64,000 nt of DNA, taken from Acidobacteriota bacterium (GTDB taxonomy: Bacteria; Acidobacteriota; Vicinamibacteria; Vicinamibacterales; UBA8438). The notes beneath the pieces are model-generated. The model saw only the letters and a list, made by a program, of their open reading frames with translations, did no database searches and was not told the DNA's origin. The translations under genes were made by a program, and so were the position numbers. The stretch covers positions 1 to 64,000 of the forward strand of contig VXME01000102.1 of NCBI GenBank assembly GCA_009861545.1, read 5' to 3'. The stretch's first letter is position 1; every line of letters starts with the position of its first letter. Shown piece after piece: positions 1 to 64,000 of the stretch.

Positions 1-35
1 CGTGGACTGGCGACCCGTTTCGTGCCGCAAACGTC

Positions 36-46
36 CTGCGGCGCAG
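36..46. repeat. Copy 1 of an intergenic near-palindromic element
   Basis: The 11-mer CTGCGGCGCAG followed by a pyrimidine-rich TCC lies just past the stop codon of the ABC ATPase gene. The same 11-mer recurs at 21124-21134 and, as two inverted arms, at 47814-47853, always outside genes. It may be a small REP-like element or a weak hairpin; copy number in the whole genome is unknown. Confidence 0.35.
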
Positions 47-50
47 ACTC

Positions 51-761
<711 letters not shown>

Positions 762-899
762 AGGCTCGAATGTAAGGTGTGCGGCTCCCCCGTGTCTCGT
801 GCCAGTGGAGGCACTAGCACCACAGACGCAGTGCGGGGCCCTCAGGTTCCCGGAAGCCCGCCCGGGGACATCCGGTCCGGCGCCCGGAACGGGCCGGCG

Positions 900-1382
900 T
901 CAGATGGGCGGCGGCGGGGGCGGCACGATGTCCGTGCCTCCATGCGCCGCCGGCGGGGCCGCCCGCCGGAAAAGGAAGGCGCCCAGCAGACCGCCGAGCG
1001 TCGAGAAGATCGCGCTGACGATCAGCATGATGACGAACCCGAGGAGGACTCTCAGCGCCACGCTGGCCGACAACGCCTCGATGAGCTCGCGCACCTCCGG
1101 CGGCACATCGAGAGCGCCGACGTCGAGCATGCCCAGCGATCCCAGCACCATCTGGACCGGCACCGAAACGACCGCAAAGATGACCGCCCCGGCCACCCCC
1201 GCCAGCAGCCCCGCGAGCGCCCCTTCGCCCGGATCGAGAGGCTCGGCCCGTTCGCGCTGCAGCAGCCACGCGGTGATCGCTCCCCCGCCGGTCACCCACA
1301 GACAGCAGCAATTGCCCAGCTCGATGAGGGGCAGGGCCGACAGCACGCCGTTGAACGCACCGCCGATCAGGATCGCCTGCAT
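900..1382 (-). CDS. Small polytopic membrane protein next to inositol-phosphate synthase
   Basis: This 160-residue protein has about four hydrophobic segments (roughly residues 3-20, 25-42, 55-80 and 105-140) and a proline tail ending PPPPPPI. An N-terminal cysteine run, NCCC, falls near residue 24. It starts five bases after the stop codon of the inositol-phosphate synthase gene, so the two are almost certainly co-transcribed. The layout resembles DUF4199/DUF5668-like small membrane proteins of Acidobacteria, but I do not recognise the family with confidence. Co-location suggests a role in membrane lipid or envelope biology linked to inositol phosphate, which is inference only. Confidence 0.75.
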   Translation of the reverse strand: MQAILIGGAFNGVLSALPLIELGNCCCLWVTGGGAITAWLLQRERAEPLDPGEGALAGLLAGVAGAVIFAVVSVPVQMVLGSLGMLDVGALDVPPEVRELIEALSASVALRVLLGFVIMLIVSAIFSTLGGLLGAFLFRRAAPPAAHGGTDIVPPPPPPI

Positions 1383-1387
1383 GCGGG

Positions 1388-2701
<1,314 letters not shown>

Positions 2702-2821
2702 AGGCGGAGACTATATCATGGTGTTTTGGGCCTTGGCTTCCCCGCCGGCCGCTGCCGCCGGGCCGGGAAGCCGACTCGAGGAAGCCCGGCGCGGGCGCCG
2801 GACACGGATGGGGCGACGCCA

Positions 2822-3373
2822 GTGTTCAAGCTGAGAAAGAGCGGAGGTCCACGCGACCTGGAAGTGTCGATGGTCGGTCTCAAGCTCGGCGCGTCGGTGC
2901 TGCAGCTCGGCGGCCGGGATGCGGTGCTGATTGCCGAGCTCGCCAAGGCGGTGGGCATAAGCGGCGAAGCCGGCGTCGTGGCCGAGACGGACGCCGAGTG
3001 CGACGGCGTGCGGCGCGCGGCGAAACGCGCCGGCGTGCTGGTGGAGGCCAGAACGGGCCGGCTCGGAGCGCTGCCCTGCGACCCCGAGTCGTTCGACGTG
3101 GTCGTGGCGCCCGACCTGCTCGGGAGCCTGCGCATGAACGAGCGTGTCCTGTGCCTCCAGCAGGCGCTCAAGGTGCTGCGGCCGAACGGCCGGTGCGTCG
3201 TGATCGAGGCGGCCCCGCGCGGCGGCATCGGCGGCTTCTTCTCCCAACGGGAGCTCGATCGGACCTACCTGCTGAACGGCGGGGCCGCCGGCGCGCTCGA
3301 GGCGGAGGGATTCCGGGCCGTACGCCTGCTTGCCGAACGCGAGGGCAAGAGCTTCTTCGAGGGGACGAAATAG
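2822..3373 (+). CDS. Class I SAM methyltransferase-like protein
   Basis: This 183-residue cytoplasmic protein has the layout of a small class I methyltransferase fold: a first-strand region (LKLGASVLQLGG, about residues 17-28), a DPESFDVVVAPDLL stretch like motif II, and an RPNGRCVVIEA segment like motif III. The glycine-rich SAM loop is degenerate (QLGGRD instead of GxGxG), so catalytic activity is uncertain. I chose GTG at 2822; ATG at 2870 is an alternative that would remove the first 16 residues. It is divergent from ino1 and lies 11 bases ahead of the HTH-TonB gene, so it heads the plus-strand run that continues to polA. Substrate unknown. Confidence 0.7.
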   Translation: MFKLRKSGGPRDLEVSMVGLKLGASVLQLGGRDAVLIAELAKAVGISGEAGVVAETDAECDGVRRAAKRAGVLVEARTGRLGALPCDPESFDVVVAPDLLGSLRMNERVLCLQQALKVLRPNGRCVVIEAAPRGGIGGFFSQRELDRTYLLNGGAAGALEAEGFRAVRLLAEREGKSFFEGTK

Positions 3374-3384
3374 GGTGAGCGGAA

Positions 3385-4476
3385 ATGTCCGTGCACCATC
3401 CGGCCCAGACCGCCCGCTCGGCGCCCTGCGCGCCTGAGGTCTACTCGGCCGACGAGATCGCGCAGGCGGCCGGCGTCGACCGAAGCGTGATCCGCCGCCT
3501 GATCGCCGCCGGCGAGGTGGCGACCGTGGATGGCGTGTTCGTGGCCGAACGGGAGGCGGCGCGGGCTTCACGCCGGCTGCGGCGCGAGCCGATTTCCACG
3601 ATTCGTCCCGTCTTCGGCGGCGCCCTCCTCGACCGGGAACTCGGGGACTCTCCTTCCGGCGCCGTCTCGGCCGCCATGTCGACGCTGGCCCACGGCGCCC
3701 TCATACCCCTGCTGGTCATGTTGACCGCGGTGCAGATGACGACGGCGGCCGATCGCGCGTCCGATACCGACGGCCCCGCTCTGTCGCGCCTGGTGTTCGT
3801 GGCCGAGCCCGGGCCGGGCGGCGGCGGTGGCGGAGGCGGGTTGCGGCAGCCGCTGCCGCCGCCGCGGGCGGAGCGCCGCGGCGACAGCCGCACCAGCAGT
3901 CCCGTGCCGCCGCGCGAGGAGCCCGTCGCCGTGGAGGCGATCGAGGAACCGCGTCCCCCCGAGCCTCTGGAGCGCGAGGCGCTGCCCCGCATCGTGGCGC
4001 CGCTGATGGCGATGCGCGCGGACGGCCGGGATCTGCGCGGCCTGCTCGATCCTCCGCGGGCAACGACCCGGACGGTGTCGAGCGGCCCCGGCCGGGACGG
4101 CGGCGTCGGGGCGGGAGCCGGGCGCGGCGTCGGACCCGGTTCGGGGGCCGGTGTCGGCCCCGGCAGCGGCGGCGGGGCGGGCGGAGGACCTTACCGCATG
4201 GGGAGCGGCATCTCGCCGCCCGCGATCCGGCACGAGGTCAAGCCGGTCTACACCGCGGACGCGCTGCGGCGTGAGATCGAGGGCGACGTCGTCCTGGAGG
4301 TCGTGGTTCTTGCGAACGGGGAGGTAGGCGACATACAGGTCGTCCGCAGCCTCGGTTACGGCCTCGACGAGACGGCCGTGAACGCGATGCGCCAGTGGCG
4401 CTTCCATCCCGCCCGGAGACAGGGCGTCACGGTCGACGTCGTCGTCGAAGTGGCGATGGAGTTCCGGCTGCGCTGA
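3385..4476 (+). CDS. TonB-family protein with an N-terminal MerR/excisionase-like HTH
   Basis: This 363-residue protein joins three parts. Residues about 18-62 read like an excisionase/MerR-type winged helix (YSADEIAQAAGVDRSVIRRL, then AGEVATVDGVFV). A single hydrophobic segment follows at about 102-120. A long glycine- and proline-rich linker (about 135-280) leads to a TonB C-terminal domain (about 283-363) with the typical VVLEVVVLANGEVGDIQVV strand, the GLDETAVNAMRQWRFHPA helix and the final beta strand. TonB proteins pass proton-motive force to outer-membrane receptors. Here the N-terminus would face the cytoplasm and could bind DNA or a partner. No ExbB/ExbD genes are in the window. The 5' end follows the methyltransferase-like gene by 11 bases. 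Confidence 0.82.
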   Translation: MSVHHPAQTARSAPCAPEVYSADEIAQAAGVDRSVIRRLIAAGEVATVDGVFVAEREAARASRRLRREPISTIRPVFGGALLDRELGDSPSGAVSAAMSTLAHGALIPLLVMLTAVQMTTAADRASDTDGPALSRLVFVAEPGPGGGGGGGGLRQPLPPPRAERRGDSRTSSPVPPREEPVAVEAIEEPRPPEPLEREALPRIVAPLMAMRADGRDLRGLLDPPRATTRTVSSGPGRDGGVGAGAGRGVGPGSGAGVGPGSGGGAGGGPYRMGSGISPPAIRHEVKPVYTADALRREIEGDVVLEVVVLANGEVGDIQVVRSLGYGLDETAVNAMRQWRFHPARRQGVTVDVVVEVAMEFRLR

Positions 4477-4483
4477 GGGAACG

Positions 4484-5236
4484 ATGGTCGAGATGACGCT
4501 GATCGCCGTGACGCTGCTGTCGCTGTTCCTGGCCATTGCGATGGGCGTGGTGACGTGGCGGCTGGTACAGGAGGAGCGGCAACGGTCGGCCGCACGGCTG
4601 GCGGCGCTCGCGGCCGAGCTCGGCGGCGAGGGATGGTCCGCGAGCGACGATCCCGATCCACTCGCGCCGCGGTCCGCGAACGAACTGCCGGATCGGTCCG
4701 CGGGGGACGGTGGCGCCGCGCGCGAATCGGAGGCCGGCATCGGCGGGCTGTTCTCTTCGCCCGTGCCGCCGACGCCGGCGGGCTGGGGGCGCCTCGCCGC
4801 CCTCGCGGGAGCGGCGGGCCTCGTACTGGCAGTCGTGGCAACCGTGTTCCTGTCCGGATCCGGTGCCGGTGACGCGGCGGAGTCGCTCGACGACGCCCGT
4901 CCGCCGCTCGATCTGATCGCGCTGCGGCACGCGGCCGAGGGACCGTTTCTCGACATCAGCGGGTCGGTGCGCAACCCGCCGGCGGCGGCCGGCGCCGCGC
5001 GGCTGTCGGTCGTCGCGATGGCGTTCGACGAAGCCGGAACGCTGGTCGCCACGCGCCGGACACCCGTGGAGACTCCCTCGCTCCCGCCCGGCGCCGACTC
5101 CCCGTTCACCATTCGTCTGCTGGCCGCCGGCATCAGCCGGTACCGGATCAGCTTTCTGCTGGACGAAACGACGATTCCGCATATCGATCGCCGCTCGGGC
5201 GTGCAACCTCCGGTCCCCGTGGGAGATGCGTCATGA
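4484..5236 (+). CDS. Two-helix membrane protein with a C-terminal FxLYD-like domain
   Basis: This 250-residue protein has an N-terminal transmembrane helix (about 3-22), an acidic and serine-rich linker, a second helix (about 105-126), and a beta-rich C-terminal domain (about 140-245). The C-terminal part contains LDISGSVRNP, VVAMAFDEAGTLV and a PPGADSPFTI stretch, the pattern of FxLYD/DUF3426 domains that often sit outside the cytoplasmic membrane. The gene starts seven bases after the TonB-family gene, and its stop codon overlaps the next start as ATGA, so it is translationally coupled to the VWA protein. Function unknown; an envelope scaffold is plausible. Confidence 0.75.
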   Translation: MVEMTLIAVTLLSLFLAIAMGVVTWRLVQEERQRSAARLAALAAELGGEGWSASDDPDPLAPRSANELPDRSAGDGGAARESEAGIGGLFSSPVPPTPAGWGRLAALAGAAGLVLAVVATVFLSGSGAGDAAESLDDARPPLDLIALRHAAEGPFLDISGSVRNPPAAAGAARLSVVAMAFDEAGTLVATRRTPVETPSLPPGADSPFTIRLLAAGISRYRISFLLDETTIPHIDRRSGVQPPVPVGDAS

Positions 5237-6312
5237 GACACGCGTGCGCCGCCACAAGGTCGATTCCAGCCCTCCTCTCCGCCGTTCTGGTGACCGGTCT
5301 CGCGGCCACGGCGCCCGTGGCGGCCGCCGCCCAGGACGCGGATCGGCCCGCCTTCCGGTTCCGCACCGGCGTCGACCTGATCAACGTGAGCGCCACGGTG
5401 ACCGACCGCCGCGGGCGCTTCGTGTCCGGCCTGGACAAGGACGACTTCCTCGTTTACGAGGACGGCGTGCCGCAGACCCTCACCCACTTCAGCCGCGAAC
5501 GGGTACCCGTGAGCCTGGGCATCGTGCTCGACACCAGCGGCAGCATGGAGGGCGAGCGGATGGCGGCCGCGCGGAGCGCCCTCGACCGCTTCCTCTTCGA
5601 CCTGCTCGGCCCGGACGACGAGTTCTTCCTGTATCGGTTCAACTACCAGCCGCGGCTCGTGCACGACTGGACCAACGACCCCGAACGGGTGAGCCGCGCG
5701 CTCGGCGGCATTCGCCCCCGCGGGGGCACCGCACTCTACGATGCGGTGGCCGACGCGGTGATGCTGGCCGAGCAGGGGCGGCACCGCAAGAAGGCGGTGG
5801 TCGTCATCTCGGACGGCAACGACACGAACAGCGAGATCCGCGTCCGCGACCTGCAAAGGTTGATTCGCGAGACCGAGGTGATGGTCTACGCCGTCGGCAT
5901 CGACAGCCCGGGGCCGTCCCGGTCCCGCGGCGGCCGGCCGCCGGCCCCGCGCACGCGCCCGCCCGTGCGGGTCCCCTTCCCGATTCCCGGCGGCGGCGGG
6001 AGGGGACGCCTGCCGATCCCGCCGACGACCCGCGCGCCCGGCGGCGGCGTGGTGTTCGGCGCCATTGACCGCGTCAACGCGTCCGCGCTGCGGGACCTGA
6101 CCGACGACAGCGGCGGCCGGACGGAGGTCATCCGCGGCGCCGGCGACCTCGCTGCCGCCACCGCGGGCATCGCCGACGAGCTGAGCCGCCAGTACTTCCT
6201 CGCCTATCCGGCGCCGGGCCACGCCGACGGACGCTGGCACGAGATCGAGGTCGAGATCCGGGACTCGCGGTATCGCGTCCGGGCGCGCCGGGGCTACATC
6301 GCGACGCCGTAG
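5233..6312 (+). CDS. Secreted VWFA-related (TIGR03436-type) protein
   Basis: This 359-residue protein has a Sec signal peptide (about 1-34, ending AAAAQ) and a von Willebrand factor A domain. The MIDAS motif DTSGS is at residues 100-104, followed by RGGTALYDAV and an ISDGND motif that would complete the metal site. The opening of the mature part (RTGVDLINVSATVTDRRGR) and the C-terminal LAYPAPGHADGRWHEIEVEI are typical of the acidobacterial 'VWFA-related' family. A glycine/proline/arginine insertion lies near residues 220-275. The ATG overlaps the stop of the preceding membrane-protein gene. The family is exported and presumed to mediate protein interactions; partners are unknown. Confidence 0.88.
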   Translation: MRHACAATRSIPALLSAVLVTGLAATAPVAAAAQDADRPAFRFRTGVDLINVSATVTDRRGRFVSGLDKDDFLVYEDGVPQTLTHFSRERVPVSLGIVLDTSGSMEGERMAAARSALDRFLFDLLGPDDEFFLYRFNYQPRLVHDWTNDPERVSRALGGIRPRGGTALYDAVADAVMLAEQGRHRKKAVVVISDGNDTNSEIRVRDLQRLIRETEVMVYAVGIDSPGPSRSRGGRPPAPRTRPPVRVPFPIPGGGGRGRLPIPPTTRAPGGGVVFGAIDRVNASALRDLTDDSGGRTEVIRGAGDLAAATAGIADELSRQYFLAYPAPGHADGRWHEIEVEIRDSRYRVRARRGYIATP

Positions 6313-6333
6313 GGATACACTCCTACCCGCGCG

Positions 6334-9009
6334 ATGGACGCCACCGACACCGTCTTCCTCATCGACGGCAGCTCCCAGATGTATCGCGCGTATCACGCGA
6401 TACGCGGACTGAGCGCACCGGACGGGCGGCCGACGAACGCGGTCTATGGCTTCGTCACGATGCTCCGAAAGCTGATCGCGGACCAGCGGCCGGCGCTCGT
6501 CGCCGCCGCCTTCGACGTCCGGGGACCGACCTTCCGGAACGAGCTCGCCGCCGACTACAAGGCGAATCGCGCGCCCATGCCGCCCGACCTGCGCGAGCAG
6601 GTGCCGCACGTGCACGAGGCTTGCGCGGCGCTGGGCGTGCCGGTGCTCACGTACGAGACGTTCGAGGCCGACGACGTCATCGGGACACTGGCCGTGCAGG
6701 CCCGCGCCGCCGGTTTTCGGGTGGCCATCGTCACCGGCGACAAGGACTTCTTCCAGCTCGTGGGCGACGGCGTATCCGTCTTCAATCCGCGCGACCCCGG
6801 CACCTGGTACGACACCGACGGCGTGCAGGCGAAGTTCGGCGTCCGTCCCGGGCAGGTGATCGACGTCCTCGCCCTGATGGGCGACTCGGTCGACAACGTG
6901 AAGGGCGTTCCCGGCATCGGCGAGAAGGGCGCCCGCGAGCTGATCGCGGCGCACGGCTCTCTCGACGCGCTGCTGGCGCACACGGCCGACGTCAAGAAGA
7001 AGCGGCAACGAACGGCGCTCGAGCAGCACGCGGACGACGCGCGCAGGAGCCGCGAGCTGGTCACCATCCGCACCGATGTCCCGGTCCCGTTCGAGCCGGA
7101 CACGCTGCGCTACCGCGGCCCGTCGCCGGATCTCTGCTTCACGCTCTTCAGCTCGCTGGGCTTCCGGACGCTCGTCGCCGAGTACGCGCCGACCGCGACG
7201 ACGATCGAGAAGGACTACGGCGTGGTGCGGTCGGAGGCGGAGCTTTCCGAATTGCTCGACGCCGTCGGGCGCGCCGGGCGGGTCGGCCTCGGGGTGGTGG
7301 CCGGCGAGCCGGACGCGATGCGCGCCGACCTGGTCGGCATCGCGCTCTCGGCCGGGCCCGGTCACGCCCGCTACGTGCCGCTCGGGCACCGGACGCTGGA
7401 AGCGGACACCGGCATGGGACGCGAGGCGTTGCTCGGCGCGCTGGCGAAGCCGCTTGCCGACGCCGGCGTGGCGAAGGCGGGCCACGACCTGAAGCGGGCC
7501 GCTCTCGTCCTCGGCCGCCATGGCGTCCGGCTGGCGGGACTCGATGTCGACACGCTGCTCGCCAGCTATCTTCTCGACGCCACCCGGCCGGACCACGACC
7601 TCGGCGACCTCGCCCTGGAGAAGATCGGCTACAAGGCAATCGCGTCGGAGGACGTCTTCGGCAAGGGAGCCAAGGCGCAGAGTCCCGCCGACCTGCCCGT
7701 GGAGGCGGTGGTCGACTACGCCGGCGAGCGCAGCGACCTGGCGCTGCAGGTCGCGGACCATCTCCGCGCACAGCTCGAACGCGACGGGCTCGAGCCCCTC
7801 TACCGGGACCTCGAGTTGCCGCTCGTGCCGGTGCTCGCCGACCTGGAGCGCGCCGGCGTCCGACTCGACACCGACGCGCTGGCCGCACAATCGGTCGCGA
7901 TGGACGCGCAACTTTCGGCGTTGCAGGACGAAATCCACGAGTTGGCCGGGGAGCCGTTCAACGTCAACTCGCCGCGCCAGCTCTCGACCATCCTGTTCGA
8001 GAAGCTGCAGCTACCGTCCCGCAAGCGCACCGGGAAGACGAAGGTCGCCTCCACGTCGGTGGACGTGCTCGAAGAGCTCGCCCTCGTCCACGATCTCCCG
8101 CGCAAGGTGCTGGAGTGGCGCAGCCTCGCGAAGCTCAAGGGGACCTACATCGACGCGCTGCCGCAACTCGTCAATCCCGAGACCGGGCGGCTGCATACGT
8201 CGTTCGCCCAGGCCGTGGCGGCGACCGGACGGCTCAGCAGCCACGACCCGAACCTGCAGAACATCCCGATCCGCACCGCCGTCGGGCGCGAGATCCGCGG
8301 CGCCTTCACCGCACCGCCCGGATCCGCCCTGATCTCCGCCGACTATTCGCAGATCGAGCTGCGGGTGCTGGCGCACCTTTCCGGCGACCCGAACCTGAGC
8401 GGCGCCTTCGAGCGGGGCGAGGACATCCACGACCGTACCGCGTTCAAGGTCTTCGGGGCCGACAGCGGACTCGACCCGCACGAGCTGCGGCGGCGGGCCA
8501 AGATCATCAACTACGCCCTGCTCTACGGCAAGACCGCCTTCACCCTATCGAAGGACATCGGGGTCGCTCCCAAGGCCGCGCAGACGTTCATCGACGCCTA
8601 CTTCGAGGGCTTTCCCGCCGTGCGCGCCTACCTGGAGCGCACGCTCGAGACCGCGCGTGAGACCGGTGTCGTGACCACGATGCTCGACCGGCGGCGGCGC
8701 GTGCCCGACATCGCGAGCCGCAACGGCCAGCTCCGGAGCGCCGCCGAGCGGGTCGCCGTGAACATGCCCATCCAGGGCAGCGCGGCCGACATCCTGAAGC
8801 GCGCGATGATCAACGTGCACGCGGCGCTGCCGCCGGACGCCCGGATGATCCTGACCGTCCACGACGAGTTGCTGTTCGAGGCCCCCGAGTCGGATGCCCG
8901 GGAGATCGCCGACCTGGTCCGGATGAAGATGGAGTCCGCCGTCGAGCTGTCTGTGCCGCTGACCGTCGACGTAGGAATCGGACGGAACTGGAAGGAAGCG
9001 AAGGGCTGA
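6334..9009 (+). CDS. polA: DNA polymerase I
   Basis: This 891-residue enzyme is full length: a 5'-3' nuclease domain (about 1-265, with TGDKDFFQLV and GVPGIGEKGA), a 3'-5' exonuclease-like domain (about 300-480), and a family A polymerase domain (about 500-891). Polymerase motif A (DYSQIELR) starts at Asp670 and the motif C aspartate (VHDE) is Asp844. In the middle domain the proofreading residues are lost: the positions matching E. coli D355, E357, D424 and D501 read G320, V322, A389 and R466. So it probably fills gaps and removes primers without proofreading. At the O-helix site equivalent to Taq F667, this protein has Tyr727 (INYALLYG). A TACACT hexamer 12 bases upstream suggests its own promoter with a very short leader. 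Confidence 0.97.
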   Translation: MDATDTVFLIDGSSQMYRAYHAIRGLSAPDGRPTNAVYGFVTMLRKLIADQRPALVAAAFDVRGPTFRNELAADYKANRAPMPPDLREQVPHVHEACAALGVPVLTYETFEADDVIGTLAVQARAAGFRVAIVTGDKDFFQLVGDGVSVFNPRDPGTWYDTDGVQAKFGVRPGQVIDVLALMGDSVDNVKGVPGIGEKGARELIAAHGSLDALLAHTADVKKKRQRTALEQHADDARRSRELVTIRTDVPVPFEPDTLRYRGPSPDLCFTLFSSLGFRTLVAEYAPTATTIEKDYGVVRSEAELSELLDAVGRAGRVGLGVVAGEPDAMRADLVGIALSAGPGHARYVPLGHRTLEADTGMGREALLGALAKPLADAGVAKAGHDLKRAALVLGRHGVRLAGLDVDTLLASYLLDATRPDHDLGDLALEKIGYKAIASEDVFGKGAKAQSPADLPVEAVVDYAGERSDLALQVADHLRAQLERDGLEPLYRDLELPLVPVLADLERAGVRLDTDALAAQSVAMDAQLSALQDEIHELAGEPFNVNSPRQLSTILFEKLQLPSRKRTGKTKVASTSVDVLEELALVHDLPRKVLEWRSLAKLKGTYIDALPQLVNPETGRLHTSFAQAVAATGRLSSHDPNLQNIPIRTAVGREIRGAFTAPPGSALISADYSQIELRVLAHLSGDPNLSGAFERGEDIHDRTAFKVFGADSGLDPHELRRRAKIINYALLYGKTAFTLSKDIGVAPKAAQTFIDAYFEGFPAVRAYLERTLETARETGVVTTMLDRRRRVPDIASRNGQLRSAAERVAVNMPIQGSAADILKRAMINVHAALPPDARMILTVHDELLFEAPESDAREIADLVRMKMESAVELSVPLTVDVGIGRNWKEAKG

Positions 9010-9010
9010 G

Positions 9011-9039
9011 CGGGGCGCGTCGAGAGCCGACGCGCCCCG
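9011..9039. terminator. Hairpin between convergent polA and lipoprotein genes
   Basis: A perfect 12-bp stem (arms 9011-9022 and 9028-9039, five-base loop) lies between the polA stop and the stop of the convergent lipoprotein gene. No T-tract follows, so it may act as a bidirectional transcript-end hairpin. Confidence 0.7.
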
Positions 9040-9045
9040 TGCGTA

Positions 9046-9567
9046 CTACTCCTCCTTGTGCAAGTCCATATCTCCCTCGTCGTCGGAGACGCAGTCGTCG
9101 GTGTGCCAGTCGCCCTCCAGTTCGTCCTCCGTGAACTCGACGTGGGCGTGGACCACGCAGTCGTGGCCAAGGACGTCGTGGAACGCCTCTGCGAACCCGA
9201 ACTCGAGATCGGCGTGCGCTTCTCCTTCTTCCACCATGCCCATCACGGGACCCCCGAGCTCCTCATCGGTCGACATGCCTGCCGCCATGAGCAGCGCGGC
9301 GATCGCCTCGGGCATCTCCTCCATGTGCCAGTCGCCGGTCACGTCCATGCCGGTCTGCATCAGGTGCACATGCGCGTCGCCGTCGATCAGCATGCCATGG
9401 ACGTGTCCGTGCCACTCGCCGGTAATCATCACCGGCTCGGGTTCGGGCTCGGGCGCCGGCGGCGGTGTCGGCGTCGGCGCCGTCGGGGCGGGGTCATCGC
9501 CACAGGCGGCGCCCATCAGCGCAAAGCAGAGAACGACAGCCCAGCGGGCACGGTTGCTCTTGAACAT
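9046..9567 (-). CDS. Acidic, histidine-rich lipoprotein
   Basis: This 173-residue protein has a lipoprotein signal ending LMGAAC with the lipidated cysteine at residue 22, then a Pro/Glu/Ala linker (about 25-45). The mature part is strongly acidic and histidine-rich, with repeated short motifs such as WHGHVHG, AHVHLM, DWHMEE and HAHVEF, and a WHTDDC-type tail. The spaced His and acidic residues could bind a metal ion such as Cu or Zn, but no known metal-binding domain is recognised. It is convergent with polA across a hairpin and is transcribed away from the DUF1552/DUF1592 pair's 3' end, 68 bases from it, so co-transcription with that pair is possible. Confidence 0.8.
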   Translation of the reverse strand: MFKSNRARWAVVLCFALMGAACGDDPAPTAPTPTPPPAPEPEPEPVMITGEWHGHVHGMLIDGDAHVHLMQTGMDVTGDWHMEEMPEAIAALLMAAGMSTDEELGGPVMGMVEEGEAHADLEFGFAEAFHDVLGHDCVVHAHVEFTEDELEGDWHTDDCVSDDEGDMDLHKEE

Positions 9568-9627
9568 GAAACGATCCTTTGCCTTTCTGCAAGCGCCCCG
9601 CCCTCCCTCGGGGCCTTGCCGGGGGTA

Positions 9628-9652
9628 GCGCCGCTCAGAGGCTGAGCGGCGC
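9628..9652 (-). terminator. Hairpin over the stop codon of DUF1552 copy A
   Basis: A perfect 11-bp stem with a three-base loop (arms 9628-9638 and 9642-9652) includes the TGA stop at 9635-9637. The last codons and the stop therefore form one arm. It could end the transcript or protect its 3' end. Confidence 0.5.
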
Positions 9653-10993
9653 CGTGTTGAGTAATCCCGTGCTGTCGCCGAGCTTCTCGGCCGGCACGCC
9701 GGCCTTGTCGAGCACCGTCAAAAGCAGGTTCGTATAGGGCGTGTCCGCCGCGTAGGCACGGTGCCGTCCGCCGTGCAGCCGCCCGCCGCCGCCGCCCGCC
9801 ACGAGGCACGGCAGATTCGTGTGCTCGTGGAGGTTTCCGTTCCCGATACCGCCGCCGTAGACGATCATCGAGTGATCCAGCAGGTTGCCGTCGCCGTCCG
9901 GCGTCTCCCGCAGCTTGCCGAGCAGGTACGAGAGCACCTGGACGTGATACGTGTCGATCTTCGCCTTCTTGGCGATGTACTCCGGGTCGTTGCGATGATG
10001 CGAGACGGTGTGGTGCTGGTCCGGCACCCCGATCTGCGGGTAGGGCCGCGGACTCGCCTCGCGCGCCATCATCAGCGTGAAGACCCGCGTGACGTCGGCC
10101 TGGAACGCCAGCGCCTGCAGATCGAACATCAGCTTGGCGTGATCCTCGAAGGTCTCGGGGATGTCGACCGGCCGCTCCGGCAACTCGACGAAAGACTCGT
10201 CGCCGCGCGACTCGGATCGCTGTACCCGCTGCTCGACATCGCGCACCGCGTCGAGGTACTCGTCCAGCTTGTTGCGGTCGTTCGGGCCGAGCGTCCCGCC
10301 GAGCCGCGCGACCTCGGCGGTCACCGAGTCGAGGATGCTCCCGGTCTGCCGGACCACCGCCAGGCGGTCGGCGGCGCTGCCGCCCTCGCCGAACAGCCGC
10401 TCGAAGACGACGCGCGGGTGCGCCTCCATGTCCAGCGGCGTGGTCTCGTTGCGCCAGGAAATCGTGTTCGAGTAGAAACAGTCGCCGGTGTCGCAGGCGA
10501 TGGCGGTCGGCTGCTCCAGGGCCAGCTCCAGCGACGGCAGCGGCGTCTCCTTGCCGAACTCGCGCGCCGCGATCTGGTCCGCCGTGATGCCGAGCTTGAT
10601 CTCGGTCGGCCCCTGGCGCCCGCGGCGCTCCCAGGCATGGACGCCGCTCAGCCAGGCGGCGGTGGCCCGCGGATGGTCGCCGTTGCCGTCGCCGAACGAA
10701 TCGGCCTGCCGGTGCGCCAGCCCGCTCAGGACCAGCACCTGATCGCGGAACGGCTCGAGCGGACTCAGGATCCGCGAGAATTCGAACCCGCGGCCGGTCT
10801 GGGCGGGCACCCACTGCTCCTGGATGACGCCGTTCGGGATGTAGATGAACCCGAGCCGCCGGGCCGGCGCGGCCGCGGCGCGCGCCGCCGAGGACGCGGC
10901 CGGCACCATGGCGTCGAGGAACGGGAGGGCCAGCGTGGCGCCCACGCCGCGCAGGAACGTCCGCCGGGGCAGGGCTTTCTGCGTGATGATCAT
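9635..10993 (-). CDS. Tat-exported DUF1552 protein (module A)
   Basis: This 452-residue protein starts with a twin-arginine signal (PRRTFLRGVGATLALPFL), so it is exported folded, possibly with a cofactor. The mature protein is a DUF1552 family member: RRLGFIYIPNGV near residue 46, a paired-cysteine motif CDTGDCFYSNTISW, MEAHPRVVFERLFGEGG, a helical KLDEYLDAVRDVEQRV segment, a His-rich VPDQHHTVSHHRNDP segment, and the C-terminal LLDHSMIVYGGGIGNGN and HEHTNLPCLVAGGG stretches. These resemble DUF1501/sulfatase-like exported proteins. The enzymatic role is unknown. Its ATG overlaps the stop of the DUF1592 gene by four bases, so the pair is translationally coupled. Close paralogues are at 29791, 45735 and 55682. 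Confidence 0.92.
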   Translation of the reverse strand: MIITQKALPRRTFLRGVGATLALPFLDAMVPAASSAARAAAAPARRLGFIYIPNGVIQEQWVPAQTGRGFEFSRILSPLEPFRDQVLVLSGLAHRQADSFGDGNGDHPRATAAWLSGVHAWERRGRQGPTEIKLGITADQIAAREFGKETPLPSLELALEQPTAIACDTGDCFYSNTISWRNETTPLDMEAHPRVVFERLFGEGGSAADRLAVVRQTGSILDSVTAEVARLGGTLGPNDRNKLDEYLDAVRDVEQRVQRSESRGDESFVELPERPVDIPETFEDHAKLMFDLQALAFQADVTRVFTLMMAREASPRPYPQIGVPDQHHTVSHHRNDPEYIAKKAKIDTYHVQVLSYLLGKLRETPDGDGNLLDHSMIVYGGGIGNGNLHEHTNLPCLVAGGGGGRLHGGRHRAYAADTPYTNLLLTVLDKAGVPAEKLGDSTGLLNTAPLSL

Positions 10994-13428
10994 GATTGCG
11001 ACATCCTCATCTGAAACGGCGTGCTCCGAACGATGCCCAGGACGATGGACGAGAAACGATAGTCGTTCTCCGCCGCCTCGCGCACGATGGCGCGGACGGC
11101 GGGCATGTCGTACGACTCGACGTTGCGGCCGAGCGCGTAGGTCAACAGCTTCTCGGTGACGGTGGCGACGAACCGCTCCGGCTCGCGCAGCAGCGCCCCC
11201 CGCATCCCGCCCGGGCCTTCGAACGAGGTGCCGTCCGGCAACACGCCCGAGGCGTCGATGGCGTCGTTCGACTCGCTGCGCACGCGCCAGCGGCCCACCG
11301 CGTCGAAGTTCTCCAGGGCGAAGCCGAGCGGGTCCATCTGGGCGTGGCAACTCGCGCAGGCCGGGTTGGCGCGATGCCGCTCCATCGCGGCCCGCATCGA
11401 GAGCGCCGCGCCGTCGTCGGTCCTCTCCGCCAGGGCCGGAATGTCGGGCGGCGGGGGCGGCGGCGGCGACGCCAGCAGGTTCTCCAGGATCCACTTGCCG
11501 CGCAGCACGGGCGAGGTGCGCGTGGCGTAGGAGGTCAGAGTCAGGATGCCGCCCTGCCCCAGCAATCCGCGCCGCGCCGTGCCGTCCAGCGATACGCGCC
11601 GGAAGTGGCTGCCGTAGACGTGCGGGATCCCGTAGTGCTTCGCGAGCCGCTCGTTGAGGAAGGTGTAGTCGGCGGTCAGCAACTCGCTGACGCCGCGGTC
11701 CTCGCGCAGCACGCTGTCCATGAACAGCGCGGTCTCTCGCTGGAACGCCTGGCGCAGGTTCTCGTCGAACCCGGGGAAAAAGCCGGGGTCCGGCTCCTTG
11801 GCCGCGACGTCCCGCAGGTAGAGCCACTGCTCGGCGAAGTTGTCGATCAACGCGCGGGAGCGGCGGTCGCCGAGCATCCGCTGCACCTGCGCCTCGAGCA
11901 CCGCGGGGTCGCTCAGGGTGCCGTCGATGGCGTGCGCGAGGAGCTCGTCGTCGGGAATGCTGCTCCAGAGGAAGAACGACAGGCGCGAAGCGAGCTCGAG
12001 GTCGCTGACGCGGTACGGCGCGCCGGGGGCGACATCCCCGGGGTCGCGCTCGACGCGGAAGAGGAACTCGGGGCTGACGAGCATCCGTTCCAGAGCCCGC
12101 TGGACGCCGCGGTCGAACCCACCCTCCGCGCCGCCCTCCTCGTAGAAAGGCAGCAGCAGGTCGAGGTCGGCCTCCGTCACCGGGCGGCGGTAGGCGCGGC
12201 GCGCCAGGGCGGAGAGAATCTCGCGCGCGCACGGCTCGGCCGCCGTGACGCCGCCGTCCGGGCGGCAGGTGAAGATGCGCTCGCGGCTCGGCGTGTCGCC
12301 GGCCCCGTCGACCCCGTAGGGTCCGCTGAGCGTCACCGTCGAGATGGCCGGCTCGCGACGTTGCCCGCGACGCGACGCGCGTACCAGGCCCTCGTGCCGG
12401 GCCCCGGTCTTCTGCAGGAAGGCCACGGCGATCTCGCGCGGCCCCGCCCCGAGCGGCACCCGCACGTCGACCGGCGGCTCGGCCTCGAACGCGAACACGC
12501 CGCTCGCCCCCCGCACCAGCGGCCGGCCGCCGATGCTGAACAGGCTGACGCGCTCGCCGTCGACGCTCACCTCCACCGCATGTTCCTCGCGGGCGGCCTG
12601 GGCGAACTCGACCGTCAGCACGTACTCGCCGTCCGCCGGCAGGTGGCTGCGGATAACCGTCCCGCCCCGGGTGCCGAGGGGCAGGCCGTCGAGGTGGCTG
12701 TCCTGGATCAGGTCGCGGTCGAGCTGGTAGCGGTCGACGATCGGCGGCATGCTCGTGTCGCCGACGGCCAGGCGGCTGATCCTGCGCGCGGCGGCCAGGT
12801 AGCGCTCGAGGGTCGACGGAGAAACGAACAACAGCTCGGCGAGGTTGTCGAAGCCGCTGGTGACGTTGTCGGCCGGCAGCAGGGTCGAGACGTCGAACTC
12901 CTTCGGTAGATCATCGAGGGCCAACAGGTCGCGCACGGCATTCTGGTACTCGGTGCGGCTGAGGCGGTGCAGCGCGGGGCGCCGCCCCGGATTGGGGGCG
13001 GCGGCGGCGGCCCGGTCGAGCTCTTCCTCCAGCCAGCCGACGACCTCGCCGTACGTGGCCTCATCCGGCCGGGGACGGCCGACCGGCGGCATCGTCCGCG
13101 CCTCGAGCTTGCGGATGACGCGCTCCCACGCGTCGGAGTCCTCCCCTACGTGACTCGCATCGAGCGCATCGAGCGCGAGGCCGGCGGTGCGCAACTGCGA
13201 GACCAGCATCGACGGCGCCGTACCGCGGCCGTTGACGATGCGCTCGTTGTGACAGGTCACGCAGTAGCGATTGAGTGTCGCCTCCACGGACGCGGCGTTC
13301 ACCCCACCCTCCGCGGCGGCCGGCGCCGACATGGCCGGCGACGCTGATGCGAGCAGGCAGCCCGAAGCCACCGCCGCCACCGCGCTCCGAACCCGGCGCA
13401 AGGCCCGCTCGTCTCGCCGCGTCGTCAT
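10990..13428 (-). CDS. Di-heme DUF1592-type exported cytochrome (module A)
   Basis: This 812-residue protein belongs to the multi-domain family DUF1587/DUF1592/DUF1588/DUF1585 typical of Planctomycetes and Acidobacteria. A Sec signal (about 1-39) precedes a first heme site CVTCH at residues 56-60. A carbohydrate-binding-like beta region follows (about 220-330), then LASRLSFFLWSSIPDDELL (DUF1592) and the long RYYGIP/RTSPVLRGKWILENLL region (DUF1588). A second CxxCH (CASCH, 691-695) is followed by MDPLGFALENFDAVG and the DUF1585 tail. It is probably a periplasmic electron-transfer protein or oxidoreductase. ATG at 13428 has AGGGGTGG upstream; a GTG at 13446 is the alternative. Coupled to the DUF1552 gene by a four-base overlap. 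Confidence 0.92.
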   Translation of the reverse strand: MTTRRDERALRRVRSAVAAVASGCLLASASPAMSAPAAAEGGVNAASVEATLNRYCVTCHNERIVNGRGTAPSMLVSQLRTAGLALDALDASHVGEDSDAWERVIRKLEARTMPPVGRPRPDEATYGEVVGWLEEELDRAAAAAPNPGRRPALHRLSRTEYQNAVRDLLALDDLPKEFDVSTLLPADNVTSGFDNLAELLFVSPSTLERYLAAARRISRLAVGDTSMPPIVDRYQLDRDLIQDSHLDGLPLGTRGGTVIRSHLPADGEYVLTVEFAQAAREEHAVEVSVDGERVSLFSIGGRPLVRGASGVFAFEAEPPVDVRVPLGAGPREIAVAFLQKTGARHEGLVRASRRGQRREPAISTVTLSGPYGVDGAGDTPSRERIFTCRPDGGVTAAEPCAREILSALARRAYRRPVTEADLDLLLPFYEEGGAEGGFDRGVQRALERMLVSPEFLFRVERDPGDVAPGAPYRVSDLELASRLSFFLWSSIPDDELLAHAIDGTLSDPAVLEAQVQRMLGDRRSRALIDNFAEQWLYLRDVAAKEPDPGFFPGFDENLRQAFQRETALFMDSVLREDRGVSELLTADYTFLNERLAKHYGIPHVYGSHFRRVSLDGTARRGLLGQGGILTLTSYATRTSPVLRGKWILENLLASPPPPPPPDIPALAERTDDGAALSMRAAMERHRANPACASCHAQMDPLGFALENFDAVGRWRVRSESNDAIDASGVLPDGTSFEGPGGMRGALLREPERFVATVTEKLLTYALGRNVESYDMPAVRAIVREAAENDYRFSSIVLGIVRSTPFQMRMSQS

Positions 13429-13820
13429 CACACCACCCCTCGGCACTGGCTACGGGAGGACCGATCCTCGGAAGACGCTCGTTGAATCCCGACGGCTCGC
13501 GGCTCTCGGCGGACCGGCCCGAGCGCACGCGTCCGCAGAAATTCGCCCAGCTTCGATTTCGTTACCTGCCCTTTGTACGCTTCTCGCCGGGTGTTGTCAA
13601 CGCAGACGCGAAGCGATAGCGCCGCCAAAAGGGGTCGCAGGATTCCGCGTGCGGCCCCAGCCCACGCCCCAGGACCCGGCGCCTCGGACCGCACCGCGTT
13701 GCGTTCTACGGCGCAATCTCCTAGCATCCGCAATTGTCTATAAACGCGAGGCGCGATGCATCGCCGGTCGGATGCCGCGGGCGCTGGCCACGGGCCGCCG
13801 GAACCTGGGAGGGATGTCTC
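13429..13820. other. Divergent intergenic region of module A
   Basis: These 392 bases separate the DUF1592 gene from the divergent ankyrin gene. The minus-strand promoter at 13572-13600 is the only clear signal. For the ankyrin gene I see a strong GGGAGGG ribosome-binding site at 13808-13814 region but no convincing -35/-10 pair. No conserved small gene was recognised. Confidence 0.5.
13572..13600 (-). promoter_or_regulatory. Sigma-70-type promoter for DUF1592-DUF1552 (module A)
   Basis: On the minus strand TTGACA (13600-13595) is followed after 17 bases by TACAAA (13577-13572). A start near 13565 would give a leader of about 137 bases before the ATG at 13428. The -35 is a perfect consensus. 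Confidence 0.65.
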
Positions 13821-15443
13821 ATGCGCGAAGAACGGGGCCGCCAGCCGTCCATGCTCGTCGCGGCTGCACTCGTCGCCGGTACGATGGTCCTGCCCTGGAC
13901 CGCCGCGGCCGCCGATGCGCCGCTAATCGAGGCCGCCCGCGCGGGCGATGCCGCTCGGGTAGCGGCCCTGCTCGCGGCGGGAGCCGACGCGGCGTCCGCA
14001 ACCGCGGACGGCACCTCGGCGCTGCACTGGGCGGCTCGCGCCGCGTCGGCGGAAGCCGTCGGGCGCCTGCTCACGGCCGGCGCCGACGCGAAGAGAGCGA
14101 ACCGCTACGGCGTCACCCCGCTCGCACTCGCGGCGGAGAGCGGCGAGCCGGCAGTCGTCGGCGCACTGCTGGCAGCCGGGGCCGACCCGAATACCGCTAC
14201 CCAGGCGGGTGAGACCGTCCTGATGGTAGCTGCGCGGACCGGGCGCGTTCCGGTGCTCGATCAGCTCCTCGCAGCCGGCGCCGCGGTCGACGCCACCGAG
14301 AGCTGGCGCGGCCAGACCGCCTTGATGTGGGCCGCCGCCGAGAACAACGCGGACGCGGTCGCGCGGCTGCTCGCGGGCGGCGCCGACGTCGAGGCGCGCT
14401 CGAGCACCGGACTGACGCCGCTGCTGTTCGCGGTCCGCGAGGGGCAGATCGACGCCGCCCGGACGCTGCTGGCCGCCGGCGCCGACGTCAACGCCGGGGT
14501 GAACAACACGACGGCGAGCACCGGCTCCTACTCGCCGGCCGCCACCGGCCACACGTCGCCGCTGGCGCTCGCCATCATCAACGCGCACTACGAGCTGGCC
14601 GCGTCGCTGCTCGATGCAGGGGCGGACCCGAACGCCTACGATGCGCGCGGCTCGCTGCTCCATGCCCTGGCCTGGATCCGCCGCCCCGGCTCGGGCCGGC
14701 CGCCGGCCCCGACGGGGAATCTCGCCAGCCTCGACCTGGCCCGGCGCCTGCTCGCGGAGGGCGCCAATCCGAACGTGCGCATCGCGTGGCGGGAGATCCC
14801 GTTCGAGGTCGACCTGGGCATCGTCAAGCCGCCGCCCAACATCTCGGTCGGCCGCAACTTCATCAGCTTCGTCGGCGCGACGCCGTTCTACCTGGCCGCC
14901 AAGCACGCGGACCTGGACCTGATGAAGCTGCTGGTCGACTACGGCGCCGACCCGCTGGCCGCGACCGGCCAGGGCGTGACCCCGCTGATGGCGGCGTCCG
15001 GCCTCGGGTTCTGGGACGGCGAGAGCCCCGGTCCGCTCAACGGCACCCCCGAGCGGGTGCGGCTCGAGGCGGTGAGGATGACCCTCGCCCTCGGCAACGA
15101 CCTGCACGCGGTGACCGACTTCGGCGACACGAAGCTGGAGGGCGACGGGGTGGACCTGCTGCTGCGCCACCCGCTGAACCTGCTGCAGATGGACGCGCAG
15201 CGCGACCGCGGGGACATGCGCTGGGGCGGCTGCACGGCGCTGCACGGCGCGGCGATGATGGGCTCGAACCTGATCGTGCAGTACCTGATCGACCAGGGGG
15301 CGGACATCAACGCGCGCAACGCGATCGGCTGGACGCCCCGGATGGTGGCCGAGGGCGTCTTCGTGGCGAATACGGAGAAGGCGTGGCCGGAGACGGTGGC
15401 GCTGCTCAGTGAACTCGGCGGAGAAACGGTGGAACGACGATGA
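13821..15443 (+). CDS. Exported ankyrin-repeat protein (module A)
   Basis: This 540-residue protein has a Sec signal (about 1-31, MLVAAALVAGTMVLPW, ending AAAA) and then consecutive ankyrin repeats to the C-terminus. The order of repeat signatures is TALHWAARA, TPLALAAESG, VLMVAARTG, GQTALMWAAAEN, TPLLFAVREG, a longer spacer, TPFYLAAKHADL, TPLMAASGLG and TALHGAAMMG. That order is shared with the ankyrin proteins at 28073, 41657 and 53731. ATG at 13821 is chosen because GGGAGGG lies eight bases upstream and the signal peptide begins there. The stop overlaps the next start as ATGA, coupling it to a heme/propeller protein. Periplasmic ankyrins elsewhere act as scaffolds for redox enzymes; this role here is inference. 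Confidence 0.92.
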   Translation: MREERGRQPSMLVAAALVAGTMVLPWTAAAADAPLIEAARAGDAARVAALLAAGADAASATADGTSALHWAARAASAEAVGRLLTAGADAKRANRYGVTPLALAAESGEPAVVGALLAAGADPNTATQAGETVLMVAARTGRVPVLDQLLAAGAAVDATESWRGQTALMWAAAENNADAVARLLAGGADVEARSSTGLTPLLFAVREGQIDAARTLLAAGADVNAGVNNTTASTGSYSPAATGHTSPLALAIINAHYELAASLLDAGADPNAYDARGSLLHALAWIRRPGSGRPPAPTGNLASLDLARRLLAEGANPNVRIAWREIPFEVDLGIVKPPPNISVGRNFISFVGATPFYLAAKHADLDLMKLLVDYGADPLAATGQGVTPLMAASGLGFWDGESPGPLNGTPERVRLEAVRMTLALGNDLHAVTDFGDTKLEGDGVDLLLRHPLNLLQMDAQRDRGDMRWGGCTALHGAAMMGSNLIVQYLIDQGADINARNAIGWTPRMVAEGVFVANTEKAWPETVALLSELGGETVERR

Positions 15444-17602
15444 CCATGACAAGACTGGGAAGCCTGACGGCCGCGCTGGCGTGCGCGGCGCTCGTCGCCG
15501 CCGCGGCGCCGGGAACGATCGCGGTGGAAGCGGCGGACAACGACGGCGTCATTCGCGGCACCGTCACCAGCGCCAACGGCCCCGAGGCGGGCGTCTGGGT
15601 GATCGCCGAAACGGACGAGCTCGAGACGGTGTTCCGCAAGATCGTCGTCACCGGCGACGACGGGCAGTACGTGCTGCCGGAGCTGCCGGACGCGACCTTC
15701 GACGTCTGGGTCCGCGGCTACGGGCTGGTCGACTCCGAGCCGGTCGCCGGGCGGCCGGACCAGGAGCTCGACCTCACCGCGGTGGTGGCCGCGACCCCCC
15801 AGGAAGCGGCGCAGGTCTACCCCTCCACCTACTGGCTGTCGCTCATCAACCTGCCCGCCGCGCACGAGTTCCCGGGCACCGGTCCCGAGGGCAACGGCAT
15901 CAACCCGCAGATGGGCAGCCAGGCCGAGTGGATCAACAACCTGAAGGGCTGCCAGCGCTGCCACCAGGTGGGCAACAAGCGCACGCGCGAGATCCCGGAC
16001 CTCGACGACTTCGATTCCGCCCGCTCCGCCTGGGCGGACCGGGTACAGCGCGGGCAGCGGGGCTCGCTGATGAACAGCTTCGTCACCCGCTTCGGCCCCG
16101 ACGCCGGCCTCGACATGCTGGTCGACTGGACGGATCGCATCGCCGCCGGCGAGGCGCCCCCGCCCCCGCCCCGGCCGCAGGGCATCGAGCGCAACGTCGT
16201 GCTCACGATGTGGAACTGGGGCGACAACGTCGCCTTCGTCCACGACGAGATCGCGACCGATAAGCGCAACCCGCGCGTCAACGCGAACGGGCCGCTTTAC
16301 GGCGTGGACATCGGCAACGACTTCCTGCTGGTGACCGACACGCTCGAGCACAGCTCGAAGATGATCAAGATCCCGCTGCGCGAGAACGACCCGCCGGTCC
16401 CGTCGATGTTCCAGACCGAGGGCTTCAGGCCATGGCGCGACTTCGGGGCCGAGGCGGTCTGGAACGATCCCGCCAACCCCCACAACCCGATGATCGACGC
16501 CACGGGGCGCGTCTGGCTGACCACGCGGGTCCGCCACCCGAACAACCCCGACTGGTGCCGCGAAGGGTCGGACAACGCCTACGCGCAGTACTTCCCCGTC
16601 GACCGGGCCGGCCGCCACACCGGCTACTACGATCCGGAGACCGAGGAATTCGTGCTCATCGGCACCTGCTACGGCACGCACCACCTGCAGTTCGCCGAGG
16701 ACGCCAACGACACGCTGTACTTCAGCGGCGGCGGCGCCGTCATCGGCTGGCTCGACACGAAGGTCTACGACGAGACCGGCGACGAGCAGCTCGCCCAGGG
16801 CTGGTGCCCGACCGTCATCGACACCAACGGCGACGGCGTCATCACGAAGCCGTGGAACGAGCCGGCCCCGCGCGGCAGCCGCGAGGAGCCGCCGTTCGAC
16901 CCGGCCCTCGACACGCGCGTGCGGGTCGGCGCCTACGGCATCATCGCCAACCCGCTCGACGACGCGGTCTGGATCGTCTCGGACGACTTCCCCGGCCGGA
17001 TGCTGCGCCTCGAGCGCGGCGACAACCCGCCGGAGACCTGCATCAGCGAGCTCTACACGGTGCCGGTGGAGAAGGGCTACCGCACCCGCGGCCTCGACGT
17101 CGACCGTAACGGCGTGCTGTGGACCGCACTGGCCGGCAGCAGCCACTTCGCCTCGTTCGACCGCAGCGCGTGCACCGTCTTCGGCGGCCCCGAGGCACGC
17201 GACGGGCGGCAGTGCGACGCCGGCTGGTCCTTCTACAAGGCGCCGGGCCCGAACTTCCGCGACACCGACATCGGAACCGACTTCCACTATTACAACTGGG
17301 TCGACCAGTTCAACACGCTCGGCCTCGGCGAGAACATCCCGATCGCCAACGGATCGAGCTCGGACTCGCTGCTGGCCCTCGATCCGGAGACCGGCGAGTG
17401 GACCATCCTGCGCGTCCCGTATCCGCAGGGCTTCCACAGCCGCGGGCTCGACGGTCGCATCGACGATCCCGACGCCGGCTGGAAGGGCCGCGGCGTCTAC
17501 GCCACCTACGGGGCGGACGCGGCGTGGCACGTGGAAGGCGGCCCGGTGGAGCCGGGGAACCTGGTGAAGTTCCAGATCCGGCCGGACCCGCTGGCGCACT
17601 GA
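15440..17602 (+). CDS. Exported carboxypeptidase-regulatory/heme/Vgb-like propeller protein
   Basis: This 720-residue protein has a Sec signal (about 1-32), a CnaB/carboxypeptidase-regulatory beta domain (about 35-110, with IRGTVTSANGPEAGVWV and DGQYVLPELPD), a single c-type heme site CQRCH (about residues 171-175, after LKG), and a large beta-propeller similar to virginiamycin B lyase/streptogramin lyase proteins (about 250-715). The propeller shows repeated blade motifs such as IDATGRVWLT, NDTLYFSGGG and DRNGVLWTALAG. A calcium-like DTNGDG motif occurs near residue 460. The gene is coupled to the ankyrin gene by ATGA. The paralogue at 60442 has the same domain order. Likely an exported redox or sensor protein; true lyase activity is doubtful. 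Confidence 0.88.
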   Translation: MTMTRLGSLTAALACAALVAAAAPGTIAVEAADNDGVIRGTVTSANGPEAGVWVIAETDELETVFRKIVVTGDDGQYVLPELPDATFDVWVRGYGLVDSEPVAGRPDQELDLTAVVAATPQEAAQVYPSTYWLSLINLPAAHEFPGTGPEGNGINPQMGSQAEWINNLKGCQRCHQVGNKRTREIPDLDDFDSARSAWADRVQRGQRGSLMNSFVTRFGPDAGLDMLVDWTDRIAAGEAPPPPPRPQGIERNVVLTMWNWGDNVAFVHDEIATDKRNPRVNANGPLYGVDIGNDFLLVTDTLEHSSKMIKIPLRENDPPVPSMFQTEGFRPWRDFGAEAVWNDPANPHNPMIDATGRVWLTTRVRHPNNPDWCREGSDNAYAQYFPVDRAGRHTGYYDPETEEFVLIGTCYGTHHLQFAEDANDTLYFSGGGAVIGWLDTKVYDETGDEQLAQGWCPTVIDTNGDGVITKPWNEPAPRGSREEPPFDPALDTRVRVGAYGIIANPLDDAVWIVSDDFPGRMLRLERGDNPPETCISELYTVPVEKGYRTRGLDVDRNGVLWTALAGSSHFASFDRSACTVFGGPEARDGRQCDAGWSFYKAPGPNFRDTDIGTDFHYYNWVDQFNTLGLGENIPIANGSSSDSLLALDPETGEWTILRVPYPQGFHSRGLDGRIDDPDAGWKGRGVYATYGADAAWHVEGGPVEPGNLVKFQIRPDPLAH

Positions 17603-17634
17603 GGTCGGCTACTGCGGTTCGTGTCGTTTCCCAC

Positions 17635-17669
17635 AGCCCGACCGTCCGGACCTCCGGGGCGGTCGGGCT
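17635..17669 (+). terminator. Terminator-like hairpin after the ankyrin/propeller operon
   Basis: Perfect 10-bp arms AGCCCGACCG (17635-17644) and CGGTCGGGCT (17660-17669) enclose 15 bases that contain a further short CCGG pairing. It lies 33 bases past the stop. No long T-tract follows. Confidence 0.6.
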
Positions 17670-17735
17670 GCTGTTCGTACCGGCCATGCCCACTTCTGCT
17701 GGTTGTCGTCTGCACACCAGGGGAGAAAGACGCCG

Positions 17736-17765
17736 TTGACGCGAACACCTGCTCCGATGTACGAT
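17736..17765 (+). promoter_or_regulatory. Sigma-70-type promoter for the NYN gene
   Basis: TTGACG (17736-17741) and TACGAT (17760-17765) are 18 bases apart. A six-base inverted repeat, GTACGA (17759-17764) and TCGTAC (17773-17778), overlaps the -10 and start region and could be an operator. Confidence 0.55.
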
Positions 17766-17812
17766 TCATTCCTCGTACGACTCCCCGGCGTTCAGCCGGT
17801 TGGGCGGCCTAA

Positions 17813-18471
17813 ATGGCCGCCTTTTCCATGTGTGCTCGCAAGCCCCGAACCATCGTGTACGTGGACGGCTTCAACTTCTACTATGGAGTCGTCAAGAACA
17901 CCGGTTACAAGTGGCTCGATTTCGAACGGTACTTCACACGTCTCCGCGCCAACGACGACATTCGAAGGATCAAGTACTTCACGGCACTTGTAGAACCGGG
18001 TGCTCGCCGCGTACGTCAAGAGACCTTCCTGAACGCTCTGCAGACGCGCCCGCTCATCGAGACGATTCTGGGACGCTTCAAACGGAAGCGGGTCAAGTGC
18101 ATGTACCCCGCTTGCACGACAACCGGGCTCGGCGACCGTGTGTTCGACGTGCCGGAAGAGAAGCGCACGGACGTCAACATCGCCATCCACATGCTCGACG
18201 ACGCCTATCAAGGCTCGTGCGAGCAGCAGATACTCGTGAGCGGCGATTCTGACCTGGTTCCGGCGCTGCAGATGGTCCGGCACCGCTTCCCGGCCATCGG
18301 GACGGTCGTCTATGTCCCAGCGAGAACGCAGACCAGGGTAGAGCTTTCGAGCTCCGAGGAGCGGCCCACCACCACCGAGACCTTCCGCTGACGTTGCTGG
18401 CGAAGGCACAATTCCCTGCACTGGTTGCGGACGGTACTGGTGGGTTTATCGAGAAACCAGCCGAGTGGTAG
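17813..18471 (+). pseudogene. NYN-domain (LabA/DUF88-type) protein, frameshifted near the C-terminus
   Basis: The open frame from ATG 17813 gives 192 residues of a NYN/PIN-like RNase domain: VYVDGFNFYYG (first Asp and Asn of the metal site), YFTALVEPG, EKRTDVNIAIHML and VSGDSDLVPALQMV with the acidic residues of the active site. Family members normally continue for about 40 residues with a KxQFP and KPxxW ending. That ending is present but in another frame: from about 18350 to the TAG at 18471 a -1 frame encodes RDLPLTLLAKAQFP and then FIEKPAEW. So one base is missing or two are added near 18343-18355. ATG at 17828 is an alternative start. It could be a true pseudogene, a sequencing error, or still active, as all catalytic residues precede the shift. 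Confidence 0.8.
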
Positions 18472-18544
18472 ATGCTGCTCGTCTCGGCTGTGGCGTCTGC
18501 CGGCGGAGCGCGAACGGAACCGGCGCCGTGCTCGACGATTCCAG

Positions 18545-20991
18545 CTACTCGGCCAGGGCGATGGCCGGCGCGATACGGGCGGCGCGCAGCGCGGGGGCCA
18601 GGCCGGCGAGCAGGATGACCAGCACGATTGTCCCCGTCACGGCGACGAACGTCGCCGGATCGCGCGGCGCCACGCCGAACAGGAACTGCTCGACGAGGCC
18701 GGTGAGTGCGAACGTCGCCCCGACGCCGGCCGCGGTTCCGACGCCGGCATGGAGCAGCGTTCTCGACAACACCGTTCCGACAATCGCCGCGCTGCTCGCC
18801 CCGAGAGCGATCCGGATGCCGACCTCCCGCGTCCGGCGGGTCACGGCGTACGCGACCGAGCCGTAGACCCCCATGATCGCCAGGACCAGCGCCAGGCCGC
18901 CCAGTCCACTCAGCAACGAGGCGCCCATCTGCTGCGGCATCGCGAGGGTCAGAACGCGGTGCTCCAGCGTGGACGCTCCGAGGATCGGCACGCCCGGGTC
19001 GAAGGCGCGGATCTCCCGCTGCAGCAGGGAAACGAGGGAACCGGCGTCGCGGGAGGCGCGGCCGATGATGGTTCCGTTGAAGCTGGCGAGTTCGCGATTC
19101 TGCGCCCACGGAAGGTAGATGGCGAATCCCCCGACCTCACGGAACCCGCGGTACTTGCCGTCGCTGACGACGCCCACCACCAGCACGTCCTGCAGCGGCA
19201 TGGAGGTGAAGCGCTCGCCGAGAGGGCTCCGGCCCGGCCAGAGCTGCCGAGCGAGGGATTCATTGACGAGCGCTACCGGCTGCGCCCCCGCGACGTCCCG
19301 TTCGCCGATGTCCCGCCCCGACCGCAGCGCCAACCCCACAGTCGGGAGGTACTCCGGACCACAGAAGAAGACATGGGCCATTCGAAGCAGGTGCTGCGTA
19401 TCCCCGCGAACATCGACCTGCCGAACGCCCGGCGAGTTGCCCGCCAGCGGAAGACCGCCGAAGGTCACGCGCTCGACGCCCGGAACCGCGCCCATCCGAG
19501 CGACCAGCGACTCGTAGAAGCTCGCCACCCGCGCTCCCTCGTAGCGCGACGTCGAGAAGTTCACCGACGCATAGAAGATCCGGTCGACATCGACGCCGAC
19601 GTCCGCCGTCACGGCGGCGCGCAAGCTGCGGACGAACAGCGCCGCCCCGATCACGAGCACGAGGGTCATTGCGACCTGTCCCGCCAACAGCACCGCGCGC
19701 ATGCGCCCGGCTCCTGCGCGCCCGCCCATCGGGTGCCCCTGCAATACGGGCAGGGCCTCGATGCGCAGGATCTGCAGCGCCGGCATGAGTCCGCAGAGAA
19801 GTGCTGTCGCGACAGCCGCAACCAGACCGCAAGCCACCAGCGACCCGGACCACTCGAAGTCCAGCGCGCCAATCGAAACGCCTCCCGGCAGCACGAACCG
19901 GCCCACCACCTGCAACAGCCAGACCGAGACCAGCAGGCCGGCGAGCGAACCGCTGCCCGCGAGCAGGAACGTCTCGGTGAGAAAGAGCCGCAGCAGGCGG
20001 AACCGGCTCACGCCGAGAGCCACCCGGATCGCGGCCTCCCCCCGCCGGTGCTCGTTCCGCGCCAGCATCAGCCCGGCCAGATTCGCGCACCCCACGAGGA
20101 GAACCAGACCGACCACGGCGACGAGCAGGCCGACGAAGCGTTCCGTCTCCGCCCGGGACCGGAACGGCAGGGCCGCCGACGCGGTCGGCACGAGCGTCAC
20201 CGCTTCGGACTCCTCGGCCGCGGAGCGCGGGGCGGCGAGCACGGTGAGCCCCGCTTCGGCGCGGGCGGCGCTCACTCCCGGTCTCAGCTTTCCGGTGATG
20301 AGATCCAAAGCTCGGGCGAGAACCCCAGGCCATCGATCGTGATGACGGTATCGGCAAGGTAGTTCGACGGCGGCAGGACCAGAGGCGCCGCCCGCAGCGG
20401 CAGGAAGAGGTCGGCCGGGCGAGTCAGATCCAGGCCGCGAAACCCCCTGGGCAGGACGCCCACCACGGTCGCGTCGCGGTCGCCTGCCCGTACGCGGGCG
20501 CCGAGCACGTTCGGGTCCGCGCCGAGCCGCGAACGCCAGAAAGCGTCGGTCAGGACGACGACCGGGTCCGCGCCGAGCCGGTGTTCCGACGTCGCGAAGC
20601 CGCGGCCGAGGACCGGCCGCGCGCCCACCACCTCGAAGAACCGCTCCGTCACGAAGCCGGCGGAAACCACGCGGGCGCCGGCCGGCGTGGTCACGCGCGC
20701 ACCACGGACTCCGCTTCCGGCCACGCCCTCGAACAGCTCCCCGGATGCCTCTCGAATCCGTTCGAACTCCGGGTACACGAACCCGCGGGATACGCCATCC
20801 TCGAAGTGCCTCTGCAGCGTGACGGTCCGATCCGGATCCTCCAGCGGGAGCGGCCGCAGCAGCACCGCGTCGAGGAGTGCCAGGACCGCGATCGTCGCCC
20901 CCGTGCCGACGCCGAGCGTCAGCACGTTCGCGGCGGTGAACCCGGGGCTGCGCAACAGCGACCGGCATCCGTAGCGGAGATCGGCGAGCAC
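18545..20991 (-). pseudogene. ADOP-type ABC permease, interrupted by a frameshift
   Basis: The locus encodes a MacB-like solo permease of the ADOP family (about 815 residues intact). The N-terminal piece (from 20991) has the family opening LRYGCRSLLRSPGFTAANVL, a first helix and a periplasmic MacB_PCD domain, and ends early at 20284. The rest runs in the -1 frame to 18545 with two FtsX permease domains (VGLLVAVVGLVLLVGCANLAG; RTREVGIRIALGAS near the end). The frames join at a three-A run (plus strand 20307-20309); one more base there would restore E-L-L-D-L-I-T-G-K-L continuity. ADOP proteins usually lack a dedicated ATPase next door, as here. Substrate unknown. Confidence 0.85.
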
Positions 20992-21291
20992 CAGGACCTC
21001 TACGATTCATCGCAAGCGCGGCCGGCGCAACGGACGCCGCCGTCGGTCAGAGACGAACCCGACGATCGTCGTCTGCGGCTCCGATTGCCGGCCAGCCGGG
21101 CCTGCCGGAAGTCTACGCCGCTTCTGCGGCGCAGAACTCCCGACCTGACCGACCGTCGTTCCCACGCCGGCGGGCACGGCTTCTTCCATACCACCCTGCG
21201 ACGCGTTCCCCCCGCGTCCGCCGCCGGCCGGCCTATAATCGGCGCTCTCCGTATCGCAACGGACACCTAACACGTTCAACCGGAGGCAACG
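20992..21291. other. Intergenic region upstream of the ADOP permease and NIPSNAP genes
   Basis: These 300 bases hold no recognised gene. They contain the short repeat at 21124-21134, and a perfect TATAAT at 21234-21239 that probably serves the NIPSNAP gene with a leader of about 46 bases. No good -35 was found for it. No clear promoter for the permease was seen. Confidence 0.45.
21124..21134. repeat. Copy 2 of the CTGCGGCGCAG intergenic element
   Basis: Exact copy of the 11-mer at 36-46, again intergenic and again followed by a TCC. A degenerate inverted version (AGTCTGCGCCGCC) is found about 640 bases further on, near 21770, and another (GGTCTGCGCACAG) near 21805. Confidence 0.35.
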
Positions 21292-21720
21292 ATGCGCAAG
21301 TGGCAGATTCTCGCGTTCGTCGGGTTCACGTTCGGGATCATCGGCAGCGGCTGGGCGATCGCCGAGCAGCAGCGCGCGGCATCCCAGGTCTACGAGCTGC
21401 GCGTCTACAAGACGACGCCGGGCAACCGGGAGGCGCTGGCGAACCGCTTCCGCGACCACACGGCGGCGATGTTCGAGCGGGCCGGCATGACGAACGTCGG
21501 CTACTGGAACGCGGTGACGGGCGACGACGTCGAGGATACCTTCGTCTACATGCTCGCGTATCCATCCCGCGAGGCGCGCGACGAGATGTGGCGGGAGCTC
21601 GCCACCTTCGAGGACTTCCAGGAGATCATCATCGCGGTCGAGCGGGACGAGAACCGCGCGCTGGTCGACAGCATCCGCGCGCGGATCCTGGAGCCGACAT
21701 CGTACTCTGCGCTGAAGTAG
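21292..21720 (+). CDS. Exported NIPSNAP-family protein
   Basis: This 142-residue protein has an N-terminal hydrophobic signal or anchor (about 1-24) and a NIPSNAP domain (about 30-135). The family signature is visible as YELRVYKTTPGNREAL, FRDHTAAMFERAGM, GYWNAV and the DTFVYMLAYPSREARDEMW segment. These are dimeric alpha/beta ferredoxin-like proteins with no agreed reaction. The ATG follows CGGAGG at a normal distance, and a TATAAT lies about 50 bases upstream. It stands alone between the frameshifted permease and a DUF4143 ATPase. Confidence 0.88.
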   Translation: MRKWQILAFVGFTFGIIGSGWAIAEQQRAASQVYELRVYKTTPGNREALANRFRDHTAAMFERAGMTNVGYWNAVTGDDVEDTFVYMLAYPSREARDEMWRELATFEDFQEIIIAVERDENRALVDSIRARILEPTSYSALK

Positions 21721-21867
21721 CCCCCGGGCGGGCCGCCAAACGGTAGTCCCGCGTCGTGGGAGTCTGCGCCGCCGAGAGCCTGACGCAGACACAGTGGGAC
21801 AAGGGTCTGCGCACAGAAACCACGGAGCGCGGACGGTTGCGCTGAACAGATCGCACCCGCGTGGTAA

Positions 21868-21904
21868 CCTTGCAATTACGGATCATCGATCCCGAATTGC
21901 AAGG
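21868..21904 (+). promoter_or_regulatory. 10-bp inverted repeat covering the start codon of the DUF4143 ATPase
   Basis: CCTTGCAATT (21868-21877) and AATTGCAAGG (21895-21904) are a perfect inverted repeat with a 17-base spacer. The last G is the first base of the GTG start codon. In DNA it could be an operator; in RNA it could form a stem that hides the start. Confidence 0.6.
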
Positions 21905-23085
21905 TGATAACCAGATCCCTCGCCGCAATCGTCACCGCCCGCCTCCGCCAGTTTCCCGCCGTCGCCCTGATCGGGCCGCGGCAGGTCGGCAAGACGACCC
22001 TGGCGCGCTGGCTGGCCGGGACCGCCGACAGCGTGTACCTCGACCTGGAGGACCCCGCCGACCTGGCGAAGCTTGACGATGCGGCCGGCTACCTGCGCAC
22101 CCTGCCCCGCGGGCTCGTGGTGATCGACGAAGTGCAGCGCGCGCCCGGGCTGTTCCAACTGCTGCGCGTACTCGTTGACGAACGGATTCGGGCCGGCGAA
22201 GCGGCCGGACAGTTCCTCTTGCTCGGATCGGCCGCTCCGGATCTGCTGCGGCAGTCCGGCGAGAGCCTGGCGGGACGCATCGCGTACCTCGAGCTCTCCC
22301 CCCTGGACGTTCGCGAAACGGGCGGCGACCTCGCATCGCGGTTGTGGGTTCGCGGCGGATTCCCCCCGAGCTTGCTGGCGGAGAGTGACTGGGCGAGTGC
22401 CGAGTGGCGGGAGCAGTTCATTCGCACCTACCTGGAGCGGGACGTCCCGCAGTTGGGGCCGCGCGTGCCGTCCGAGACGCTGCGGCGGCTCTGGACCATG
22501 CTCGCGCACGGACAGGGAAGCCTGCTGAACCTGGCCGCCCTTGCACGCTCGTTGGCCATCGACGGCAAGACCGTGGCGCGATACGTCGACCTGCTGGCCG
22601 ACTTGTTCCTGGTGCGCCGCCTGCCGCCCTTCCACGCCAACGTCCGCAAACGGCTCGTCAAGTCCCCGAAGGTCTACGTGCGCGACAGCGGCCTCGTGCA
22701 CGCGTTGCTCCGCCTCGACGACAAGGACAGCGTGCTCGGTCATCCGGTCGCCGGCGCAAGCTGGGAGGGCTTCGTGCTGGAAACACTGATCCGGGCGGCC
22801 CCCGCCCGGGCGCGCGCCAGCTTCTATGGCACGGCGACGGGCGTGGAGATCGATCTGCTGCTCGAGCTGCCGGACAATCGACTCTGGGCGATCGAGATCA
22901 AGCGGGGAACCGCCCCCAGGGTCGAGAAGGGTCTGCGGATCGCAATGGACGATCTGCAGCCGGACAGGACGTTCATCGTCTATTCCGGCGACGAGCGCTA
23001 CCCACAGGCCGGCGGCATCGAGGTGATCGGACTCACGGCCATCGCCGACGCGCTGGCAAAACTCGATCCAACGCAGGGGACATGA
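21904..23085 (+). CDS. AAA ATPase with DUF4143 domain
   Basis: This 393-residue protein belongs to the stand-alone AAA_14/DUF4143 ATPases. Walker A GPRQVGKTTL is near residues 25-34, Walker B VVIDEVQRAP near 69-78, and sensor-like LLGSAAPDLL near 107. The middle shows RTYLERDVPQLG and a winged-helix-like stretch (LARSLAIDGKTVARYVDLL), and the C-terminal DUF4143 nuclease-like domain has GFVLETLIRAA, TGVEIDLLLEL and WAIEIKRG, the E-x-K pattern of PD-(D/E)XK folds. The start is GTG at 21904 inside an inverted repeat. These ATPases are scattered in genomes, often with defence or toxin genes; their role is not settled. A second, diverged member lies at 62300. Confidence 0.9.
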   Translation: MITRSLAAIVTARLRQFPAVALIGPRQVGKTTLARWLAGTADSVYLDLEDPADLAKLDDAAGYLRTLPRGLVVIDEVQRAPGLFQLLRVLVDERIRAGEAAGQFLLLGSAAPDLLRQSGESLAGRIAYLELSPLDVRETGGDLASRLWVRGGFPPSLLAESDWASAEWREQFIRTYLERDVPQLGPRVPSETLRRLWTMLAHGQGSLLNLAALARSLAIDGKTVARYVDLLADLFLVRRLPPFHANVRKRLVKSPKVYVRDSGLVHALLRLDDKDSVLGHPVAGASWEGFVLETLIRAAPARARASFYGTATGVEIDLLLELPDNRLWAIEIKRGTAPRVEKGLRIAMDDLQPDRTFIVYSGDERYPQAGGIEVIGLTAIADALAKLDPTQGT

Positions 23086-23314
23086 AGATTCCCTCTCATG
23101 GCCAGTTGCCGGACCTGCCTGTCGGGTAGTTCGATGGTCATTCGCATGGCGCGCGTCGGTGCAGGACGACGAGTCTTGCACTCCGGCGCTGCTTGCGGCA
23201 AACCTCCGGCCTGCCCTCGCAAAGAGAGCACTCCTATAATGTGAGGCTCTGCGCTTGGCGGCCCGCCTCATCACCCGGCGGGAACGCTGACGCGCGCGGC
23301 GGATGGAGGGGCTC

Positions 23315-23731
23315 ATGAGTGCGGAACGACTGGCAGTGGCAGGGCCGCGGGCTTGGCAGGTGTGGCTCCGCACGATCCTCGGGGCGGTGGCGGCCAATCT
23401 CGTCCTGCGCGCGGCGGCGCTTGCCGTCTTCGACATTCCACCCGAGTTCGAGCCGTTGGCGACCGCAGGGCCGACGGCGTTTCTGACGGTTGTGGGCGTC
23501 GCGGCGGGGCTGGGTGTAGCCCTCGCTGTCGACCACAGGTCCGAGCGTCCGGTCCCCTTGTTCCGCCGGATCGTTCTCGTCGCCCTGCTGCTCTCTTTCA
23601 TCCCGGACCTGTGGATGCTCACCGACGGCGGAGGTGAGGCGAATCCGGGCGCCACCGTTCCCGCCGTGGTGGTCCTGATGCTGCAGCACGTGGCGGCCGC
23701 CGCCGTCGTGCTGTGGGGCGTGGAGCGATGA
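23315..23731 (+). CDS. Four-helix membrane protein, DUF6069-like
   Basis: This 138-residue protein has four hydrophobic segments at about residues 15-35, 50-68, 82-100 and 113-133, with short loops, a pattern like DUF6069 proteins. I prefer ATG at 23315 because GGAGGGG lies just upstream; ATG at 23303 would overlap that site. A TATAAT at 23235-23240 may be the promoter -10, giving a leader of about 70 bases. The stop overlaps an in-frame ATG of the downstream PQQ gene region, so the two may be one unit. Function unknown. Confidence 0.75.
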   Translation: MSAERLAVAGPRAWQVWLRTILGAVAANLVLRAAALAVFDIPPEFEPLATAGPTAFLTVVGVAAGLGVALAVDHRSERPVPLFRRIVLVALLLSFIPDLWMLTDGGGEANPGATVPAVVVLMLQHVAAAAVVLWGVER

Positions 23732-23790
23732 ACCTCACCGACCGAAGCAGCGGCCTCGCACGGCCCGCAACGAACGCGGAGACGAAGGAA

Positions 23791-25749
23791 ATGGCAGACA
23801 GCAGGACGGCACGCATTTCTCAGCGGCGGCACATCGGCGCCCTCGTTTTCATAGCGGCGCTCGCCTGGGCCGGCACGGCCCCGGCGCAGCAGGGCGTGAG
23901 CGGCGAATGGCGCGTCCACGGCGGCGACGCCGGCTACACGCGCTACGCGGCGCTGGACCAGATCGACGCGGGGACGGTGGGCGACCTGCAGATTGTCTGG
24001 CGGCGCGAGGCGGTCGACCCGTCGCTGCGGGAGCGCTGGCCGGAGCTGCGCTACTCGAACCAGCTCCGCTCGACGCCGATCATGGTCGACGGCGTGCTGT
24101 ACGCCTCGAACGGCATCGGCCTGGTGGAAGCCTTCGACCCGGGCACGGGCGAGACCCTCTGGGTGCAGGATGCGGCCTTCCTGGGCGCGGAGACGCCGCG
24201 CGGCGCGCCGAACCGAGGCGTCGCCTGGTGGGAATCGGAGGATGAACGGCGGCTCTTCGCTATCCGTCCGCCGTACCTGATGGCGGTCGACGCCGGGACG
24301 GGCGAGTTGATCGACTCTTTCGGGGAAGCGGGACTGGTCGACCTGACCTACGACGCCGAGACCGGCTATTCGGGCACGTCGCCGCCGATGGTGGTCAAGG
24401 ACGTCGTGATCCTCGGCAGCGCGATGGCGGACCATCCGTTCACGATGGAGCAGCACCCGGGCGACGTCCGCGCCTACGACGTGCGCACCGGCGCGCTGCG
24501 CTGGACGTGGAGCCCCATCCCGCGGGCCGGAGAGCCGGGCGTGGAGACGTGGCTCGACGACTCGTGGGAGTACTCCGGGATGTCGAACGTCTGGACGATG
24601 TTCAGCGCCGACCTCGAGCTCGGCTACGTGTATCTGCCGACCGGGGCCCCGACCAACGACATGTACGGCGGCCACCGCCCCGGCAACAACCTCTACGCGA
24701 ACAGCCTCGTCTGCGTCGACGCCGAAACCGGCGAGCGGGTCTGGCACTTCCAGATGGTGCACCACGACCTGTGGGACTACGATAACAACGTCGCGCCGAT
24801 CCTGATGGACGTCACCGTCGACGGCCGCGAGATCAAGGCGGTGGTCCAGCTTACCAAGCAGGCGATGGCCTACACCTTCGACCGCGTGACCGGCGAGCCG
24901 GTCTGGCCGATCGTCGAGCGCGAGGTGCCCGGCTCGAACACGCCGGGCGAGTGGATCTCGCCGACGCAGCCGTTCCCGACCAGGCCGCTCCCCTTCGACC
25001 GCCACGGCATCGGCATCGACGACCTGATCGACTTCACGCCGGAGCTGCGCGCCGAGGCGATCGAGATCGTCGAGCCGTACATCCTGGGGGAGATCTTCAC
25101 CCCGCCCTCCATCCGCGGCGAGGATGCGACCGACACGAAGGGAACCCTGCAGCTACCCGGTTCCGTAGGCGGGGCCGAGTGGGGCGGGGCCGGGTTCGAC
25201 CCCGAGACCGGCATGCTCTACGTGCCATCGGTCACCGGCGCGTTCGCGGCCGACCTGACGCCCGGCAACCCGGACCGCATGAACGTGCGCTACACGCGGG
25301 GCACCCGCGCGTTCCCGAACGGGCCGGAGGGACTGCCGCTGACCAAGCCCCCCTACGGCCGGATCACCGCCATCGACATGAACACCGGCGAGCACGTCTG
25401 GATGGTCCCCAACGGCGACGGGCCGCGGAACCATCCGGCCATCGCCCACCTCGATCTGCCGCCGCTCGGGCAACCGGGCCGCTCGATGACCCTGCTCACG
25501 AAGACGCTGCTCTTCGTCAGCGAGGGCGACCCGGTCATGGTCCGCACCCCGCCGGGCGCGGGTCCCGACGCGGGCCGCAAGTTCCGGGCGTTCGACAAGG
25601 AATCGGGCGACGTGGTCTGGGAGACGGAGTTCCCGGCGGGCACCAACGGCTCGCCGATCACCTATATGCACGAGGGCCGGCAGTACATCGTCCTGCCGAT
25701 CGGGTCGTTGCGGCACCCCGGCGAGTGGGTCGCGCTGGCGCTGCCGTAG
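23791..25749 (+). CDS. Exported PQQ-dependent dehydrogenase
   Basis: This roughly 650-residue protein is an exported quinoprotein of the PQQ glucose/alcohol dehydrogenase superfamily. A Sec signal (HIGALVFIAALAWAGTAPAQ) precedes an eight-bladed propeller. Blade motifs include GEWRVHGGDAGYTRYAALDQ, LVEAFDPGTGETLW, LMAVDAGTGELI, RVWHFQMVHHDLWDYD, GGAEWGGAGFDPETGMLYV and ITAIDMNTGEHVW. There is no fused cytochrome c domain, so electrons must leave through a separate carrier; many c-type cytochromes are encoded nearby. The start at 23791 has GGAG nine bases upstream and directly opens the signal peptide; an ATG at 23728, overlapping the previous stop, would add 21 residues. Substrate likely an alcohol or sugar but not determinable. 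Confidence 0.88.
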   Translation: MADSRTARISQRRHIGALVFIAALAWAGTAPAQQGVSGEWRVHGGDAGYTRYAALDQIDAGTVGDLQIVWRREAVDPSLRERWPELRYSNQLRSTPIMVDGVLYASNGIGLVEAFDPGTGETLWVQDAAFLGAETPRGAPNRGVAWWESEDERRLFAIRPPYLMAVDAGTGELIDSFGEAGLVDLTYDAETGYSGTSPPMVVKDVVILGSAMADHPFTMEQHPGDVRAYDVRTGALRWTWSPIPRAGEPGVETWLDDSWEYSGMSNVWTMFSADLELGYVYLPTGAPTNDMYGGHRPGNNLYANSLVCVDAETGERVWHFQMVHHDLWDYDNNVAPILMDVTVDGREIKAVVQLTKQAMAYTFDRVTGEPVWPIVEREVPGSNTPGEWISPTQPFPTRPLPFDRHGIGIDDLIDFTPELRAEAIEIVEPYILGEIFTPPSIRGEDATDTKGTLQLPGSVGGAEWGGAGFDPETGMLYVPSVTGAFAADLTPGNPDRMNVRYTRGTRAFPNGPEGLPLTKPPYGRITAIDMNTGEHVWMVPNGDGPRNHPAIAHLDLPPLGQPGRSMTLLTKTLLFVSEGDPVMVRTPPGAGPDAGRKFRAFDKESGDVVWETEFPAGTNGSPITYMHEGRQYIVLPIGSLRHPGEWVALALP

Positions 25750-25771
25750 GAGTCGGCCGCGTTCTCGTCCG

Positions 25772-26200
25772 TCACGGCTGTTTCAGGCGGAGGAACCGCT
25801 CCCACGCGGCGCGCGGCGAGCACACGGTTACGGGCCCTCGGCACCTCGGCGGGAAATGCCTGACGTTCCCGGTGACCAACGTGCGCTCGGGCACCCGAAG
25901 GGCGACCTCGAGGAACATGGTGTCGTCCTCGTCGGGCGGCGCGGCGTGCATCCAGGGTGGAGCCGAAACGTGCTCCTGGAATTGCACGATCGCCAGAAAC
26001 GCTTCGCGACGGGACGAGTCGATGCCAAGGCGGGAGCGTGCCAGAACATCCCGATACTCGGCCTCGATGCGGTCGTCCGTTGCGATCCGCAGGCGTCCGC
26101 TCTCCACAAGATCGACGAGCCGGCCGGGTGGCCCGAAGGGCGACAGTAGCCCCGAAACCAGCACGTTGGTGTCGAGCACCCACGTGGGTGCATCACTCAC
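25772..26200 (-). CDS. PIN-domain toxin (COG1569-type), locus 1
   Basis: This 142-residue protein is a PIN-domain RNase of the 'PIN family toxin component' type. The acidic residues of the site are seen in VLDTNVLVSGLL near the start, EAEYRDVL, and DEDDTMFLEVAL, with the TGN motif (LVTGNVRHFP) near the C-terminus. I start it at GTG 26200, whose bases overlap the end of the antitoxin gene, giving a coupled pair; an in-frame upstream ATG at 26224 would overlap the antitoxin further. It is convergent with the PQQ dehydrogenase, 22 bases apart. Family members cleave tRNA or mRNA when the antitoxin is lost. Confidence 0.88.
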   Translation of the reverse strand: MSDAPTWVLDTNVLVSGLLSPFGPPGRLVDLVESGRLRIATDDRIEAEYRDVLARSRLGIDSSRREAFLAIVQFQEHVSAPPWMHAAPPDEDDTMFLEVALRVPERTLVTGNVRHFPPRCRGPVTVCSPRAAWERFLRLKQP

Positions 26201-26495
26201 CGTGAGATCTCTGCCTGCGCGCACGCCTCGACGCCTTGATCTCGCGATCGATGTCGGCGCCCGTGAGATTCGCGGTACCCGTTTCCGCAGCGCGCGCTCG
26301 AATCTGCCGGACGGCCTTGCGTGCCCGTGCGAAGACGATTTCGCGAACGTCCTCGATCAGCGTGGCGTCGCTGGTAGGGACCATGATGCTGCGAGGGACC
26401 CCGTCCTTCGTGATGATGATGGCGCCTTCCTTCTCCAGATCGGCCCAAACCCTGCCGGGGCTCGCTGCCAGCACTCGAGATGCGATCGTCTTCAT
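26193..26495 (-). CDS. Phd/YefM-type antitoxin, locus 1
   Basis: This 100-residue protein resembles Phd/YefM antitoxins: MKTIASRVLAASPGRVWADL with the following IITKDGVPRSIMVP strand and turn, then a helical basic C-terminal half that would wrap the PIN toxin. It directly precedes and overlaps the PIN gene by eight bases. Such antitoxins usually bind their own promoter; the A/T-rich stretch at 26500-26520 is the likely site but I could not define an operator. Confidence 0.85.
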   Translation of the reverse strand: MKTIASRVLAASPGRVWADLEKEGAIIITKDGVPRSIMVPTSDATLIEDVREIVFARARKAVRQIRARAAETGTANLTGADIDREIKASRRARRQRSHGE

Positions 26496-26539
26496 GCACT
26501 ACGATTATACGATGAACTGTTGTGCACGCATCGGCACCA

Positions 26540-26931
26540 TTACGTCCCGTACAACCGAAAGCCAGCCGCCGCGAAGTGGCGGTCGAACGCGAGTGCTTCG
26601 TCGATTTGGCACCGGCGCATCACGAGAAAGCTCACCTGATCGACGAGACCGACACTCCGTGGCGCGCCGCGAAGCGCAGCAACGGCCGAGGCGTGCAGCG
26701 ACTCGTCCACCCACTCGATCTCGAACGCCCGCGCTTCGGACGCGAAGGCGAGCGCCGCATCCCGGCCGAGGCGATGTTGCAGCAGCGCCATCGATCGGAG
26801 AGCACGTAGCTGTGGGTCAGGACCCGGCGCCGGGCCCGGAGCAGTGCGTCGAACCTTCGCCGCGCGTCGTGATGGTTCAGGTCGCGAGCGCTCGCCAGTG
26901 CGAATACCGCCGACGAATCGATGAAGATCAT
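26540..26931 (-). pseudogene. VapC-type PIN toxin, frameshifted, locus 2
   Basis: The gene begins at ATG 26931 with MIFIDSSAVFALASA and HHDARRRFDALL, a normal VapC opening. After VLSD the frame is lost. The rest is intact in another frame: MALLQHRLGRDAALAF, WVDESLH, SLVDQVSF-like GLVDQVSFLVMRR and ALAFDRHFAAAGFRLYG, ending at the TAA at 26540. Adding one base near 26794-26796, within GATCGATGG on the minus strand, restores VLS-E/D-SMALLQHRLG. Either the toxin was inactivated by a one-base deletion or the sequence has an error. The antitoxin gene upstream is intact and overlaps the start as ATGA, which fits an antitoxin left behind after toxin loss. Confidence 0.85.
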
Positions 26932-27212
26932 GTCTCGTCAGACTCATCCCCGCGACTGGCGATGGCCTCGGCAAGCCACTTGTCGTGATCGACCGACACC
27001 GGCAGATCCTCGGGCGGCTGCGGATCGACACCCATGCCGACGAAGGTGAAGTCCTCGATGGTCCTCTGCGGCTTCTGCGACGGGCTGGCCGTTCCGAAAG
27101 CCTCTGACAGCGTCTCGCGGACCACCGACGCCATCGAGCGGCCCCGTTCGTAGGCTCGTCGTCGAACCGCTTCGTAGGTGGCGTCGTCGAGTTGAATCTG
27201 TGTGCGTCTCAT
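26928..27212 (-). CDS. Ribbon-helix-helix antitoxin, locus 2
   Basis: This 94-residue protein starts with a ribbon-helix-helix DNA-binding domain (MRRTQIQLDDATYEAVRRRA, then GRSMASVVRETL) of the VapB/CopG class. The acidic C-terminal half (EDFTFVGMGVDPQPPEDLP) would neutralise the PIN toxin. The ATG at 27212 is chosen because the RHH strand begins there and GGTGGGAGG lies upstream; longer in-frame starts would add unrelated residues. It overlaps the downstream toxin start. A tandem 8-bp repeat upstream may be its operator. Confidence 0.87.
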   Translation of the reverse strand: MRRTQIQLDDATYEAVRRRAYERGRSMASVVRETLSEAFGTASPSQKPQRTIEDFTFVGMGVDPQPPEDLPVSVDHDKWLAEAIASRGDESDET

Positions 27213-27251
27213 GCGCGCGCCTCCCACCTCATGATCTTCCGTACGCTCACT

Positions 27252-27267
27252 ACAGCATGACAGCATG
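27252..27267 (-). promoter_or_regulatory. Tandem 8-bp repeat, candidate operator of the RHH antitoxin
   Basis: ACAGCATG occurs twice head to tail (27252-27259 and 27260-27267), 40-55 bases upstream of the antitoxin start. RHH repressors often bind short tandem repeats, so this is a reasonable autoregulatory site. It may also affect the divergent gene at 27344. Confidence 0.4.
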
Positions 27268-27343
27268 CGCTGGGTGCGCGGGCAAGCGTGGACGTTGTGT
27301 AGTACGTTGAATCGAGCGCCTAGTCGAGAGGGAGGAGTACGGC

Positions 27344-28069
27344 ATGTCACCCACGCTGATTCGCCCAGTTTCGGTGCTGTTCTTCGTGCTGGCAGCAGGT
27401 CAGCCGGCCGGTGCGCAGGACGAGAACGGCGGTCGGTGGGACGGTTCGCCACATTCCGTTGCCGATCACGTGGCACCGCAGTTCCCCGCCTACGAGCGCG
27501 TGATTCCGAGAAGTAGCGATCCCGACGACGCGAATCGGGAGCCGGACTTCCGGATACTGGCCACTACCCGCGTGTCCACCATGGAGCGGGAGCTCAACGA
27601 AGCGGCAGCCGAGGGCTTCCGCCTAGTGGTCGTCGGCGACGACATCGATTCCGGCGAGGGCCTGGTCGACGAGATCTTCGCGCTCGTGCTCGGTGATACA
27701 CGACCGGGCAGGTTCAGCTATCGGCTCGTAACTCTGAAGGACCTGACGACGATGGAAGCGGAGCGTGCCCGGGCGCTCACCGCGGCGGCCGCGGAGGGCT
27801 TCCGCTACCGCGGACTGGTGCAGGCGCCGCTGGGAGGACACGCCGTGGTGGTCCTGGAGCGCGACGCCGACACGGCGATTGTTCCTCTCGAGTATCTGGT
27901 AATCGCGACGACGCGGCTGTCGACTCTCGAGCGGGAAATCGAGGAGGCTGCAAGTCTCGGCTACCGCGTCATGGCCCTCACGATGAACGGCGGGGGCGCA
28001 TTCGACAGCAACGACAGGATTGCCGTGCTGACCCGTCCCCACTCCGCCGACGCACCGGCGGGACCGTAG
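27344..28069 (+). CDS. Exported protein with a duplicated 'ATTRxSTxEREI' motif
   Basis: This 241-residue protein has a Sec signal (about 1-24, ending AGAQ). Two related segments occur about 130 residues apart: ILATTRVSTMERELNEAA (near residue 70) and VIATTRLSTLEREIEEAA (near 188), each followed by a glycine and an aromatic residue and a beta strand. A third, weaker copy around LVTLKDLTTMEAERARAL (near 128) makes it a probable three-repeat protein, DUF4177-like in pattern. GGAGG lies upstream of the ATG. It is convergent with the ankyrin gene of module B, three bases apart. Function unknown. Confidence 0.8.
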   Translation: MSPTLIRPVSVLFFVLAAGQPAGAQDENGGRWDGSPHSVADHVAPQFPAYERVIPRSSDPDDANREPDFRILATTRVSTMERELNEAAAEGFRLVVVGDDIDSGEGLVDEIFALVLGDTRPGRFSYRLVTLKDLTTMEAERARALTAAAAEGFRYRGLVQAPLGGHAVVVLERDADTAIVPLEYLVIATTRLSTLEREIEEAASLGYRVMALTMNGGGAFDSNDRIAVLTRPHSADAPAGP

Positions 28070-28072
28070 CGG

Positions 28073-29491
28073 CTACTGCTCGACCACCGGCTCCCGCGCG
28101 CCGAGGGCGCGCAGGAGCTCCGCGGTGCTCTCGGAGGGGGCGTTGGCGTTGCCGTACTCGACCAGGTAGAGCGGCGTGCGGCCGCGGTTGTCCTCGGCGT
28201 TGACGTCGGCGCCCTGGTCGACGAGGAGCTGGATGACCCCGTCCTCCCACATCGCGGCCGCCCCGTGGAGGGCGGTGGTGCCTGCCGGTGTGACCGCCGC
28301 GACGTCGGCGCCCAGCTCGATGAGCAGCGCCACGGTCTCGATGACCCGGTGGTCAGCCGGGCGGCGCGCGTCGTTCTCACCGAGCCCGGCGGCGACCATG
28401 AGCGGCGTGGTGCCGAACGCGTTCGGAACAAACGGATCGGCCCCGGCATCGAGCAGCAACCGCATCATCTCCAGGTTCGCGGCGCGGGCAGCGAGCCAGA
28501 ACGGGGTGGCCCCCTTGTACGGCCTGCGCGAGATGTAGTCGCCGCGCAGGGCGGCCACGGGATTGGTGAAACGGGCGTCGATGTCGGCGCCCGCTTCGAT
28601 CAGAGCCCCCGCGAGCCGCGGCCTGTTGGTCTCGACCGCCGCATGCAGGGAGGTGCGGCCAAGCCGGTCCGCGGCGGCCACGTCCGCGCCCCGCTCGATG
28701 AGATAGAGCGCCGTCTCCTCGTGACCGCTGGCGTACGGGATGATCCGCCAGTCGATGCCGGCCAGCGCGTCCGTGCTGCGGCTGGCGACGAGTAGCGGCG
28801 TGCTGCCGTCGATGGCCCGCGCCTCCAGATCGGCGCCTGCCTCCAGCAGGAGCTGCACTGTCTCCAGGTCACCGGCGCGGGCCGCGAACATCAACGCCGT
28901 GAACCGGCCGGTCGTCCGGGCTCGCACGCCTCCCCCGGACTCCAGCAGCCGGCGCGCCACGTCGGAATGCCCGCCCGCGGCGGCCCACATCAGCGCGGTC
29001 TGGCCCCGCTCGTGCTCGGCGAGCCGTGCGTCGGCGCCGCGCTCCAGCAACCGGGCGACGATGGTCCCCAGCCCGTGCCGTGCCGCCGTCATGAGCATCG
29101 TCTCGCCGGTAGTGAGACTGGCGTTCGGATCGGCGCCGGCCTCGATGAGCCGCAACGCGACATCGACGTTCGCGCTGTCGAGCGCGATCCAGAGGGGCGG
29201 CACGCCGAGATCGTTGAGGGCGTCGACTTCGGCGCCAGCCGCGATCAGCCGGCCGGCCGTCTCCGCTTCGTTCCAGTGCGCGGCCCAGTGCAGCGCCGTG
29301 GCGCCGTCCGGCTGGGTTGCCGTGACATCCGCGCCCGCGTCCGCCAGCGCGCTCACCGCTTCCCAGTCCTGGCGCTCGGCCGCCTCGACGACGCGGAGGC
29401 CATCATCGGCGCCCGCCGCCGGCGCCGGGACACCGTAGACTGCAAGAAGGAAGAGAGCGGCCAGGAATCCGGCCCTGACGTGGCTGCGCAT
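28073..29491 (-). CDS. Exported ankyrin-repeat protein (module B)
   Basis: This 472-residue protein has a Sec signal (about 1-28, AGFLAALFLLAVYGV) followed by ankyrin repeats to the end. The signature order TALHWAAHWN, PPLWIALDSAN, MLMTAARHG, GQTALMWAAAGG, TALMFAARAGD, a spacer with SGHEETALYLIERG, TPFWLAARAANL, TPLMVAAGLG and TALHGAAAM matches the other module ankyrins. ATG at 29491 overlaps the stop of the small membrane protein gene upstream (ATGA), so it is coupled to it. The DUF1552 and DUF1592 genes lie further upstream in the same direction, so all four probably form one transcript from the promoter at 33661. Confidence 0.92.
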   Translation of the reverse strand: MRSHVRAGFLAALFLLAVYGVPAPAAGADDGLRVVEAAERQDWEAVSALADAGADVTATQPDGATALHWAAHWNEAETAGRLIAAGAEVDALNDLGVPPLWIALDSANVDVALRLIEAGADPNASLTTGETMLMTAARHGLGTIVARLLERGADARLAEHERGQTALMWAAAGGHSDVARRLLESGGGVRARTTGRFTALMFAARAGDLETVQLLLEAGADLEARAIDGSTPLLVASRSTDALAGIDWRIIPYASGHEETALYLIERGADVAAADRLGRTSLHAAVETNRPRLAGALIEAGADIDARFTNPVAALRGDYISRRPYKGATPFWLAARAANLEMMRLLLDAGADPFVPNAFGTTPLMVAAGLGENDARRPADHRVIETVALLIELGADVAAVTPAGTTALHGAAAMWEDGVIQLLVDQGADVNAEDNRGRTPLYLVEYGNANAPSESTAELLRALGAREPVVEQ

Positions 29492-29706
29492 CAGATCTGT
29501 CTCCGTTTCCAAGTGCGGGCCGCGACGGCCAGGAACCAGACGGACGCGACCGCGACCATCGCCCACTCCAGCAGGAAACTCGGCTCGACGCCGGTCGTGA
29601 TGTCGTCGAGGGCCAGGAGCACCAGCAGCGCCACCAGGCACGTGACGACTCGGCCGGCGTACCTCCGCAAGCGAGCCGGCGTCTCCGCGGAGACCGGATC
29701 GCTCAT
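29491..29706 (-). CDS. Small two-helix membrane protein (module B)
   Basis: This 71-residue protein has two hydrophobic helices (about 19-37 and 44-63) and a basic C-terminus (ARTWKRRQI). ATG at 29706 has GGAGG nine bases upstream; ATG at 29712 is an alternative. It lies between the DUF1552 and ankyrin genes and overlaps the ankyrin start. A membrane anchor or assembly factor for module B is possible; no counterpart was found at the same place in modules A, C or D, although a 53-residue one-helix protein follows module C on the other strand. Confidence 0.65.
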   Translation of the reverse strand: MSDPVSAETPARLRRYAGRVVTCLVALLVLLALDDITTGVEPSFLLEWAMVAVASVWFLAVAARTWKRRQI

Positions 29707-29790
29707 CGTCATGCTCCTCCGCTGCGCGCCCGCAGGCATCCGAACCCCGCACCGCTCGTCGACGCGGCGCGGGGACTCCGGCGCGGAACG

Positions 29791-31149
29791 CTAGACGCCC
29801 GACAGCTCCTTCAACTCCCCGGTGCTGTCGCCGATCGTCTCCGGATGCACGCCCAGCTTCCCGAGCACGCTCACAAACAGGTTCGTCACGGGCGGATCGT
29901 CGTGGTAGCTGAAGTGGCGCCCACCCTTGAGCGTCCCCGAGCCGCCGCCCGCCAACACCATCGGCAACTTGTGGTGGTTGTGCGTGTTGCCGTTGCTCAT
30001 CCCGGCCCCGTACATCACCATGGCGTGGTCGAGCAGCGAGCCGTCGCCGTCCTCGGTCGCGTCGAGACGCCCGAGGTAGTACGAGAACAGCTCGGCGTGA
30101 TAGGTGTTCACCCGGATCAGCTTCTGGACCTTGTCCTGGTCGCCGCCGTGGTGCGACAGCGGGTGGTGGGCGTCCGAGACGTCGATCTCCGGGTACGCCC
30201 GGTTGCTCGTCTCGTGGGCCACCATGAAGGTGATGATCCGCGTCAGGTCGGCCTGGTAGGCCAGCACCTGCAGGTCGTACATCAGCTTCGCGTGCTCGCC
30301 GAACGTGCCGGGGATGCCGGCCGGCTGCTCCATGGCCACCGACAGGTCGGTCAGCCCCTGCTGCTCGGCCATCCGGATGCGGCGCTCGACGTCGCGAATG
30401 GCCTCGGTGTACTCGTCGAGCTTGCCGCGGTCGCGCGCGCCGAGCGAGCTGCGCAGCCGCGCGAGCTTGTCGGCGACGGCGTCGAGGATGGTGCCGTCCT
30501 CCTCCATCCGCGCCAGCCTTGCCGCCGCGTCCGTGGTGCCGCTGCCGCCGAACAGCCGCTCGAAGACCACCCGCGGGTTGTTCTCCATCGGGAGCGGCGT
30601 CGTGTCGCCCAGCCAGTTCAGCGTGTTGGCGTAGACGCAACTGTAGCCGGGGTCGCAGGCGCCGAGCGGCTCCTTCGAGTCGAGCGACAGCTCCAGGGAG
30701 GCGAGCTGCGTCTCCGTCTCGAGCACGCGCGCCGCGATCTGGTCCATCGAGATGCCGGCGCGGATGTCGGCGCCCGCCGTCTTCTTGGGATGGACGCCGG
30801 TCAGGAACGCGCCGGCCGCCCGCGCGTGGTCGCCGGCCCCCTCCCCGGGGAGCGCGTCGCCGTGCTTGTTGGCGAGGCCGCTCAGCACGGTCAGGCGGTC
30901 GCGGTACGGCGAGAGGGACTGCATCACCGGCTTGATGTCGAACTTCGTCCCGGTCGCATCGGGCGTCCACTGCTCCATGACGATGCCGTTCGGAACATAG
31001 ACCACCCCGAGCCGCTTGACCGGCGCGGCGGCCGACAGGCGTAGCGGCGTGAACGCCGGGACCATGCCGTCGAGCAGCGGCAGCGCCAGCGTCGCGCCGA
31101 CTCCGCGCAGGAACGTCCGTCGTGGCAGATGCGTCTTGGTGATGATCAT
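29791..31149 (-). CDS. Tat-exported DUF1552 protein (module B)
   Basis: This 452-residue protein is the same length as copy A. The Tat signal PRRTFLRGVGATLALPLL is nearly identical to that of copy A. Shared landmarks are RLGVVYVPNGIVMEQW, the paired-cysteine CDPGYSCVYANTLNW, MENNPRVVFERLFGGSG, KLDEYTEAIRDVERRI, DVSDAHHPLSHHGGDQ and LLDHAMVMYGAGMSNGN. It starts inside the end of the DUF1592 gene with a four-base overlap. The near-constant signal peptide and overlap across copies argue for recent duplication of the module. Function unknown. Confidence 0.92.
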   Translation of the reverse strand: MIITKTHLPRRTFLRGVGATLALPLLDGMVPAFTPLRLSAAAPVKRLGVVYVPNGIVMEQWTPDATGTKFDIKPVMQSLSPYRDRLTVLSGLANKHGDALPGEGAGDHARAAGAFLTGVHPKKTAGADIRAGISMDQIAARVLETETQLASLELSLDSKEPLGACDPGYSCVYANTLNWLGDTTPLPMENNPRVVFERLFGGSGTTDAAARLARMEEDGTILDAVADKLARLRSSLGARDRGKLDEYTEAIRDVERRIRMAEQQGLTDLSVAMEQPAGIPGTFGEHAKLMYDLQVLAYQADLTRIITFMVAHETSNRAYPEIDVSDAHHPLSHHGGDQDKVQKLIRVNTYHAELFSYYLGRLDATEDGDGSLLDHAMVMYGAGMSNGNTHNHHKLPMVLAGGGSGTLKGGRHFSYHDDPPVTNLFVSVLGKLGVHPETIGDSTGELKELSGV

Positions 31150-33620
31150 TGCTCTCGCGCCTTCCTCATCTGAAACGGCGTGCTCTCGACGATGCCGAGG
31201 ATCAGAGACGACCAGCGGTAGTCGTCCGCCTCGGCCTGCCGCACGATGCGCCGGATCCACGGGAGGTCGTAGTACTCCACCCCGCGGCCGAGCCCATAGG
31301 TCAACAACTTCTCGGTGACGGTGCCGACGAACTCCTCGCGGTTGGCGAGCAGCATCTCGCGCACGCTCGCCGGCCCGTTCAGCTCCCGCCCGCTGGGCAG
31401 CGTGCCCGAGGTCTGCTCCAACGGCAACTCCCGATAGCCGCCGATGGCGTCGAACCCCTCGAGCGCGAAGCCGAGCGGGTCCATCCGAACGTGGCAGCTC
31501 GCGCAGACCGGATCGGTCCGGTGCCGCTCCATCCGCTCGCGGACCGACCGGGGGCGGCTCTCCGGATCCGACGGATCGGCCACCGAATCCGAATCTTCCA
31601 ACCCCGGCACGTCCGCCGGCGGGGGAGGCGGCGGCGCGCCGAGCAGGTTCTCCAGCACCCAGACCCCCCGTTTCACCGGCGACGTCCGGTTGGCGTAGGA
31701 GGTCGCGGTCAGCACGCTGCCCTGGCCCAGGATGCCGCGGCGCCGCTCGTCCGGCAGCGTGACCCGCCGGAAGTGGTTCCCCTCGACGTCGGGGATGCCG
31801 TAGTGCTTCGCCAGGCGCTCGTTGGCGAAGGTGTAATCGGAGGTCAGCACCTCGATGACGCTGCGGTCTTCCTTGATCTGGCTCTCGAACCACAGCTCGG
31901 TCTCGCGCGTGAACGCCTCGCGCAGGTTGCCGTCGAACTCGGGGAACGCGACCGGGTCCGGCTTGACCGACCGCATGTTCCGCAGGAACAGCCACTGGCC
32001 GGCGAAATTGTCGACCAGGGCGTCGGCCTTCGGATCGGCCAGCATGCGCCGCACCTGCGCTCCCAGCACGCCCTCGTCCCGGAGCACCCCGCGCGCCGCC
32101 GCGTCCAGCAGCTCGTCGTCCGGAATGCTGCTCCAGAGGAAGAACGACAGGCGGGAGGCCAGCTCCAGGTCCGAGATGCGGTACGGCTCGCCGGGCGCGG
32201 CCGCCGCCGGATCCTGCTCGATGCGGAACAGGAACTCCGGGTCGACCAGGATGGCCCGCAACGCGAACTCGACGCCCGACTCGAAGCCGCCCTTCGCGTG
32301 TCCCACGTCGTAGAACGCCATCAGGGCGGCGACGTCGTCGTCCGTGACCGGCCGCCGGAACGCGCGACGGGCCAGCGTGGCCAGAATCTCCTCCGCGCAG
32401 GCCGGCTCTGCCGACGCGTTGTCCGGCGCGCAGGTGAAGATGCGCTCGCGGCTCGGCGTGGCTGCGTCAACCGCCGCCGTGGCGCCGTTGAACGGCCCCT
32501 CGATCTCGACGATCCAGACTGCCATCGGCGCGTCGCGGTCCCCCGCATAGTGGTAGGTCTCGGCCGCGCTCACCGGCTCGAGGACCCCCTCCGGCAGTGC
32601 GCTCCGACGCAGGAACGACAGCGCCACCTCGCGCATCCCCGCCTGCACCGGCATCCGGAACCGCAGGTCGGAGTCGGCGTTGCGCTCGTAGGGGGTCAGG
32701 TTGAAGACCGCGTTCCAGGCCTCGCGCTGCCCGTCGGCGCCGATCTCGAAGCGGGCGACGCGGGCGCGGTCGAGCCGCACCTCCAACGTGTTGCGGCGCT
32801 GCAGCCCCTTGATGGCGTCGCCGTGCGTCCGCTCCAGCGTGACCCTGATCTCGTACTCTCCGTCGACCGGAAAGTAGTGCCGGGTCGCAAACCCGCCGCG
32901 GCTGCCGAACGGGTGCATCTCGCTCATCCGCGCGTGCTGCATCAGCACCGGCGACGTGGTGTAGACCGCGGTGGTCGACCGGATGGACGGGTCGCCTACA
33001 GCCGTCTCGGCGATCTTGCCGGCCGCAAGCATGTAGCGTTCGAGCAGGGCCGGCGACAGCGACAGGACGTCGGCGATGTTGTCGAAGCCGTAGCTCAGAT
33101 CGTCGGCCGGCAGCAGCTCGCGGCCATCGATCTCCAGGGCCAGCAGATCGCGGATGGCATTGGTGTACTCCGTCCGGTTCAATCGGTGCACGGTCTCGGT
33201 GCCCGGGTTCAGGTCGGCAGCGGCGTCACGGTCGAGCCCCGCCTCGATCCATTCGACGAACCCGCCGTACGTCGCGTCGTCCGGACGCGGCCGACGCGGC
33301 GGCGGCATCTCCCGCGCCCGCAGCTTGCGGATCACTTTCTCCCAGACTTCCGCGCCCTCGCCCACGTGGACCATGTCGAGCGACTCGAGCGTCAGCCCGG
33401 CCGTCCGCAGGCGATCGTTGTGGCAGGTGGTGCAGTACCGATCCAGGACGGCTCGGTACTCGGCGCTTCCGGCGGCGTGCGTCGCGGACGCTTCCGCGGG
33501 AACCTCGGGCGGCTGACCGGCGGCATGCGCCGCGGGTGGCGCAACGAACAGAACGGCCAGCGCGACGACCGCCGCCGATACGGACAAACGTCGGAAAATC
33601 GCGAGCACTGGACGCCTCAC
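31146..33620 (-). CDS. Di-heme DUF1592-type exported cytochrome (module B)
   Basis: This 824-residue protein has a Sec signal (about 8-33), a first heme site CTTCH at residues 63-67, the carbohydrate-binding-like beta region, LASRLSFFLWSSIPDDELL, KRGVWVLENLLGAPPPPPP and a second CASCH followed by MDPLGFALEGFDAIG and the DUF1585 tail ending STPFQMRKA. I chose GTG at 33620: the mapped promoter at 33661-33690 would start transcription near 33654, downstream of the longer alternative starts at 33674 and 33662. It precedes and overlaps the DUF1552 gene. Confidence 0.9.
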   Translation of the reverse strand: MRRPVLAIFRRLSVSAAVVALAVLFVAPPAAHAAGQPPEVPAEASATHAAGSAEYRAVLDRYCTTCHNDRLRTAGLTLESLDMVHVGEGAEVWEKVIRKLRAREMPPPRRPRPDDATYGGFVEWIEAGLDRDAAADLNPGTETVHRLNRTEYTNAIRDLLALEIDGRELLPADDLSYGFDNIADVLSLSPALLERYMLAAGKIAETAVGDPSIRSTTAVYTTSPVLMQHARMSEMHPFGSRGGFATRHYFPVDGEYEIRVTLERTHGDAIKGLQRRNTLEVRLDRARVARFEIGADGQREAWNAVFNLTPYERNADSDLRFRMPVQAGMREVALSFLRRSALPEGVLEPVSAAETYHYAGDRDAPMAVWIVEIEGPFNGATAAVDAATPSRERIFTCAPDNASAEPACAEEILATLARRAFRRPVTDDDVAALMAFYDVGHAKGGFESGVEFALRAILVDPEFLFRIEQDPAAAAPGEPYRISDLELASRLSFFLWSSIPDDELLDAAARGVLRDEGVLGAQVRRMLADPKADALVDNFAGQWLFLRNMRSVKPDPVAFPEFDGNLREAFTRETELWFESQIKEDRSVIEVLTSDYTFANERLAKHYGIPDVEGNHFRRVTLPDERRRGILGQGSVLTATSYANRTSPVKRGVWVLENLLGAPPPPPPADVPGLEDSDSVADPSDPESRPRSVRERMERHRTDPVCASCHVRMDPLGFALEGFDAIGGYRELPLEQTSGTLPSGRELNGPASVREMLLANREEFVGTVTEKLLTYGLGRGVEYYDLPWIRRIVRQAEADDYRWSSLILGIVESTPFQMRKAREQ

Positions 33621-33660
33621 TCTCGATATGGCGGCGAGATCAGCCCCAAAGTATCCGTGC

Positions 33661-33690
33661 ATTATCCGAATCAACCGCCTCGGGTGTCAA
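33661..33690 (-). promoter_or_regulatory. Strong sigma-70-type promoter for module B
   Basis: On the minus strand TTGACA (33690-33685) and GATAAT (33666-33661) are 18 bases apart. The predicted start near 33654 gives a leader of about 34 bases to GTG 33620. This is one of the best promoter matches in the window. Confidence 0.7.
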
Positions 33691-33746
33691 CCCGGGCGCC
33701 ACGGAGGCACCACCCTTCCCGCGGAACCGGAGGGCCGGTTTCCTGC

Positions 33747-33763
33747 GGGGCCCAGGGGGCCCC
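33747..33763 (-). terminator. GC-rich hairpin after the PDLQGVWDF gene
   Basis: GGGGCCC (33747-33753) and GGGCCCC (33757-33763) form a 7-bp stem with a three-base loop, 13 bases past the stop of the 33777 gene. It separates that gene from the module B promoter. Confidence 0.5.
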
Positions 33764-33776
33764 CGACTTCGAGTCC

Positions 33777-34766
33777 TTACGGACGCTCCGCAGCTTCGGC
33801 CTGTGCGCCGGCGAGGATGTTGTACAGGCCGTAGTTGCCCTCGTGGCACGCATACTCGTACAGCCGGCCGCCGGACCGCGTCATCGTCATCTCGACGCTC
33901 CAGGGGCGGGTGAACGCGGTCCGATCGTCGACCGTGAAGCGATAGAGCAGCGTGTCCGCATCGAGCAGGCTGAAGCGTTCGAGCAAGTGAAGATCCGCGC
34001 CCAGGGCCTCGAGCAGCTCCATGTTGGGCGCCGGGTGCGCGGTGCCGAGATCCCTGAAGTTCCGGGTCTCGACGACGAGCGTATCGCCCTCCCAGCGGCC
34101 TCGCGAATCGCCCCGCCACTGGCGCACCTCGCCGGTCAGCGACGGCTGCCCATCCAGCGGGACGAGCCGCACGTCGTTCACCATCTCGTTGAGAATCGCC
34201 ACGTGCCCCGGCGTCTGGAACAACTGCACGAAGTTGTTGTACGCCCCGGGGATCATCGGCGGCCCGGAATTGAAGCCGAGGATGCACCGCTCGTCCACGT
34301 CGCGGTCCTCGGGGCCGGCGTTCCGGCCGCGCGCCTGCGCGCGGGCGGCCATGCGCGACCTCCCCTCGGGCAGGTACGAGGGCAGCCGCCCGTCCGGCGG
34401 GTCGACGATGAGCGACGTGCGGCGGGTCCCGACGACCGTCGTGCCGTCGTCGAACCAGAACCGGTTGTAGCTGCCGGGATCGCCCGGGCGCGGCGCAGCG
34501 TCTACCCGCGCGGCGGCCCGCGCCTCGAGCGCCGACACGTCCTCGTCGGTAAGGAACTCCCGGCCCGCCAGATCGGCGGGTCGTTGAAGCGGCGTCAGGG
34601 AGCTGAAGTCCCACACGCCCTGCAGGTCGGGCCGGCCGTCCGGCGCGCGCGGCACGGACGACGCGGCGGACGCTGCCGGCTGCGCGGCGGCGAGTGACGG
34701 CGCCAGCGCTCCCGACGCGATCACGACGAGGAAAAACCGCCCCACGACAGCAAGCCGTACGTTCAT
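33777..34766 (-). CDS. Exported 'PDLQGVWDF' family protein
   Basis: This 329-residue protein has a Sec signal (about 4-28, ending AAAQ) and then the signature PRAPDGRPDLQGVWDF, found at the mature N-terminus of a large acidobacterial group of secreted proteins with no assigned function. Further conserved parts are LQRPADLAGREFLTDED, the GSYNRFWFDDGTTV and SLIVDPPDGRLP stretches, ERCILGFNSGPP, and a lipocalin-like beta region RGRWEGDTLVVETRNF ending DDRTAFTRPWSVEMTM. ATG at 34766 is supported by AAAGGGG upstream and by the signal peptide. It is divergent from the gene at 34873. These proteins often sit near sugar or aromatic catabolism genes, but nothing here fixes a role. Confidence 0.75.
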   Translation of the reverse strand: MNVRLAVVGRFFLVVIASGALAPSLAAAQPAASAASSVPRAPDGRPDLQGVWDFSSLTPLQRPADLAGREFLTDEDVSALEARAAARVDAAPRPGDPGSYNRFWFDDGTTVVGTRRTSLIVDPPDGRLPSYLPEGRSRMAARAQARGRNAGPEDRDVDERCILGFNSGPPMIPGAYNNFVQLFQTPGHVAILNEMVNDVRLVPLDGQPSLTGEVRQWRGDSRGRWEGDTLVVETRNFRDLGTAHPAPNMELLEALGADLHLLERFSLLDADTLLYRFTVDDRTAFTRPWSVEMTMTRSGGRLYEYACHEGNYGLYNILAGAQAEAAERP

Positions 34767-34857
34767 CTGGATATCCCCTTTCGCCGCCACGATCGGTTAC
34801 CGCAGAGAATAACCTGTCCGACAACCGTCGCTTGCGCGCAGCCGGACGGCGGCGGAC

Positions 34858-34863
34858 TATAAT
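34858..34863 (+). promoter_or_regulatory. TATAAT nine bases upstream of a start codon
   Basis: A perfect TATAAT ends nine bases before the ATG at 34873, so transcription would begin within about three bases of the start codon. No ribosome-binding site is present. No good -35 was found. Confidence 0.5.
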
Positions 34864-34872
34864 CGGTCGGAA

Positions 34873-35715
34873 ATGCGCCCGTTCACAGTGCTTGCGGCCG
34901 GCATGCTGGTCGTTCTGTTCGCGACGCCGTTCGCCGCCGACGCGCAGTCGCGCGACGCGCCCATCCCGTACGACGTCGGCCAGAGCGCGAGCCCCTCGTT
35001 CGAGGGCTGGTACCCCAACGACGACGGCTCGTTCTCGCTGTCGTTCGGCTACTTCAACCGCAATTACGAGCAGACGCTCGATATCCCGATCGGCCCGGCC
35101 AACCACTTCACCGCCGGCCCCGAGGATCGCGGCCAGCCGACGCACCTGCTGCCGCGCCGGCACACCGGCGTGTTCACGGTGGTGGTTCCCGCCGACTTCG
35201 GCGACCGGACGCTGACCTGGTCGCTCACCGCCGGCGGCGAGACGTTCGCCGTCCCCGGCCACCTGCGGCCGGAGTGGCGGATCGACGCGCTGGAGGAGGT
35301 GACCAGCGGCAACCGGCCGCCCGAGCTCTCGTTCGATGCCGACGAAGACGAGACCCGCGTCGGCCAGGGCCCCGGCGGCGTGCGGCAGTCGCTGACCGCG
35401 GCCGTCGGCGCGCCGCTGACGCTCGCGATCCGGGTCCGGGACGACCGGGTTCAGAAGCAGAGCCTGCAGGGACGTCCGACCCGCATGGGCCTCGTCTGGA
35501 GCAAGTACCGCGGCCCGGGAACCGTCGAGATCGCCGATCCGGCGCCGGAGATCCCGGAGGGCGGCCTGACCACGACGAGCGTCACCTTCGGCGAGCCGGG
35601 CGACTACGTGCTGCGCGCGCTGGCCTGGGACGACTCGGGCGGGCAGGGCGCCATCATGGCCGGCGGCTTTCAGTGCTGCTGGACCAACGCGTACGTCGAC
35701 GTTCGTGTAGAGTGA
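34873..35715 (+). CDS. Exported partner of the cytochrome/copper-monooxygenase protein, copy 1
   Basis: This 280-residue protein has a Sec signal (about 1-25) and a mature beta-rich body. Family landmarks shared with the protein at 39162 are SPSFEGWYPNDDGSFSLSFG, FNRNYEQTLDIPIGP, GQPTHLLPRRH, VVVPADFGDRTLTWSLT and a C-terminal PKD-like strand set with GPGTVEIADP and FGEPGDYVLRALAWD. The last domain resembles Ig-like/cadherin folds. It is followed after 55 bases by the cytochrome/copper monooxygenase gene. The paralogue at 39162 also sits beside such a gene, so the two proteins probably act together. A Cys pair (QCCW) near the C-terminus is not in the other copy. Confidence 0.8.
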   Translation: MRPFTVLAAGMLVVLFATPFAADAQSRDAPIPYDVGQSASPSFEGWYPNDDGSFSLSFGYFNRNYEQTLDIPIGPANHFTAGPEDRGQPTHLLPRRHTGVFTVVVPADFGDRTLTWSLTAGGETFAVPGHLRPEWRIDALEEVTSGNRPPELSFDADEDETRVGQGPGGVRQSLTAAVGAPLTLAIRVRDDRVQKQSLQGRPTRMGLVWSKYRGPGTVEIADPAPEIPEGGLTTTSVTFGEPGDYVLRALAWDDSGGQGAIMAGGFQCCWTNAYVDVRVE

Positions 35716-35770
35716 TCGATTCGGGGCCGCGCCCGCGGCTACAACGACCCATGACGGCGGAGAAACAGCC

Positions 35771-37102
35771 ATGAAGACGCACAGGCTCGTGCTCGCGGCG
35801 GTTGCCTCGATTCTGGCCGGCGGCGCCCTGCCGGCGACGGCGCAGACGGCCGGCTCGAACGACGTCACGTTCGCAAGGGACATCGCACCGATTCTGCAGC
35901 GAAGCTGCCAGGCGTGCCACCGCAGCGGCAGCATGGCGCCGATGTCGCTGGTCACCTACCAGGAGGTGCGGCCCTGGGCCCGCGCCATCCGCGAGAAGGT
36001 GGCCGAGCGCAGCATGCCGCCGTGGCACATCGACAAGACGGTCGGCATCCGCGACTTCGCCAACGACATCTCGCTGAGCGACGCGGAGATCGCCGCGGTC
36101 GTGCGCTGGGTGGACGCCGGGGCGCCGCTCGGCAACCCGGACGACCTGCCGCCGCCGATCGAGTGGCCGGCGGACGACATCTGGCGCCTCGCCGCCGAGT
36201 ACGAGGAGCTCGGCGAGCCGGACCTCGTGGTCCGCTCGACCCCGTGGACGCAGCCGGCCGAGGGCCAGGACCAGTGGTACCAGCCCGTGGTCGAGACCGG
36301 GCTGACCGAGGATCGCTGGGTCAAGGCGCTCGAGGTGCGGCCGTCTCTGGAGGGCCGTCCCATCGTGCATCACGCGGTCACCTACCTGATGCAGGAGGAG
36401 AGCCCGGAGGACTTCGAGGCGGCCGTCGACGTGCCGGGCACCGGCTCCTACTTCACCGAGTTCGCGGTCGGCAAGATCGGCGACGTCTTCCGCGACAACA
36501 CCGGCAAGCTGCTGAAGGCCGGCTCGCGGATCCGCTACGACCTCCACTACCACTCGGTGGGCGAGGAGATCACCGACTCGACGGAGCTCGGCATCTGGCT
36601 GTACCCGAAGGGCTACGTGCCGAAGTACCGCGTCTACGCGCAGGCGATGGGCGTGCGGCAGGCCATGCAGACGCTCGACATCCCGCCCGGCCAGGTGACC
36701 GAGCACGAGGCGTTCGTCCCGCTGCGGTTCCCGGCGCGGCTCGAGAACTTCCAGCCGCACATGCACATTCGAGGCAAGTCGATGGCGATGGAGGCGATCT
36801 ACCCGAACGGCCGTACGGAGATGCTCAACTACGTCGACAAGTTCGACTTCAACTGGCACGTCAACTACGTCTACGCCGACCACTCCGCGCCGATCCTGCC
36901 GGCGGGCACCGTCATCAAGATCACGGCGTGGCACGACAACAGCACCGGCAACCGCGCCAACCCGGATCCGACGCAGTGGGTCGGCTGGGGCCAGCGCAGC
37001 TACGACGACATGTACCACGCGCACGTGAACGTGGTGTACCTCACCGACGAGGACTACGAGCAGATCGTCGCCGAGCGGACCGCGGCGACGGACAACGACT
37101 AG
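35771..37102 (+). CDS. Cytochrome c / copper type II monooxygenase-like protein, copy 1
   Basis: This 443-residue exported protein joins a cytochrome c-like domain to a PHM-type copper domain. After the Sec signal (1-25) comes FARDIAPILQRSCQACH with the heme site at residues 46-50. The second half has the paired histidines HH at 200-201, HxH at 259-261 and H330/H332 followed by Met338 (QPHMHIRGKSM). These match the copper ligands expected for ascorbate-dependent type II monooxygenases such as peptidylglycine hydroxylase (two His sites and a Met). The C-terminal YHAHVNVVYL is typical of the family. The reaction in bacteria is unknown; O2-dependent hydroxylation with electrons fed from the fused heme is a reasonable guess. 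It follows its partner gene by 55 bases. Confidence 0.85.
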   Translation: MKTHRLVLAAVASILAGGALPATAQTAGSNDVTFARDIAPILQRSCQACHRSGSMAPMSLVTYQEVRPWARAIREKVAERSMPPWHIDKTVGIRDFANDISLSDAEIAAVVRWVDAGAPLGNPDDLPPPIEWPADDIWRLAAEYEELGEPDLVVRSTPWTQPAEGQDQWYQPVVETGLTEDRWVKALEVRPSLEGRPIVHHAVTYLMQEESPEDFEAAVDVPGTGSYFTEFAVGKIGDVFRDNTGKLLKAGSRIRYDLHYHSVGEEITDSTELGIWLYPKGYVPKYRVYAQAMGVRQAMQTLDIPPGQVTEHEAFVPLRFPARLENFQPHMHIRGKSMAMEAIYPNGRTEMLNYVDKFDFNWHVNYVYADHSAPILPAGTVIKITAWHDNSTGNRANPDPTQWVGWGQRSYDDMYHAHVNVVYLTDEDYEQIVAERTAATDND

Positions 37103-37126
37103 CGCACGCTCCGGCTTTCGACCACG

Positions 37127-37159
37127 GAAGGACGCCGCTCATGCCGGGCGGCGTCCTTC
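37127..37159 (+). terminator. Terminator hairpin after the copper monooxygenase gene
   Basis: A perfect 12-bp stem (arms 37127-37138 and 37148-37159, nine-base loop) lies 24 bases past the stop. It covers an in-frame upstream ATG at 37141, which argues for the later start of the next gene. Confidence 0.75.
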
Positions 37160-37212
37160 ACGTCAGGGGCGAAATCGCCGGTCGACGGCCGGCGCAAGGT
37201 GCAGCAACGGCC

Positions 37213-38352
37213 ATGACTCTCACCCGCCTGCGTCCTGCGATCGCGACCTGCGCCGTTCTGCTCCTGACCGTATCCCAACCTCTCGACGAGACCGCGGCCG
37301 AGACTTCAGCCGGAGGCGGCTCGCAGTCGGCTTCCGTGCCGACGTTCGAGGTCGACCCCTTCTGGCCGCGGGAGCTGCCCGCGGACTGGCTCCTCGGCAA
37401 CGTCGTGGGCGTCGCCACCGATTCGAGCGACAACGTCTGGATCATCCACCGGCCGAACAGCCAGCGGGGGGGTGAGCACACACCGCCGGTGATCGCTTTC
37501 GACCCCGCCGGTAACGTCATCCACGCCTGGGGCAGCCCCGGCGACGGCTACGACTGGGGAACCCAAACGCACGGCATCCACGTCGACCATGAAGACAACG
37601 TCTGGGTCGGCTTCGGCGGCGGGCTCCCCTACGACCTGTCGACCCGTGCCACGACCGACAACGCGCACGTTCTGAAGTTCACGCCGGAGGGCGAGTTCCT
37701 GTTGCAGATCGGCGACTTCGGCAGGGGCACCGAAGGAAGTGGCAGCACGGAGTTCCTCGGCCAGCCGACGGACGTGTTCGTCGACCCCGCGAGCGACGAG
37801 GTCTATATCAGCGACGGCTATACCAACCGGCGGTTGATCGTCTTCGACTCGAACAGGGGTGAGTACAGGCGTCACTGGAGCGCCTACGGCAATCCGCCGG
37901 ACGATGGGTTGCAGCCCCGCTTCTCGCGGGACGGGCCGCTGCCGCAGCAGTTCAACACGCCGCACTGCGTCGGCCGCGCGGCGGACGGCCGCGTCTACGT
38001 CTGCGACCGCGGGAACCAGCGGCTGCAGGTGTTCGAACCGGATGGCACATTCGTGGCCGAAGCGCTGATCGCCGCGGAACTGCGTAACGGAACCGTCGGC
38101 GGCACACCGTGGGACCTGGCGTTCTCACGCGATCCAGCCCAGCGTTTCATCTTCGTCGCTGACGGCAGCAGCCACGCGGTCCACACGTTGTCGCGGGAGA
38201 CGCTCGAGGTCGTGGCCACGTTCGGCCGCCGCGGGCGGTGGGCGGGCCAGTTCGAATCGCCCCACAGCCTCGCCATCGATTCCCGGGGCAACCTCTTCGT
38301 CGGTGAGACCCTCGACGGCCGTCGCGTGCAGAAGTTCGTGCCGGCCCGGTGA
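37213..38352 (+). CDS. Exported NHL-repeat six-bladed propeller protein
   Basis: This 379-residue protein has a Sec signal (about 1-28) and NHL-type blades: LLGNVVGVATDSSDNVWIIH, GTQTHGIHVDHEDNVWVGF, FLGQPTDVFVDPASDEVYIS, FNTPHCVGRAADGRVYVCD and FESPHSLAIDSRGNLFVGE. The blade edges have the usual TNRRLIVF/NQRLQVFEPDG patterns. The ATG at 37213 is chosen because the hairpin upstream overlaps the other possible start. Peptidyl-alpha-hydroxyglycine lyases are also NHL propellers, and in animals they act right after copper monooxygenases. The neighbour here is a copper monooxygenase-like protein, so a two-step pathway is worth testing. It is convergent with a methyltransferase gene, four bases away. 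Confidence 0.83.
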   Translation: MTLTRLRPAIATCAVLLLTVSQPLDETAAETSAGGGSQSASVPTFEVDPFWPRELPADWLLGNVVGVATDSSDNVWIIHRPNSQRGGEHTPPVIAFDPAGNVIHAWGSPGDGYDWGTQTHGIHVDHEDNVWVGFGGGLPYDLSTRATTDNAHVLKFTPEGEFLLQIGDFGRGTEGSGSTEFLGQPTDVFVDPASDEVYISDGYTNRRLIVFDSNRGEYRRHWSAYGNPPDDGLQPRFSRDGPLPQQFNTPHCVGRAADGRVYVCDRGNQRLQVFEPDGTFVAEALIAAELRNGTVGGTPWDLAFSRDPAQRFIFVADGSSHAVHTLSRETLEVVATFGRRGRWAGQFESPHSLAIDSRGNLFVGETLDGRRVQKFVPAR

Positions 38353-38356
38353 GCCG

Positions 38357-39046
38357 TCAGCCGGACTTGCGGCCCACCACCACCGTCATTCCCACCTCGC
38401 GCCAGACGCACTCGGCGTCGAAGCCGGCCGAGGCAACGGCCGCCAGCTCGTCCTCGAGCGGGAAGTAGGTGTCCTCCTCAGCCCACTCCTCGAAGTGCCG
38501 GAAGGCCCGCTCCCGGGTGATGCCCTGTCTCACCATGTGATCGGCCCAGGCGCTCCAGATCGCTTCGCCCGCCGCCGGATCCGCCGGCATAGTGGCGTCG
38601 GCGTTGACGAAGACGCCGCCTGGATCGAGCGCATCGTGGATCCGCCGGTAGAGTGCCCGCTTGGCCTCCAGCGTCGGCACGTGGTGCAGCGCCAGGGACG
38701 CCGCAGCGCCGCTGCAGCGCGGCAACGCCGCGAGGAACGACGTTTCGGTGAAACGGACGCGCCCTGCGTAGGGCTCGAGCCTCGTCCGGGCCCGCGCGAG
38801 CATCTCCCGGTCCACGTCGATCAACTCGACGGTCCCGCTCGCGCCCGACTCGAGAATCGCCTCGGCGAGAGCCCCGGTGCCGCCCCCGAGGTCGAGCACC
38901 AGGCCCGAGGCCACGCGCACCAACTCGCGGGCGGCCACGTGGAGCATTTCCTCGTAACCGGGAATGAACTGCCGGATCGTCGCGTCGTAGGCGTCGATGG
39001 CGACGCGCAGATGACGGCGTACGGAGTGGGATGTGTCGTCCGCCAT
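38357..39046 (-). CDS. Class I SAM-dependent methyltransferase
   Basis: This 229-residue cytoplasmic protein is a typical class I methyltransferase. Motif I is clear (LVLDLGGGTGALAEAIL, about 50-66), followed by an acidic residue in VELIDVDREMLARAR for the SAM ribose, AASLALHHVP as motif II, and DALDPGGVFVNADA as motif III. The pattern resembles tRNA/ubiquinone-type or small-molecule methyltransferases. It is convergent with the NHL propeller gene and upstream of nothing on its strand. Substrate unknown. Confidence 0.88.
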   Translation of the reverse strand: MADDTSHSVRRHLRVAIDAYDATIRQFIPGYEEMLHVAARELVRVASGLVLDLGGGTGALAEAILESGASGTVELIDVDREMLARARTRLEPYAGRVRFTETSFLAALPRCSGAAASLALHHVPTLEAKRALYRRIHDALDPGGVFVNADATMPADPAAGEAIWSAWADHMVRQGITRERAFRHFEEWAEEDTYFPLEDELAAVASAGFDAECVWREVGMTVVVGRKSG

Positions 39047-39161
39047 GCCCGATTGCCGGCCGCCAGGCCGACGCTAACGAGTGAGCCCGAAGATGTCGGT
39101 CCCTGGGGCCGGCAGCGGCGACGCCGGCGCACTGGGGTTCATGGGGTGACGGCGGCGCTCC

Positions 39162-40055
39162 TCACGGCGTGACGGTGACGATGACGTCGGCGGTCGTGGC
39201 CAGGCCTCCGTCGTGCGCGATGGCGCGCAGCACGTAGTCGCCCGGCTCGGCGAACGTGGCCTCGGCGACCCAGCGGCCGTCCTCCGGCGGCTCGGGCGTC
39301 TTCCACCCGGGCGACCAGGGAGAATCGACGTTGTCGCGGGTGTCTTCCCAGACCTTGATCTGCGGTGGGTCGAACGTCACCGTCCCGGCGCCCCGGTAAA
39401 CGAACCACGACAGGCGGTGGCCGGTGGCGGTGTCGGTGGTAATGGGACGGGGATAGCGCGGATTCGACGAGATGGACCGGGCCCTCGGCTTGCCGTCATC
39501 GGTCGACAGCGCTACGAGTGACAGCGGCTCACCGGAAGGCACTGCAAGGTCTCTCCCGCCTTCGATCTCCAGCGTCGGCGGCTGGTTGTCGGGCAGCTCC
39601 GGCGTGGACCCGGCGGCCCCGCCCGCACCGTAGTTGGCCTGAATGACCAGATTGTCGATGAAGTAGTCGCGCTTCAACGTACCGTAGGCGCGCTCGGTCT
39701 GCCCGTTGGCCGTCAGTGTCCAGACGAGCTCCTTGTCGCCGAAGTCGGCAGGGACACGGATACGGAAGATGAACCGGTTGCGCCGCGGGTGGAAGCGGGT
39801 CGGCTGCCCGTGGTCCGGGCCGCCCGGCTCGATGCTGTTGTCGGGACCGACCGGGACGTCGATCTCCTCCTCCCAGTTCCGGTTCATGTATCCGAAGACC
39901 AGGTTGAACGACCCGTCGTCGTTGCGCTCCCAGCCCTCGTAGGCGGGCGAGATGGTCTGGCCCGTCGCGTACAACTCCTGGGCGAGCCCCAACGAAGGAG
40001 CCGCGAGCAGCGCTGCCACCACCACCGCGATGCCGAAACGGGCGGTACCGTTCAT
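39162..40055 (-). CDS. Exported partner of the cytochrome/copper-monooxygenase protein, copy 2
   Basis: This 297-residue protein is the paralogue of the protein at 34873: same Sec signal layout and the same landmarks SPAYEGWERNDDGSFNLVFG, MNRNWEEEIDVPVGP, GQPTRFHPRRNRF and RVPADFGDKELVWTLT, with a PKD/Ig-like end (FAEPGDYVLRAIAHDGG). A GAGAGG site supports ATG at 40055. It lies ten bases downstream of the copper monooxygenase gene, so here the copper gene comes first, opposite to copy 1. It therefore probably travels with that gene as a pair. Confidence 0.8.
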   Translation of the reverse strand: MNGTARFGIAVVVAALLAAPSLGLAQELYATGQTISPAYEGWERNDDGSFNLVFGYMNRNWEEEIDVPVGPDNSIEPGGPDHGQPTRFHPRRNRFIFRIRVPADFGDKELVWTLTANGQTERAYGTLKRDYFIDNLVIQANYGAGGAAGSTPELPDNQPPTLEIEGGRDLAVPSGEPLSLVALSTDDGKPRARSISSNPRYPRPITTDTATGHRLSWFVYRGAGTVTFDPPQIKVWEDTRDNVDSPWSPGWKTPEPPEDGRWVAEATFAEPGDYVLRAIAHDGGLATTADVIVTVTP

Positions 40056-40065
40056 GACGCGCCTC

Positions 40066-41463
40066 TCAGTTGCCGCCGCCAGCCGCGTCCGACCCGCCGT
40101 CCGAGCCGCAGGTGATGCAGCCGATGTCGCCGACGAGGTCACCGTCGTCGAGCGTCGACTCGCGCTCCGCGACCGCCTGCGCGAACTCCTCTTCGTCCAG
40201 GTAGATCGCCTGCATCAGGTTGATGAACATGTTGTCCACGGAGCGATGGCCCGAACCGGACCAGTTGCGCGGATCCGGGACGTTCGGATTCGTCGGCGAG
40301 TTGTCGAAGTACCCCTTCAGGTGGAGCACGGTGCCCTTCGGGAGCAGCGGCGCCGCATCGTCCTCGTACTTGTAGACACGCACCCAGTTGTGGTCGTAGC
40401 CAGCGCAGTTGAGCGTCCGCACGGTCGATCCCCAGATCGCGTCGAGACACATCCGGACGCCGGGCGCGTGCATGTGCGGCTCGAAGACGCTGATCTTCGC
40501 GTTCTCCGGCATGGTGAAGTACGCGTCCGCGCGCTGATTGGACTCCATCGGGCGGATGTCGAGGTCCGGGCCGTTGCCGAAGAAGAGGAGTTGCATCTCC
40601 TTGTCCGGCTCGTAGCCCCGCGGATGGAACTTGAAGCCCACGTCGATGTGGGCGCGCGTATCCGTCCCGTTCGCGTGCAGGTGCGTCGACGGAAACAGCA
40701 CCGTGGTGCCGGCCTCGAGCAGCCGGCCGGCCTGCGCGTCGAACACGTCGGCGTTGCGCCCTACCTCGTGCACGGGCCAACTCACCACGTCGCTCGGCTC
40801 GGCGTCCGGTCCGAGGGTGTAGAGCGCCGAGTGATGCACGACGAACAACCCCCCCACGGTGTCCGACCGCACGCCGCGCTGCAGGTCGTTGCGCTCCTTG
40901 TATTCGATCGCCGCCACGTAGCGGTCCTCGGTCAGTCCGGTCTCGACCTCGCCCAGGCTGCCCCACCAGTCGGGCGCGTCGCCCGCGATCTCGAACGCCG
41001 GCGACGACACGATCAGATCGGGTTCGCCGATTTCCCATTCGTCCACGTCGATGAACGGCGGCGGCTCCGGCATGTCGGCCGGGTCGCCCTGCGGCGCCCC
41101 GTTGTCGGCCCAACGGCCAATCGTGGCGATCTCGTCGTCGCTCAGCGACCAGTCGTCCTTGAACCGCTGGATGCCGATGTTCTTCTCGATGTACCAGGGG
41201 GGCATGACGCCCGGCTGGTCCCGCAGCCCGGTCCGGTACTTGATGGCGCGCGCCCAGGGCCGCACCTCTTCGTAGGAGATGAGCGACATCGGCGCGAGCG
41301 AGCTCGGCCGATGGCACTTCTGGCAACTCCGTTGCAGAATCGGCGCGATGTCCCGGCTGAACGTCGGGTCGTCCGGAACCTCCCCGGCGGACGCGGGAAT
41401 CGGCAACGCGAGCGCTATGATCGCGGCGGCGCCGCAGAGACCGACCAGCTTCGAAGTCGTCAT
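40066..41463 (-). CDS. Cytochrome c / copper type II monooxygenase-like protein, copy 2
   Basis: This 465-residue exported protein has the same architecture as the one at 35771. The heme site CQKCH is at residues 47-51 after FSRDIAPILQRS. The copper ligands line up at the same places: HH 210-211, HxH 261-263 and H330/H332 with Met338 (EPHMHAPGVRM). A C-terminal tail has CITC and a glycine/serine-rich end absent from copy 1. ATG at 41463 has GAGGA eight bases upstream; an in-frame ATG at 41478 is possible. The two genes of this pair are adjacent on the minus strand. Confidence 0.85.
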   Translation of the reverse strand: MTTSKLVGLCGAAAIIALALPIPASAGEVPDDPTFSRDIAPILQRSCQKCHRPSSLAPMSLISYEEVRPWARAIKYRTGLRDQPGVMPPWYIEKNIGIQRFKDDWSLSDDEIATIGRWADNGAPQGDPADMPEPPPFIDVDEWEIGEPDLIVSSPAFEIAGDAPDWWGSLGEVETGLTEDRYVAAIEYKERNDLQRGVRSDTVGGLFVVHHSALYTLGPDAEPSDVVSWPVHEVGRNADVFDAQAGRLLEAGTTVLFPSTHLHANGTDTRAHIDVGFKFHPRGYEPDKEMQLLFFGNGPDLDIRPMESNQRADAYFTMPENAKISVFEPHMHAPGVRMCLDAIWGSTVRTLNCAGYDHNWVRVYKYEDDAAPLLPKGTVLHLKGYFDNSPTNPNVPDPRNWSGSGHRSVDNMFINLMQAIYLDEEEFAQAVAERESTLDDGDLVGDIGCITCGSDGGSDAAGGGN

Positions 41464-41508
41464 GATGCGAATCCTCATACGTTTCCCGGAGCCTGAAGAC
41501 CAAGCTCG

Positions 41509-41514
41509 ATTATA
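41509..41514 (-). promoter_or_regulatory. TATAAT for the copper monooxygenase/partner operon, copy 2
   Basis: On the minus strand a perfect TATAAT gives a predicted start near 41502, a leader of about 39 bases before the ATG at 41463. No strong -35 was seen. Confidence 0.5.
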
Positions 41515-41656
41515 TCGCACGCGCCCCGGCCGGCGCCGCAGCGGACCGTGGCGCTTCGGATCAGCCTGTCCGCGGTCGGTACCGGCCACATGCAACCACA
41601 CTCCTTTCCTTCGGCTGGAACTTGCGTTCGTGGTGCGATAGCATGCCGGTCACGCC

Positions 41657-43351
41657 ATGAACAAGCGCTTTCATGCGCTCGCGCCGGCACTCTGCGCCCT
41701 GTTGACCGCGACGGACGCACCGGCGCTGACCGCGGGTGGCATCCACGCCGCTCCCGTTCGGCCCCGCGCCGCGCCGGTCTCGGTCGAGCTTTCGGCGCAG
41801 CAGGCTTCCGGCGGCGCGGCCCTGGCCGATCGGCGGCTCGCGGACGCGGCGCAGCGCCGGGAGGTCGAGGCGGTGCGGGCGCTGCTCGACGAAGGGATCG
41901 ACGTCGACGCGCCCCAGGCCGATGGAGCCACGGCGCTGGCGTGGGCGGTCCACTGGGACGATCTCGCGACGGCCGGTCTGCTGTTGGCCGCCGGCGCCGA
42001 TGCGAACGCCGCGAACGACCTCGGCGTCACGCCGCTGATGCTCGCCAGCCAGAACGCCAGCGTGCCGATGGTGGAGCTGCTCGTGCGGGCCGGGGCGGAT
42101 CCGAACGCGGCCCGCCCGGCGGGCGGGACCGCGCTGATGATGGCCGCGCGCTCGGGCGACGCGACCGTGCTGCGGCGGCTGCTCGCGGCCGGAGCCGACG
42201 TCGACGCGGCGACGAGGAGCGGGCATACCGCATTGATGTGGGCGGTTGCCGAACGGCACCCCCGCGCGGTGGCGCTGCTGGCGGAGGTCGGGGCCGACGT
42301 GCAGGCGCGCACCGCGGTGCATACGCCGCGGGCCCGGACGATCGTCCGCGAGGCGAAGGTGTTGAGCCGGTTCGAAGCCGTCAACCCCGCCGTGCTCCCG
42401 CGGGACGGGGACCGGGATCCCCCGCGGCCGGAGGGCGGATTCACGCCGCTGCTCTACGCGGTCCTGGCCGGTGACGCGCCGACCGTGCGCGTGCTGCTGT
42501 CCGCCGGTGCGGACGTCGACGATGCCGGACCCGACGGCGTCACCGCGCTGATGCTGGCCCTGGTGAAGCGCCACGAGGAGTTGGCCCTTCTCCTGGTCGC
42601 CGCGGGCGCGGATCCGCATCCGGCCGATGCCGGCTTCACGGCGTTGCATCTGGCCAGCGCCACCGGCAGCTTGGCCGTGGCCGAGGCGTTGCTCGCCCGC
42701 GGCGCGGATCCGGATGTCCGCCTCGAACGCCCGCAGCGTCTCACCAACTCGTTCGAGATCGGCGTCTTCACGTCTCCCGGCTCGGGACGGCTGACCCAGA
42801 TCGGCTCCACGCCGCTCATCGTGGCCGCCAAGTCCGCGGACGGCCGGATGATGCGCCTGCTGGCCGCGGCGGGGGCGGACCCGCACCTGACGACCGATGA
42901 CGGATCGAACGCCCTGATGCTCGCGGCCGGGCTCGGCAAGCGCGCCGCGACCGACATCACCTACTACGCCTGGACCGAGGAGAAGGCGGTGGAGGCGCTC
43001 GCCGCGGGGCTGGAGCTTGGCCTCGACGTCAACGCCGCCAACGCGCACGGCGAGACCGCCCTGCACGCCGCGGCCTACCACAACGCGAACCGCGTCATCG
43101 AATTCCTCGTGGACAACGGCGCGGACATCGATGCGCTGAACGCGGCCGGGCAGACGCCGCTGCGCCTCGCCGAGGGGCATCTGATCTGTTGCACCACCTT
43201 CGTGCGACACCCCGCGGCGGCGATGCGGCTGCGGGAGCTGGGGGCAGACCCCGCCGCCGGCATCCGGTTGACGTTCGGACTGACGAACTACGGCGATCGG
43301 GATCAGGCCGCGCCCGAGCCCCGCGGCCCTGCGGCCCGCACGGGACGCTGA
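41657..43351 (+). CDS. Exported ankyrin-repeat protein (module C)
   Basis: This 564-residue protein has a Sec signal region (about 1-48) and ankyrin repeats through most of its length. The shared order is TALAWAVHWDD, TPLMLASQNAS, ALMMAARSGD, HTALMWAVAERH, TPLLYAVLAGD, TALMLALVKRH, TALHLASATG, TPLIVAAKSADG, NALMLAAGLG and TALHAAAYHNANRVIEFL. A C-terminal spacer with two adjacent Cys (LICCTTFV) follows. The stop codon overlaps the DUF1592 start as TGATG, so it is directly coupled to that cytochrome. A TAGCAT hexamer 12 bases before the ATG is a possible -10 with no ribosome-binding site. Confidence 0.92.
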   Translation: MNKRFHALAPALCALLTATDAPALTAGGIHAAPVRPRAAPVSVELSAQQASGGAALADRRLADAAQRREVEAVRALLDEGIDVDAPQADGATALAWAVHWDDLATAGLLLAAGADANAANDLGVTPLMLASQNASVPMVELLVRAGADPNAARPAGGTALMMAARSGDATVLRRLLAAGADVDAATRSGHTALMWAVAERHPRAVALLAEVGADVQARTAVHTPRARTIVREAKVLSRFEAVNPAVLPRDGDRDPPRPEGGFTPLLYAVLAGDAPTVRVLLSAGADVDDAGPDGVTALMLALVKRHEELALLLVAAGADPHPADAGFTALHLASATGSLAVAEALLARGADPDVRLERPQRLTNSFEIGVFTSPGSGRLTQIGSTPLIVAAKSADGRMMRLLAAAGADPHLTTDDGSNALMLAAGLGKRAATDITYYAWTEEKAVEALAAGLELGLDVNAANAHGETALHAAAYHNANRVIEFLVDNGADIDALNAAGQTPLRLAEGHLICCTTFVRHPAAAMRLRELGADPAAGIRLTFGLTNYGDRDQAAPEPRGPAARTGR

Positions 43352-45714
43352 TGGAGACGATGGCGCTGAAACGGACGGCGGTCGTCGCGGGCATCGTCGT
43401 GGCGTCGGGTCTGACCGGCGCGGGTCCGGTACCGGCGCAGGAAGCCGAGGACACCCGGGCGGCCGTCACGGCCCGCGCCGCGCTCGACCGCTACTGCGTC
43501 ACCTGCCACAACGAACGCCTGCGCACGGCGGGGCTGGCCCTCGACACGGCCGATCCGGGACACGTCGGCGACGCCCCCGAGATCTGGGAGAAAGTGGTGC
43601 GGAAGCTCCGCACCGGCATGATGCCGCCCGCACCGCGCCCGCGGCCGGACGCGGAAACCTACTCCGCGGTCGTCGGCTACCTGGAAGCCGCTCTCGACCG
43701 CGCCTCGGACGCGAGCCCCGATCCGGGGCGGCCCGCGTTGCAGCGACTCAACCGCGCCGAGTTCACCAACGCGGTCCGGGACCTGCTGGCGCTGGAGGTC
43801 GACGGGCGGGCCCTGCTGCCGGCGGACGATTCGGGCTACGGATTCGACAACATCGGCGACGTGCTGTCGGTCTCGCCGGGGCTGTTGGAACGCTACCTGC
43901 TGGCGGCCGCGAAGATCAGCCGCCGCGCTGTCGGCGACCCGACGCTGCGCCCGGCCACCGCCGTCTACAAGACGTCGCCGCTGCTCTCGCAGGACGGCCG
44001 CGTCAGCGAGGATCTGCCGTTCGGGTCCCGCGGCGGTCTCGCGGTGCGGCACCACTTCCCACTCGACGCGGAATACGTGGTTCGGGTGGCCCTGCGGGGA
44101 CGCGCACGCGCCGGGCACCAACTGGAGATCCGTCTCGATCGCGAACGCGTCCGGCTCTTCGACCTGGCGGGAAGGGAGCCGCTGGCGGTACGCATTTCGG
44201 TGACCGCCGGCGCCCGGCTGCTGGGCGCTTCCTTCGTCGAGGAAATCGGGCGTTCGCTGCCGGTCGACGGGCGGCCGGCGCCGCCCCCGATCACCAGCTT
44301 CGCCTTCACGCTCTATCCGAACGCCCCGTCCGTGGAACGCATCGAGGTCGTCGGTCCCTTCGACGGACGAGCGCCCGCGGACACCCCGAGCCGCCGGGCC
44401 ATCTTCATCTGCCACCCGAGCGAAGAAACCGACGAACGGCCGTGCGCCGAGCGGATCCTCACGTCGCTCGCACGCCGTGCGTACCGGCGGCCGGTGACCG
44501 CCGCCGACACCGCGCCCCTCCTCGCCGCCTTCGAGGCGGGCCGGGACGCGGGCAACGGCTTCGACGACGGCATCCGGTGGGCCCTCGAGGCGCTGCTCGT
44601 GTCGCCGAAGTTCCTGTTCCGAGTGGAACGCGAGCCGGCGGACGCGGCGCCGGACGCCCCCTACCGTATCGCCGACCTCGACCTGGCCTCGCGGCTGTCG
44701 TTCTTCCTGTGGAGCAGCATCCCGGACGACGAGCTCGTGGAGCTGGCCGCCCGCGGGGAGTTGAGCGACCCGGCCGTGCTGGAATCGCAGGTCCGCCGGA
44801 TGCTCGCCGACCCGCGCTCTCGGGCTCTGGTGGAGAACTTCGCCGGCCAGTGGCTCTATCTCCGCAACCTGCGCACGGTGACGCCGGACACCACGCGGTT
44901 TCCCGCGTTCGACGACAACCTCCGGCAGGCGCTCCAACGAGAGACCGAGCTGCTCTTCGGAAGTCAGCTCCGAGAGGACCGCAGCGTCCACGACCTGCTG
45001 CGAGCCGACTACACCTACGTCAACGAACGGCTGGCCCGGCACTACGGCATTCCCAACGTCTACGGGAACCACTTCCGCCGCGTGCAGTACCGCGACGACC
45101 GGCGGGCCGGCCTGCTCGGTCACGGGAGCATCCTGACGGTGACCTCCTATCCGCACCGCACCTCCCCGGTGCTGCGGGGGAAGTGGCTGCTCGAGAATCT
45201 TCTGGGCGCGCCGCCGCCGCCGCCGCCCGACATCCCGGAGCTCGGCGGAGACGACGCCGCCGCTGTACCGGCCACGATGCGCGAGCGCATGGCGCAGCAT
45301 CGGGCCAGCCCCGCGTGCTCGACCTGTCACGCGAAGATCGATCCGCTGGGATTCGCCCTCGAGAACTTCGACGCGGTCGGACGCTGGCGCGCGAGTGAGG
45401 ACGGAACGGCCACCGCCATCGACGCCTCGGGCGAGCTGCCCGACGGCGCCCCGTTCGACGGCCCCGCCGCGTTCCGCGACGCGCTGCTGCGCTCGCCGTG
45501 GGCCACCGAGTTCGCCACCGCCGTCACCGAGAAGCTGCTGACCTACGCGCTCGGGCGCGGGCTGGACCACCGCGACGCGCCGGCCGTGCGCCGGATTCTT
45601 CGGAACGCCGAGGCCGGCGGCTATCGCTGGTCGTCGCTGATTCTCGGTATCGTCGAGAGCGCGCCGTTCCGGATGCGGAAACCGTTGGACGCGAGCGACC
45701 ACAGCGCACCGTAG
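43351..45714 (+). CDS. Di-heme DUF1592-type exported cytochrome (module C)
   Basis: This 787-residue protein is the shortest of the four. After a Sec signal the first heme site CVTCH is at residues 49-53, then the DUF1592/1588 core with LASRLSFFLWSSIPDDELVEL, and a second CSTCH followed by KIDPLGFALENFDAVG and the DUF1585 tail. I take ATG 43351, whose A is the last base of the ankyrin stop; ATG at 43360 is an alternative. In this module the order is ankyrin, DUF1592, DUF1552. Confidence 0.92.
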   Translation: METMALKRTAVVAGIVVASGLTGAGPVPAQEAEDTRAAVTARAALDRYCVTCHNERLRTAGLALDTADPGHVGDAPEIWEKVVRKLRTGMMPPAPRPRPDAETYSAVVGYLEAALDRASDASPDPGRPALQRLNRAEFTNAVRDLLALEVDGRALLPADDSGYGFDNIGDVLSVSPGLLERYLLAAAKISRRAVGDPTLRPATAVYKTSPLLSQDGRVSEDLPFGSRGGLAVRHHFPLDAEYVVRVALRGRARAGHQLEIRLDRERVRLFDLAGREPLAVRISVTAGARLLGASFVEEIGRSLPVDGRPAPPPITSFAFTLYPNAPSVERIEVVGPFDGRAPADTPSRRAIFICHPSEETDERPCAERILTSLARRAYRRPVTAADTAPLLAAFEAGRDAGNGFDDGIRWALEALLVSPKFLFRVEREPADAAPDAPYRIADLDLASRLSFFLWSSIPDDELVELAARGELSDPAVLESQVRRMLADPRSRALVENFAGQWLYLRNLRTVTPDTTRFPAFDDNLRQALQRETELLFGSQLREDRSVHDLLRADYTYVNERLARHYGIPNVYGNHFRRVQYRDDRRAGLLGHGSILTVTSYPHRTSPVLRGKWLLENLLGAPPPPPPDIPELGGDDAAAVPATMRERMAQHRASPACSTCHAKIDPLGFALENFDAVGRWRASEDGTATAIDASGELPDGAPFDGPAAFRDALLRSPWATEFATAVTEKLLTYALGRGLDHRDAPAVRRILRNAEAGGYRWSSLILGIVESAPFRMRKPLDASDHSAP

Positions 45715-45734
45715 CGGACGATAGAGGTGCAGAG

Positions 45735-47090
45735 ATGATCATCACGAAGAAGACGCTTCCCCGCCGTACGGTGCTCCGCGGTCTCGGCGCCTCGCTGGCG
45801 CTGCCCCTGCTGGACGGTATGGTCCCGGCGTTTGCGGCGATCCGCAACTCGGCGGCCAGCCCCGTCCGTCGCTTCGGCGCCGTCTACGTGCCGAACGGCG
45901 TCGAGATGCGCGCCTGGACCCCCGGGGGAACCGGCACGGCGCTGGAGTTGACGCCCGTCCTCGAGCCGCTGGCGCCGGTGCGCGAGCGGGTCAACGTGCT
46001 GAGCGGCCTGGCCGACAAGGTGGCCATCCCGCGCGAGGGCGAAGGGGTCGGAGATCACGCCCGCGCCGCGTCGACGTGGTTGACCGGCGTGCACGTCAAG
46101 AAGACCGAGGGACCCGACATCCGGGCCGGCGTCTCCGTGGATCAGATTGCCGCCCGTGCTTTCGGCAACGAGACCCAGCTCGCCTCACTGGAGCTGGCCA
46201 TCGATTCGGTCGAGGTGCTCGGCGCGTGCGATCAGGGCTATAGCTGCGCCTACACGAACACCATCGCCTGGCGCACGCCGACCACGCCGTTGCCGATGGA
46301 GAACAACCCGCGCGCGGTGTTCGAGCGCCTTTTCGGCGCCACCGACAGCACGGACGTCCAGGCGCGGCTGGCCCGCCTCCGCCAGGACCGCAGCATCCTC
46401 GATTTCGTGACCGACGAGGCGGACGCGCTGCAGCGCACCCTGGGCGCCGGTGACCAGCGCAAGCTCGCCCAGTATCTCGACGCGGTGCGCGACGTCGAGC
46501 GGCGCATCCAGATGGCCGAGCGCCAGAGCGACCGCGAGATCCCGGTCGTCGAGCAGCCGGCCGGCATCCCGGACACGTTCGAGGAGCACTGCCGGCTGAT
46601 GTTCGACCTGCTGATCCTGGCCTACCAGACCGACCTGACGCGCGTCAGCACGTTCATGTTCGGCAGGGAGGTCAGCGGCCGGTCGTTCCCCGAGATCGGC
46701 GTGCCGGGCGGCCACCACGGCTACTCGCACCACCAGAACGACCCCGAGAACCTGGCGATGCTCGCCCGGATCAATACGCATCACATCCGGCAGTTCGGCT
46801 ACTTCCTGGAGAAGATGCAGTCGATCCCGGACGGCGACGGCTCGCTGCTCGACCACTCGCTGTTCGTCTACGGCGCGGGCATCAGCGACGGCAACCTGCA
46901 CTTCCACCTCGACCTGCCGACGCTGCTGGCCGGCGGAGCCGCGGGGCGCGTGCGGGGCGGCCGCCATCTGCGCTACGACCACGACACGCCGCTGTCGAAC
47001 CTGCACGTCGCCGTGCTCGAGAAGCTGGGGCTGCCGGTGGAGACCTTCGGGGACAGCACGGGCAAGCTGCAATACCTGACGGGAATCTAG
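45735..47090 (+). CDS. Tat-exported DUF1552 protein (module C)
   Basis: This 451-residue protein has a Tat signal PRRTVLRGLGASLALPLL, then RFGAVYVPNGVEMRAW, the paired-cysteine CDQGYSCAYTNTIAW, MENNPRAVFERLFG, KLAQYLDAVRDVERRI, GVPGGHHGYSHHQNDP and LLDHSLFVYGAGISDGN. It starts 20 bases after the DUF1592 stop with GAGGTG as ribosome-binding site, rather than overlapping it. The module is otherwise collinear. Function unknown. Confidence 0.92.
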   Translation: MIITKKTLPRRTVLRGLGASLALPLLDGMVPAFAAIRNSAASPVRRFGAVYVPNGVEMRAWTPGGTGTALELTPVLEPLAPVRERVNVLSGLADKVAIPREGEGVGDHARAASTWLTGVHVKKTEGPDIRAGVSVDQIAARAFGNETQLASLELAIDSVEVLGACDQGYSCAYTNTIAWRTPTTPLPMENNPRAVFERLFGATDSTDVQARLARLRQDRSILDFVTDEADALQRTLGAGDQRKLAQYLDAVRDVERRIQMAERQSDREIPVVEQPAGIPDTFEEHCRLMFDLLILAYQTDLTRVSTFMFGREVSGRSFPEIGVPGGHHGYSHHQNDPENLAMLARINTHHIRQFGYFLEKMQSIPDGDGSLLDHSLFVYGAGISDGNLHFHLDLPTLLAGGAAGRVRGGRHLRYDHDTPLSNLHVAVLEKLGLPVETFGDSTGKLQYLTGI

Positions 47091-47107
47091 GACGTTCAGG
47101 CGACCCG

Positions 47108-47269
47108 TCAGCGAGCGGCGCGGCCCACGAGCCCCTGAAAGGTGCGCTCGACGAAGTCGTCCACACCGGGGACGAACAGCACCGAGAGGACCGTGACGGC
47201 CACAGCGGCGGCGATGCTCCAGTAGAAGTAGTTCATCGCCCGGTCCGGGGACAGTTCCGGGAATCCCAT
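47108..47269 (-). CDS. Small one-helix protein
   Basis: This 53-residue protein has one hydrophobic helix (about residues 16-34, WSIAAAVAVTVLSVLF) and a short charged C-terminal tail. It follows the 47275 gene by five bases and is convergent with module C. The base composition and the tight spacing make it likely real, but there is no family match. Confidence 0.55.
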   Translation of the reverse strand: MGFPELSPDRAMNYFYWSIAAAVAVTVLSVLFVPGVDDFVERTFQGLVGRAAR

Positions 47270-47274
47270 TGCCG

Positions 47275-47793
47275 TCAGTCCCTCGGGGCCGCCTCGAAGA
47301 CCCAGGAATCGCCTGCTTCCACCGACGCGCGGGTCACCTGCGACGGGTACTTGTCGCGGATGGCGGCAGCGATGCCGTCCAGTATCTCCCCGGATTCGAT
47401 CCGCACCAGCCGGCGGTCGTAGCGCTTGCCCTCGATCCGGAGAACCGCCCGGCCGTCGCGCTCCGCCTGCACCGGCCACCGCTTCCACAACCGCCCCACG
47501 GCGGTGCCCATGTAGCCGGACCAGACGTAGAGCCGGCCGTCGTGCTCCGTCGTCCAGATGCGGCGCGACCGGGGAGGATCCAGCAACTGCAGCTCGATGG
47601 TGGGGATGTCCCTCACGAAGCTCCAGTCCGGTTCGGGGCCGGCGTACAACTCGCCGGCCACCAGGGGGCCGCCGGAGAACAGCCGGTTCGGTCCATCGGC
47701 GAACCGCTGCTTGACCGCCGCGGTGGTGACCGCCGCCACCGGGATCGACAGCAGGCAACCGGCGACGATCAGCACGCGAATGACCATGCTCAT
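47275..47793 (-). CDS. Membrane-anchored protein with a split-barrel-like domain
   Basis: This 172-residue protein has an N-terminal signal anchor (about 4-24). The rest resembles the split beta-barrel of nitroreductase/DUF2255-like proteins: RIWTTEHDGRLYVWSGY, then a helix LWKRWPVQA, and AVLRIEGKRYDRRLVRI with a C-terminal AIRDKYP helix. Flavin or F420 binding is possible but not demonstrated. A second start six bases downstream (47787) is possible. It is divergent from the 5'-nucleotidase gene across the hairpin repeat at 47814. Confidence 0.65.
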   Translation of the reverse strand: MSMVIRVLIVAGCLLSIPVAAVTTAAVKQRFADGPNRLFSGGPLVAGELYAGPEPDWSFVRDIPTIELQLLDPPRSRRIWTTEHDGRLYVWSGYMGTAVGRLWKRWPVQAERDGRAVLRIEGKRYDRRLVRIESGEILDGIAAAIRDKYPSQVTRASVEAGDSWVFEAAPRD

Positions 47794-47813
47794 GACGCAT
47801 TCAGTCTAGGGGT

Positions 47814-47853
47814 CTGCGCCGCAGAACGCAACGGCGTGAGTCCTGCGGCGCAG
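47814..47853. repeat. Hairpin made of two copies of the CTGCGGCGCAG element
   Basis: CTGCGCCGCAG (47814-47824) and CTGCGGCGCAG (47843-47853) are 11-bp inverted arms around an 18-base loop, between divergent genes. The arm sequence is the same element as at 36-46 and 21124-21134. Confidence 0.5.
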
Positions 47854-47891
47854 GCTCCCGCCGCATCCCCCCGGGAGAGGGTCGAGCCCGG

Positions 47892-47897
47892 TAGAAT
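47892..47897 (+). promoter_or_regulatory. TAGAAT six bases upstream of a start codon
   Basis: TAGAAT ends six bases before the ATG at 47904, so a transcript would begin at or very near the start codon. No ribosome-binding site is present. Confidence 0.45.
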
Positions 47898-47903
47898 TCC
47901 GCC

Positions 47904-49676
47904 ATGAGGTGCCTGCTCCGGCCGATTGTCGCCGCGCCCGCGCTGGTTGCCGCCTGCGTTCTGCTCGCGGGGGCGTCTCCGGCGGAGCAGGTTCCCTCGA
48001 CCGATCAGGACGGCGCCATCGACCGCGTCACGCTTTCCATCATCGGCACCACCGACCTGCACGGCCGCGTCTTCCCGAACGACCGACAGGGAGGGGTCGC
48101 GCTGCTGGGCGGGTACCTGCGCAACCTGCGCGCGGCGAGGGCGGCCGACGGGGGCGCCGTGCTGCTGCTGGACGCGGGCGACACCTTCGAGGGCGGAATC
48201 GCCGCCAACATCTCGGAAGGGGCCCTCGTCGTCGACGCCTACAATGCGCTCGGCTACGACGCGCTCGCCATTGGCAACCACGAGTTCGACTACGGGGCCC
48301 TCGACACCGCGGCGCGGGACGGCCGAACGCCCGACATGCGCGGCGCGCTCAAGGCCGCCGCCGCCCGCGCACGGTTTCCGTTTCTCGCGGCGAACTTGAT
48401 CGATGCGGCGACGGGACGCCCGGTGGCGTGGCCGAACGTCCGGCCGTCCACACTCGTCGACGCCGCGGGCCTCCGGGTGGGCATCGTCGGCATCATGACC
48501 CGCTACGCGCTCACGAGAACGCTCGCCGCCAACGTCCAGGGACTCGACACGACGGCGCTCGAACCCGCCGTCGAGCACGAGGCGCGTCGCCTGCGCCGGC
48601 GCGGCGCCGACCTCGTGCTGGTGCTCGCGCACGCCGGCGGCGCCTGCTTCCGATTCGACGATCCCACCGACCTGTCGTCGTGCGACGACGATGCCGAGAT
48701 CTTCGAGCTGGCCCGGCGGCTGCCACCCGGCCTGGTCGACGCGATCGTCGCCGGCCACTCCCACGGGGCGGTGGCGCACGAGGTGGCGGGCATCCCGATC
48801 GTCCAGGCCTACTCGCGCGGGAGCGCCTTCGCGCGGGTCGACCTGACCGTCGAGCGCGGCGCCGGGGTCGTGTCCGCCCGGCTCTTCCCGCCCCAGGCGG
48901 TCTGCGCCGCCGTCGCGCCGGACGGCTGGTCCTGCGCGACCGGCGGCGGCACGCCCGCGGCCTACGAGGGTGCGCCCGTCCGGCCCGACGCATCGATCGT
49001 CGCTGCGATGCAGCCCGCGCTCGACCGGGTGAACCGCTGGCGCGCCGAGCCGCTCGGCGTCACCCTGGACACACCGCTCCCGCGGAATCCCGACGGCATC
49101 GAATCGCCGCTCGCCAACCTCTTCGCGGATGCGATCCTGGCTGCCGCGCCGGGCGCGGACCTCGCGATCGGCATGGGCGGCAGGCGGGCGGGGCTGCGCA
49201 GGGATCTGCCGGCGGGGGCGCTCACCCGCGGCCCCCTCTACGACGTGTTCGCCTTCGACAACCGCATCGCCGAGCTGGTGATGACCGGCGCCCAGGTGCG
49301 GCAGGCCCTGGCCCGCGAGTTGACGCGCGAGCTGGCGCGCAGCCGGCGCGGAATCCCCAGCGTGTCGGGCATCCGCGTGCGGGTGACGTGCGACGGGGAT
49401 CGGCGGGAGTTGGAGATCTTCCGTCCATCGGGAGCCCCGATCGGCCCGGACGATACGCTCGTCGTGGCGACCACGGATTTCTTCGCCCGGCGCGCCGCGC
49501 GCGACGCTGTCGCCGCGCCCCCGGCCGCGGCGCAGGCGTCGGCGCCGCTGGTCCGGGAGGCGGTCTCCGACTGGCTCATTGCCCGCGGCGGACGGCTCGA
49601 TGCCGCCGATTTCGTTACACCGCCGCGCTGGGACACGCCGGCGCGCGGATCCTGCCTCGCCGGGACATCTCGATAG
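47904..49676 (+). CDS. Exported 5'-nucleotidase / 2',3'-cyclic phosphodiesterase, UshA-like
   Basis: This 590-residue protein has a Sec signal (about 1-27), an N-terminal metallophosphatase domain and a C-terminal 5_nucleotid_C domain (about 350-560). The five metal-site motifs are in order: TTDLHGR, LLLDAGDTFEG, AIGNHEFDYG, VLVLAHAGG and AGHSHGAV. The C-terminal domain shows NLFADAILAAAPGADLAIG and YDVFAFDNRIAELVMTGAQV. It would remove phosphate from nucleotides in the periplasm for salvage of nucleosides and phosphate. A TonB-dependent receptor with a phosphate-box-like repeat lies 3 kb away. The leader is predicted to be absent. Confidence 0.93.
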   Translation: MRCLLRPIVAAPALVAACVLLAGASPAEQVPSTDQDGAIDRVTLSIIGTTDLHGRVFPNDRQGGVALLGGYLRNLRAARAADGGAVLLLDAGDTFEGGIAANISEGALVVDAYNALGYDALAIGNHEFDYGALDTAARDGRTPDMRGALKAAAARARFPFLAANLIDAATGRPVAWPNVRPSTLVDAAGLRVGIVGIMTRYALTRTLAANVQGLDTTALEPAVEHEARRLRRRGADLVLVLAHAGGACFRFDDPTDLSSCDDDAEIFELARRLPPGLVDAIVAGHSHGAVAHEVAGIPIVQAYSRGSAFARVDLTVERGAGVVSARLFPPQAVCAAVAPDGWSCATGGGTPAAYEGAPVRPDASIVAAMQPALDRVNRWRAEPLGVTLDTPLPRNPDGIESPLANLFADAILAAAPGADLAIGMGGRRAGLRRDLPAGALTRGPLYDVFAFDNRIAELVMTGAQVRQALARELTRELARSRRGIPSVSGIRVRVTCDGDRRELEIFRPSGAPIGPDDTLVVATTDFFARRAARDAVAAPPAAAQASAPLVREAVSDWLIARGGRLDAADFVTPPRWDTPARGSCLAGTSR

Positions 49677-49707
49677 CGCATATGGCGGATCAGGTCCGGG
49701 GGGCCGA

Positions 49708-50517
49708 TTGAGCCGCACCGCCCCGCCGCGGCTCCTGCGCCGCTACCTGCGCATCGCGTCGCTGGCGCTGGTCACCGGGGTCTTCTTCGCCATCCTGTGG
49801 ACGGCCCTCGCCCTGCTCCTGCCGGCGCCGCGCCTGCGACGGCCTGCCCGCAACGCGATCTTCCGCGCCTGGGCCCGCATCTGCCTGCGCATCATCGGCG
49901 GACGCGTGCGGGTGGAGGGGCCTGCCCCGCGGACGCCCTTCCTCCTCGTGTGCAACCACCTCGGCTACGTGGACATTCCGGCGCTGGCGTCCTGCGCCGA
50001 CGCCTGGTTCGTCGCCAAGATGGAGATGCGCTCGTGGCCGATCGTCGGAATCCTCTGCCGTTCGGTGGGCACCATCTTCATAGACCGGAAGACGGGCCGT
50101 GACGTGCTGCGCGTCAATCGGCTCATCGAGGACGTGCTGCGCCGCGGCTACGGCGTTGTCATCTTCCCCGAGGGAACGAGCACGCAGGGGTTCGAGGTCC
50201 GCCGCTTTCGCACCTCTCTTCTCGACCACGCGGCGCGCACCGGGATGCCGGTTCACGCGGCGGCGCTCACCTACCGCACGGCCCCCGAGGAGCCGCCGGC
50301 GCACCTGTCGGTCTGCTGGTGGGGCGACGCCCCCCTCTTCGCCCACGCGCAGCGGCTCTTCGAGCTTCGGCGCTTCGACATCGTCGTGCGCTTCAGTCCC
50401 GTCGCGGCCAGCGCCAGCGACCGCAAGGAACTGGCCGGGCGCCTGCACCGGGAGGTAGAACGCATCTTCGAGCCCGTCGTCCCGCCGGACCAGCGCGCCG
50501 TCGAGACCGGCTTCTGA
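49708..50517 (+). CDS. 1-acyl-sn-glycerol-3-phosphate acyltransferase-like protein
   Basis: This 269-residue protein is a PlsC-type membrane acyltransferase. An N-terminal helix (about 15-37) anchors it, and the catalytic HxxxxD motif is in CNHLGYVDIPAL (near 90), with the phosphate-binding FPEGTSTQGFEVRRFR near 155. The likely role is acylation of lysophosphatidate or an aminoacyl/ornithine lipid. I start it at TTG 49708, just after a G-run; the open frame extends further upstream into the preceding gene but without a good ribosome site. It follows the 5'-nucleotidase gene by 31 bases. Confidence 0.85.
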   Translation: MSRTAPPRLLRRYLRIASLALVTGVFFAILWTALALLLPAPRLRRPARNAIFRAWARICLRIIGGRVRVEGPAPRTPFLLVCNHLGYVDIPALASCADAWFVAKMEMRSWPIVGILCRSVGTIFIDRKTGRDVLRVNRLIEDVLRRGYGVVIFPEGTSTQGFEVRRFRTSLLDHAARTGMPVHAAALTYRTAPEEPPAHLSVCWWGDAPLFAHAQRLFELRRFDIVVRFSPVAASASDRKELAGRLHREVERIFEPVVPPDQRAVETGF

Positions 50518-50568
50518 CGAAACCGGTTCGCGCTCGCCACGGTCGGGACCCGGGAACCCGTCGCCGCG

Positions 50569-53079
50569 TCAGAACTCGAAGTGCAGCATCACCGAGTAGG
50601 TCCTCGGCGCCCCGAGCATGACCTGGTTGGCATAGATGAACGACGGATCGGTCTGCCCCAGGTAGAAGATGTCGGACCATGAGGCGTACGCCGCGTCGGT
50701 CAAGTTGTCGACGTTGAACGTCACGCGCACGGGGTCGAGCGTCAGCGCGACGTAGGCATCCGCATGCGCGTAGCCGTTGAGGACGATCGCGTTCGCGTTG
50801 TTGGCCTGGCGATCGCCGACGATGCGCACCGTGGCGCCCGCCTCCAGCGGCGCGCCGCCGATGTTCCGGTAGCTGCCCCAGAGATTGCCGGCGGCAGTCG
50901 GCACGTTGGGCGGGGTGTTCCCCGCGAACCGGACGAAATTGGCCGACGGCACGAACTCCGCGTCCGTGTAGGCCACGCTCGCGCCGATCTGCGCGTCGGT
51001 GTTCGGGCGAGCGGATACCGACAACTCCAGTCCGCGCGACTGGATGCCGCCGATCGTCGTGGCGCTGTCCAGGGCGAACCGCTCCAGGATGTCGTCCCGC
51101 TCGATGTCGAACCAGGCGGCAGTGACCTGCGTGCGACCCCCGTCGAGGTCGGCCTTCAGACCGACCTCCCACTGCCGTGCGTCGGTGAGGTCGAAATCCT
51201 GGTTCGCGTTGACCAGAAAGATGTTGGCGTTGACGGGATCCTTCGCGTTGCTCAACTGGCCGTACGCCACCAAGTCGTCGCGCAGGTTCACGACCGCGCC
51301 GGTGCGCCAGCTCCACCAGCGGAAGTCGCGCACGAAGCCGCTCGGCTCCACCGCGCCGACGGCGTCGCGATTGACCCGCTCGAGGCTCATGCCGTCATGC
51401 CGCAGGGCGCCGGCCAGCCTGACGCGATCGCCCAGCGGCAGGGAGTCCTCGATGAAGAACGCCCACGAATCGATGTACGTGGGACTGACGCCGCGCAGCT
51501 CGCGCTGCCCGTAGGTGCCGGGCACCGGGTTGAAGACATCGACCATGTCGCCCGGTACGAGCGGGAGCTGCCGGCGGAATCCGCGACCGCGCTCGAAGTC
51601 GAGCGTGGACGCCTCGAAGCCGACGGTGGCCCGGTTCTCGAGCCCGCCGACCGGGGTCCTGATGTCGAGGTGCACGCGGTCCCCGAACAGTTTCTGGTCG
51701 TGGTCGACGAAGAAGTAGCCGTAGTAGCGCTGGATCTGGCCCACTGTCGTGCAGACGTCGACGACGGCGGTGCAGTACGGAAAGCCTTCCGCGTTCTGCC
51801 AGTTCCGCTTGGCGTTGAAGTTGTAGACCGTGTTGCGCAGCGTGACCTGATCGCTCAGCTGCACCTCGGCGTCGGCGCGCAGCAGGAGCTGCGTCGAATC
51901 GTTCACCGCGTCCGTCACGTTGTAATTGAGGAAACGCGTGCGCGCATCGATTCCCTCGCCGGTGGTGGTGGAGATCACGTCGAGCGGTTCGCCGATCACC
52001 GCGGCGGGCAGCAGCGGGGTGCCGAAATACGACCCGACGTCGTCGGTCAGGTAGTCCACGCTGAACCGCAACTCGGCCCGCGGGGCGGGTCGCCACAACA
52101 GGTTGCCGGTGACGTTGGACGAGCTCGGACTCATGCGCTCGACGAAGCCGTCGGAACCGTATCGGCTGACGTCGAAGCGGTACCAGAGCGTGTCGCTGAT
52201 CGGCCCGTTCGCGCCGACGGCCGTCTGATGCGTGTTGAACCGTCCGTACGAGAACAACGCGTTGTACTCGGGCGCGTCCGTCGCCATCGCCTGCTTGGTG
52301 ACGGCGTTCACCGTGCCGGCTACCGCGCCCTGGCCGTTGAGCACCGACGCCGGTCCGCGGAGCAGCTCGACGCGATCGAGGTTGAAGGTGTTCTGCGGCC
52401 GCATGACCATGTTGGCGGGGCCGAGCCAGATCCCGTCCCGCAGGACCGTGATCTGCGAGCGCGTGAACCCGCGCACCGAGAAGCTCGACGGCGCGGCCGG
52501 ACTGTGACCCGCGAGCACGCCCGGCACCGTCTCCAGCGCGTCGCTGATCCGCTGGAAGCCGCGCGTCTGCATGACCGCGCTGTCGATCACGTCTATCGAG
52601 GCCGGAATGTCCATGGCGCGCAGGCCCAGGCGGCTGCCGGCCTCCGTCGATTCGCCGAGCCCCAGCTCGCCGCGAATGCCGGTGACCGTAACGCGCTCTT
52701 CGAAGGCCGCTACCGGCAGCCGCAGGTCGAGGCGCACGGGCGAGCCCGCGGCGACCGTGATACGTGAGGTGAGCGGCGCGAATCCCTGCCGCCTGACCGT
52801 CAGGCTGTAATCCCCGGCCGGCACGTCGCTGAAGCTGAACGCGCCGTCGGATCCCGTGGTGGCCGACCGATCGAGCTCCTCGATAGTGACCACAGCCGCC
52901 GCCAGCGGCGCCCCGCCGCCTTCGTCCACGACCGTTCCCTGCACCATGCCCGACGGCTGGCCGGCCGCCGGAACCGCCACAAGCAACCCGAGCGCTGCAG
53001 TAAGCGCGGTGATAGCGCCACAGCTACTGCGCACGCGCGTTGCATCGATTACCGGTCCTGAATTCGAATCCGATCTCAA
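50569..53079 (-). CDS. TonB-dependent siderophore-type receptor with a CnaB-like N-terminal domain
   Basis: This 836-residue outer-membrane receptor has a Sec signal (about 20-41), a carboxypeptidase-regulatory/CnaB domain (about 43-115, VQGTVVDEGGGAPLAAAVVT), a TonB-box-like ERVTVTG, a plug with SISDALETVPGVLAG-type sequence and FSVRGFTRSQITVLRDG, and a 22-strand-type barrel to the C-terminal FEF. It most resembles ferric-siderophore receptors such as FhuA. TTG at 53079 is chosen because GAGGA lies seven bases upstream. It is convergent with the acyltransferase. It ends in the typical aromatic residue. Three 11-bp-spaced direct repeats upstream suggest control by a response regulator. It probably relies on the TonB fusion at 3385 or another TonB. 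Confidence 0.92.
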   Translation of the reverse strand: MRSDSNSGPVIDATRVRSSCGAITALTAALGLLVAVPAAGQPSGMVQGTVVDEGGGAPLAAAVVTIEELDRSATTGSDGAFSFSDVPAGDYSLTVRRQGFAPLTSRITVAAGSPVRLDLRLPVAAFEERVTVTGIRGELGLGESTEAGSRLGLRAMDIPASIDVIDSAVMQTRGFQRISDALETVPGVLAGHSPAAPSSFSVRGFTRSQITVLRDGIWLGPANMVMRPQNTFNLDRVELLRGPASVLNGQGAVAGTVNAVTKQAMATDAPEYNALFSYGRFNTHQTAVGANGPISDTLWYRFDVSRYGSDGFVERMSPSSSNVTGNLLWRPAPRAELRFSVDYLTDDVGSYFGTPLLPAAVIGEPLDVISTTTGEGIDARTRFLNYNVTDAVNDSTQLLLRADAEVQLSDQVTLRNTVYNFNAKRNWQNAEGFPYCTAVVDVCTTVGQIQRYYGYFFVDHDQKLFGDRVHLDIRTPVGGLENRATVGFEASTLDFERGRGFRRQLPLVPGDMVDVFNPVPGTYGQRELRGVSPTYIDSWAFFIEDSLPLGDRVRLAGALRHDGMSLERVNRDAVGAVEPSGFVRDFRWWSWRTGAVVNLRDDLVAYGQLSNAKDPVNANIFLVNANQDFDLTDARQWEVGLKADLDGGRTQVTAAWFDIERDDILERFALDSATTIGGIQSRGLELSVSARPNTDAQIGASVAYTDAEFVPSANFVRFAGNTPPNVPTAAGNLWGSYRNIGGAPLEAGATVRIVGDRQANNANAIVLNGYAHADAYVALTLDPVRVTFNVDNLTDAAYASWSDIFYLGQTDPSFIYANQVMLGAPRTYSVMLHFEF

Positions 53080-53156
53080 TTGTCTTTCCTCTCCATGCTT
53101 GTTCGGGCCACCGTACGCGGTCCAATTGATGAGTATCCAATGAAGCGGCCGGCCAC

Positions 53157-53186
53157 TTGCTTAACAGTTGCTTAAGTTTTGCTGAA
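53157..53186 (-). promoter_or_regulatory. Three 11-bp-spaced direct repeats upstream of the TonB receptor
   Basis: On the plus strand TTGCTTAA (53157), TTGCTTAA (53168) and TTGCTGAA (53179) start exactly 11 bases apart. They lie 78-107 bases upstream of the receptor start. A GATACT hexamer (minus strand, 53137-53132) lies 19 bases inward and could be the -10 of a promoter whose -35 is replaced by the repeats. The phasing is that of OmpR/PhoB-class sites. Confidence 0.6.
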
Positions 53187-53314
53187 GCCTCCCGGCGCAT
53201 CCCTGTCGCCGGCGAGCGTCGCGGATGGCTGCGGGTGATGACGCCCGGCGCAAAGCTGCGGGGATCGCGATGTGGAAATGGAGCGGCGACGCTGGCTAGC
53301 GCCGACCGGCCTCC

Positions 53315-53563
53315 TTACGGCGCCATGTCCAGGTCCCGCACGAGAACCAGCCGCCGCAGCGCCCGCGCCAGCAGCGCCCGCGCCCTCCCGTCACCTCGGC
53401 CGCGGCGCACCTCCGCCGCCGCTTCCATCAACGAGGCCGCCGCCAACTCGCGAGCCCGCACCACGGCCGCCGGCCGCGACCACCGGTGCCCGCGCAGCAG
53501 CGCCCGCAGAACCCGACGACGTCGACGCGCCTCGACCGAACCGCCCGGATGCTGCAACGTCAC
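53315..53563 (-). CDS. Possible small basic alpha-helical protein
   Basis: The region 53190-53730 otherwise lacks a recognised gene. This minus-strand frame, from GTG 53563 to TAA 53315, has strong codon bias and encodes 82 residues rich in Ala, Arg and Leu (for example RRRRRVLRALLRGHRWS and ARELAAASLMEAAAEV). No family is recognised. It may be a real small DNA- or RNA-binding protein downstream of the module D ankyrin gene, or a chance open frame in GC-rich DNA. The remaining bases (53564-53730 and 53187-53314) show nothing I can name. Confidence 0.3.
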   Translation of the reverse strand: MTLQHPGGSVEARRRRRVLRALLRGHRWSRPAAVVRARELAAASLMEAAAEVRRGRGDGRARALLARALRRLVLVRDLDMAP

Positions 53564-53730
53564 ACCCCCCCCACCGCGGCCCGTCGAACACGGCGCGCCC
53601 GCGACCTGGCCCGCAAGCGCCGCCGGCTGGACCGCGGGCGCCAGCGGCGTAGTCCGCAGCTCGGATCCGCCTCCGCGGTCAGGTCGACCAGGTCGGGGGC
53701 GCTCCAGCGTGCGGCATGCACGGCCGGCTC

Positions 53731-55677
53731 TCAGCGCAGGCTCCGCAGGTAGTTCACCAGGTTCCAGATGTCCGGCTCGCTGAGCCGGCCGCGGAAGGCA
53801 TCCATCGCGTAGTCCGGTCCGATGCCGTCGCGGATCGCCGCGAAGATCTCTCCGTCGCTGCCGCCATGCCGCCACGTCGTGTCGGCGAGGTTCGACGGAC
53901 GCGCACCGTAGGCGGCGGTGGCGGCCGCCAGCCGGCCGTCCCCGCGTCCGGTCGGGCCATGGCACGTCGCGCAGTGGGCGCGGTAGAGGGCGGCGCCGGC
54001 GGCCACCGAGGCCGAGGTCGCGACTATCGGGTTCGTCAGACCCTGCGCTGCGGGACGTTCACGCGGCCGGACCGGGTGCGCGACGTCCACACTGGCGTCC
54101 TCCGTCGCCGCCGATTCCGACAGCGAACGGAGAAGCGCCGCGGTGTCCTCGCGCACGAAACGGTCGCCGCCGATGCCGTCGGCGTAGAAGGCCAGCGCCA
54201 GCGGCGTCTCGCCGCGCCGGTTCTCCACGTCCGGGTCCGCGCCGCGTGACGTCAACAACTCGATGACGCGGTTCATGCCGTGCGAGGCCGCGGCGTGCAG
54301 GGCGGTGTCGCCGGCATCGTTGGCCGCGTTGACGTCCGCGCCCAGCGCCAGCGCCGCAGCGACCGCCGCGCGGGCCAGGCGCTCCTCGGCGGCCGGGATC
54401 GTCGAGCCGAGCGCGGCCGACTCGACCGGGTTGTAGGAAGAGAAGTCGCGCCGATCCCGGATGAACGCGCTGCCGCCGCCCCGGTTGTAGCCCTGGCCCG
54501 CCGCCGCCATCAGCGGCGTGGTGCCGTCCCGGCTCGGCTGCCGCGAATCCGCGCCGGCGGCCGCGAGCACCCGCAGCATCTCGACCTCCAGGAACCGGGC
54601 GGCGAGCCAGAACGGCGTGGCGCCGACCCACCGATCCATGAAGGCGAAGTCGTGGCTCCAGCGGCGCACCGGCGTGCCGCTGGTCAACCGCGCGTTCGGA
54701 TCGGCCCCGTGCTCGAGGAGCGCGCGCACCAGCGGCAGCCCGGCCCCCGGATCGTCGTTCGCGACGCCGCGGTCGCGCAGCGTGCCCCGCAGCACCGCCG
54801 CGTGCAGCGCCGTGTAGCCGAGCGGCGCCGCGTTCGGGTCCGCCCCCGCGTCGAGCAGGAACGCGGCCAGCGATCCGTGACCGCTGTGGGCCGCGATGTT
54901 GAGGGCGGTATTGCCGTCGGCCGCGGTGTCGTGCACGTCCGCACCGGCGGCGATCAGCAGGCGGGCCGACTCCAGGTCGCCCGAGCGCGCGGCGAACAGC
55001 AGCGGGGTGGTCCCGCCCTCGGCGACCTCCTCCAGGGCGATGCCGCGCGACGCCGAGCCGGCCGAGCGGCTGCCGCCCATGTTGTAGACCCGACGCCGGG
55101 TGCCGGTGCGGGCGTGAATGTCGGCCCCGTGGTCGAGGAGCATCCGAGTGACCGCCGGCCGCCGGTTCGCGACCGCCCACATCAGGGCCGACTGACCGCG
55201 CGTCGTCTCGATGGCGTTCACGTGCGCCCCGGCATCCAGCAGGGCGTCCACCGCCCCCGGGCTCCCCGCGCGCGCCGCCGCCATCAGGGCCGTCTCGCCG
55301 CTGGCGAGCGCCCCGTTCGGATCCGCGCCGGCCGCCAGGAGGCGCTCGACCAGCGCGCCGTGCCCGCGGGCGCAGGCCATCAGGAGCGGCGTGACGCCGA
55401 GATCGTTCGCCGCGTCGACGTCGGCGCCGGCGCCGAGGAGCAGGTCGGCAATCTCCACGCTCTCGCGGTGGACCGCCCAGTGGAGGGCCGTGGCGCCGTC
55501 CGGCTGCCGCCCGTCCGCATCGACCGCTGCGAAGAGCAGCGTCCGCACGGCCGCAACGTCCACGGCTCGCACGGCCGAGATCAGACGTGACGCCCCGGAT
55601 GCGGGTTCCGCCTGACCCTGGACGGCGGCCGGCGCCGCAGCCAGAAGTGCTGCAAGCAGCAGCGCGCATCTCGCCAT
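53731..55677 (-). CDS. Exported ankyrin-repeat protein fused to cytochrome c (module D)
   Basis: This 648-residue protein has a Sec signal (about 1-23), the same ankyrin repeat order as the other modules (TALHWAVHRES, TPLLMACARGH, ALMAAARAGS, GQSALMWAVANR, TPLLFAARSGD, TALNIAAHSG, TALHAAVLRG, TPFWLAARFLEV, TPLMAAAGQG, TALHAAASHGMNRVIELL), and then a C-terminal class I cytochrome c domain (about 560-648). The heme site is HCATCHGPTGRGDG, and the distal methionine is probably in PDYAMDAFRG; the domain ends IWNLVNYLRSL. This fusion ties the ankyrin protein to electron transfer. It starts four bases after the DUF1552 stop, so it is in the same operon. Confidence 0.93.
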   Translation of the reverse strand: MARCALLLAALLAAAPAAVQGQAEPASGASRLISAVRAVDVAAVRTLLFAAVDADGRQPDGATALHWAVHRESVEIADLLLGAGADVDAANDLGVTPLLMACARGHGALVERLLAAGADPNGALASGETALMAAARAGSPGAVDALLDAGAHVNAIETTRGQSALMWAVANRRPAVTRMLLDHGADIHARTGTRRRVYNMGGSRSAGSASRGIALEEVAEGGTTPLLFAARSGDLESARLLIAAGADVHDTAADGNTALNIAAHSGHGSLAAFLLDAGADPNAAPLGYTALHAAVLRGTLRDRGVANDDPGAGLPLVRALLEHGADPNARLTSGTPVRRWSHDFAFMDRWVGATPFWLAARFLEVEMLRVLAAAGADSRQPSRDGTTPLMAAAGQGYNRGGGSAFIRDRRDFSSYNPVESAALGSTIPAAEERLARAAVAAALALGADVNAANDAGDTALHAAASHGMNRVIELLTSRGADPDVENRRGETPLALAFYADGIGGDRFVREDTAALLRSLSESAATEDASVDVAHPVRPRERPAAQGLTNPIVATSASVAAGAALYRAHCATCHGPTGRGDGRLAAATAAYGARPSNLADTTWRHGGSDGEIFAAIRDGIGPDYAMDAFRGRLSEPDIWNLVNYLRSLR

Positions 55678-55681
55678 GGCG

Positions 55682-57055
55682 CTACAGGTCCAGCCGCCCG
55701 GTGCTGTCGTGGAGACTGTCGAGCCGCATGCCCAGCTTCTCCGCCACCGTCAGGTGCAGGTTGGCGAGGGGCGTGCCGCCGGCGACGGACCGGCCGCCGC
55801 CCGCGCCGCCGTCGTAGCGCAGGTGCCGGCCGCCCTTCAGGCGTCCCCCACCGCCGCCCGCCACCACCAGCGGCAGGTTCCACGGCTGGTGATCGCCCTC
55901 GGACATGCCCGCGCCGTAGTAGAGGACGACGTGATCCAGCAGCGAGCCGTCGCCGTCCGGAGTCGCGGCCAGGCGGCCGAGGTAGTAGGCGAACTGCTCG
56001 GCGTGGTGCGTGTTGATGCGGATCAACTGCTCGCGGCTGATCGAGCTGTCCTCGTGCGACAGCGGATGGTGTCCGCCGGGCGCGCCGATCTCCGGATAGG
56101 TGCGGCTGCTGAACTCGCGGCCCACCATGAACGTGATGACGCGCGTCAGGTCGCTCTGATACGCGAGCACCTGCAGGTCGAACATCAGCCGCGCGTGGTC
56201 CGCGAAGCTCGCGGGCACGCCGGCCGGCTGGTCGAATGCCGGAAGCTCCCGCGCCGCCTGGGCCTCGATGCGCTGGATCCGCCGCTCGATGTCCCGCACG
56301 GCGTCTAGGTACTCCGCCAGCTTGGCCGCGTCGCCCGGACCGAGATCGCGGGCGAGGGCGGCCGCCTTCTCGCCGACCGAATCGAGCAGGCTGCGGTTCT
56401 GCGCCAGCCGCGCCTGGCGGACGGCCGGGTCGGTGCTGCCGCCGTCGCCGAACATCCGCTCGAAGACCACGCGCGGGTTGTGCTCCATCGGGAGCGGGGT
56501 CCGCGGGCCGCGCCACGTGATGGTGTGGCTGTAGGTGCAACTGTAGCCGCCGTCGCAGGTGCCCGCCCCCTTGTCGCCGGACTCCAGCGACAGCTCCAGG
56601 GATCCGAGCGCGGTGTCCTGCCCGAACTCCCGGGCGAGGAGCTGATCGAGCGAGACGTCGGCCAGGAAGTCGTTGCCCTCCTGCCCGAAGGGGCGTGGGA
56701 TCGCCCCGGTCAGGTACTTCGTCGCACAGCGGCCGTGGACCGCTCCGCTGCGCGCGGTCAGGCCGTTCACGTTCTGGGTCAAGCCGGTCAGCACCAGCAG
56801 CCGGTCGCGGAACGGCTCGAGCGGCTTCAGGATCGGCGAGAGCTCGAACCCGGCGCCGGCGGCGGACGGCGTCCACCGGTCGATCACCACCCCGTTCGGC
56901 ACGTAGACGACACCGAACCGTCGCACGGGGCGGGCCGCCGAGCGGTGGAGCGCGGTCAGCGCCGGCGCCATGCCGTCGAGCAGCGGCAGCGCCACCGCCG
57001 CGCCGAGGCCGCGCAGCACCGTCCGGCGGGGAACGGCCTTCCTGGTGATGATCAT
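55682..57055 (-). CDS. Tat-exported DUF1552 protein (module D)
   Basis: This 457-residue protein has a Tat signal PRRTVLRGLGAAVALPLL, RFGVVYVPNGVVIDRW, the paired-cysteine CDGGYSCTYSHTITW, MEHNPRVVFERMFG, KLAEYLDAVRDIERRI, GAPGGHHPLSHEDS and LLDHVVLYYGAGMSEGD. It overlaps the DUF1592 gene by four bases. A short glycine-rich insertion (DGGAGGGRSVAGG) near the C-terminus is special to this copy. Function unknown. Confidence 0.92.
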   Translation of the reverse strand: MIITRKAVPRRTVLRGLGAAVALPLLDGMAPALTALHRSAARPVRRFGVVYVPNGVVIDRWTPSAAGAGFELSPILKPLEPFRDRLLVLTGLTQNVNGLTARSGAVHGRCATKYLTGAIPRPFGQEGNDFLADVSLDQLLAREFGQDTALGSLELSLESGDKGAGTCDGGYSCTYSHTITWRGPRTPLPMEHNPRVVFERMFGDGGSTDPAVRQARLAQNRSLLDSVGEKAAALARDLGPGDAAKLAEYLDAVRDIERRIQRIEAQAARELPAFDQPAGVPASFADHARLMFDLQVLAYQSDLTRVITFMVGREFSSRTYPEIGAPGGHHPLSHEDSSISREQLIRINTHHAEQFAYYLGRLAATPDGDGSLLDHVVLYYGAGMSEGDHQPWNLPLVVAGGGGGRLKGGRHLRYDGGAGGGRSVAGGTPLANLHLTVAEKLGMRLDSLHDSTGRLDL

Positions 57056-59547
57056 GACTCCGACCTCCGCATCCGGAACGACGTGCTCTCGACGATGCCC
57101 AGGATCAGGGACGACCAGCGGTGGTCGTCCTCCGCGGCGGCGCGCGTTACGGCGCGGATCACCGGGCGGTCGTAGTGCTCGATTCCGCGGCCGAGAGCGT
57201 AGGTGAGCAGCTTCTCGGTAACCGTCTCCACGAACTGCTCCGAGCGGTCCAGCAACACCCGCCGCAGACCCGCGGGACCGTCGAACGACGTCGTCCCGTC
57301 GGCAAGGACCGCCGAAGCGTCGACCGGGAGGCCGGCGTCGCGGGTACGCCAGGCCCCGACCGCGTCGAAGTTCTCCAGCGCGAAGCCGAGCGGGTCCATC
57401 GGCGCGTGACAGACGGCGCAGGCCGCGTTGCGCCGGTGTTGCGCCAGGCGCTCGCGCACGGTGCGGGGCTCGCCCGCCTCCCCGCGTGCCGGCAACGGCG
57501 GGATGTCCGGGGGCGGCGGGGCCGGCGGCGTCCCGAGGATGTTCTCCAGGAGCCATTTCGCCCGCAGCACCGGGGACGTGCGGTTGCCGTAGGACGTCGC
57601 GGCGAGGATGCTGCCCTGGCCGAGCAGGCCGCCGCGCCGCTCGTCCGGCAGCGTCACCCGCCGGTAGTGGCTTCCCGTGACACCCGCGATGCCGTAGTGC
57701 CGGGCCAGCCGTTCGTTCAGGAAGGAGTGGTCCGCGCGCAGCAGGTCGACGACGCTCCGGTCCTCGCGAAGCTGGCTCTCCACGAACAGCTCGGTCTCCC
57801 GCCGGAGGGCCTCGCGGAGGTTCTCGTCGAAATCGGGAAACAGGTTCGGATCGGGAGCGATGCCCGCGACGCTGCGCAGCGACAGCCACTGGCCGGCGAA
57901 GTTGTCGACGAGCGCGCGCGACCTCGAGTCGGCGAGCATGCGCCGCACCTGCCGTTCGCGCTCCGCGGGGTCGGACAGCCGGCCGTCGATGGCGGCGTCC
58001 AGCAGGTCGTCGTCCGGAATGCTGCTCCAGAGAAAGAACGACAGCCGCGAGGCAAGCTCCAGGTCCGAGAGCCGGTACGGGGCGCCCGGCGCGACGTCCT
58101 CCGGATCGCGCTCGATACGGAACAGGAACTCCGGATCGATGAGGAGGCGCTCGAGGGCCGCGCGGATGCCGGCCTCGAAGCCGCCCGCCTGCCGGCCGGT
58201 CCGGTAGAACGCGAGCAACGCGGCGACGTCGGCCTCGCCGACCGGGCGGCGGTACGCCCGGCGGGCCAGCGCCGCCAGGATCTGTCGGGCGCAGGCGTCC
58301 TCCGCGGCGCGGCCGCCGGGGCGGCAGATGAAGATCCGGGCGCGGCTGGCCGTCTCGCCCGATCCGGTGGCGGCGTACGGCCCGTCGATGGCGACGCTCT
58401 CGACGCCCGGCCCCTCCGGGCGCGGCGACGTGTCGGTGGTCTCGGTGACGGTGGCCCCGTACTCCCGCAGCGGCGGCTGCAGCACCCCCTCCTGCTCCCA
58501 CGACTTGCCGACGAACGACACGCCGACCACCCGCGTGCCGGCGCGCACCGGCACGCGCACGGCCAGATCCGCGTCGGCCCCGGTGCGGTAGTCGTCCCAG
58601 TCCTGGCTCGGGTACTCCGCTTCGCCGGCGGCCACGAACGTTCCCGAGAAGGTGACCGGGGCCGGCCGGCCCGGCGCCTCGGCGCCGACCGGGAAGCGCG
58701 CGACGCGCCGGCCGTCGATCCGCAGGTCCAGGTCGTGCGCCTCGTCGAGATTGACGATGTACTCGTAGACGCTGCGCTTCAGCCGGATCGTGACGAGGTA
58801 CTCGCCGTCGAGCGGAAAACGGTGGCGGACCGCGAGGCCGGCGCGGGAACCGAACGGCAGGTCGTCGCTCATCCGCTCGTTCTGCGTCATCGCGATCGGG
58901 ACGCGATAGACCTGCGACGTAGAGCCCGGCCCTATCGTCGGATCGCCGACCGCGAGACGGCTGATCCGGCGCGCCGCCGACAGGTAGCGCTCCATCAGCA
59001 CGGGGGACAGCGCCAGCGTGCCGGCGAGATTGTCGAAGCCGTGGCCCGTGTCGTCGGCCGGCAGCAGGGCGGCGGCGTCGACCTCGAGCGCCAGCAGGTC
59101 ACGCACCGCGTTCGCGTACTCGGCGCGGTTCAGGCGGTGTGCGGGCACCCGTCCCGGCTCGATCCTGGACGCGGCGGCGCGGTCGAGCTCGGCTTCCAGC
59201 CACGTCCGGAAACCGTCGTAGGTTTGCCGCTCGGGACGCGGGCGGCCGGCCGGGGGCATCATCCCGCCGCGCAGCTTCAGGACGACCCGCTCCCAGATCT
59301 CCGGCGTCGCGCCGACGCGGGAGACGTCGAGCGCATCGAGCGCGAGCCCGCCCGTCCGCAGCCGCTCGTTATGACAGGTGACGCAGTAGCGATCGAGCAG
59401 GGCGCGCTGCGGCGCTGCCGTGGAGGTGGCTTCTTGCACCGACGGCGTCCGAATCTTCTCGGCAGCCTCCACGGCCTCCGGGTGCAGCCCGACCGCGCCC
59501 GCAACGGCAGACGCCACGGCCAGGCACCGTGCGACCCTATGCCCCAT
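57052..59547 (-). CDS. Di-heme DUF1592-type exported cytochrome (module D)
   Basis: This 831-residue protein has a Sec signal (about 5-28), the first heme site CVTCH at residues 55-59, the beta-rich region, LASRLSFFLWSSIPDDDLLD, AKWLLENILGTPPAPPPPD and a second CAVCH followed by APMDPLGFALENFDAVG. The long open frame upstream has no signal peptide, and a TGTAAG hexamer (minus strand, 59562-59557) would start transcription close to the ATG at 59547, so I take that start. It is divergent from the DUF2911 gene. Confidence 0.9.
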   Translation of the reverse strand: MGHRVARCLAVASAVAGAVGLHPEAVEAAEKIRTPSVQEATSTAAPQRALLDRYCVTCHNERLRTGGLALDALDVSRVGATPEIWERVVLKLRGGMMPPAGRPRPERQTYDGFRTWLEAELDRAAASRIEPGRVPAHRLNRAEYANAVRDLLALEVDAAALLPADDTGHGFDNLAGTLALSPVLMERYLSAARRISRLAVGDPTIGPGSTSQVYRVPIAMTQNERMSDDLPFGSRAGLAVRHRFPLDGEYLVTIRLKRSVYEYIVNLDEAHDLDLRIDGRRVARFPVGAEAPGRPAPVTFSGTFVAAGEAEYPSQDWDDYRTGADADLAVRVPVRAGTRVVGVSFVGKSWEQEGVLQPPLREYGATVTETTDTSPRPEGPGVESVAIDGPYAATGSGETASRARIFICRPGGRAAEDACARQILAALARRAYRRPVGEADVAALLAFYRTGRQAGGFEAGIRAALERLLIDPEFLFRIERDPEDVAPGAPYRLSDLELASRLSFFLWSSIPDDDLLDAAIDGRLSDPAERERQVRRMLADSRSRALVDNFAGQWLSLRSVAGIAPDPNLFPDFDENLREALRRETELFVESQLREDRSVVDLLRADHSFLNERLARHYGIAGVTGSHYRRVTLPDERRGGLLGQGSILAATSYGNRTSPVLRAKWLLENILGTPPAPPPPDIPPLPARGEAGEPRTVRERLAQHRRNAACAVCHAPMDPLGFALENFDAVGAWRTRDAGLPVDASAVLADGTTSFDGPAGLRRVLLDRSEQFVETVTEKLLTYALGRGIEHYDRPVIRAVTRAAAEDDHRWSSLILGIVESTSFRMRRSES

Positions 59548-59587
59548 GGCCGCCATCTTACACCCGCACCCGGGCCGGGACCGGCCG

Positions 59588-59593
59588 TAGAAT
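59588..59593 (+). promoter_or_regulatory. TAGAAT nine bases upstream of a start codon
   Basis: TAGAAT ends nine bases before the ATG at 59603, predicting a nearly leaderless transcript. No ribosome-binding site is present. The divergent minus-strand gene has a similar arrangement, with TGTAAG at 59562-59557. Confidence 0.45.
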
Positions 59594-59602
59594 GGGGCCG
59601 AT

Positions 59603-60232
59603 ATGCGTACCCTCAGCCTCCGTGCCGGACCCGCCGCGCTGGCCGTCCTGCTGCTCATCCCAACCCTAGCCGCCCAGGACCGTAGCGGGCCGACGCCCAA
59701 GGTGGCCCCCAGCGGCCGGGTGACGACGAGCGTGACCTTCGACGGCCGCGTGCTGCCCGACGGCGGGTGGTTCACCTACACCCCGTCCCACTCGGGCCCG
59801 TCCCGCATCACCATCGACTACGGCCAGCCGCACGCCCGGACCCGGGAGATTTTCGGCGGGCTGGTTCCCTACGACGAGGTCTGGCGCCTGGGGGCGAACT
59901 GGGCCACGCGCCTGACCCTCGACTTCGACGTCCGCTTCGGCGAGCTCGACGTGCCGCGCGGGGAGTACACGCTGTTCATGCTCCCGCGGGAACACGGCGG
60001 CGAGCTCATCGTGAGCCGCCAGACCCGGCAGTGGGGCACGGACTACGACCCCTCCTTCGACTTCGGCAGGACGTCCATCGGTCGCCGCACGCTGGAAGGA
60101 AACGTCCGCAGCCTGGCGGTCACCCTGGAACCGGACCTGCCGGCGGAAGAGGGAGCCGCCCCGTCCGGGATGCTCCGCATCACCTGGGGACAAGCGGAGT
60201 ACTTCACCGCCTGGCGGATGCGCTGGCCCTGA
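59603..60232 (+). CDS. Exported DUF2911 protein
   Basis: This 209-residue protein has a Sec signal (about 1-24) and a DUF2911 domain with the usual landmarks: SRITIDYGQPHARTREIFGG, LVPYDEVWRLGANWATRLTL, LDVPRGEYTLFMLPRE and an ELIVSRQTRQWGTDYD strand. DUF2911 proteins are exported in Bacteroidetes and Acidobacteria; their role is unknown. It is followed after 209 bases by the heme/Vgb protein. Confidence 0.88.
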   Translation: MRTLSLRAGPAALAVLLLIPTLAAQDRSGPTPKVAPSGRVTTSVTFDGRVLPDGGWFTYTPSHSGPSRITIDYGQPHARTREIFGGLVPYDEVWRLGANWATRLTLDFDVRFGELDVPRGEYTLFMLPREHGGELIVSRQTRQWGTDYDPSFDFGRTSIGRRTLEGNVRSLAVTLEPDLPAEEGAAPSGMLRITWGQAEYFTAWRMRWP

Positions 60233-60441
60233 GAAGCCGCCGCCGAAGCAGGCGACCGATGCCCATGACCCTTCGTTTCACGCGGGCCATTTTGCGTTAC
60301 GATGCCGTATGGCCGCCAGTTGCGCGAGCGGATGGCGAAGCTGGAGGGGTTGCTCGAAGGTCCTTCGCGAGGCCGTCACCGGCACGCGCGCCGCATAGAA
60401 CGTCCGGCTCTCACCGACACCCGGTCCGAAGGGGAGGTCCC

Positions 60442-62220
60442 ATGCGTATCGAGACGACGGCTCGGCATCGAACCCGCCTGGCGGTATCGACGGTCGCGGC
60501 GGCCCTGCTCGTCGGTACGGGCGCGTTGCCCGGCAGCCCCGCACTGGCTCAGGACGCCGGCGCAACCGGCGTGATCGCCGGCAGCGTGGCGGCCGACCGC
60601 GGCGAGGTGCGCGCCCTGCGCGTCAAGGCGCACGACACCGTCCACCGCATCGCCTATACCGTCTACACGCGGGACGGCCGCTACCGTATCTTCAATCTGC
60701 CGCCGAGCACCTACGACGTCAGCGTCGTCGAGGAGGCGTTCGAGTCGCCGACCGCGACGGTGGAGGTGAGTGCGGGCGCGACGACGACCGTCGATATCGT
60801 GCTGACGGCCCTCGGCGCCGGACCCGAGCAGGGCGCCGCGGCCGCTGGTGCATCGGCCCAGCGGAACTACGGCGGCGGAGCGGCTGACGATCGGGCGGCG
60901 GAGATCGTCGACTTCGACACTCTCTACCCGCCTCATCCGGCACGCGACGTCATGCTGCGCTCCTGCTTCGGCTGTCACGGCCCGGCCGGCTTCCACCGCC
61001 GCGGGCCGCGCAACGAGCGCGGCTGGCGCCGGGCCGTCGACCGGATGTTCGACATCGACGGCCGTGTCGCAAACATGGCGCCCGGCGTGCCGCAGATAAC
61101 GCACGACCTGGTGTCGGTCGACGAGAAGGAACTGATCATCCAGTACCTGACCTCCCTCTTCGGACCGGGCTCGACGCCGCGCGACCTCGAGCTCGACCCG
61201 CTCGTCCGCGACGAGCAGGCGCTCTCCGAGGCGGTCTACATCGAGTACGAGCTGAAGCGCGGGCCGGAGCGGCTGCTCTCGAACGGCGCGCCGCCGCGCG
61301 GCAGCATCCACAGCGTCTTCGCGAGCCGCGCCGAGCCGGGGGTCATCTGGGTGTCGGGCAACGGCTCGAACTCCATCATCCGCATGGACAGCCGGGATCC
61401 CGACTTCGAGACCCGCACCGACGAGCTGTGGATCGAGAACGAGGAGAACATCAACGTCACGCCGCACGGCATCGTCGAGTACCGCGGCCGCGTCTACTGG
61501 GTCGAGCTGACCGGCGACCACTTCGGCGAGCTCGACCCCGCCACCGGCGAGATGAAGCGCTACCCGATGCCGACGAAGGGCGCCGGCCCGCACAGCGTCT
61601 GGGTCGATTCCCGCGGCAGCTTCTGGTACACCTACTTCGCCTCGGCCGGCCGCATCGGCCGCTTCGACCTCGCCGCCGAGGACTTCACCGAGTGGGAGCC
61701 CCTGTCCGGTTTCAGCGGCTACGGCATCGTCGTCGACCGGCAGGACCGGGTCTGGGCGGTCGGCCTGCACACGCCCGCCATCTACATGTACAACCAGGAG
61801 ACGGCCGCGTGGCGGTCGTACCCGCTGGCCAACCCGGCGCGGCGCCCCGCCATCGACTCCGACGGCAAGATCTGGGCCGCCCACTACTTCGGCAACGCGA
61901 TCTCGAAGATCGATCCGGTCACATCCGCCGTCACCGAGTACGTGCTGCCGCTCAAGGACGGCAACCCCTACGACGTCTGGCCGGACGACGACGATAACCT
62001 CTGGGTCGAGAACGGCATCTACAACTCGCTGGTCCGCTTCGACCAGCAGACCGACGAGTTCACCTACTTCCCGTTCCCGGAGCTGCGGGCGCACACGCCG
62101 AAGCTCGACCGCGATGCGGAAGGCACGCTCTGGTTCACCTTGCGCGGGCCGTCCGGACCGGGCGTGGCGGCGCTGAAACCGCACGGCAACGTGCCGGCGG
62201 AAACGAATGCCGGCCAGTAG
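60442..62220 (+). CDS. Exported carboxypeptidase-regulatory/heme/Vgb-like propeller protein, copy 2
   Basis: This 592-residue protein has the same domain order as the one at 15440: Sec signal (about 1-37), CnaB-like domain (about 40-118, GVIAGSVAADRGEV and YRIFNLPPSTYDVSVV), one heme site CFGCH (about 175-179), and a Vgb/streptogramin lyase-like propeller (about 285-580) with blade motifs GPHSVWVDSRGSFWYTYF, GYGIVVDRQDRVWAVGLH, RRPAIDSDGKIWAAHYFG and NPYDVWPDDDDNLWVENG. AAGGGGAGG supports ATG at 60442. A possible TTTCAC-TACGAT promoter lies near 60276-60303. Unlike copy A it is not joined to an ankyrin gene. Confidence 0.87.
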   Translation: MRIETTARHRTRLAVSTVAAALLVGTGALPGSPALAQDAGATGVIAGSVAADRGEVRALRVKAHDTVHRIAYTVYTRDGRYRIFNLPPSTYDVSVVEEAFESPTATVEVSAGATTTVDIVLTALGAGPEQGAAAAGASAQRNYGGGAADDRAAEIVDFDTLYPPHPARDVMLRSCFGCHGPAGFHRRGPRNERGWRRAVDRMFDIDGRVANMAPGVPQITHDLVSVDEKELIIQYLTSLFGPGSTPRDLELDPLVRDEQALSEAVYIEYELKRGPERLLSNGAPPRGSIHSVFASRAEPGVIWVSGNGSNSIIRMDSRDPDFETRTDELWIENEENINVTPHGIVEYRGRVYWVELTGDHFGELDPATGEMKRYPMPTKGAGPHSVWVDSRGSFWYTYFASAGRIGRFDLAAEDFTEWEPLSGFSGYGIVVDRQDRVWAVGLHTPAIYMYNQETAAWRSYPLANPARRPAIDSDGKIWAAHYFGNAISKIDPVTSAVTEYVLPLKDGNPYDVWPDDDDNLWVENGIYNSLVRFDQQTDEFTYFPFPELRAHTPKLDRDAEGTLWFTLRGPSGPGVAALKPHGNVPAETNAGQ

Positions 62221-62261
62221 GAAATCCGCCATTGCGTGGCTGGAAATCGTCCACTAGATGG

Positions 62262-62290
62262 TTGATTTACAGCCACATCGCGGATAACAT
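62262..62290 (+). promoter_or_regulatory. Sigma-70-type promoter giving a near-leaderless DUF4143 mRNA
   Basis: TTGATT (62262-62267) and TAACAT (62285-62290) are 17 bases apart. Transcription would start about three bases before the ATG at 62300. Confidence 0.6.
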
Positions 62291-62299
62291 CCCAGTCGC

Positions 62300-63532
62300 A
62301 TGCGCGGCCGACATGCGACTGGCGCCCTGCTGGATGCACTACGCGACACACCCGTCGTGTACCTGCAGGGTGCGCGGCAGACCGGCAAGAGCACGCTGGT
62401 CCGCACCGTCGCCGAACGGCAGCATCCGGCGCGGTACCTGACGCTCGACACGGCCGCCGTCCTGGCCGCGGCGTCGAACGACCCCGAAGGGTTCGTCGCG
62501 GGACTCGAACGGCCCGTCGTCATCGACGAGGTCCAGCGGGCGCCTGCCCTGGCGCTCGCCATAAAGGCGGCCGTCGATGCCGACCGCCGTCCCGGGCAGT
62601 TCCTGCTGACCGGCTCGGCCAGCGTCATGTCCCTCCCGGCGCTCTCCGACTCGCTCGCCGGCCGCATGGAGCTGCACACGCTCTGGCCCTTCTCGCAGGG
62701 CGAGCTCGCGGACGTTCGCGAGACGTTCGTCGACCGCGTCTTCGCGGAAAGACTGGTAACGCCCGACACGGTGCCGAACACGGAGAAGTCCCTGGTCGAA
62801 CGGGTGTGCACCGGCGGCTATCCCGAGATCCAGACCCGCAGGAGCCATGCCCGCCGGCAGGCGTGGTTCGACTCCTATGTCGACGCCATCCTGCAGCGCG
62901 ACGTGCGCGAACTGGCCAACATCGAGCGGCTGTCAGAACTCCCGCGGCTGCTCGCCCTGCTCGCGTCGCGCGCCGGCGAACTGCTCAACTTCGCGGATCT
63001 GGCCAGGACGCTGGGGATCCCGCAGACGACCCTGAAGCGCTACATGACGCTGATGGAGATGACGTTCCTCGTGCGGCTGCTGCCGGCCTGGTTCTCGAAT
63101 CTCGGGAAGCGCCTCGCGAAAGCCCCCAAGCTGCTGCTGGCCGACACGGGGCTGCTCACGCACCTGGTTGAAGCCGACGAGAATCGGCTCCGGCGCAACC
63201 GCACGCTGTTGGGACACGTCCTCGAAAACTTCGTGGCGATGGAGCTGCTCAAGCAGCTCGGCTGGTCGGAACGGCGCTGCCGGCTGTTCCATTTCCGCAC
63301 CGAGAGTGGCGTCGAGGTCGACCTCGTCCTCGAGGACCGCGCCGGCCGTCTCGTGGGTATCGAAGTGAAGAGCGCTGCTTCCGTGCGGCAACAGGACTTC
63401 CGCGAGCTGGAAACGCTGGCGCGGTTGACGGGGGATCGGTTCGCCCGCGGCGTCGTTCTATGCACCGGGACGACCGTCGTTCCGTTCGGCCGGAACCTGT
63501 TCGCGCTTCCCGTTTCGCAGCTCTGGGCCTGA
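62300..63532 (+). CDS. AAA ATPase with DUF4143 domain, copy 2
   Basis: This 410-residue protein is a second stand-alone AAA_14/DUF4143 ATPase, only distantly like the one at 21904. Walker A is LQGARQTGKSTL (about 22-33) and Walker B PVVIDEVQRAP (about 72-82). Next come FLLTGSASVMSLPALSDSLAGR, FDSYVDAILQRDVRELANIE, a wHTH-like LARTLGIPQTTLKRYMTLM, and the C-terminal nuclease-like domain with TESGVEVDLVLEDRAGRLVGIEVK. No partner gene is adjacent. It is convergent with the truncated ankyrin gene. Confidence 0.9.
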   Translation: MRGRHATGALLDALRDTPVVYLQGARQTGKSTLVRTVAERQHPARYLTLDTAAVLAAASNDPEGFVAGLERPVVIDEVQRAPALALAIKAAVDADRRPGQFLLTGSASVMSLPALSDSLAGRMELHTLWPFSQGELADVRETFVDRVFAERLVTPDTVPNTEKSLVERVCTGGYPEIQTRRSHARRQAWFDSYVDAILQRDVRELANIERLSELPRLLALLASRAGELLNFADLARTLGIPQTTLKRYMTLMEMTFLVRLLPAWFSNLGKRLAKAPKLLLADTGLLTHLVEADENRLRRNRTLLGHVLENFVAMELLKQLGWSERRCRLFHFRTESGVEVDLVLEDRAGRLVGIEVKSAASVRQQDFRELETLARLTGDRFARGVVLCTGTTVVPFGRNLFALPVSQLWA

Positions 63533-63543
63533 AGCCCGGTCTT

Positions 63544-64000
63544 CTACTTCCCAGTGAGCTGCGCCTTGAAGTCGACCTCCAACTCGGCCTCCCACGCGAC
63601 ACGCTGCTCGATCTGGTCGCGGCGGGTCTGCAGGCAGTCGAAGCAGAGGGTCCCGGGGATGGCGTGGCCTTCACCGTCGGTGGGAATGCCGCGCTCCTCC
63701 ATGATCTGGCGGAGCAGCGCCGCGGTGTGCTTCTGCGCCTTGTAGAAATCGGAGTAGCTGAAGCCGTCGGCGATGGCGAGCGGCGAGTAGCCGAGCTCGG
63801 TGCGGGCGTCCAGGTCGGCGCCCTGCTCCACGAGATGCTCGGCGACGTTGTTCGCGCCGCGGAAGGCGGCGCCGTGCAGGGCGGTCATGCCGCGGTAGTT
63901 TGCGGCGTTGATGTCGTTGCCGTGCTCGAGGCACAGCTTGACGGCCTCCAGAACCTCGTCCTCCTGACCCGGCAGCGACCCGCCGTCCTCACCCGGGTTC
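63544..64000 (-). CDS. C-terminal end of a fifth ankyrin-repeat protein (partial)
   Basis: The open frame runs from TAG 63544 to the right edge of the window with no start codon needed, so the 5' end is missing. It shows HGNDINAANYRGMTALHGAA, GANNVAEHLVEQGADLDART and TPL-like GYSPLAIADGFS, the last two repeats of the type seen in modules A-D. The tail has two Cys in LCFDCLQTRRDQ. The repeat order suggests it is the ankyrin member of a further module, with DUF1592/DUF1552 genes expected to the right. Confidence 0.85.
   Translation of the reverse strand, partial: NPGEDGGSLPGQEDEVLEAVKLCLEHGNDINAANYRGMTALHGAAFRGANNVAEHLVEQGADLDARTELGYSPLAIADGFSYSDFYKAQKHTAALLRQIMEERGIPTDGEGHAIPGTLCFDCLQTRRDQIEQRVAWEAELEVDFKAQLTGK

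Follow-up and report, generated by a model that had tools for sequence, protein, structure and literature searches.

The window, i.e., the whole stretch of 64,000 nucleotides analysed here from an Acidobacteriota genome, contains four gene modules (A to D) in which ankyrin genes lie next to genes for c-type cytochromes. In module D the ankyrin protein itself continues into a haem domain. What does an ankyrin protein do for a cytochrome, and what does a haem do at the end of an ankyrin protein? A sequence-only reading of this DNA had answered that the ankyrin part positions or matures the haem protein. The features on which the present analysis bears are collected in Table 1.

Table 1. Positions, strands and supporting evidence of the features considered in the window.
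Feature	Position	Strand	Evidence or remark
Module A: DUF1592 cytochrome, divergent from the ankyrin gene	10990..13446	-	Pfam
Module A: ankyrin gene	13725..15443	+	frame bounds
Module A: haem protein with CQRCH and CarboxypepD_reg	15440..17602	+
Module B: DUF1592 (31146-33674), DUF1552 (about 29791-31150) and ankyrin gene	28073..33674	-	one strand
Module C: ankyrin gene (41657-43351), DUF1592 (43351 to 45714), DUF1552 (to 47090)	41657..47090	+
Module D: TonB-dependent receptor with CarboxypepD_reg, downstream of the fusion gene	50569-53079	-
Module D: ankyrin-cytochrome c fusion gene	53731..55677	-	ATG start, 648 aa plus stop; Pfam, 16 aligned orthologues
Fusion: signal-peptide-like N-terminus, residues 1-22, MARCALLLAALLAAAPAAVQGQ	55612..55677	-	sequence
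Fusion: ankyrin solenoid, residues 30-520	54118..55590	-	Pfam, orthologue alignment, pLDDT, PDB folds
Fusion: Pro/His-rich variable linker, residues 521-552	54022..54117	-	alignment, relaxed dN/dS, pLDDT <50
Fusion: predicted class I cytochrome c domain, residues 553-648	53734..54021	-	Pfam, PDB cytochromes c
Fusion: haem c attachment motif CATCH, residues 569-573	53959..53973	-	C569, C572 and H573 invariant
Fusion: probable distal Met ligand M625	53803..53805	-	invariant, 16 orthologues
Module D: DUF1552 (HXXSHH) gene, 457 aa, Tat-type RR signal PRRTVLRGLG	55682..57055	-	Pfam 2.1e-94
Module D: DUF1592 multidomain cytochrome, two CxxCH	57052..59775	-	Pfam; ORF from GTG 59775
Module D: CarboxypepD_reg, CFGCH haem motif and Vgb-lyase-like propeller, divergent from DUF1592	60442..62220	+	Pfam; start estimated

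Architecture of the fusion protein

The ankyrin and cytochrome parts of the module D protein lie in the same frame. Ank_2 is matched in five stretches covering most of the length (Pfam, 1.4e-58). Tandem repeats forming a solenoid are found by Pfam, by the structure model and by Foldseek, the closest PDB folds of the model being ankyrin-repeat proteins. Cytochrome_CBB3 is matched at residues 557-644 (2.6e-14; 53.7 bits for a cut-off of 27) and Cytochrom_C is also matched (4.8e-11; 44.3 bits for a cut-off of 21.3). The PDB relatives of this part are cytochromes c, with 6h5l_B as best sequence match (2.3e-11). Since a family match occurs together with a conserved CxxCH in the N-terminal part of the domain and with a conserved distal Met, the domain is a predicted class I c-type cytochrome. 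The passage of the ankyrin protein into a CATCH haem domain with a likely Met ligand, as proposed from the sequence, is thus borne out by Pfam and by the alignment. By its Cytochrome_CBB3 family, CxxCH, Met ligand and best PDB matches, the domain resembles the CcoP/c552-type class I cytochromes c; unlike these, it is fused to an ankyrin solenoid within a DUF1592/DUF1552 operon.

The solenoid is interrupted by long conserved inserts (NMGGSRSAGSAS, PVRRWSHDFAFM and GGGSAFIRDRRDFSSYNP), whose strong conservation is confined to the fusion clade and does not extend to the whole ankyrin family. Ankyrin residues conserved family-wide were also considered as a docking site; they are mostly generic ankyrin consensus and no site can be named from them. 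In the AlphaFold2 model, built on 16 orthologues, most solenoid blocks have pLDDT >90 and the inserts have low values. The disordered linker has pLDDT <50, as have residues 582-630 of the cytochrome part; because of this low confidence, contacts or an interface between the domains cannot be read from the model.

Evolution of the fusion

The 16 aligned orthologues (one per genome, the window's own sequence included) each cover both the ankyrin and the cytochrome parts, with 67-91% identity. C569, C572, H573 and M625 are invariant. On the contrary, the linker varies in sequence and in length, from about 20 to 70 residues. The dN/dS values (nongapped estimates) are roughly 0.1-0.4 in the ankyrin and cytochrome parts and mostly higher in the linker, a short stretch for which the estimate is noisy. 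Purifying selection acts on both domains, and it is relaxed in the linker. An artefact or chance joining is ruled out by the orthologues found elsewhere with invariant haem residues. In G005 and G008, BLAST had matched the gene in two pieces, as if it were split; in both genomes one uninterrupted frame, containing a long linker, encodes the whole protein.

A FastTree phylogeny built from 125 ankyrin sequences places all 16 fusions in one clade (support 1.0), nested among ankyrin-only proteins. The fusion thus arose by one event and was then inherited by descent. It is present in 18 of the 28 genomes of the window's taxonomic family, including G006 and G010, where the gene is cut by contig ends and was left out of the alignment. 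In a nineteenth genome (G009) a contig end cuts the gene before the haem. Considering only family genomes of at least 90% completeness and at most 5% contamination, the fusion is found in 8 of 11.

Outside this family, no protein combining ankyrin and cytochrome matches was found among 193 genomes belonging to the class or in a phylum sample of 396 genomes. Long frames with a similar cytochrome do occur in other families of the class, none of them with ankyrin repeats. In a search of named genomes, fusion loci were found only in MAGs called Acidobacteria, Vicinamibacterales, Vicinamibacteria or Vicinamibacteraceae. The fusion is also absent from 20 further genomes reached through the loci, gammaproteobacterial ones included, several of the 20 belonging to the same order. 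It should be noted that the matches L206 and L223, from a record titled «Acidimicrobiia bacterium», coincide in position, base for base, with those of G095, a genome reported as belonging to the window's order; this public title is probably wrong.

Gene neighbourhood of the fusion

In module D the stop codon of DUF1552 is separated from the ATG of the fusion gene by 4 nt. The DUF1592 gene, for which the likely start is near 59556, encodes PSCyt1-like, PSD3, PSD5, PSD4, PSCyt3 and PSD2 domains (Pfam) and the haem motifs CVTCH (131) and CAVCH (786). Other genomes, too, have the divergent propeller gene next to the fusion module: CFGCH is present in all nine full-length orthologous neighbours, and in two further fragments located at contig or frame ends. 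Module D would thus hold four predicted c-type haems: DUF1592 has two, the propeller protein and the fusion one each. The TonB-dependent receptor was considered as a conserved partner and rejected, as it has no relative at the orthologous fusion loci.

A same-strand DUF1552 gene precedes the fusion in all 17 loci with readable upstream DNA (window included), and the order DUF1592-DUF1552-fusion is observed wherever the contig reaches DUF1592. The linkage is thus strict. The idea that other ankyrin-cytochrome fusions might mainly lack these two neighbours is contradicted, and the tie of the ankyrin protein to a c-type cytochrome system, claimed by the sequence-only reading, holds at these 17 loci.

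The other modules show the same association. In module A the ankyrin gene overlaps by ATGA (15440-15443) the gene of a protein that holds one haem motif, CQRCH; in module C it overlaps DUF1592 by TGATG (43349-43353). Both overlaps had been correctly noted before. The count of three modules out of four coupled to a cytochrome is right for A, C and D and too low in total: module B also has DUF1592, DUF1552 and the ankyrin gene on one strand, so that none of the four ankyrin genes lies outside a cytochrome module. A haem protein with CarboxypepD_reg and CQRCH or CQLCH adjoins three ankyrin genes, that of module A and two others; this type differs from the CFGCH propeller protein of module D. The 3' end of a further ankyrin gene lies at 63547-64000 (minus strand). 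This gene runs on past the window (contig 63547-67062) and is located about 3 kb from another DUF1592/DUF1552 pair (contig 70556-72195).

Fold of DUF1552

No sequence relative of DUF1592 or of DUF1552 was found in the PDB. The DUF1552 model (74 sequences) has a pLDDT of 83 and a pTM of 0.83. Its best Foldseek matches belong overwhelmingly to the sulfatase/alkaline-phosphatase superfamily (E-values of 8e-6 and up), with weak TM values of about 0.3-0.45; the nearest folds include sulfatases, phosphonate monoester hydrolases and other enzymes of the alkaline-phosphatase superfamily. R10, R11, H330, H334, D374 and H389 are invariant in the 74 sequences. The RR pair at residues 10-11 fits Tat export, and the invariant H107, D293, H330, H334, D374 and H389 could form a putative metal site.

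The cassette in the genome and in other phyla

The whole genome (6.35 Mb) contains 45 PSCyt3/DUF1588 matches (i.e., DUF1592-type cytochromes), 47 DUF1552 genes and 44 ankyrin genes. Thirty-four of the 44 ankyrin genes are located at 600 bp or less from DUF1592 or DUF1552, while about 1.8 would be expected by chance from the fraction of the genome covered. Among the ten others, three have neither partner on their contig. The 34 close linkages are distributed as follows: (i) DUF1592-DUF1552-ankyrin, with the ankyrin gene downstream (19); (ii) ankyrin-DUF1592-DUF1552, with the ankyrin gene upstream (6); (iii) ankyrin gene divergent from DUF1592-DUF1552 (9); (iv) convergent arrangement (0). The maintenance of the linkage through different gene arrangements argues for a functional bond. 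Directly next to the ankyrin gene stands DUF1552, whose product lacks a CxxCH motif, in 19 cases out of 34, and DUF1592 in the other 15. The tie formerly seen with a haem protein in particular has therefore to be widened: the cytochrome system is involved, but the partner is the whole DUF1592/DUF1552 pair.

Only one of the 44 ankyrin proteins contains a CxxCH motif, namely the fusion of module D. Linkage of ankyrin genes to DUF1592/DUF1552 is the rule and haem fusion is the exception; since 43 of the 44 paralogues have no haem, haem is not needed for the general function of these ankyrin proteins. A signal-like hydrophobic stretch precedes the repeats in 41 of the 44 paralogues, whereas within the repeats a stretch of the same size shows this feature in only 4 of 44; this count is a heuristic and not a SignalP result.

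Of 64 ankyrin-only relatives from other genomes, 55 share their stretch of DNA with DUF1592 and/or DUF1552; as these 64 were chosen for matching the query pattern best, the proportion is not a census. The linkage is seen at 12 of 12 gammaproteobacterial loci and at 2 of 2 loci from Gemmatimonadota. Among the 119 genomes of the phylum sampled for PSCyt3, 36 and 38 matches are listed for the two genomes of the window's family and 0 to 9 for the others. A high copy number is a trait of that family.

No paper linking ankyrin proteins to DUF1592 or to DUF1552 was found among the open-access papers searched. Earlier work has covered PSCyt/DUF1592 genes, with their neighbours of unassigned role, and also ankyrin proteins as partners of haem enzymes. 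A cassette that includes an ankyrin member does not seem to have been described so far.

Discussion

The reading favoured here, at somewhat better than even confidence, is that the fusion is a variant, of single origin, of exported ankyrin scaffolds belonging to a periplasmic DUF1592/DUF1552 redox module, and that its tethered haem carries electrons. It can be broken down as follows: (i) the exported ankyrin proteins would be dedicated scaffold subunits of the module; (ii) they would hold together a diheme DUF1592-type cytochrome and a Tat-exported DUF1552 protein of putatively sulfatase-like fold; (iii) the scaffold of module D would have gained a c-type cytochrome on a flexible linker; (iv) the tethered haem would relay electrons between the hemes of DUF1592 and a further carrier, candidates being a soluble cytochrome c and the haem/propeller protein encoded nearby. 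Export of the ankyrin protein is suggested by its signal-like N-terminus. A physical complex among the module proteins, electron transfer within it and the direction of electron flow are what we infer.

A redox role has a precedent among DUF1587/DUF1592-type proteins. Cbp2D of Cellvibrio japonicus (X158-X183-X132, CBM2) is a secreted redox protein that contains DUF1587 and has two cytochrome domains of c type; one of these, X183, reduces LPMOs (PMC8981238). Cbp2D differs by its CBM2 and its quinone-binding-like domain, neither of which is found by Pfam in the DUF1592 protein of the window, and no ankyrin partner is described for it (PMC8981238). The planctomycete-specific cytochromes PSCyt1-3/PSD1-5, found in Rhodopirellula and in freshwater Verrucomicrobia and stated to be of unknown function, are similar in their DUF1592-type architecture, high copy number and conserved neighbour family; the available part of that account mentions neither an ankyrin partner nor a fusion (PMC5615132).

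Fusion could also simply fix the ratio of two co-expressed partners, the cytochrome being an ordinary soluble carrier and the ankyrin part having an unrelated role such as binding of a substrate or of DUF1552. Related stand-alone cytochromes c (about 50% identity, 150-200 aa) are indeed widespread in the class and one is encoded in this genome (G000:C62). None was found beside the other ankyrin modules of the genome as a source of the fused domain, so that there is no sign of a joining of adjacent genes, and this explanation is considered unlikely.

That the ankyrin part matures or stabilizes the haem protein in a chaperone-like manner, the fused cytochrome being a fixed client, is rather improbable. 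The strong linkage to a cytochrome gene would agree with it, and exported ankyrin proteins are known to be encoded next to haem enzymes, catalase stabilizing or haem binding being their proposed functions (PMC10294975). Thus AnkB of Pseudomonas aeruginosa and Cj1386 of Campylobacter are shown or proposed to support the catalases KatB and KatA, i.e., non-covalent haem b enzymes, and to raise catalase activity (PMC10294975). Module D is similar in that an ankyrin protein is encoded beside a haem protein. It differs in three respects: (i) its partners are a c-type diheme protein and DUF1552, and no catalase is found among its neighbours (DUF1552, DUF1592, Vgb-type propeller, TonB receptor), so that the gene does not lie beside a catalase as accessory genes of the AnkB/KatB type do; (ii) its ankyrin part is much longer than AnkB or Cj1386; (iii) an ankyrin-haem fusion is not reported for these systems (PMC10294975). 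Within this genome, DUF1552, which has no haem, is found next to the ankyrin gene no less often than the cytochrome is, and this makes maturation less likely. The attachment of c-type haem is moreover carried out by the general Ccm/Ccs machinery, and the long variable linker of the fusion favours a tether over a folding clamp. In the proposal that the ankyrin part positions or matures the haem protein, the first verb is plausible as a scaffold hypothesis; nothing in the sequences speaks for the second.

It is highly improbable that the ankyrin proteins are eukaryote-like effectors by which sponge symbionts act on host cells, adjacent to cytochromes by chance or co-regulation: some relatives do come from MAGs whose isolate names suggest sponge or coral samples, and NCBIfam models of Dot/Icm ankyrin effectors are weakly matched, but no score is above the curated cut-offs (22-114 bits for cut-offs of 450-1400, i.e., generic ankyrin similarity), the linkage to DUF1592/DUF1552 is far above chance, and it is also found in marine Gammaproteobacteria, in Gemmatimonadota and in groundwater or soil Acidobacteria.

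Returning to the scaffold reading, a wider version can be put forward tentatively, and is itself somewhat doubtful: exported ankyrin proteins may be a general third subunit of DUF1592/DUF1552 systems in several phyla, forming dozens of substrate-specific redox modules in which the ankyrin protein acts as docking arm. If so, each parallel copy of the module would have its own ankyrin specificity scaffold, and the fusion would reveal the docking arm used for electron transfer.

Several bacterial phyla contain DUF1592/PSCyt and DUF1552 proteins in large numbers, and an ankyrin partner found across phyla offers a handle on their function. It places the ankyrin protein in the same module as DUF1592 and DUF1552, with a complex as prediction, and the fusion provides a construct that already carries both the ankyrin part and a redox reporter on one chain. 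What is new is a probably secreted ankyrin protein with its own predicted electron-carrying haem domain, in one family of Acidobacteriota. Most ankyrin genes of this genome would then encode components of periplasmic redox modules rather than effectors directed at a host, in a cassette of haem protein, putatively sulfatase-like protein and ankyrin protein that is present in dozens of copies in a single genome.
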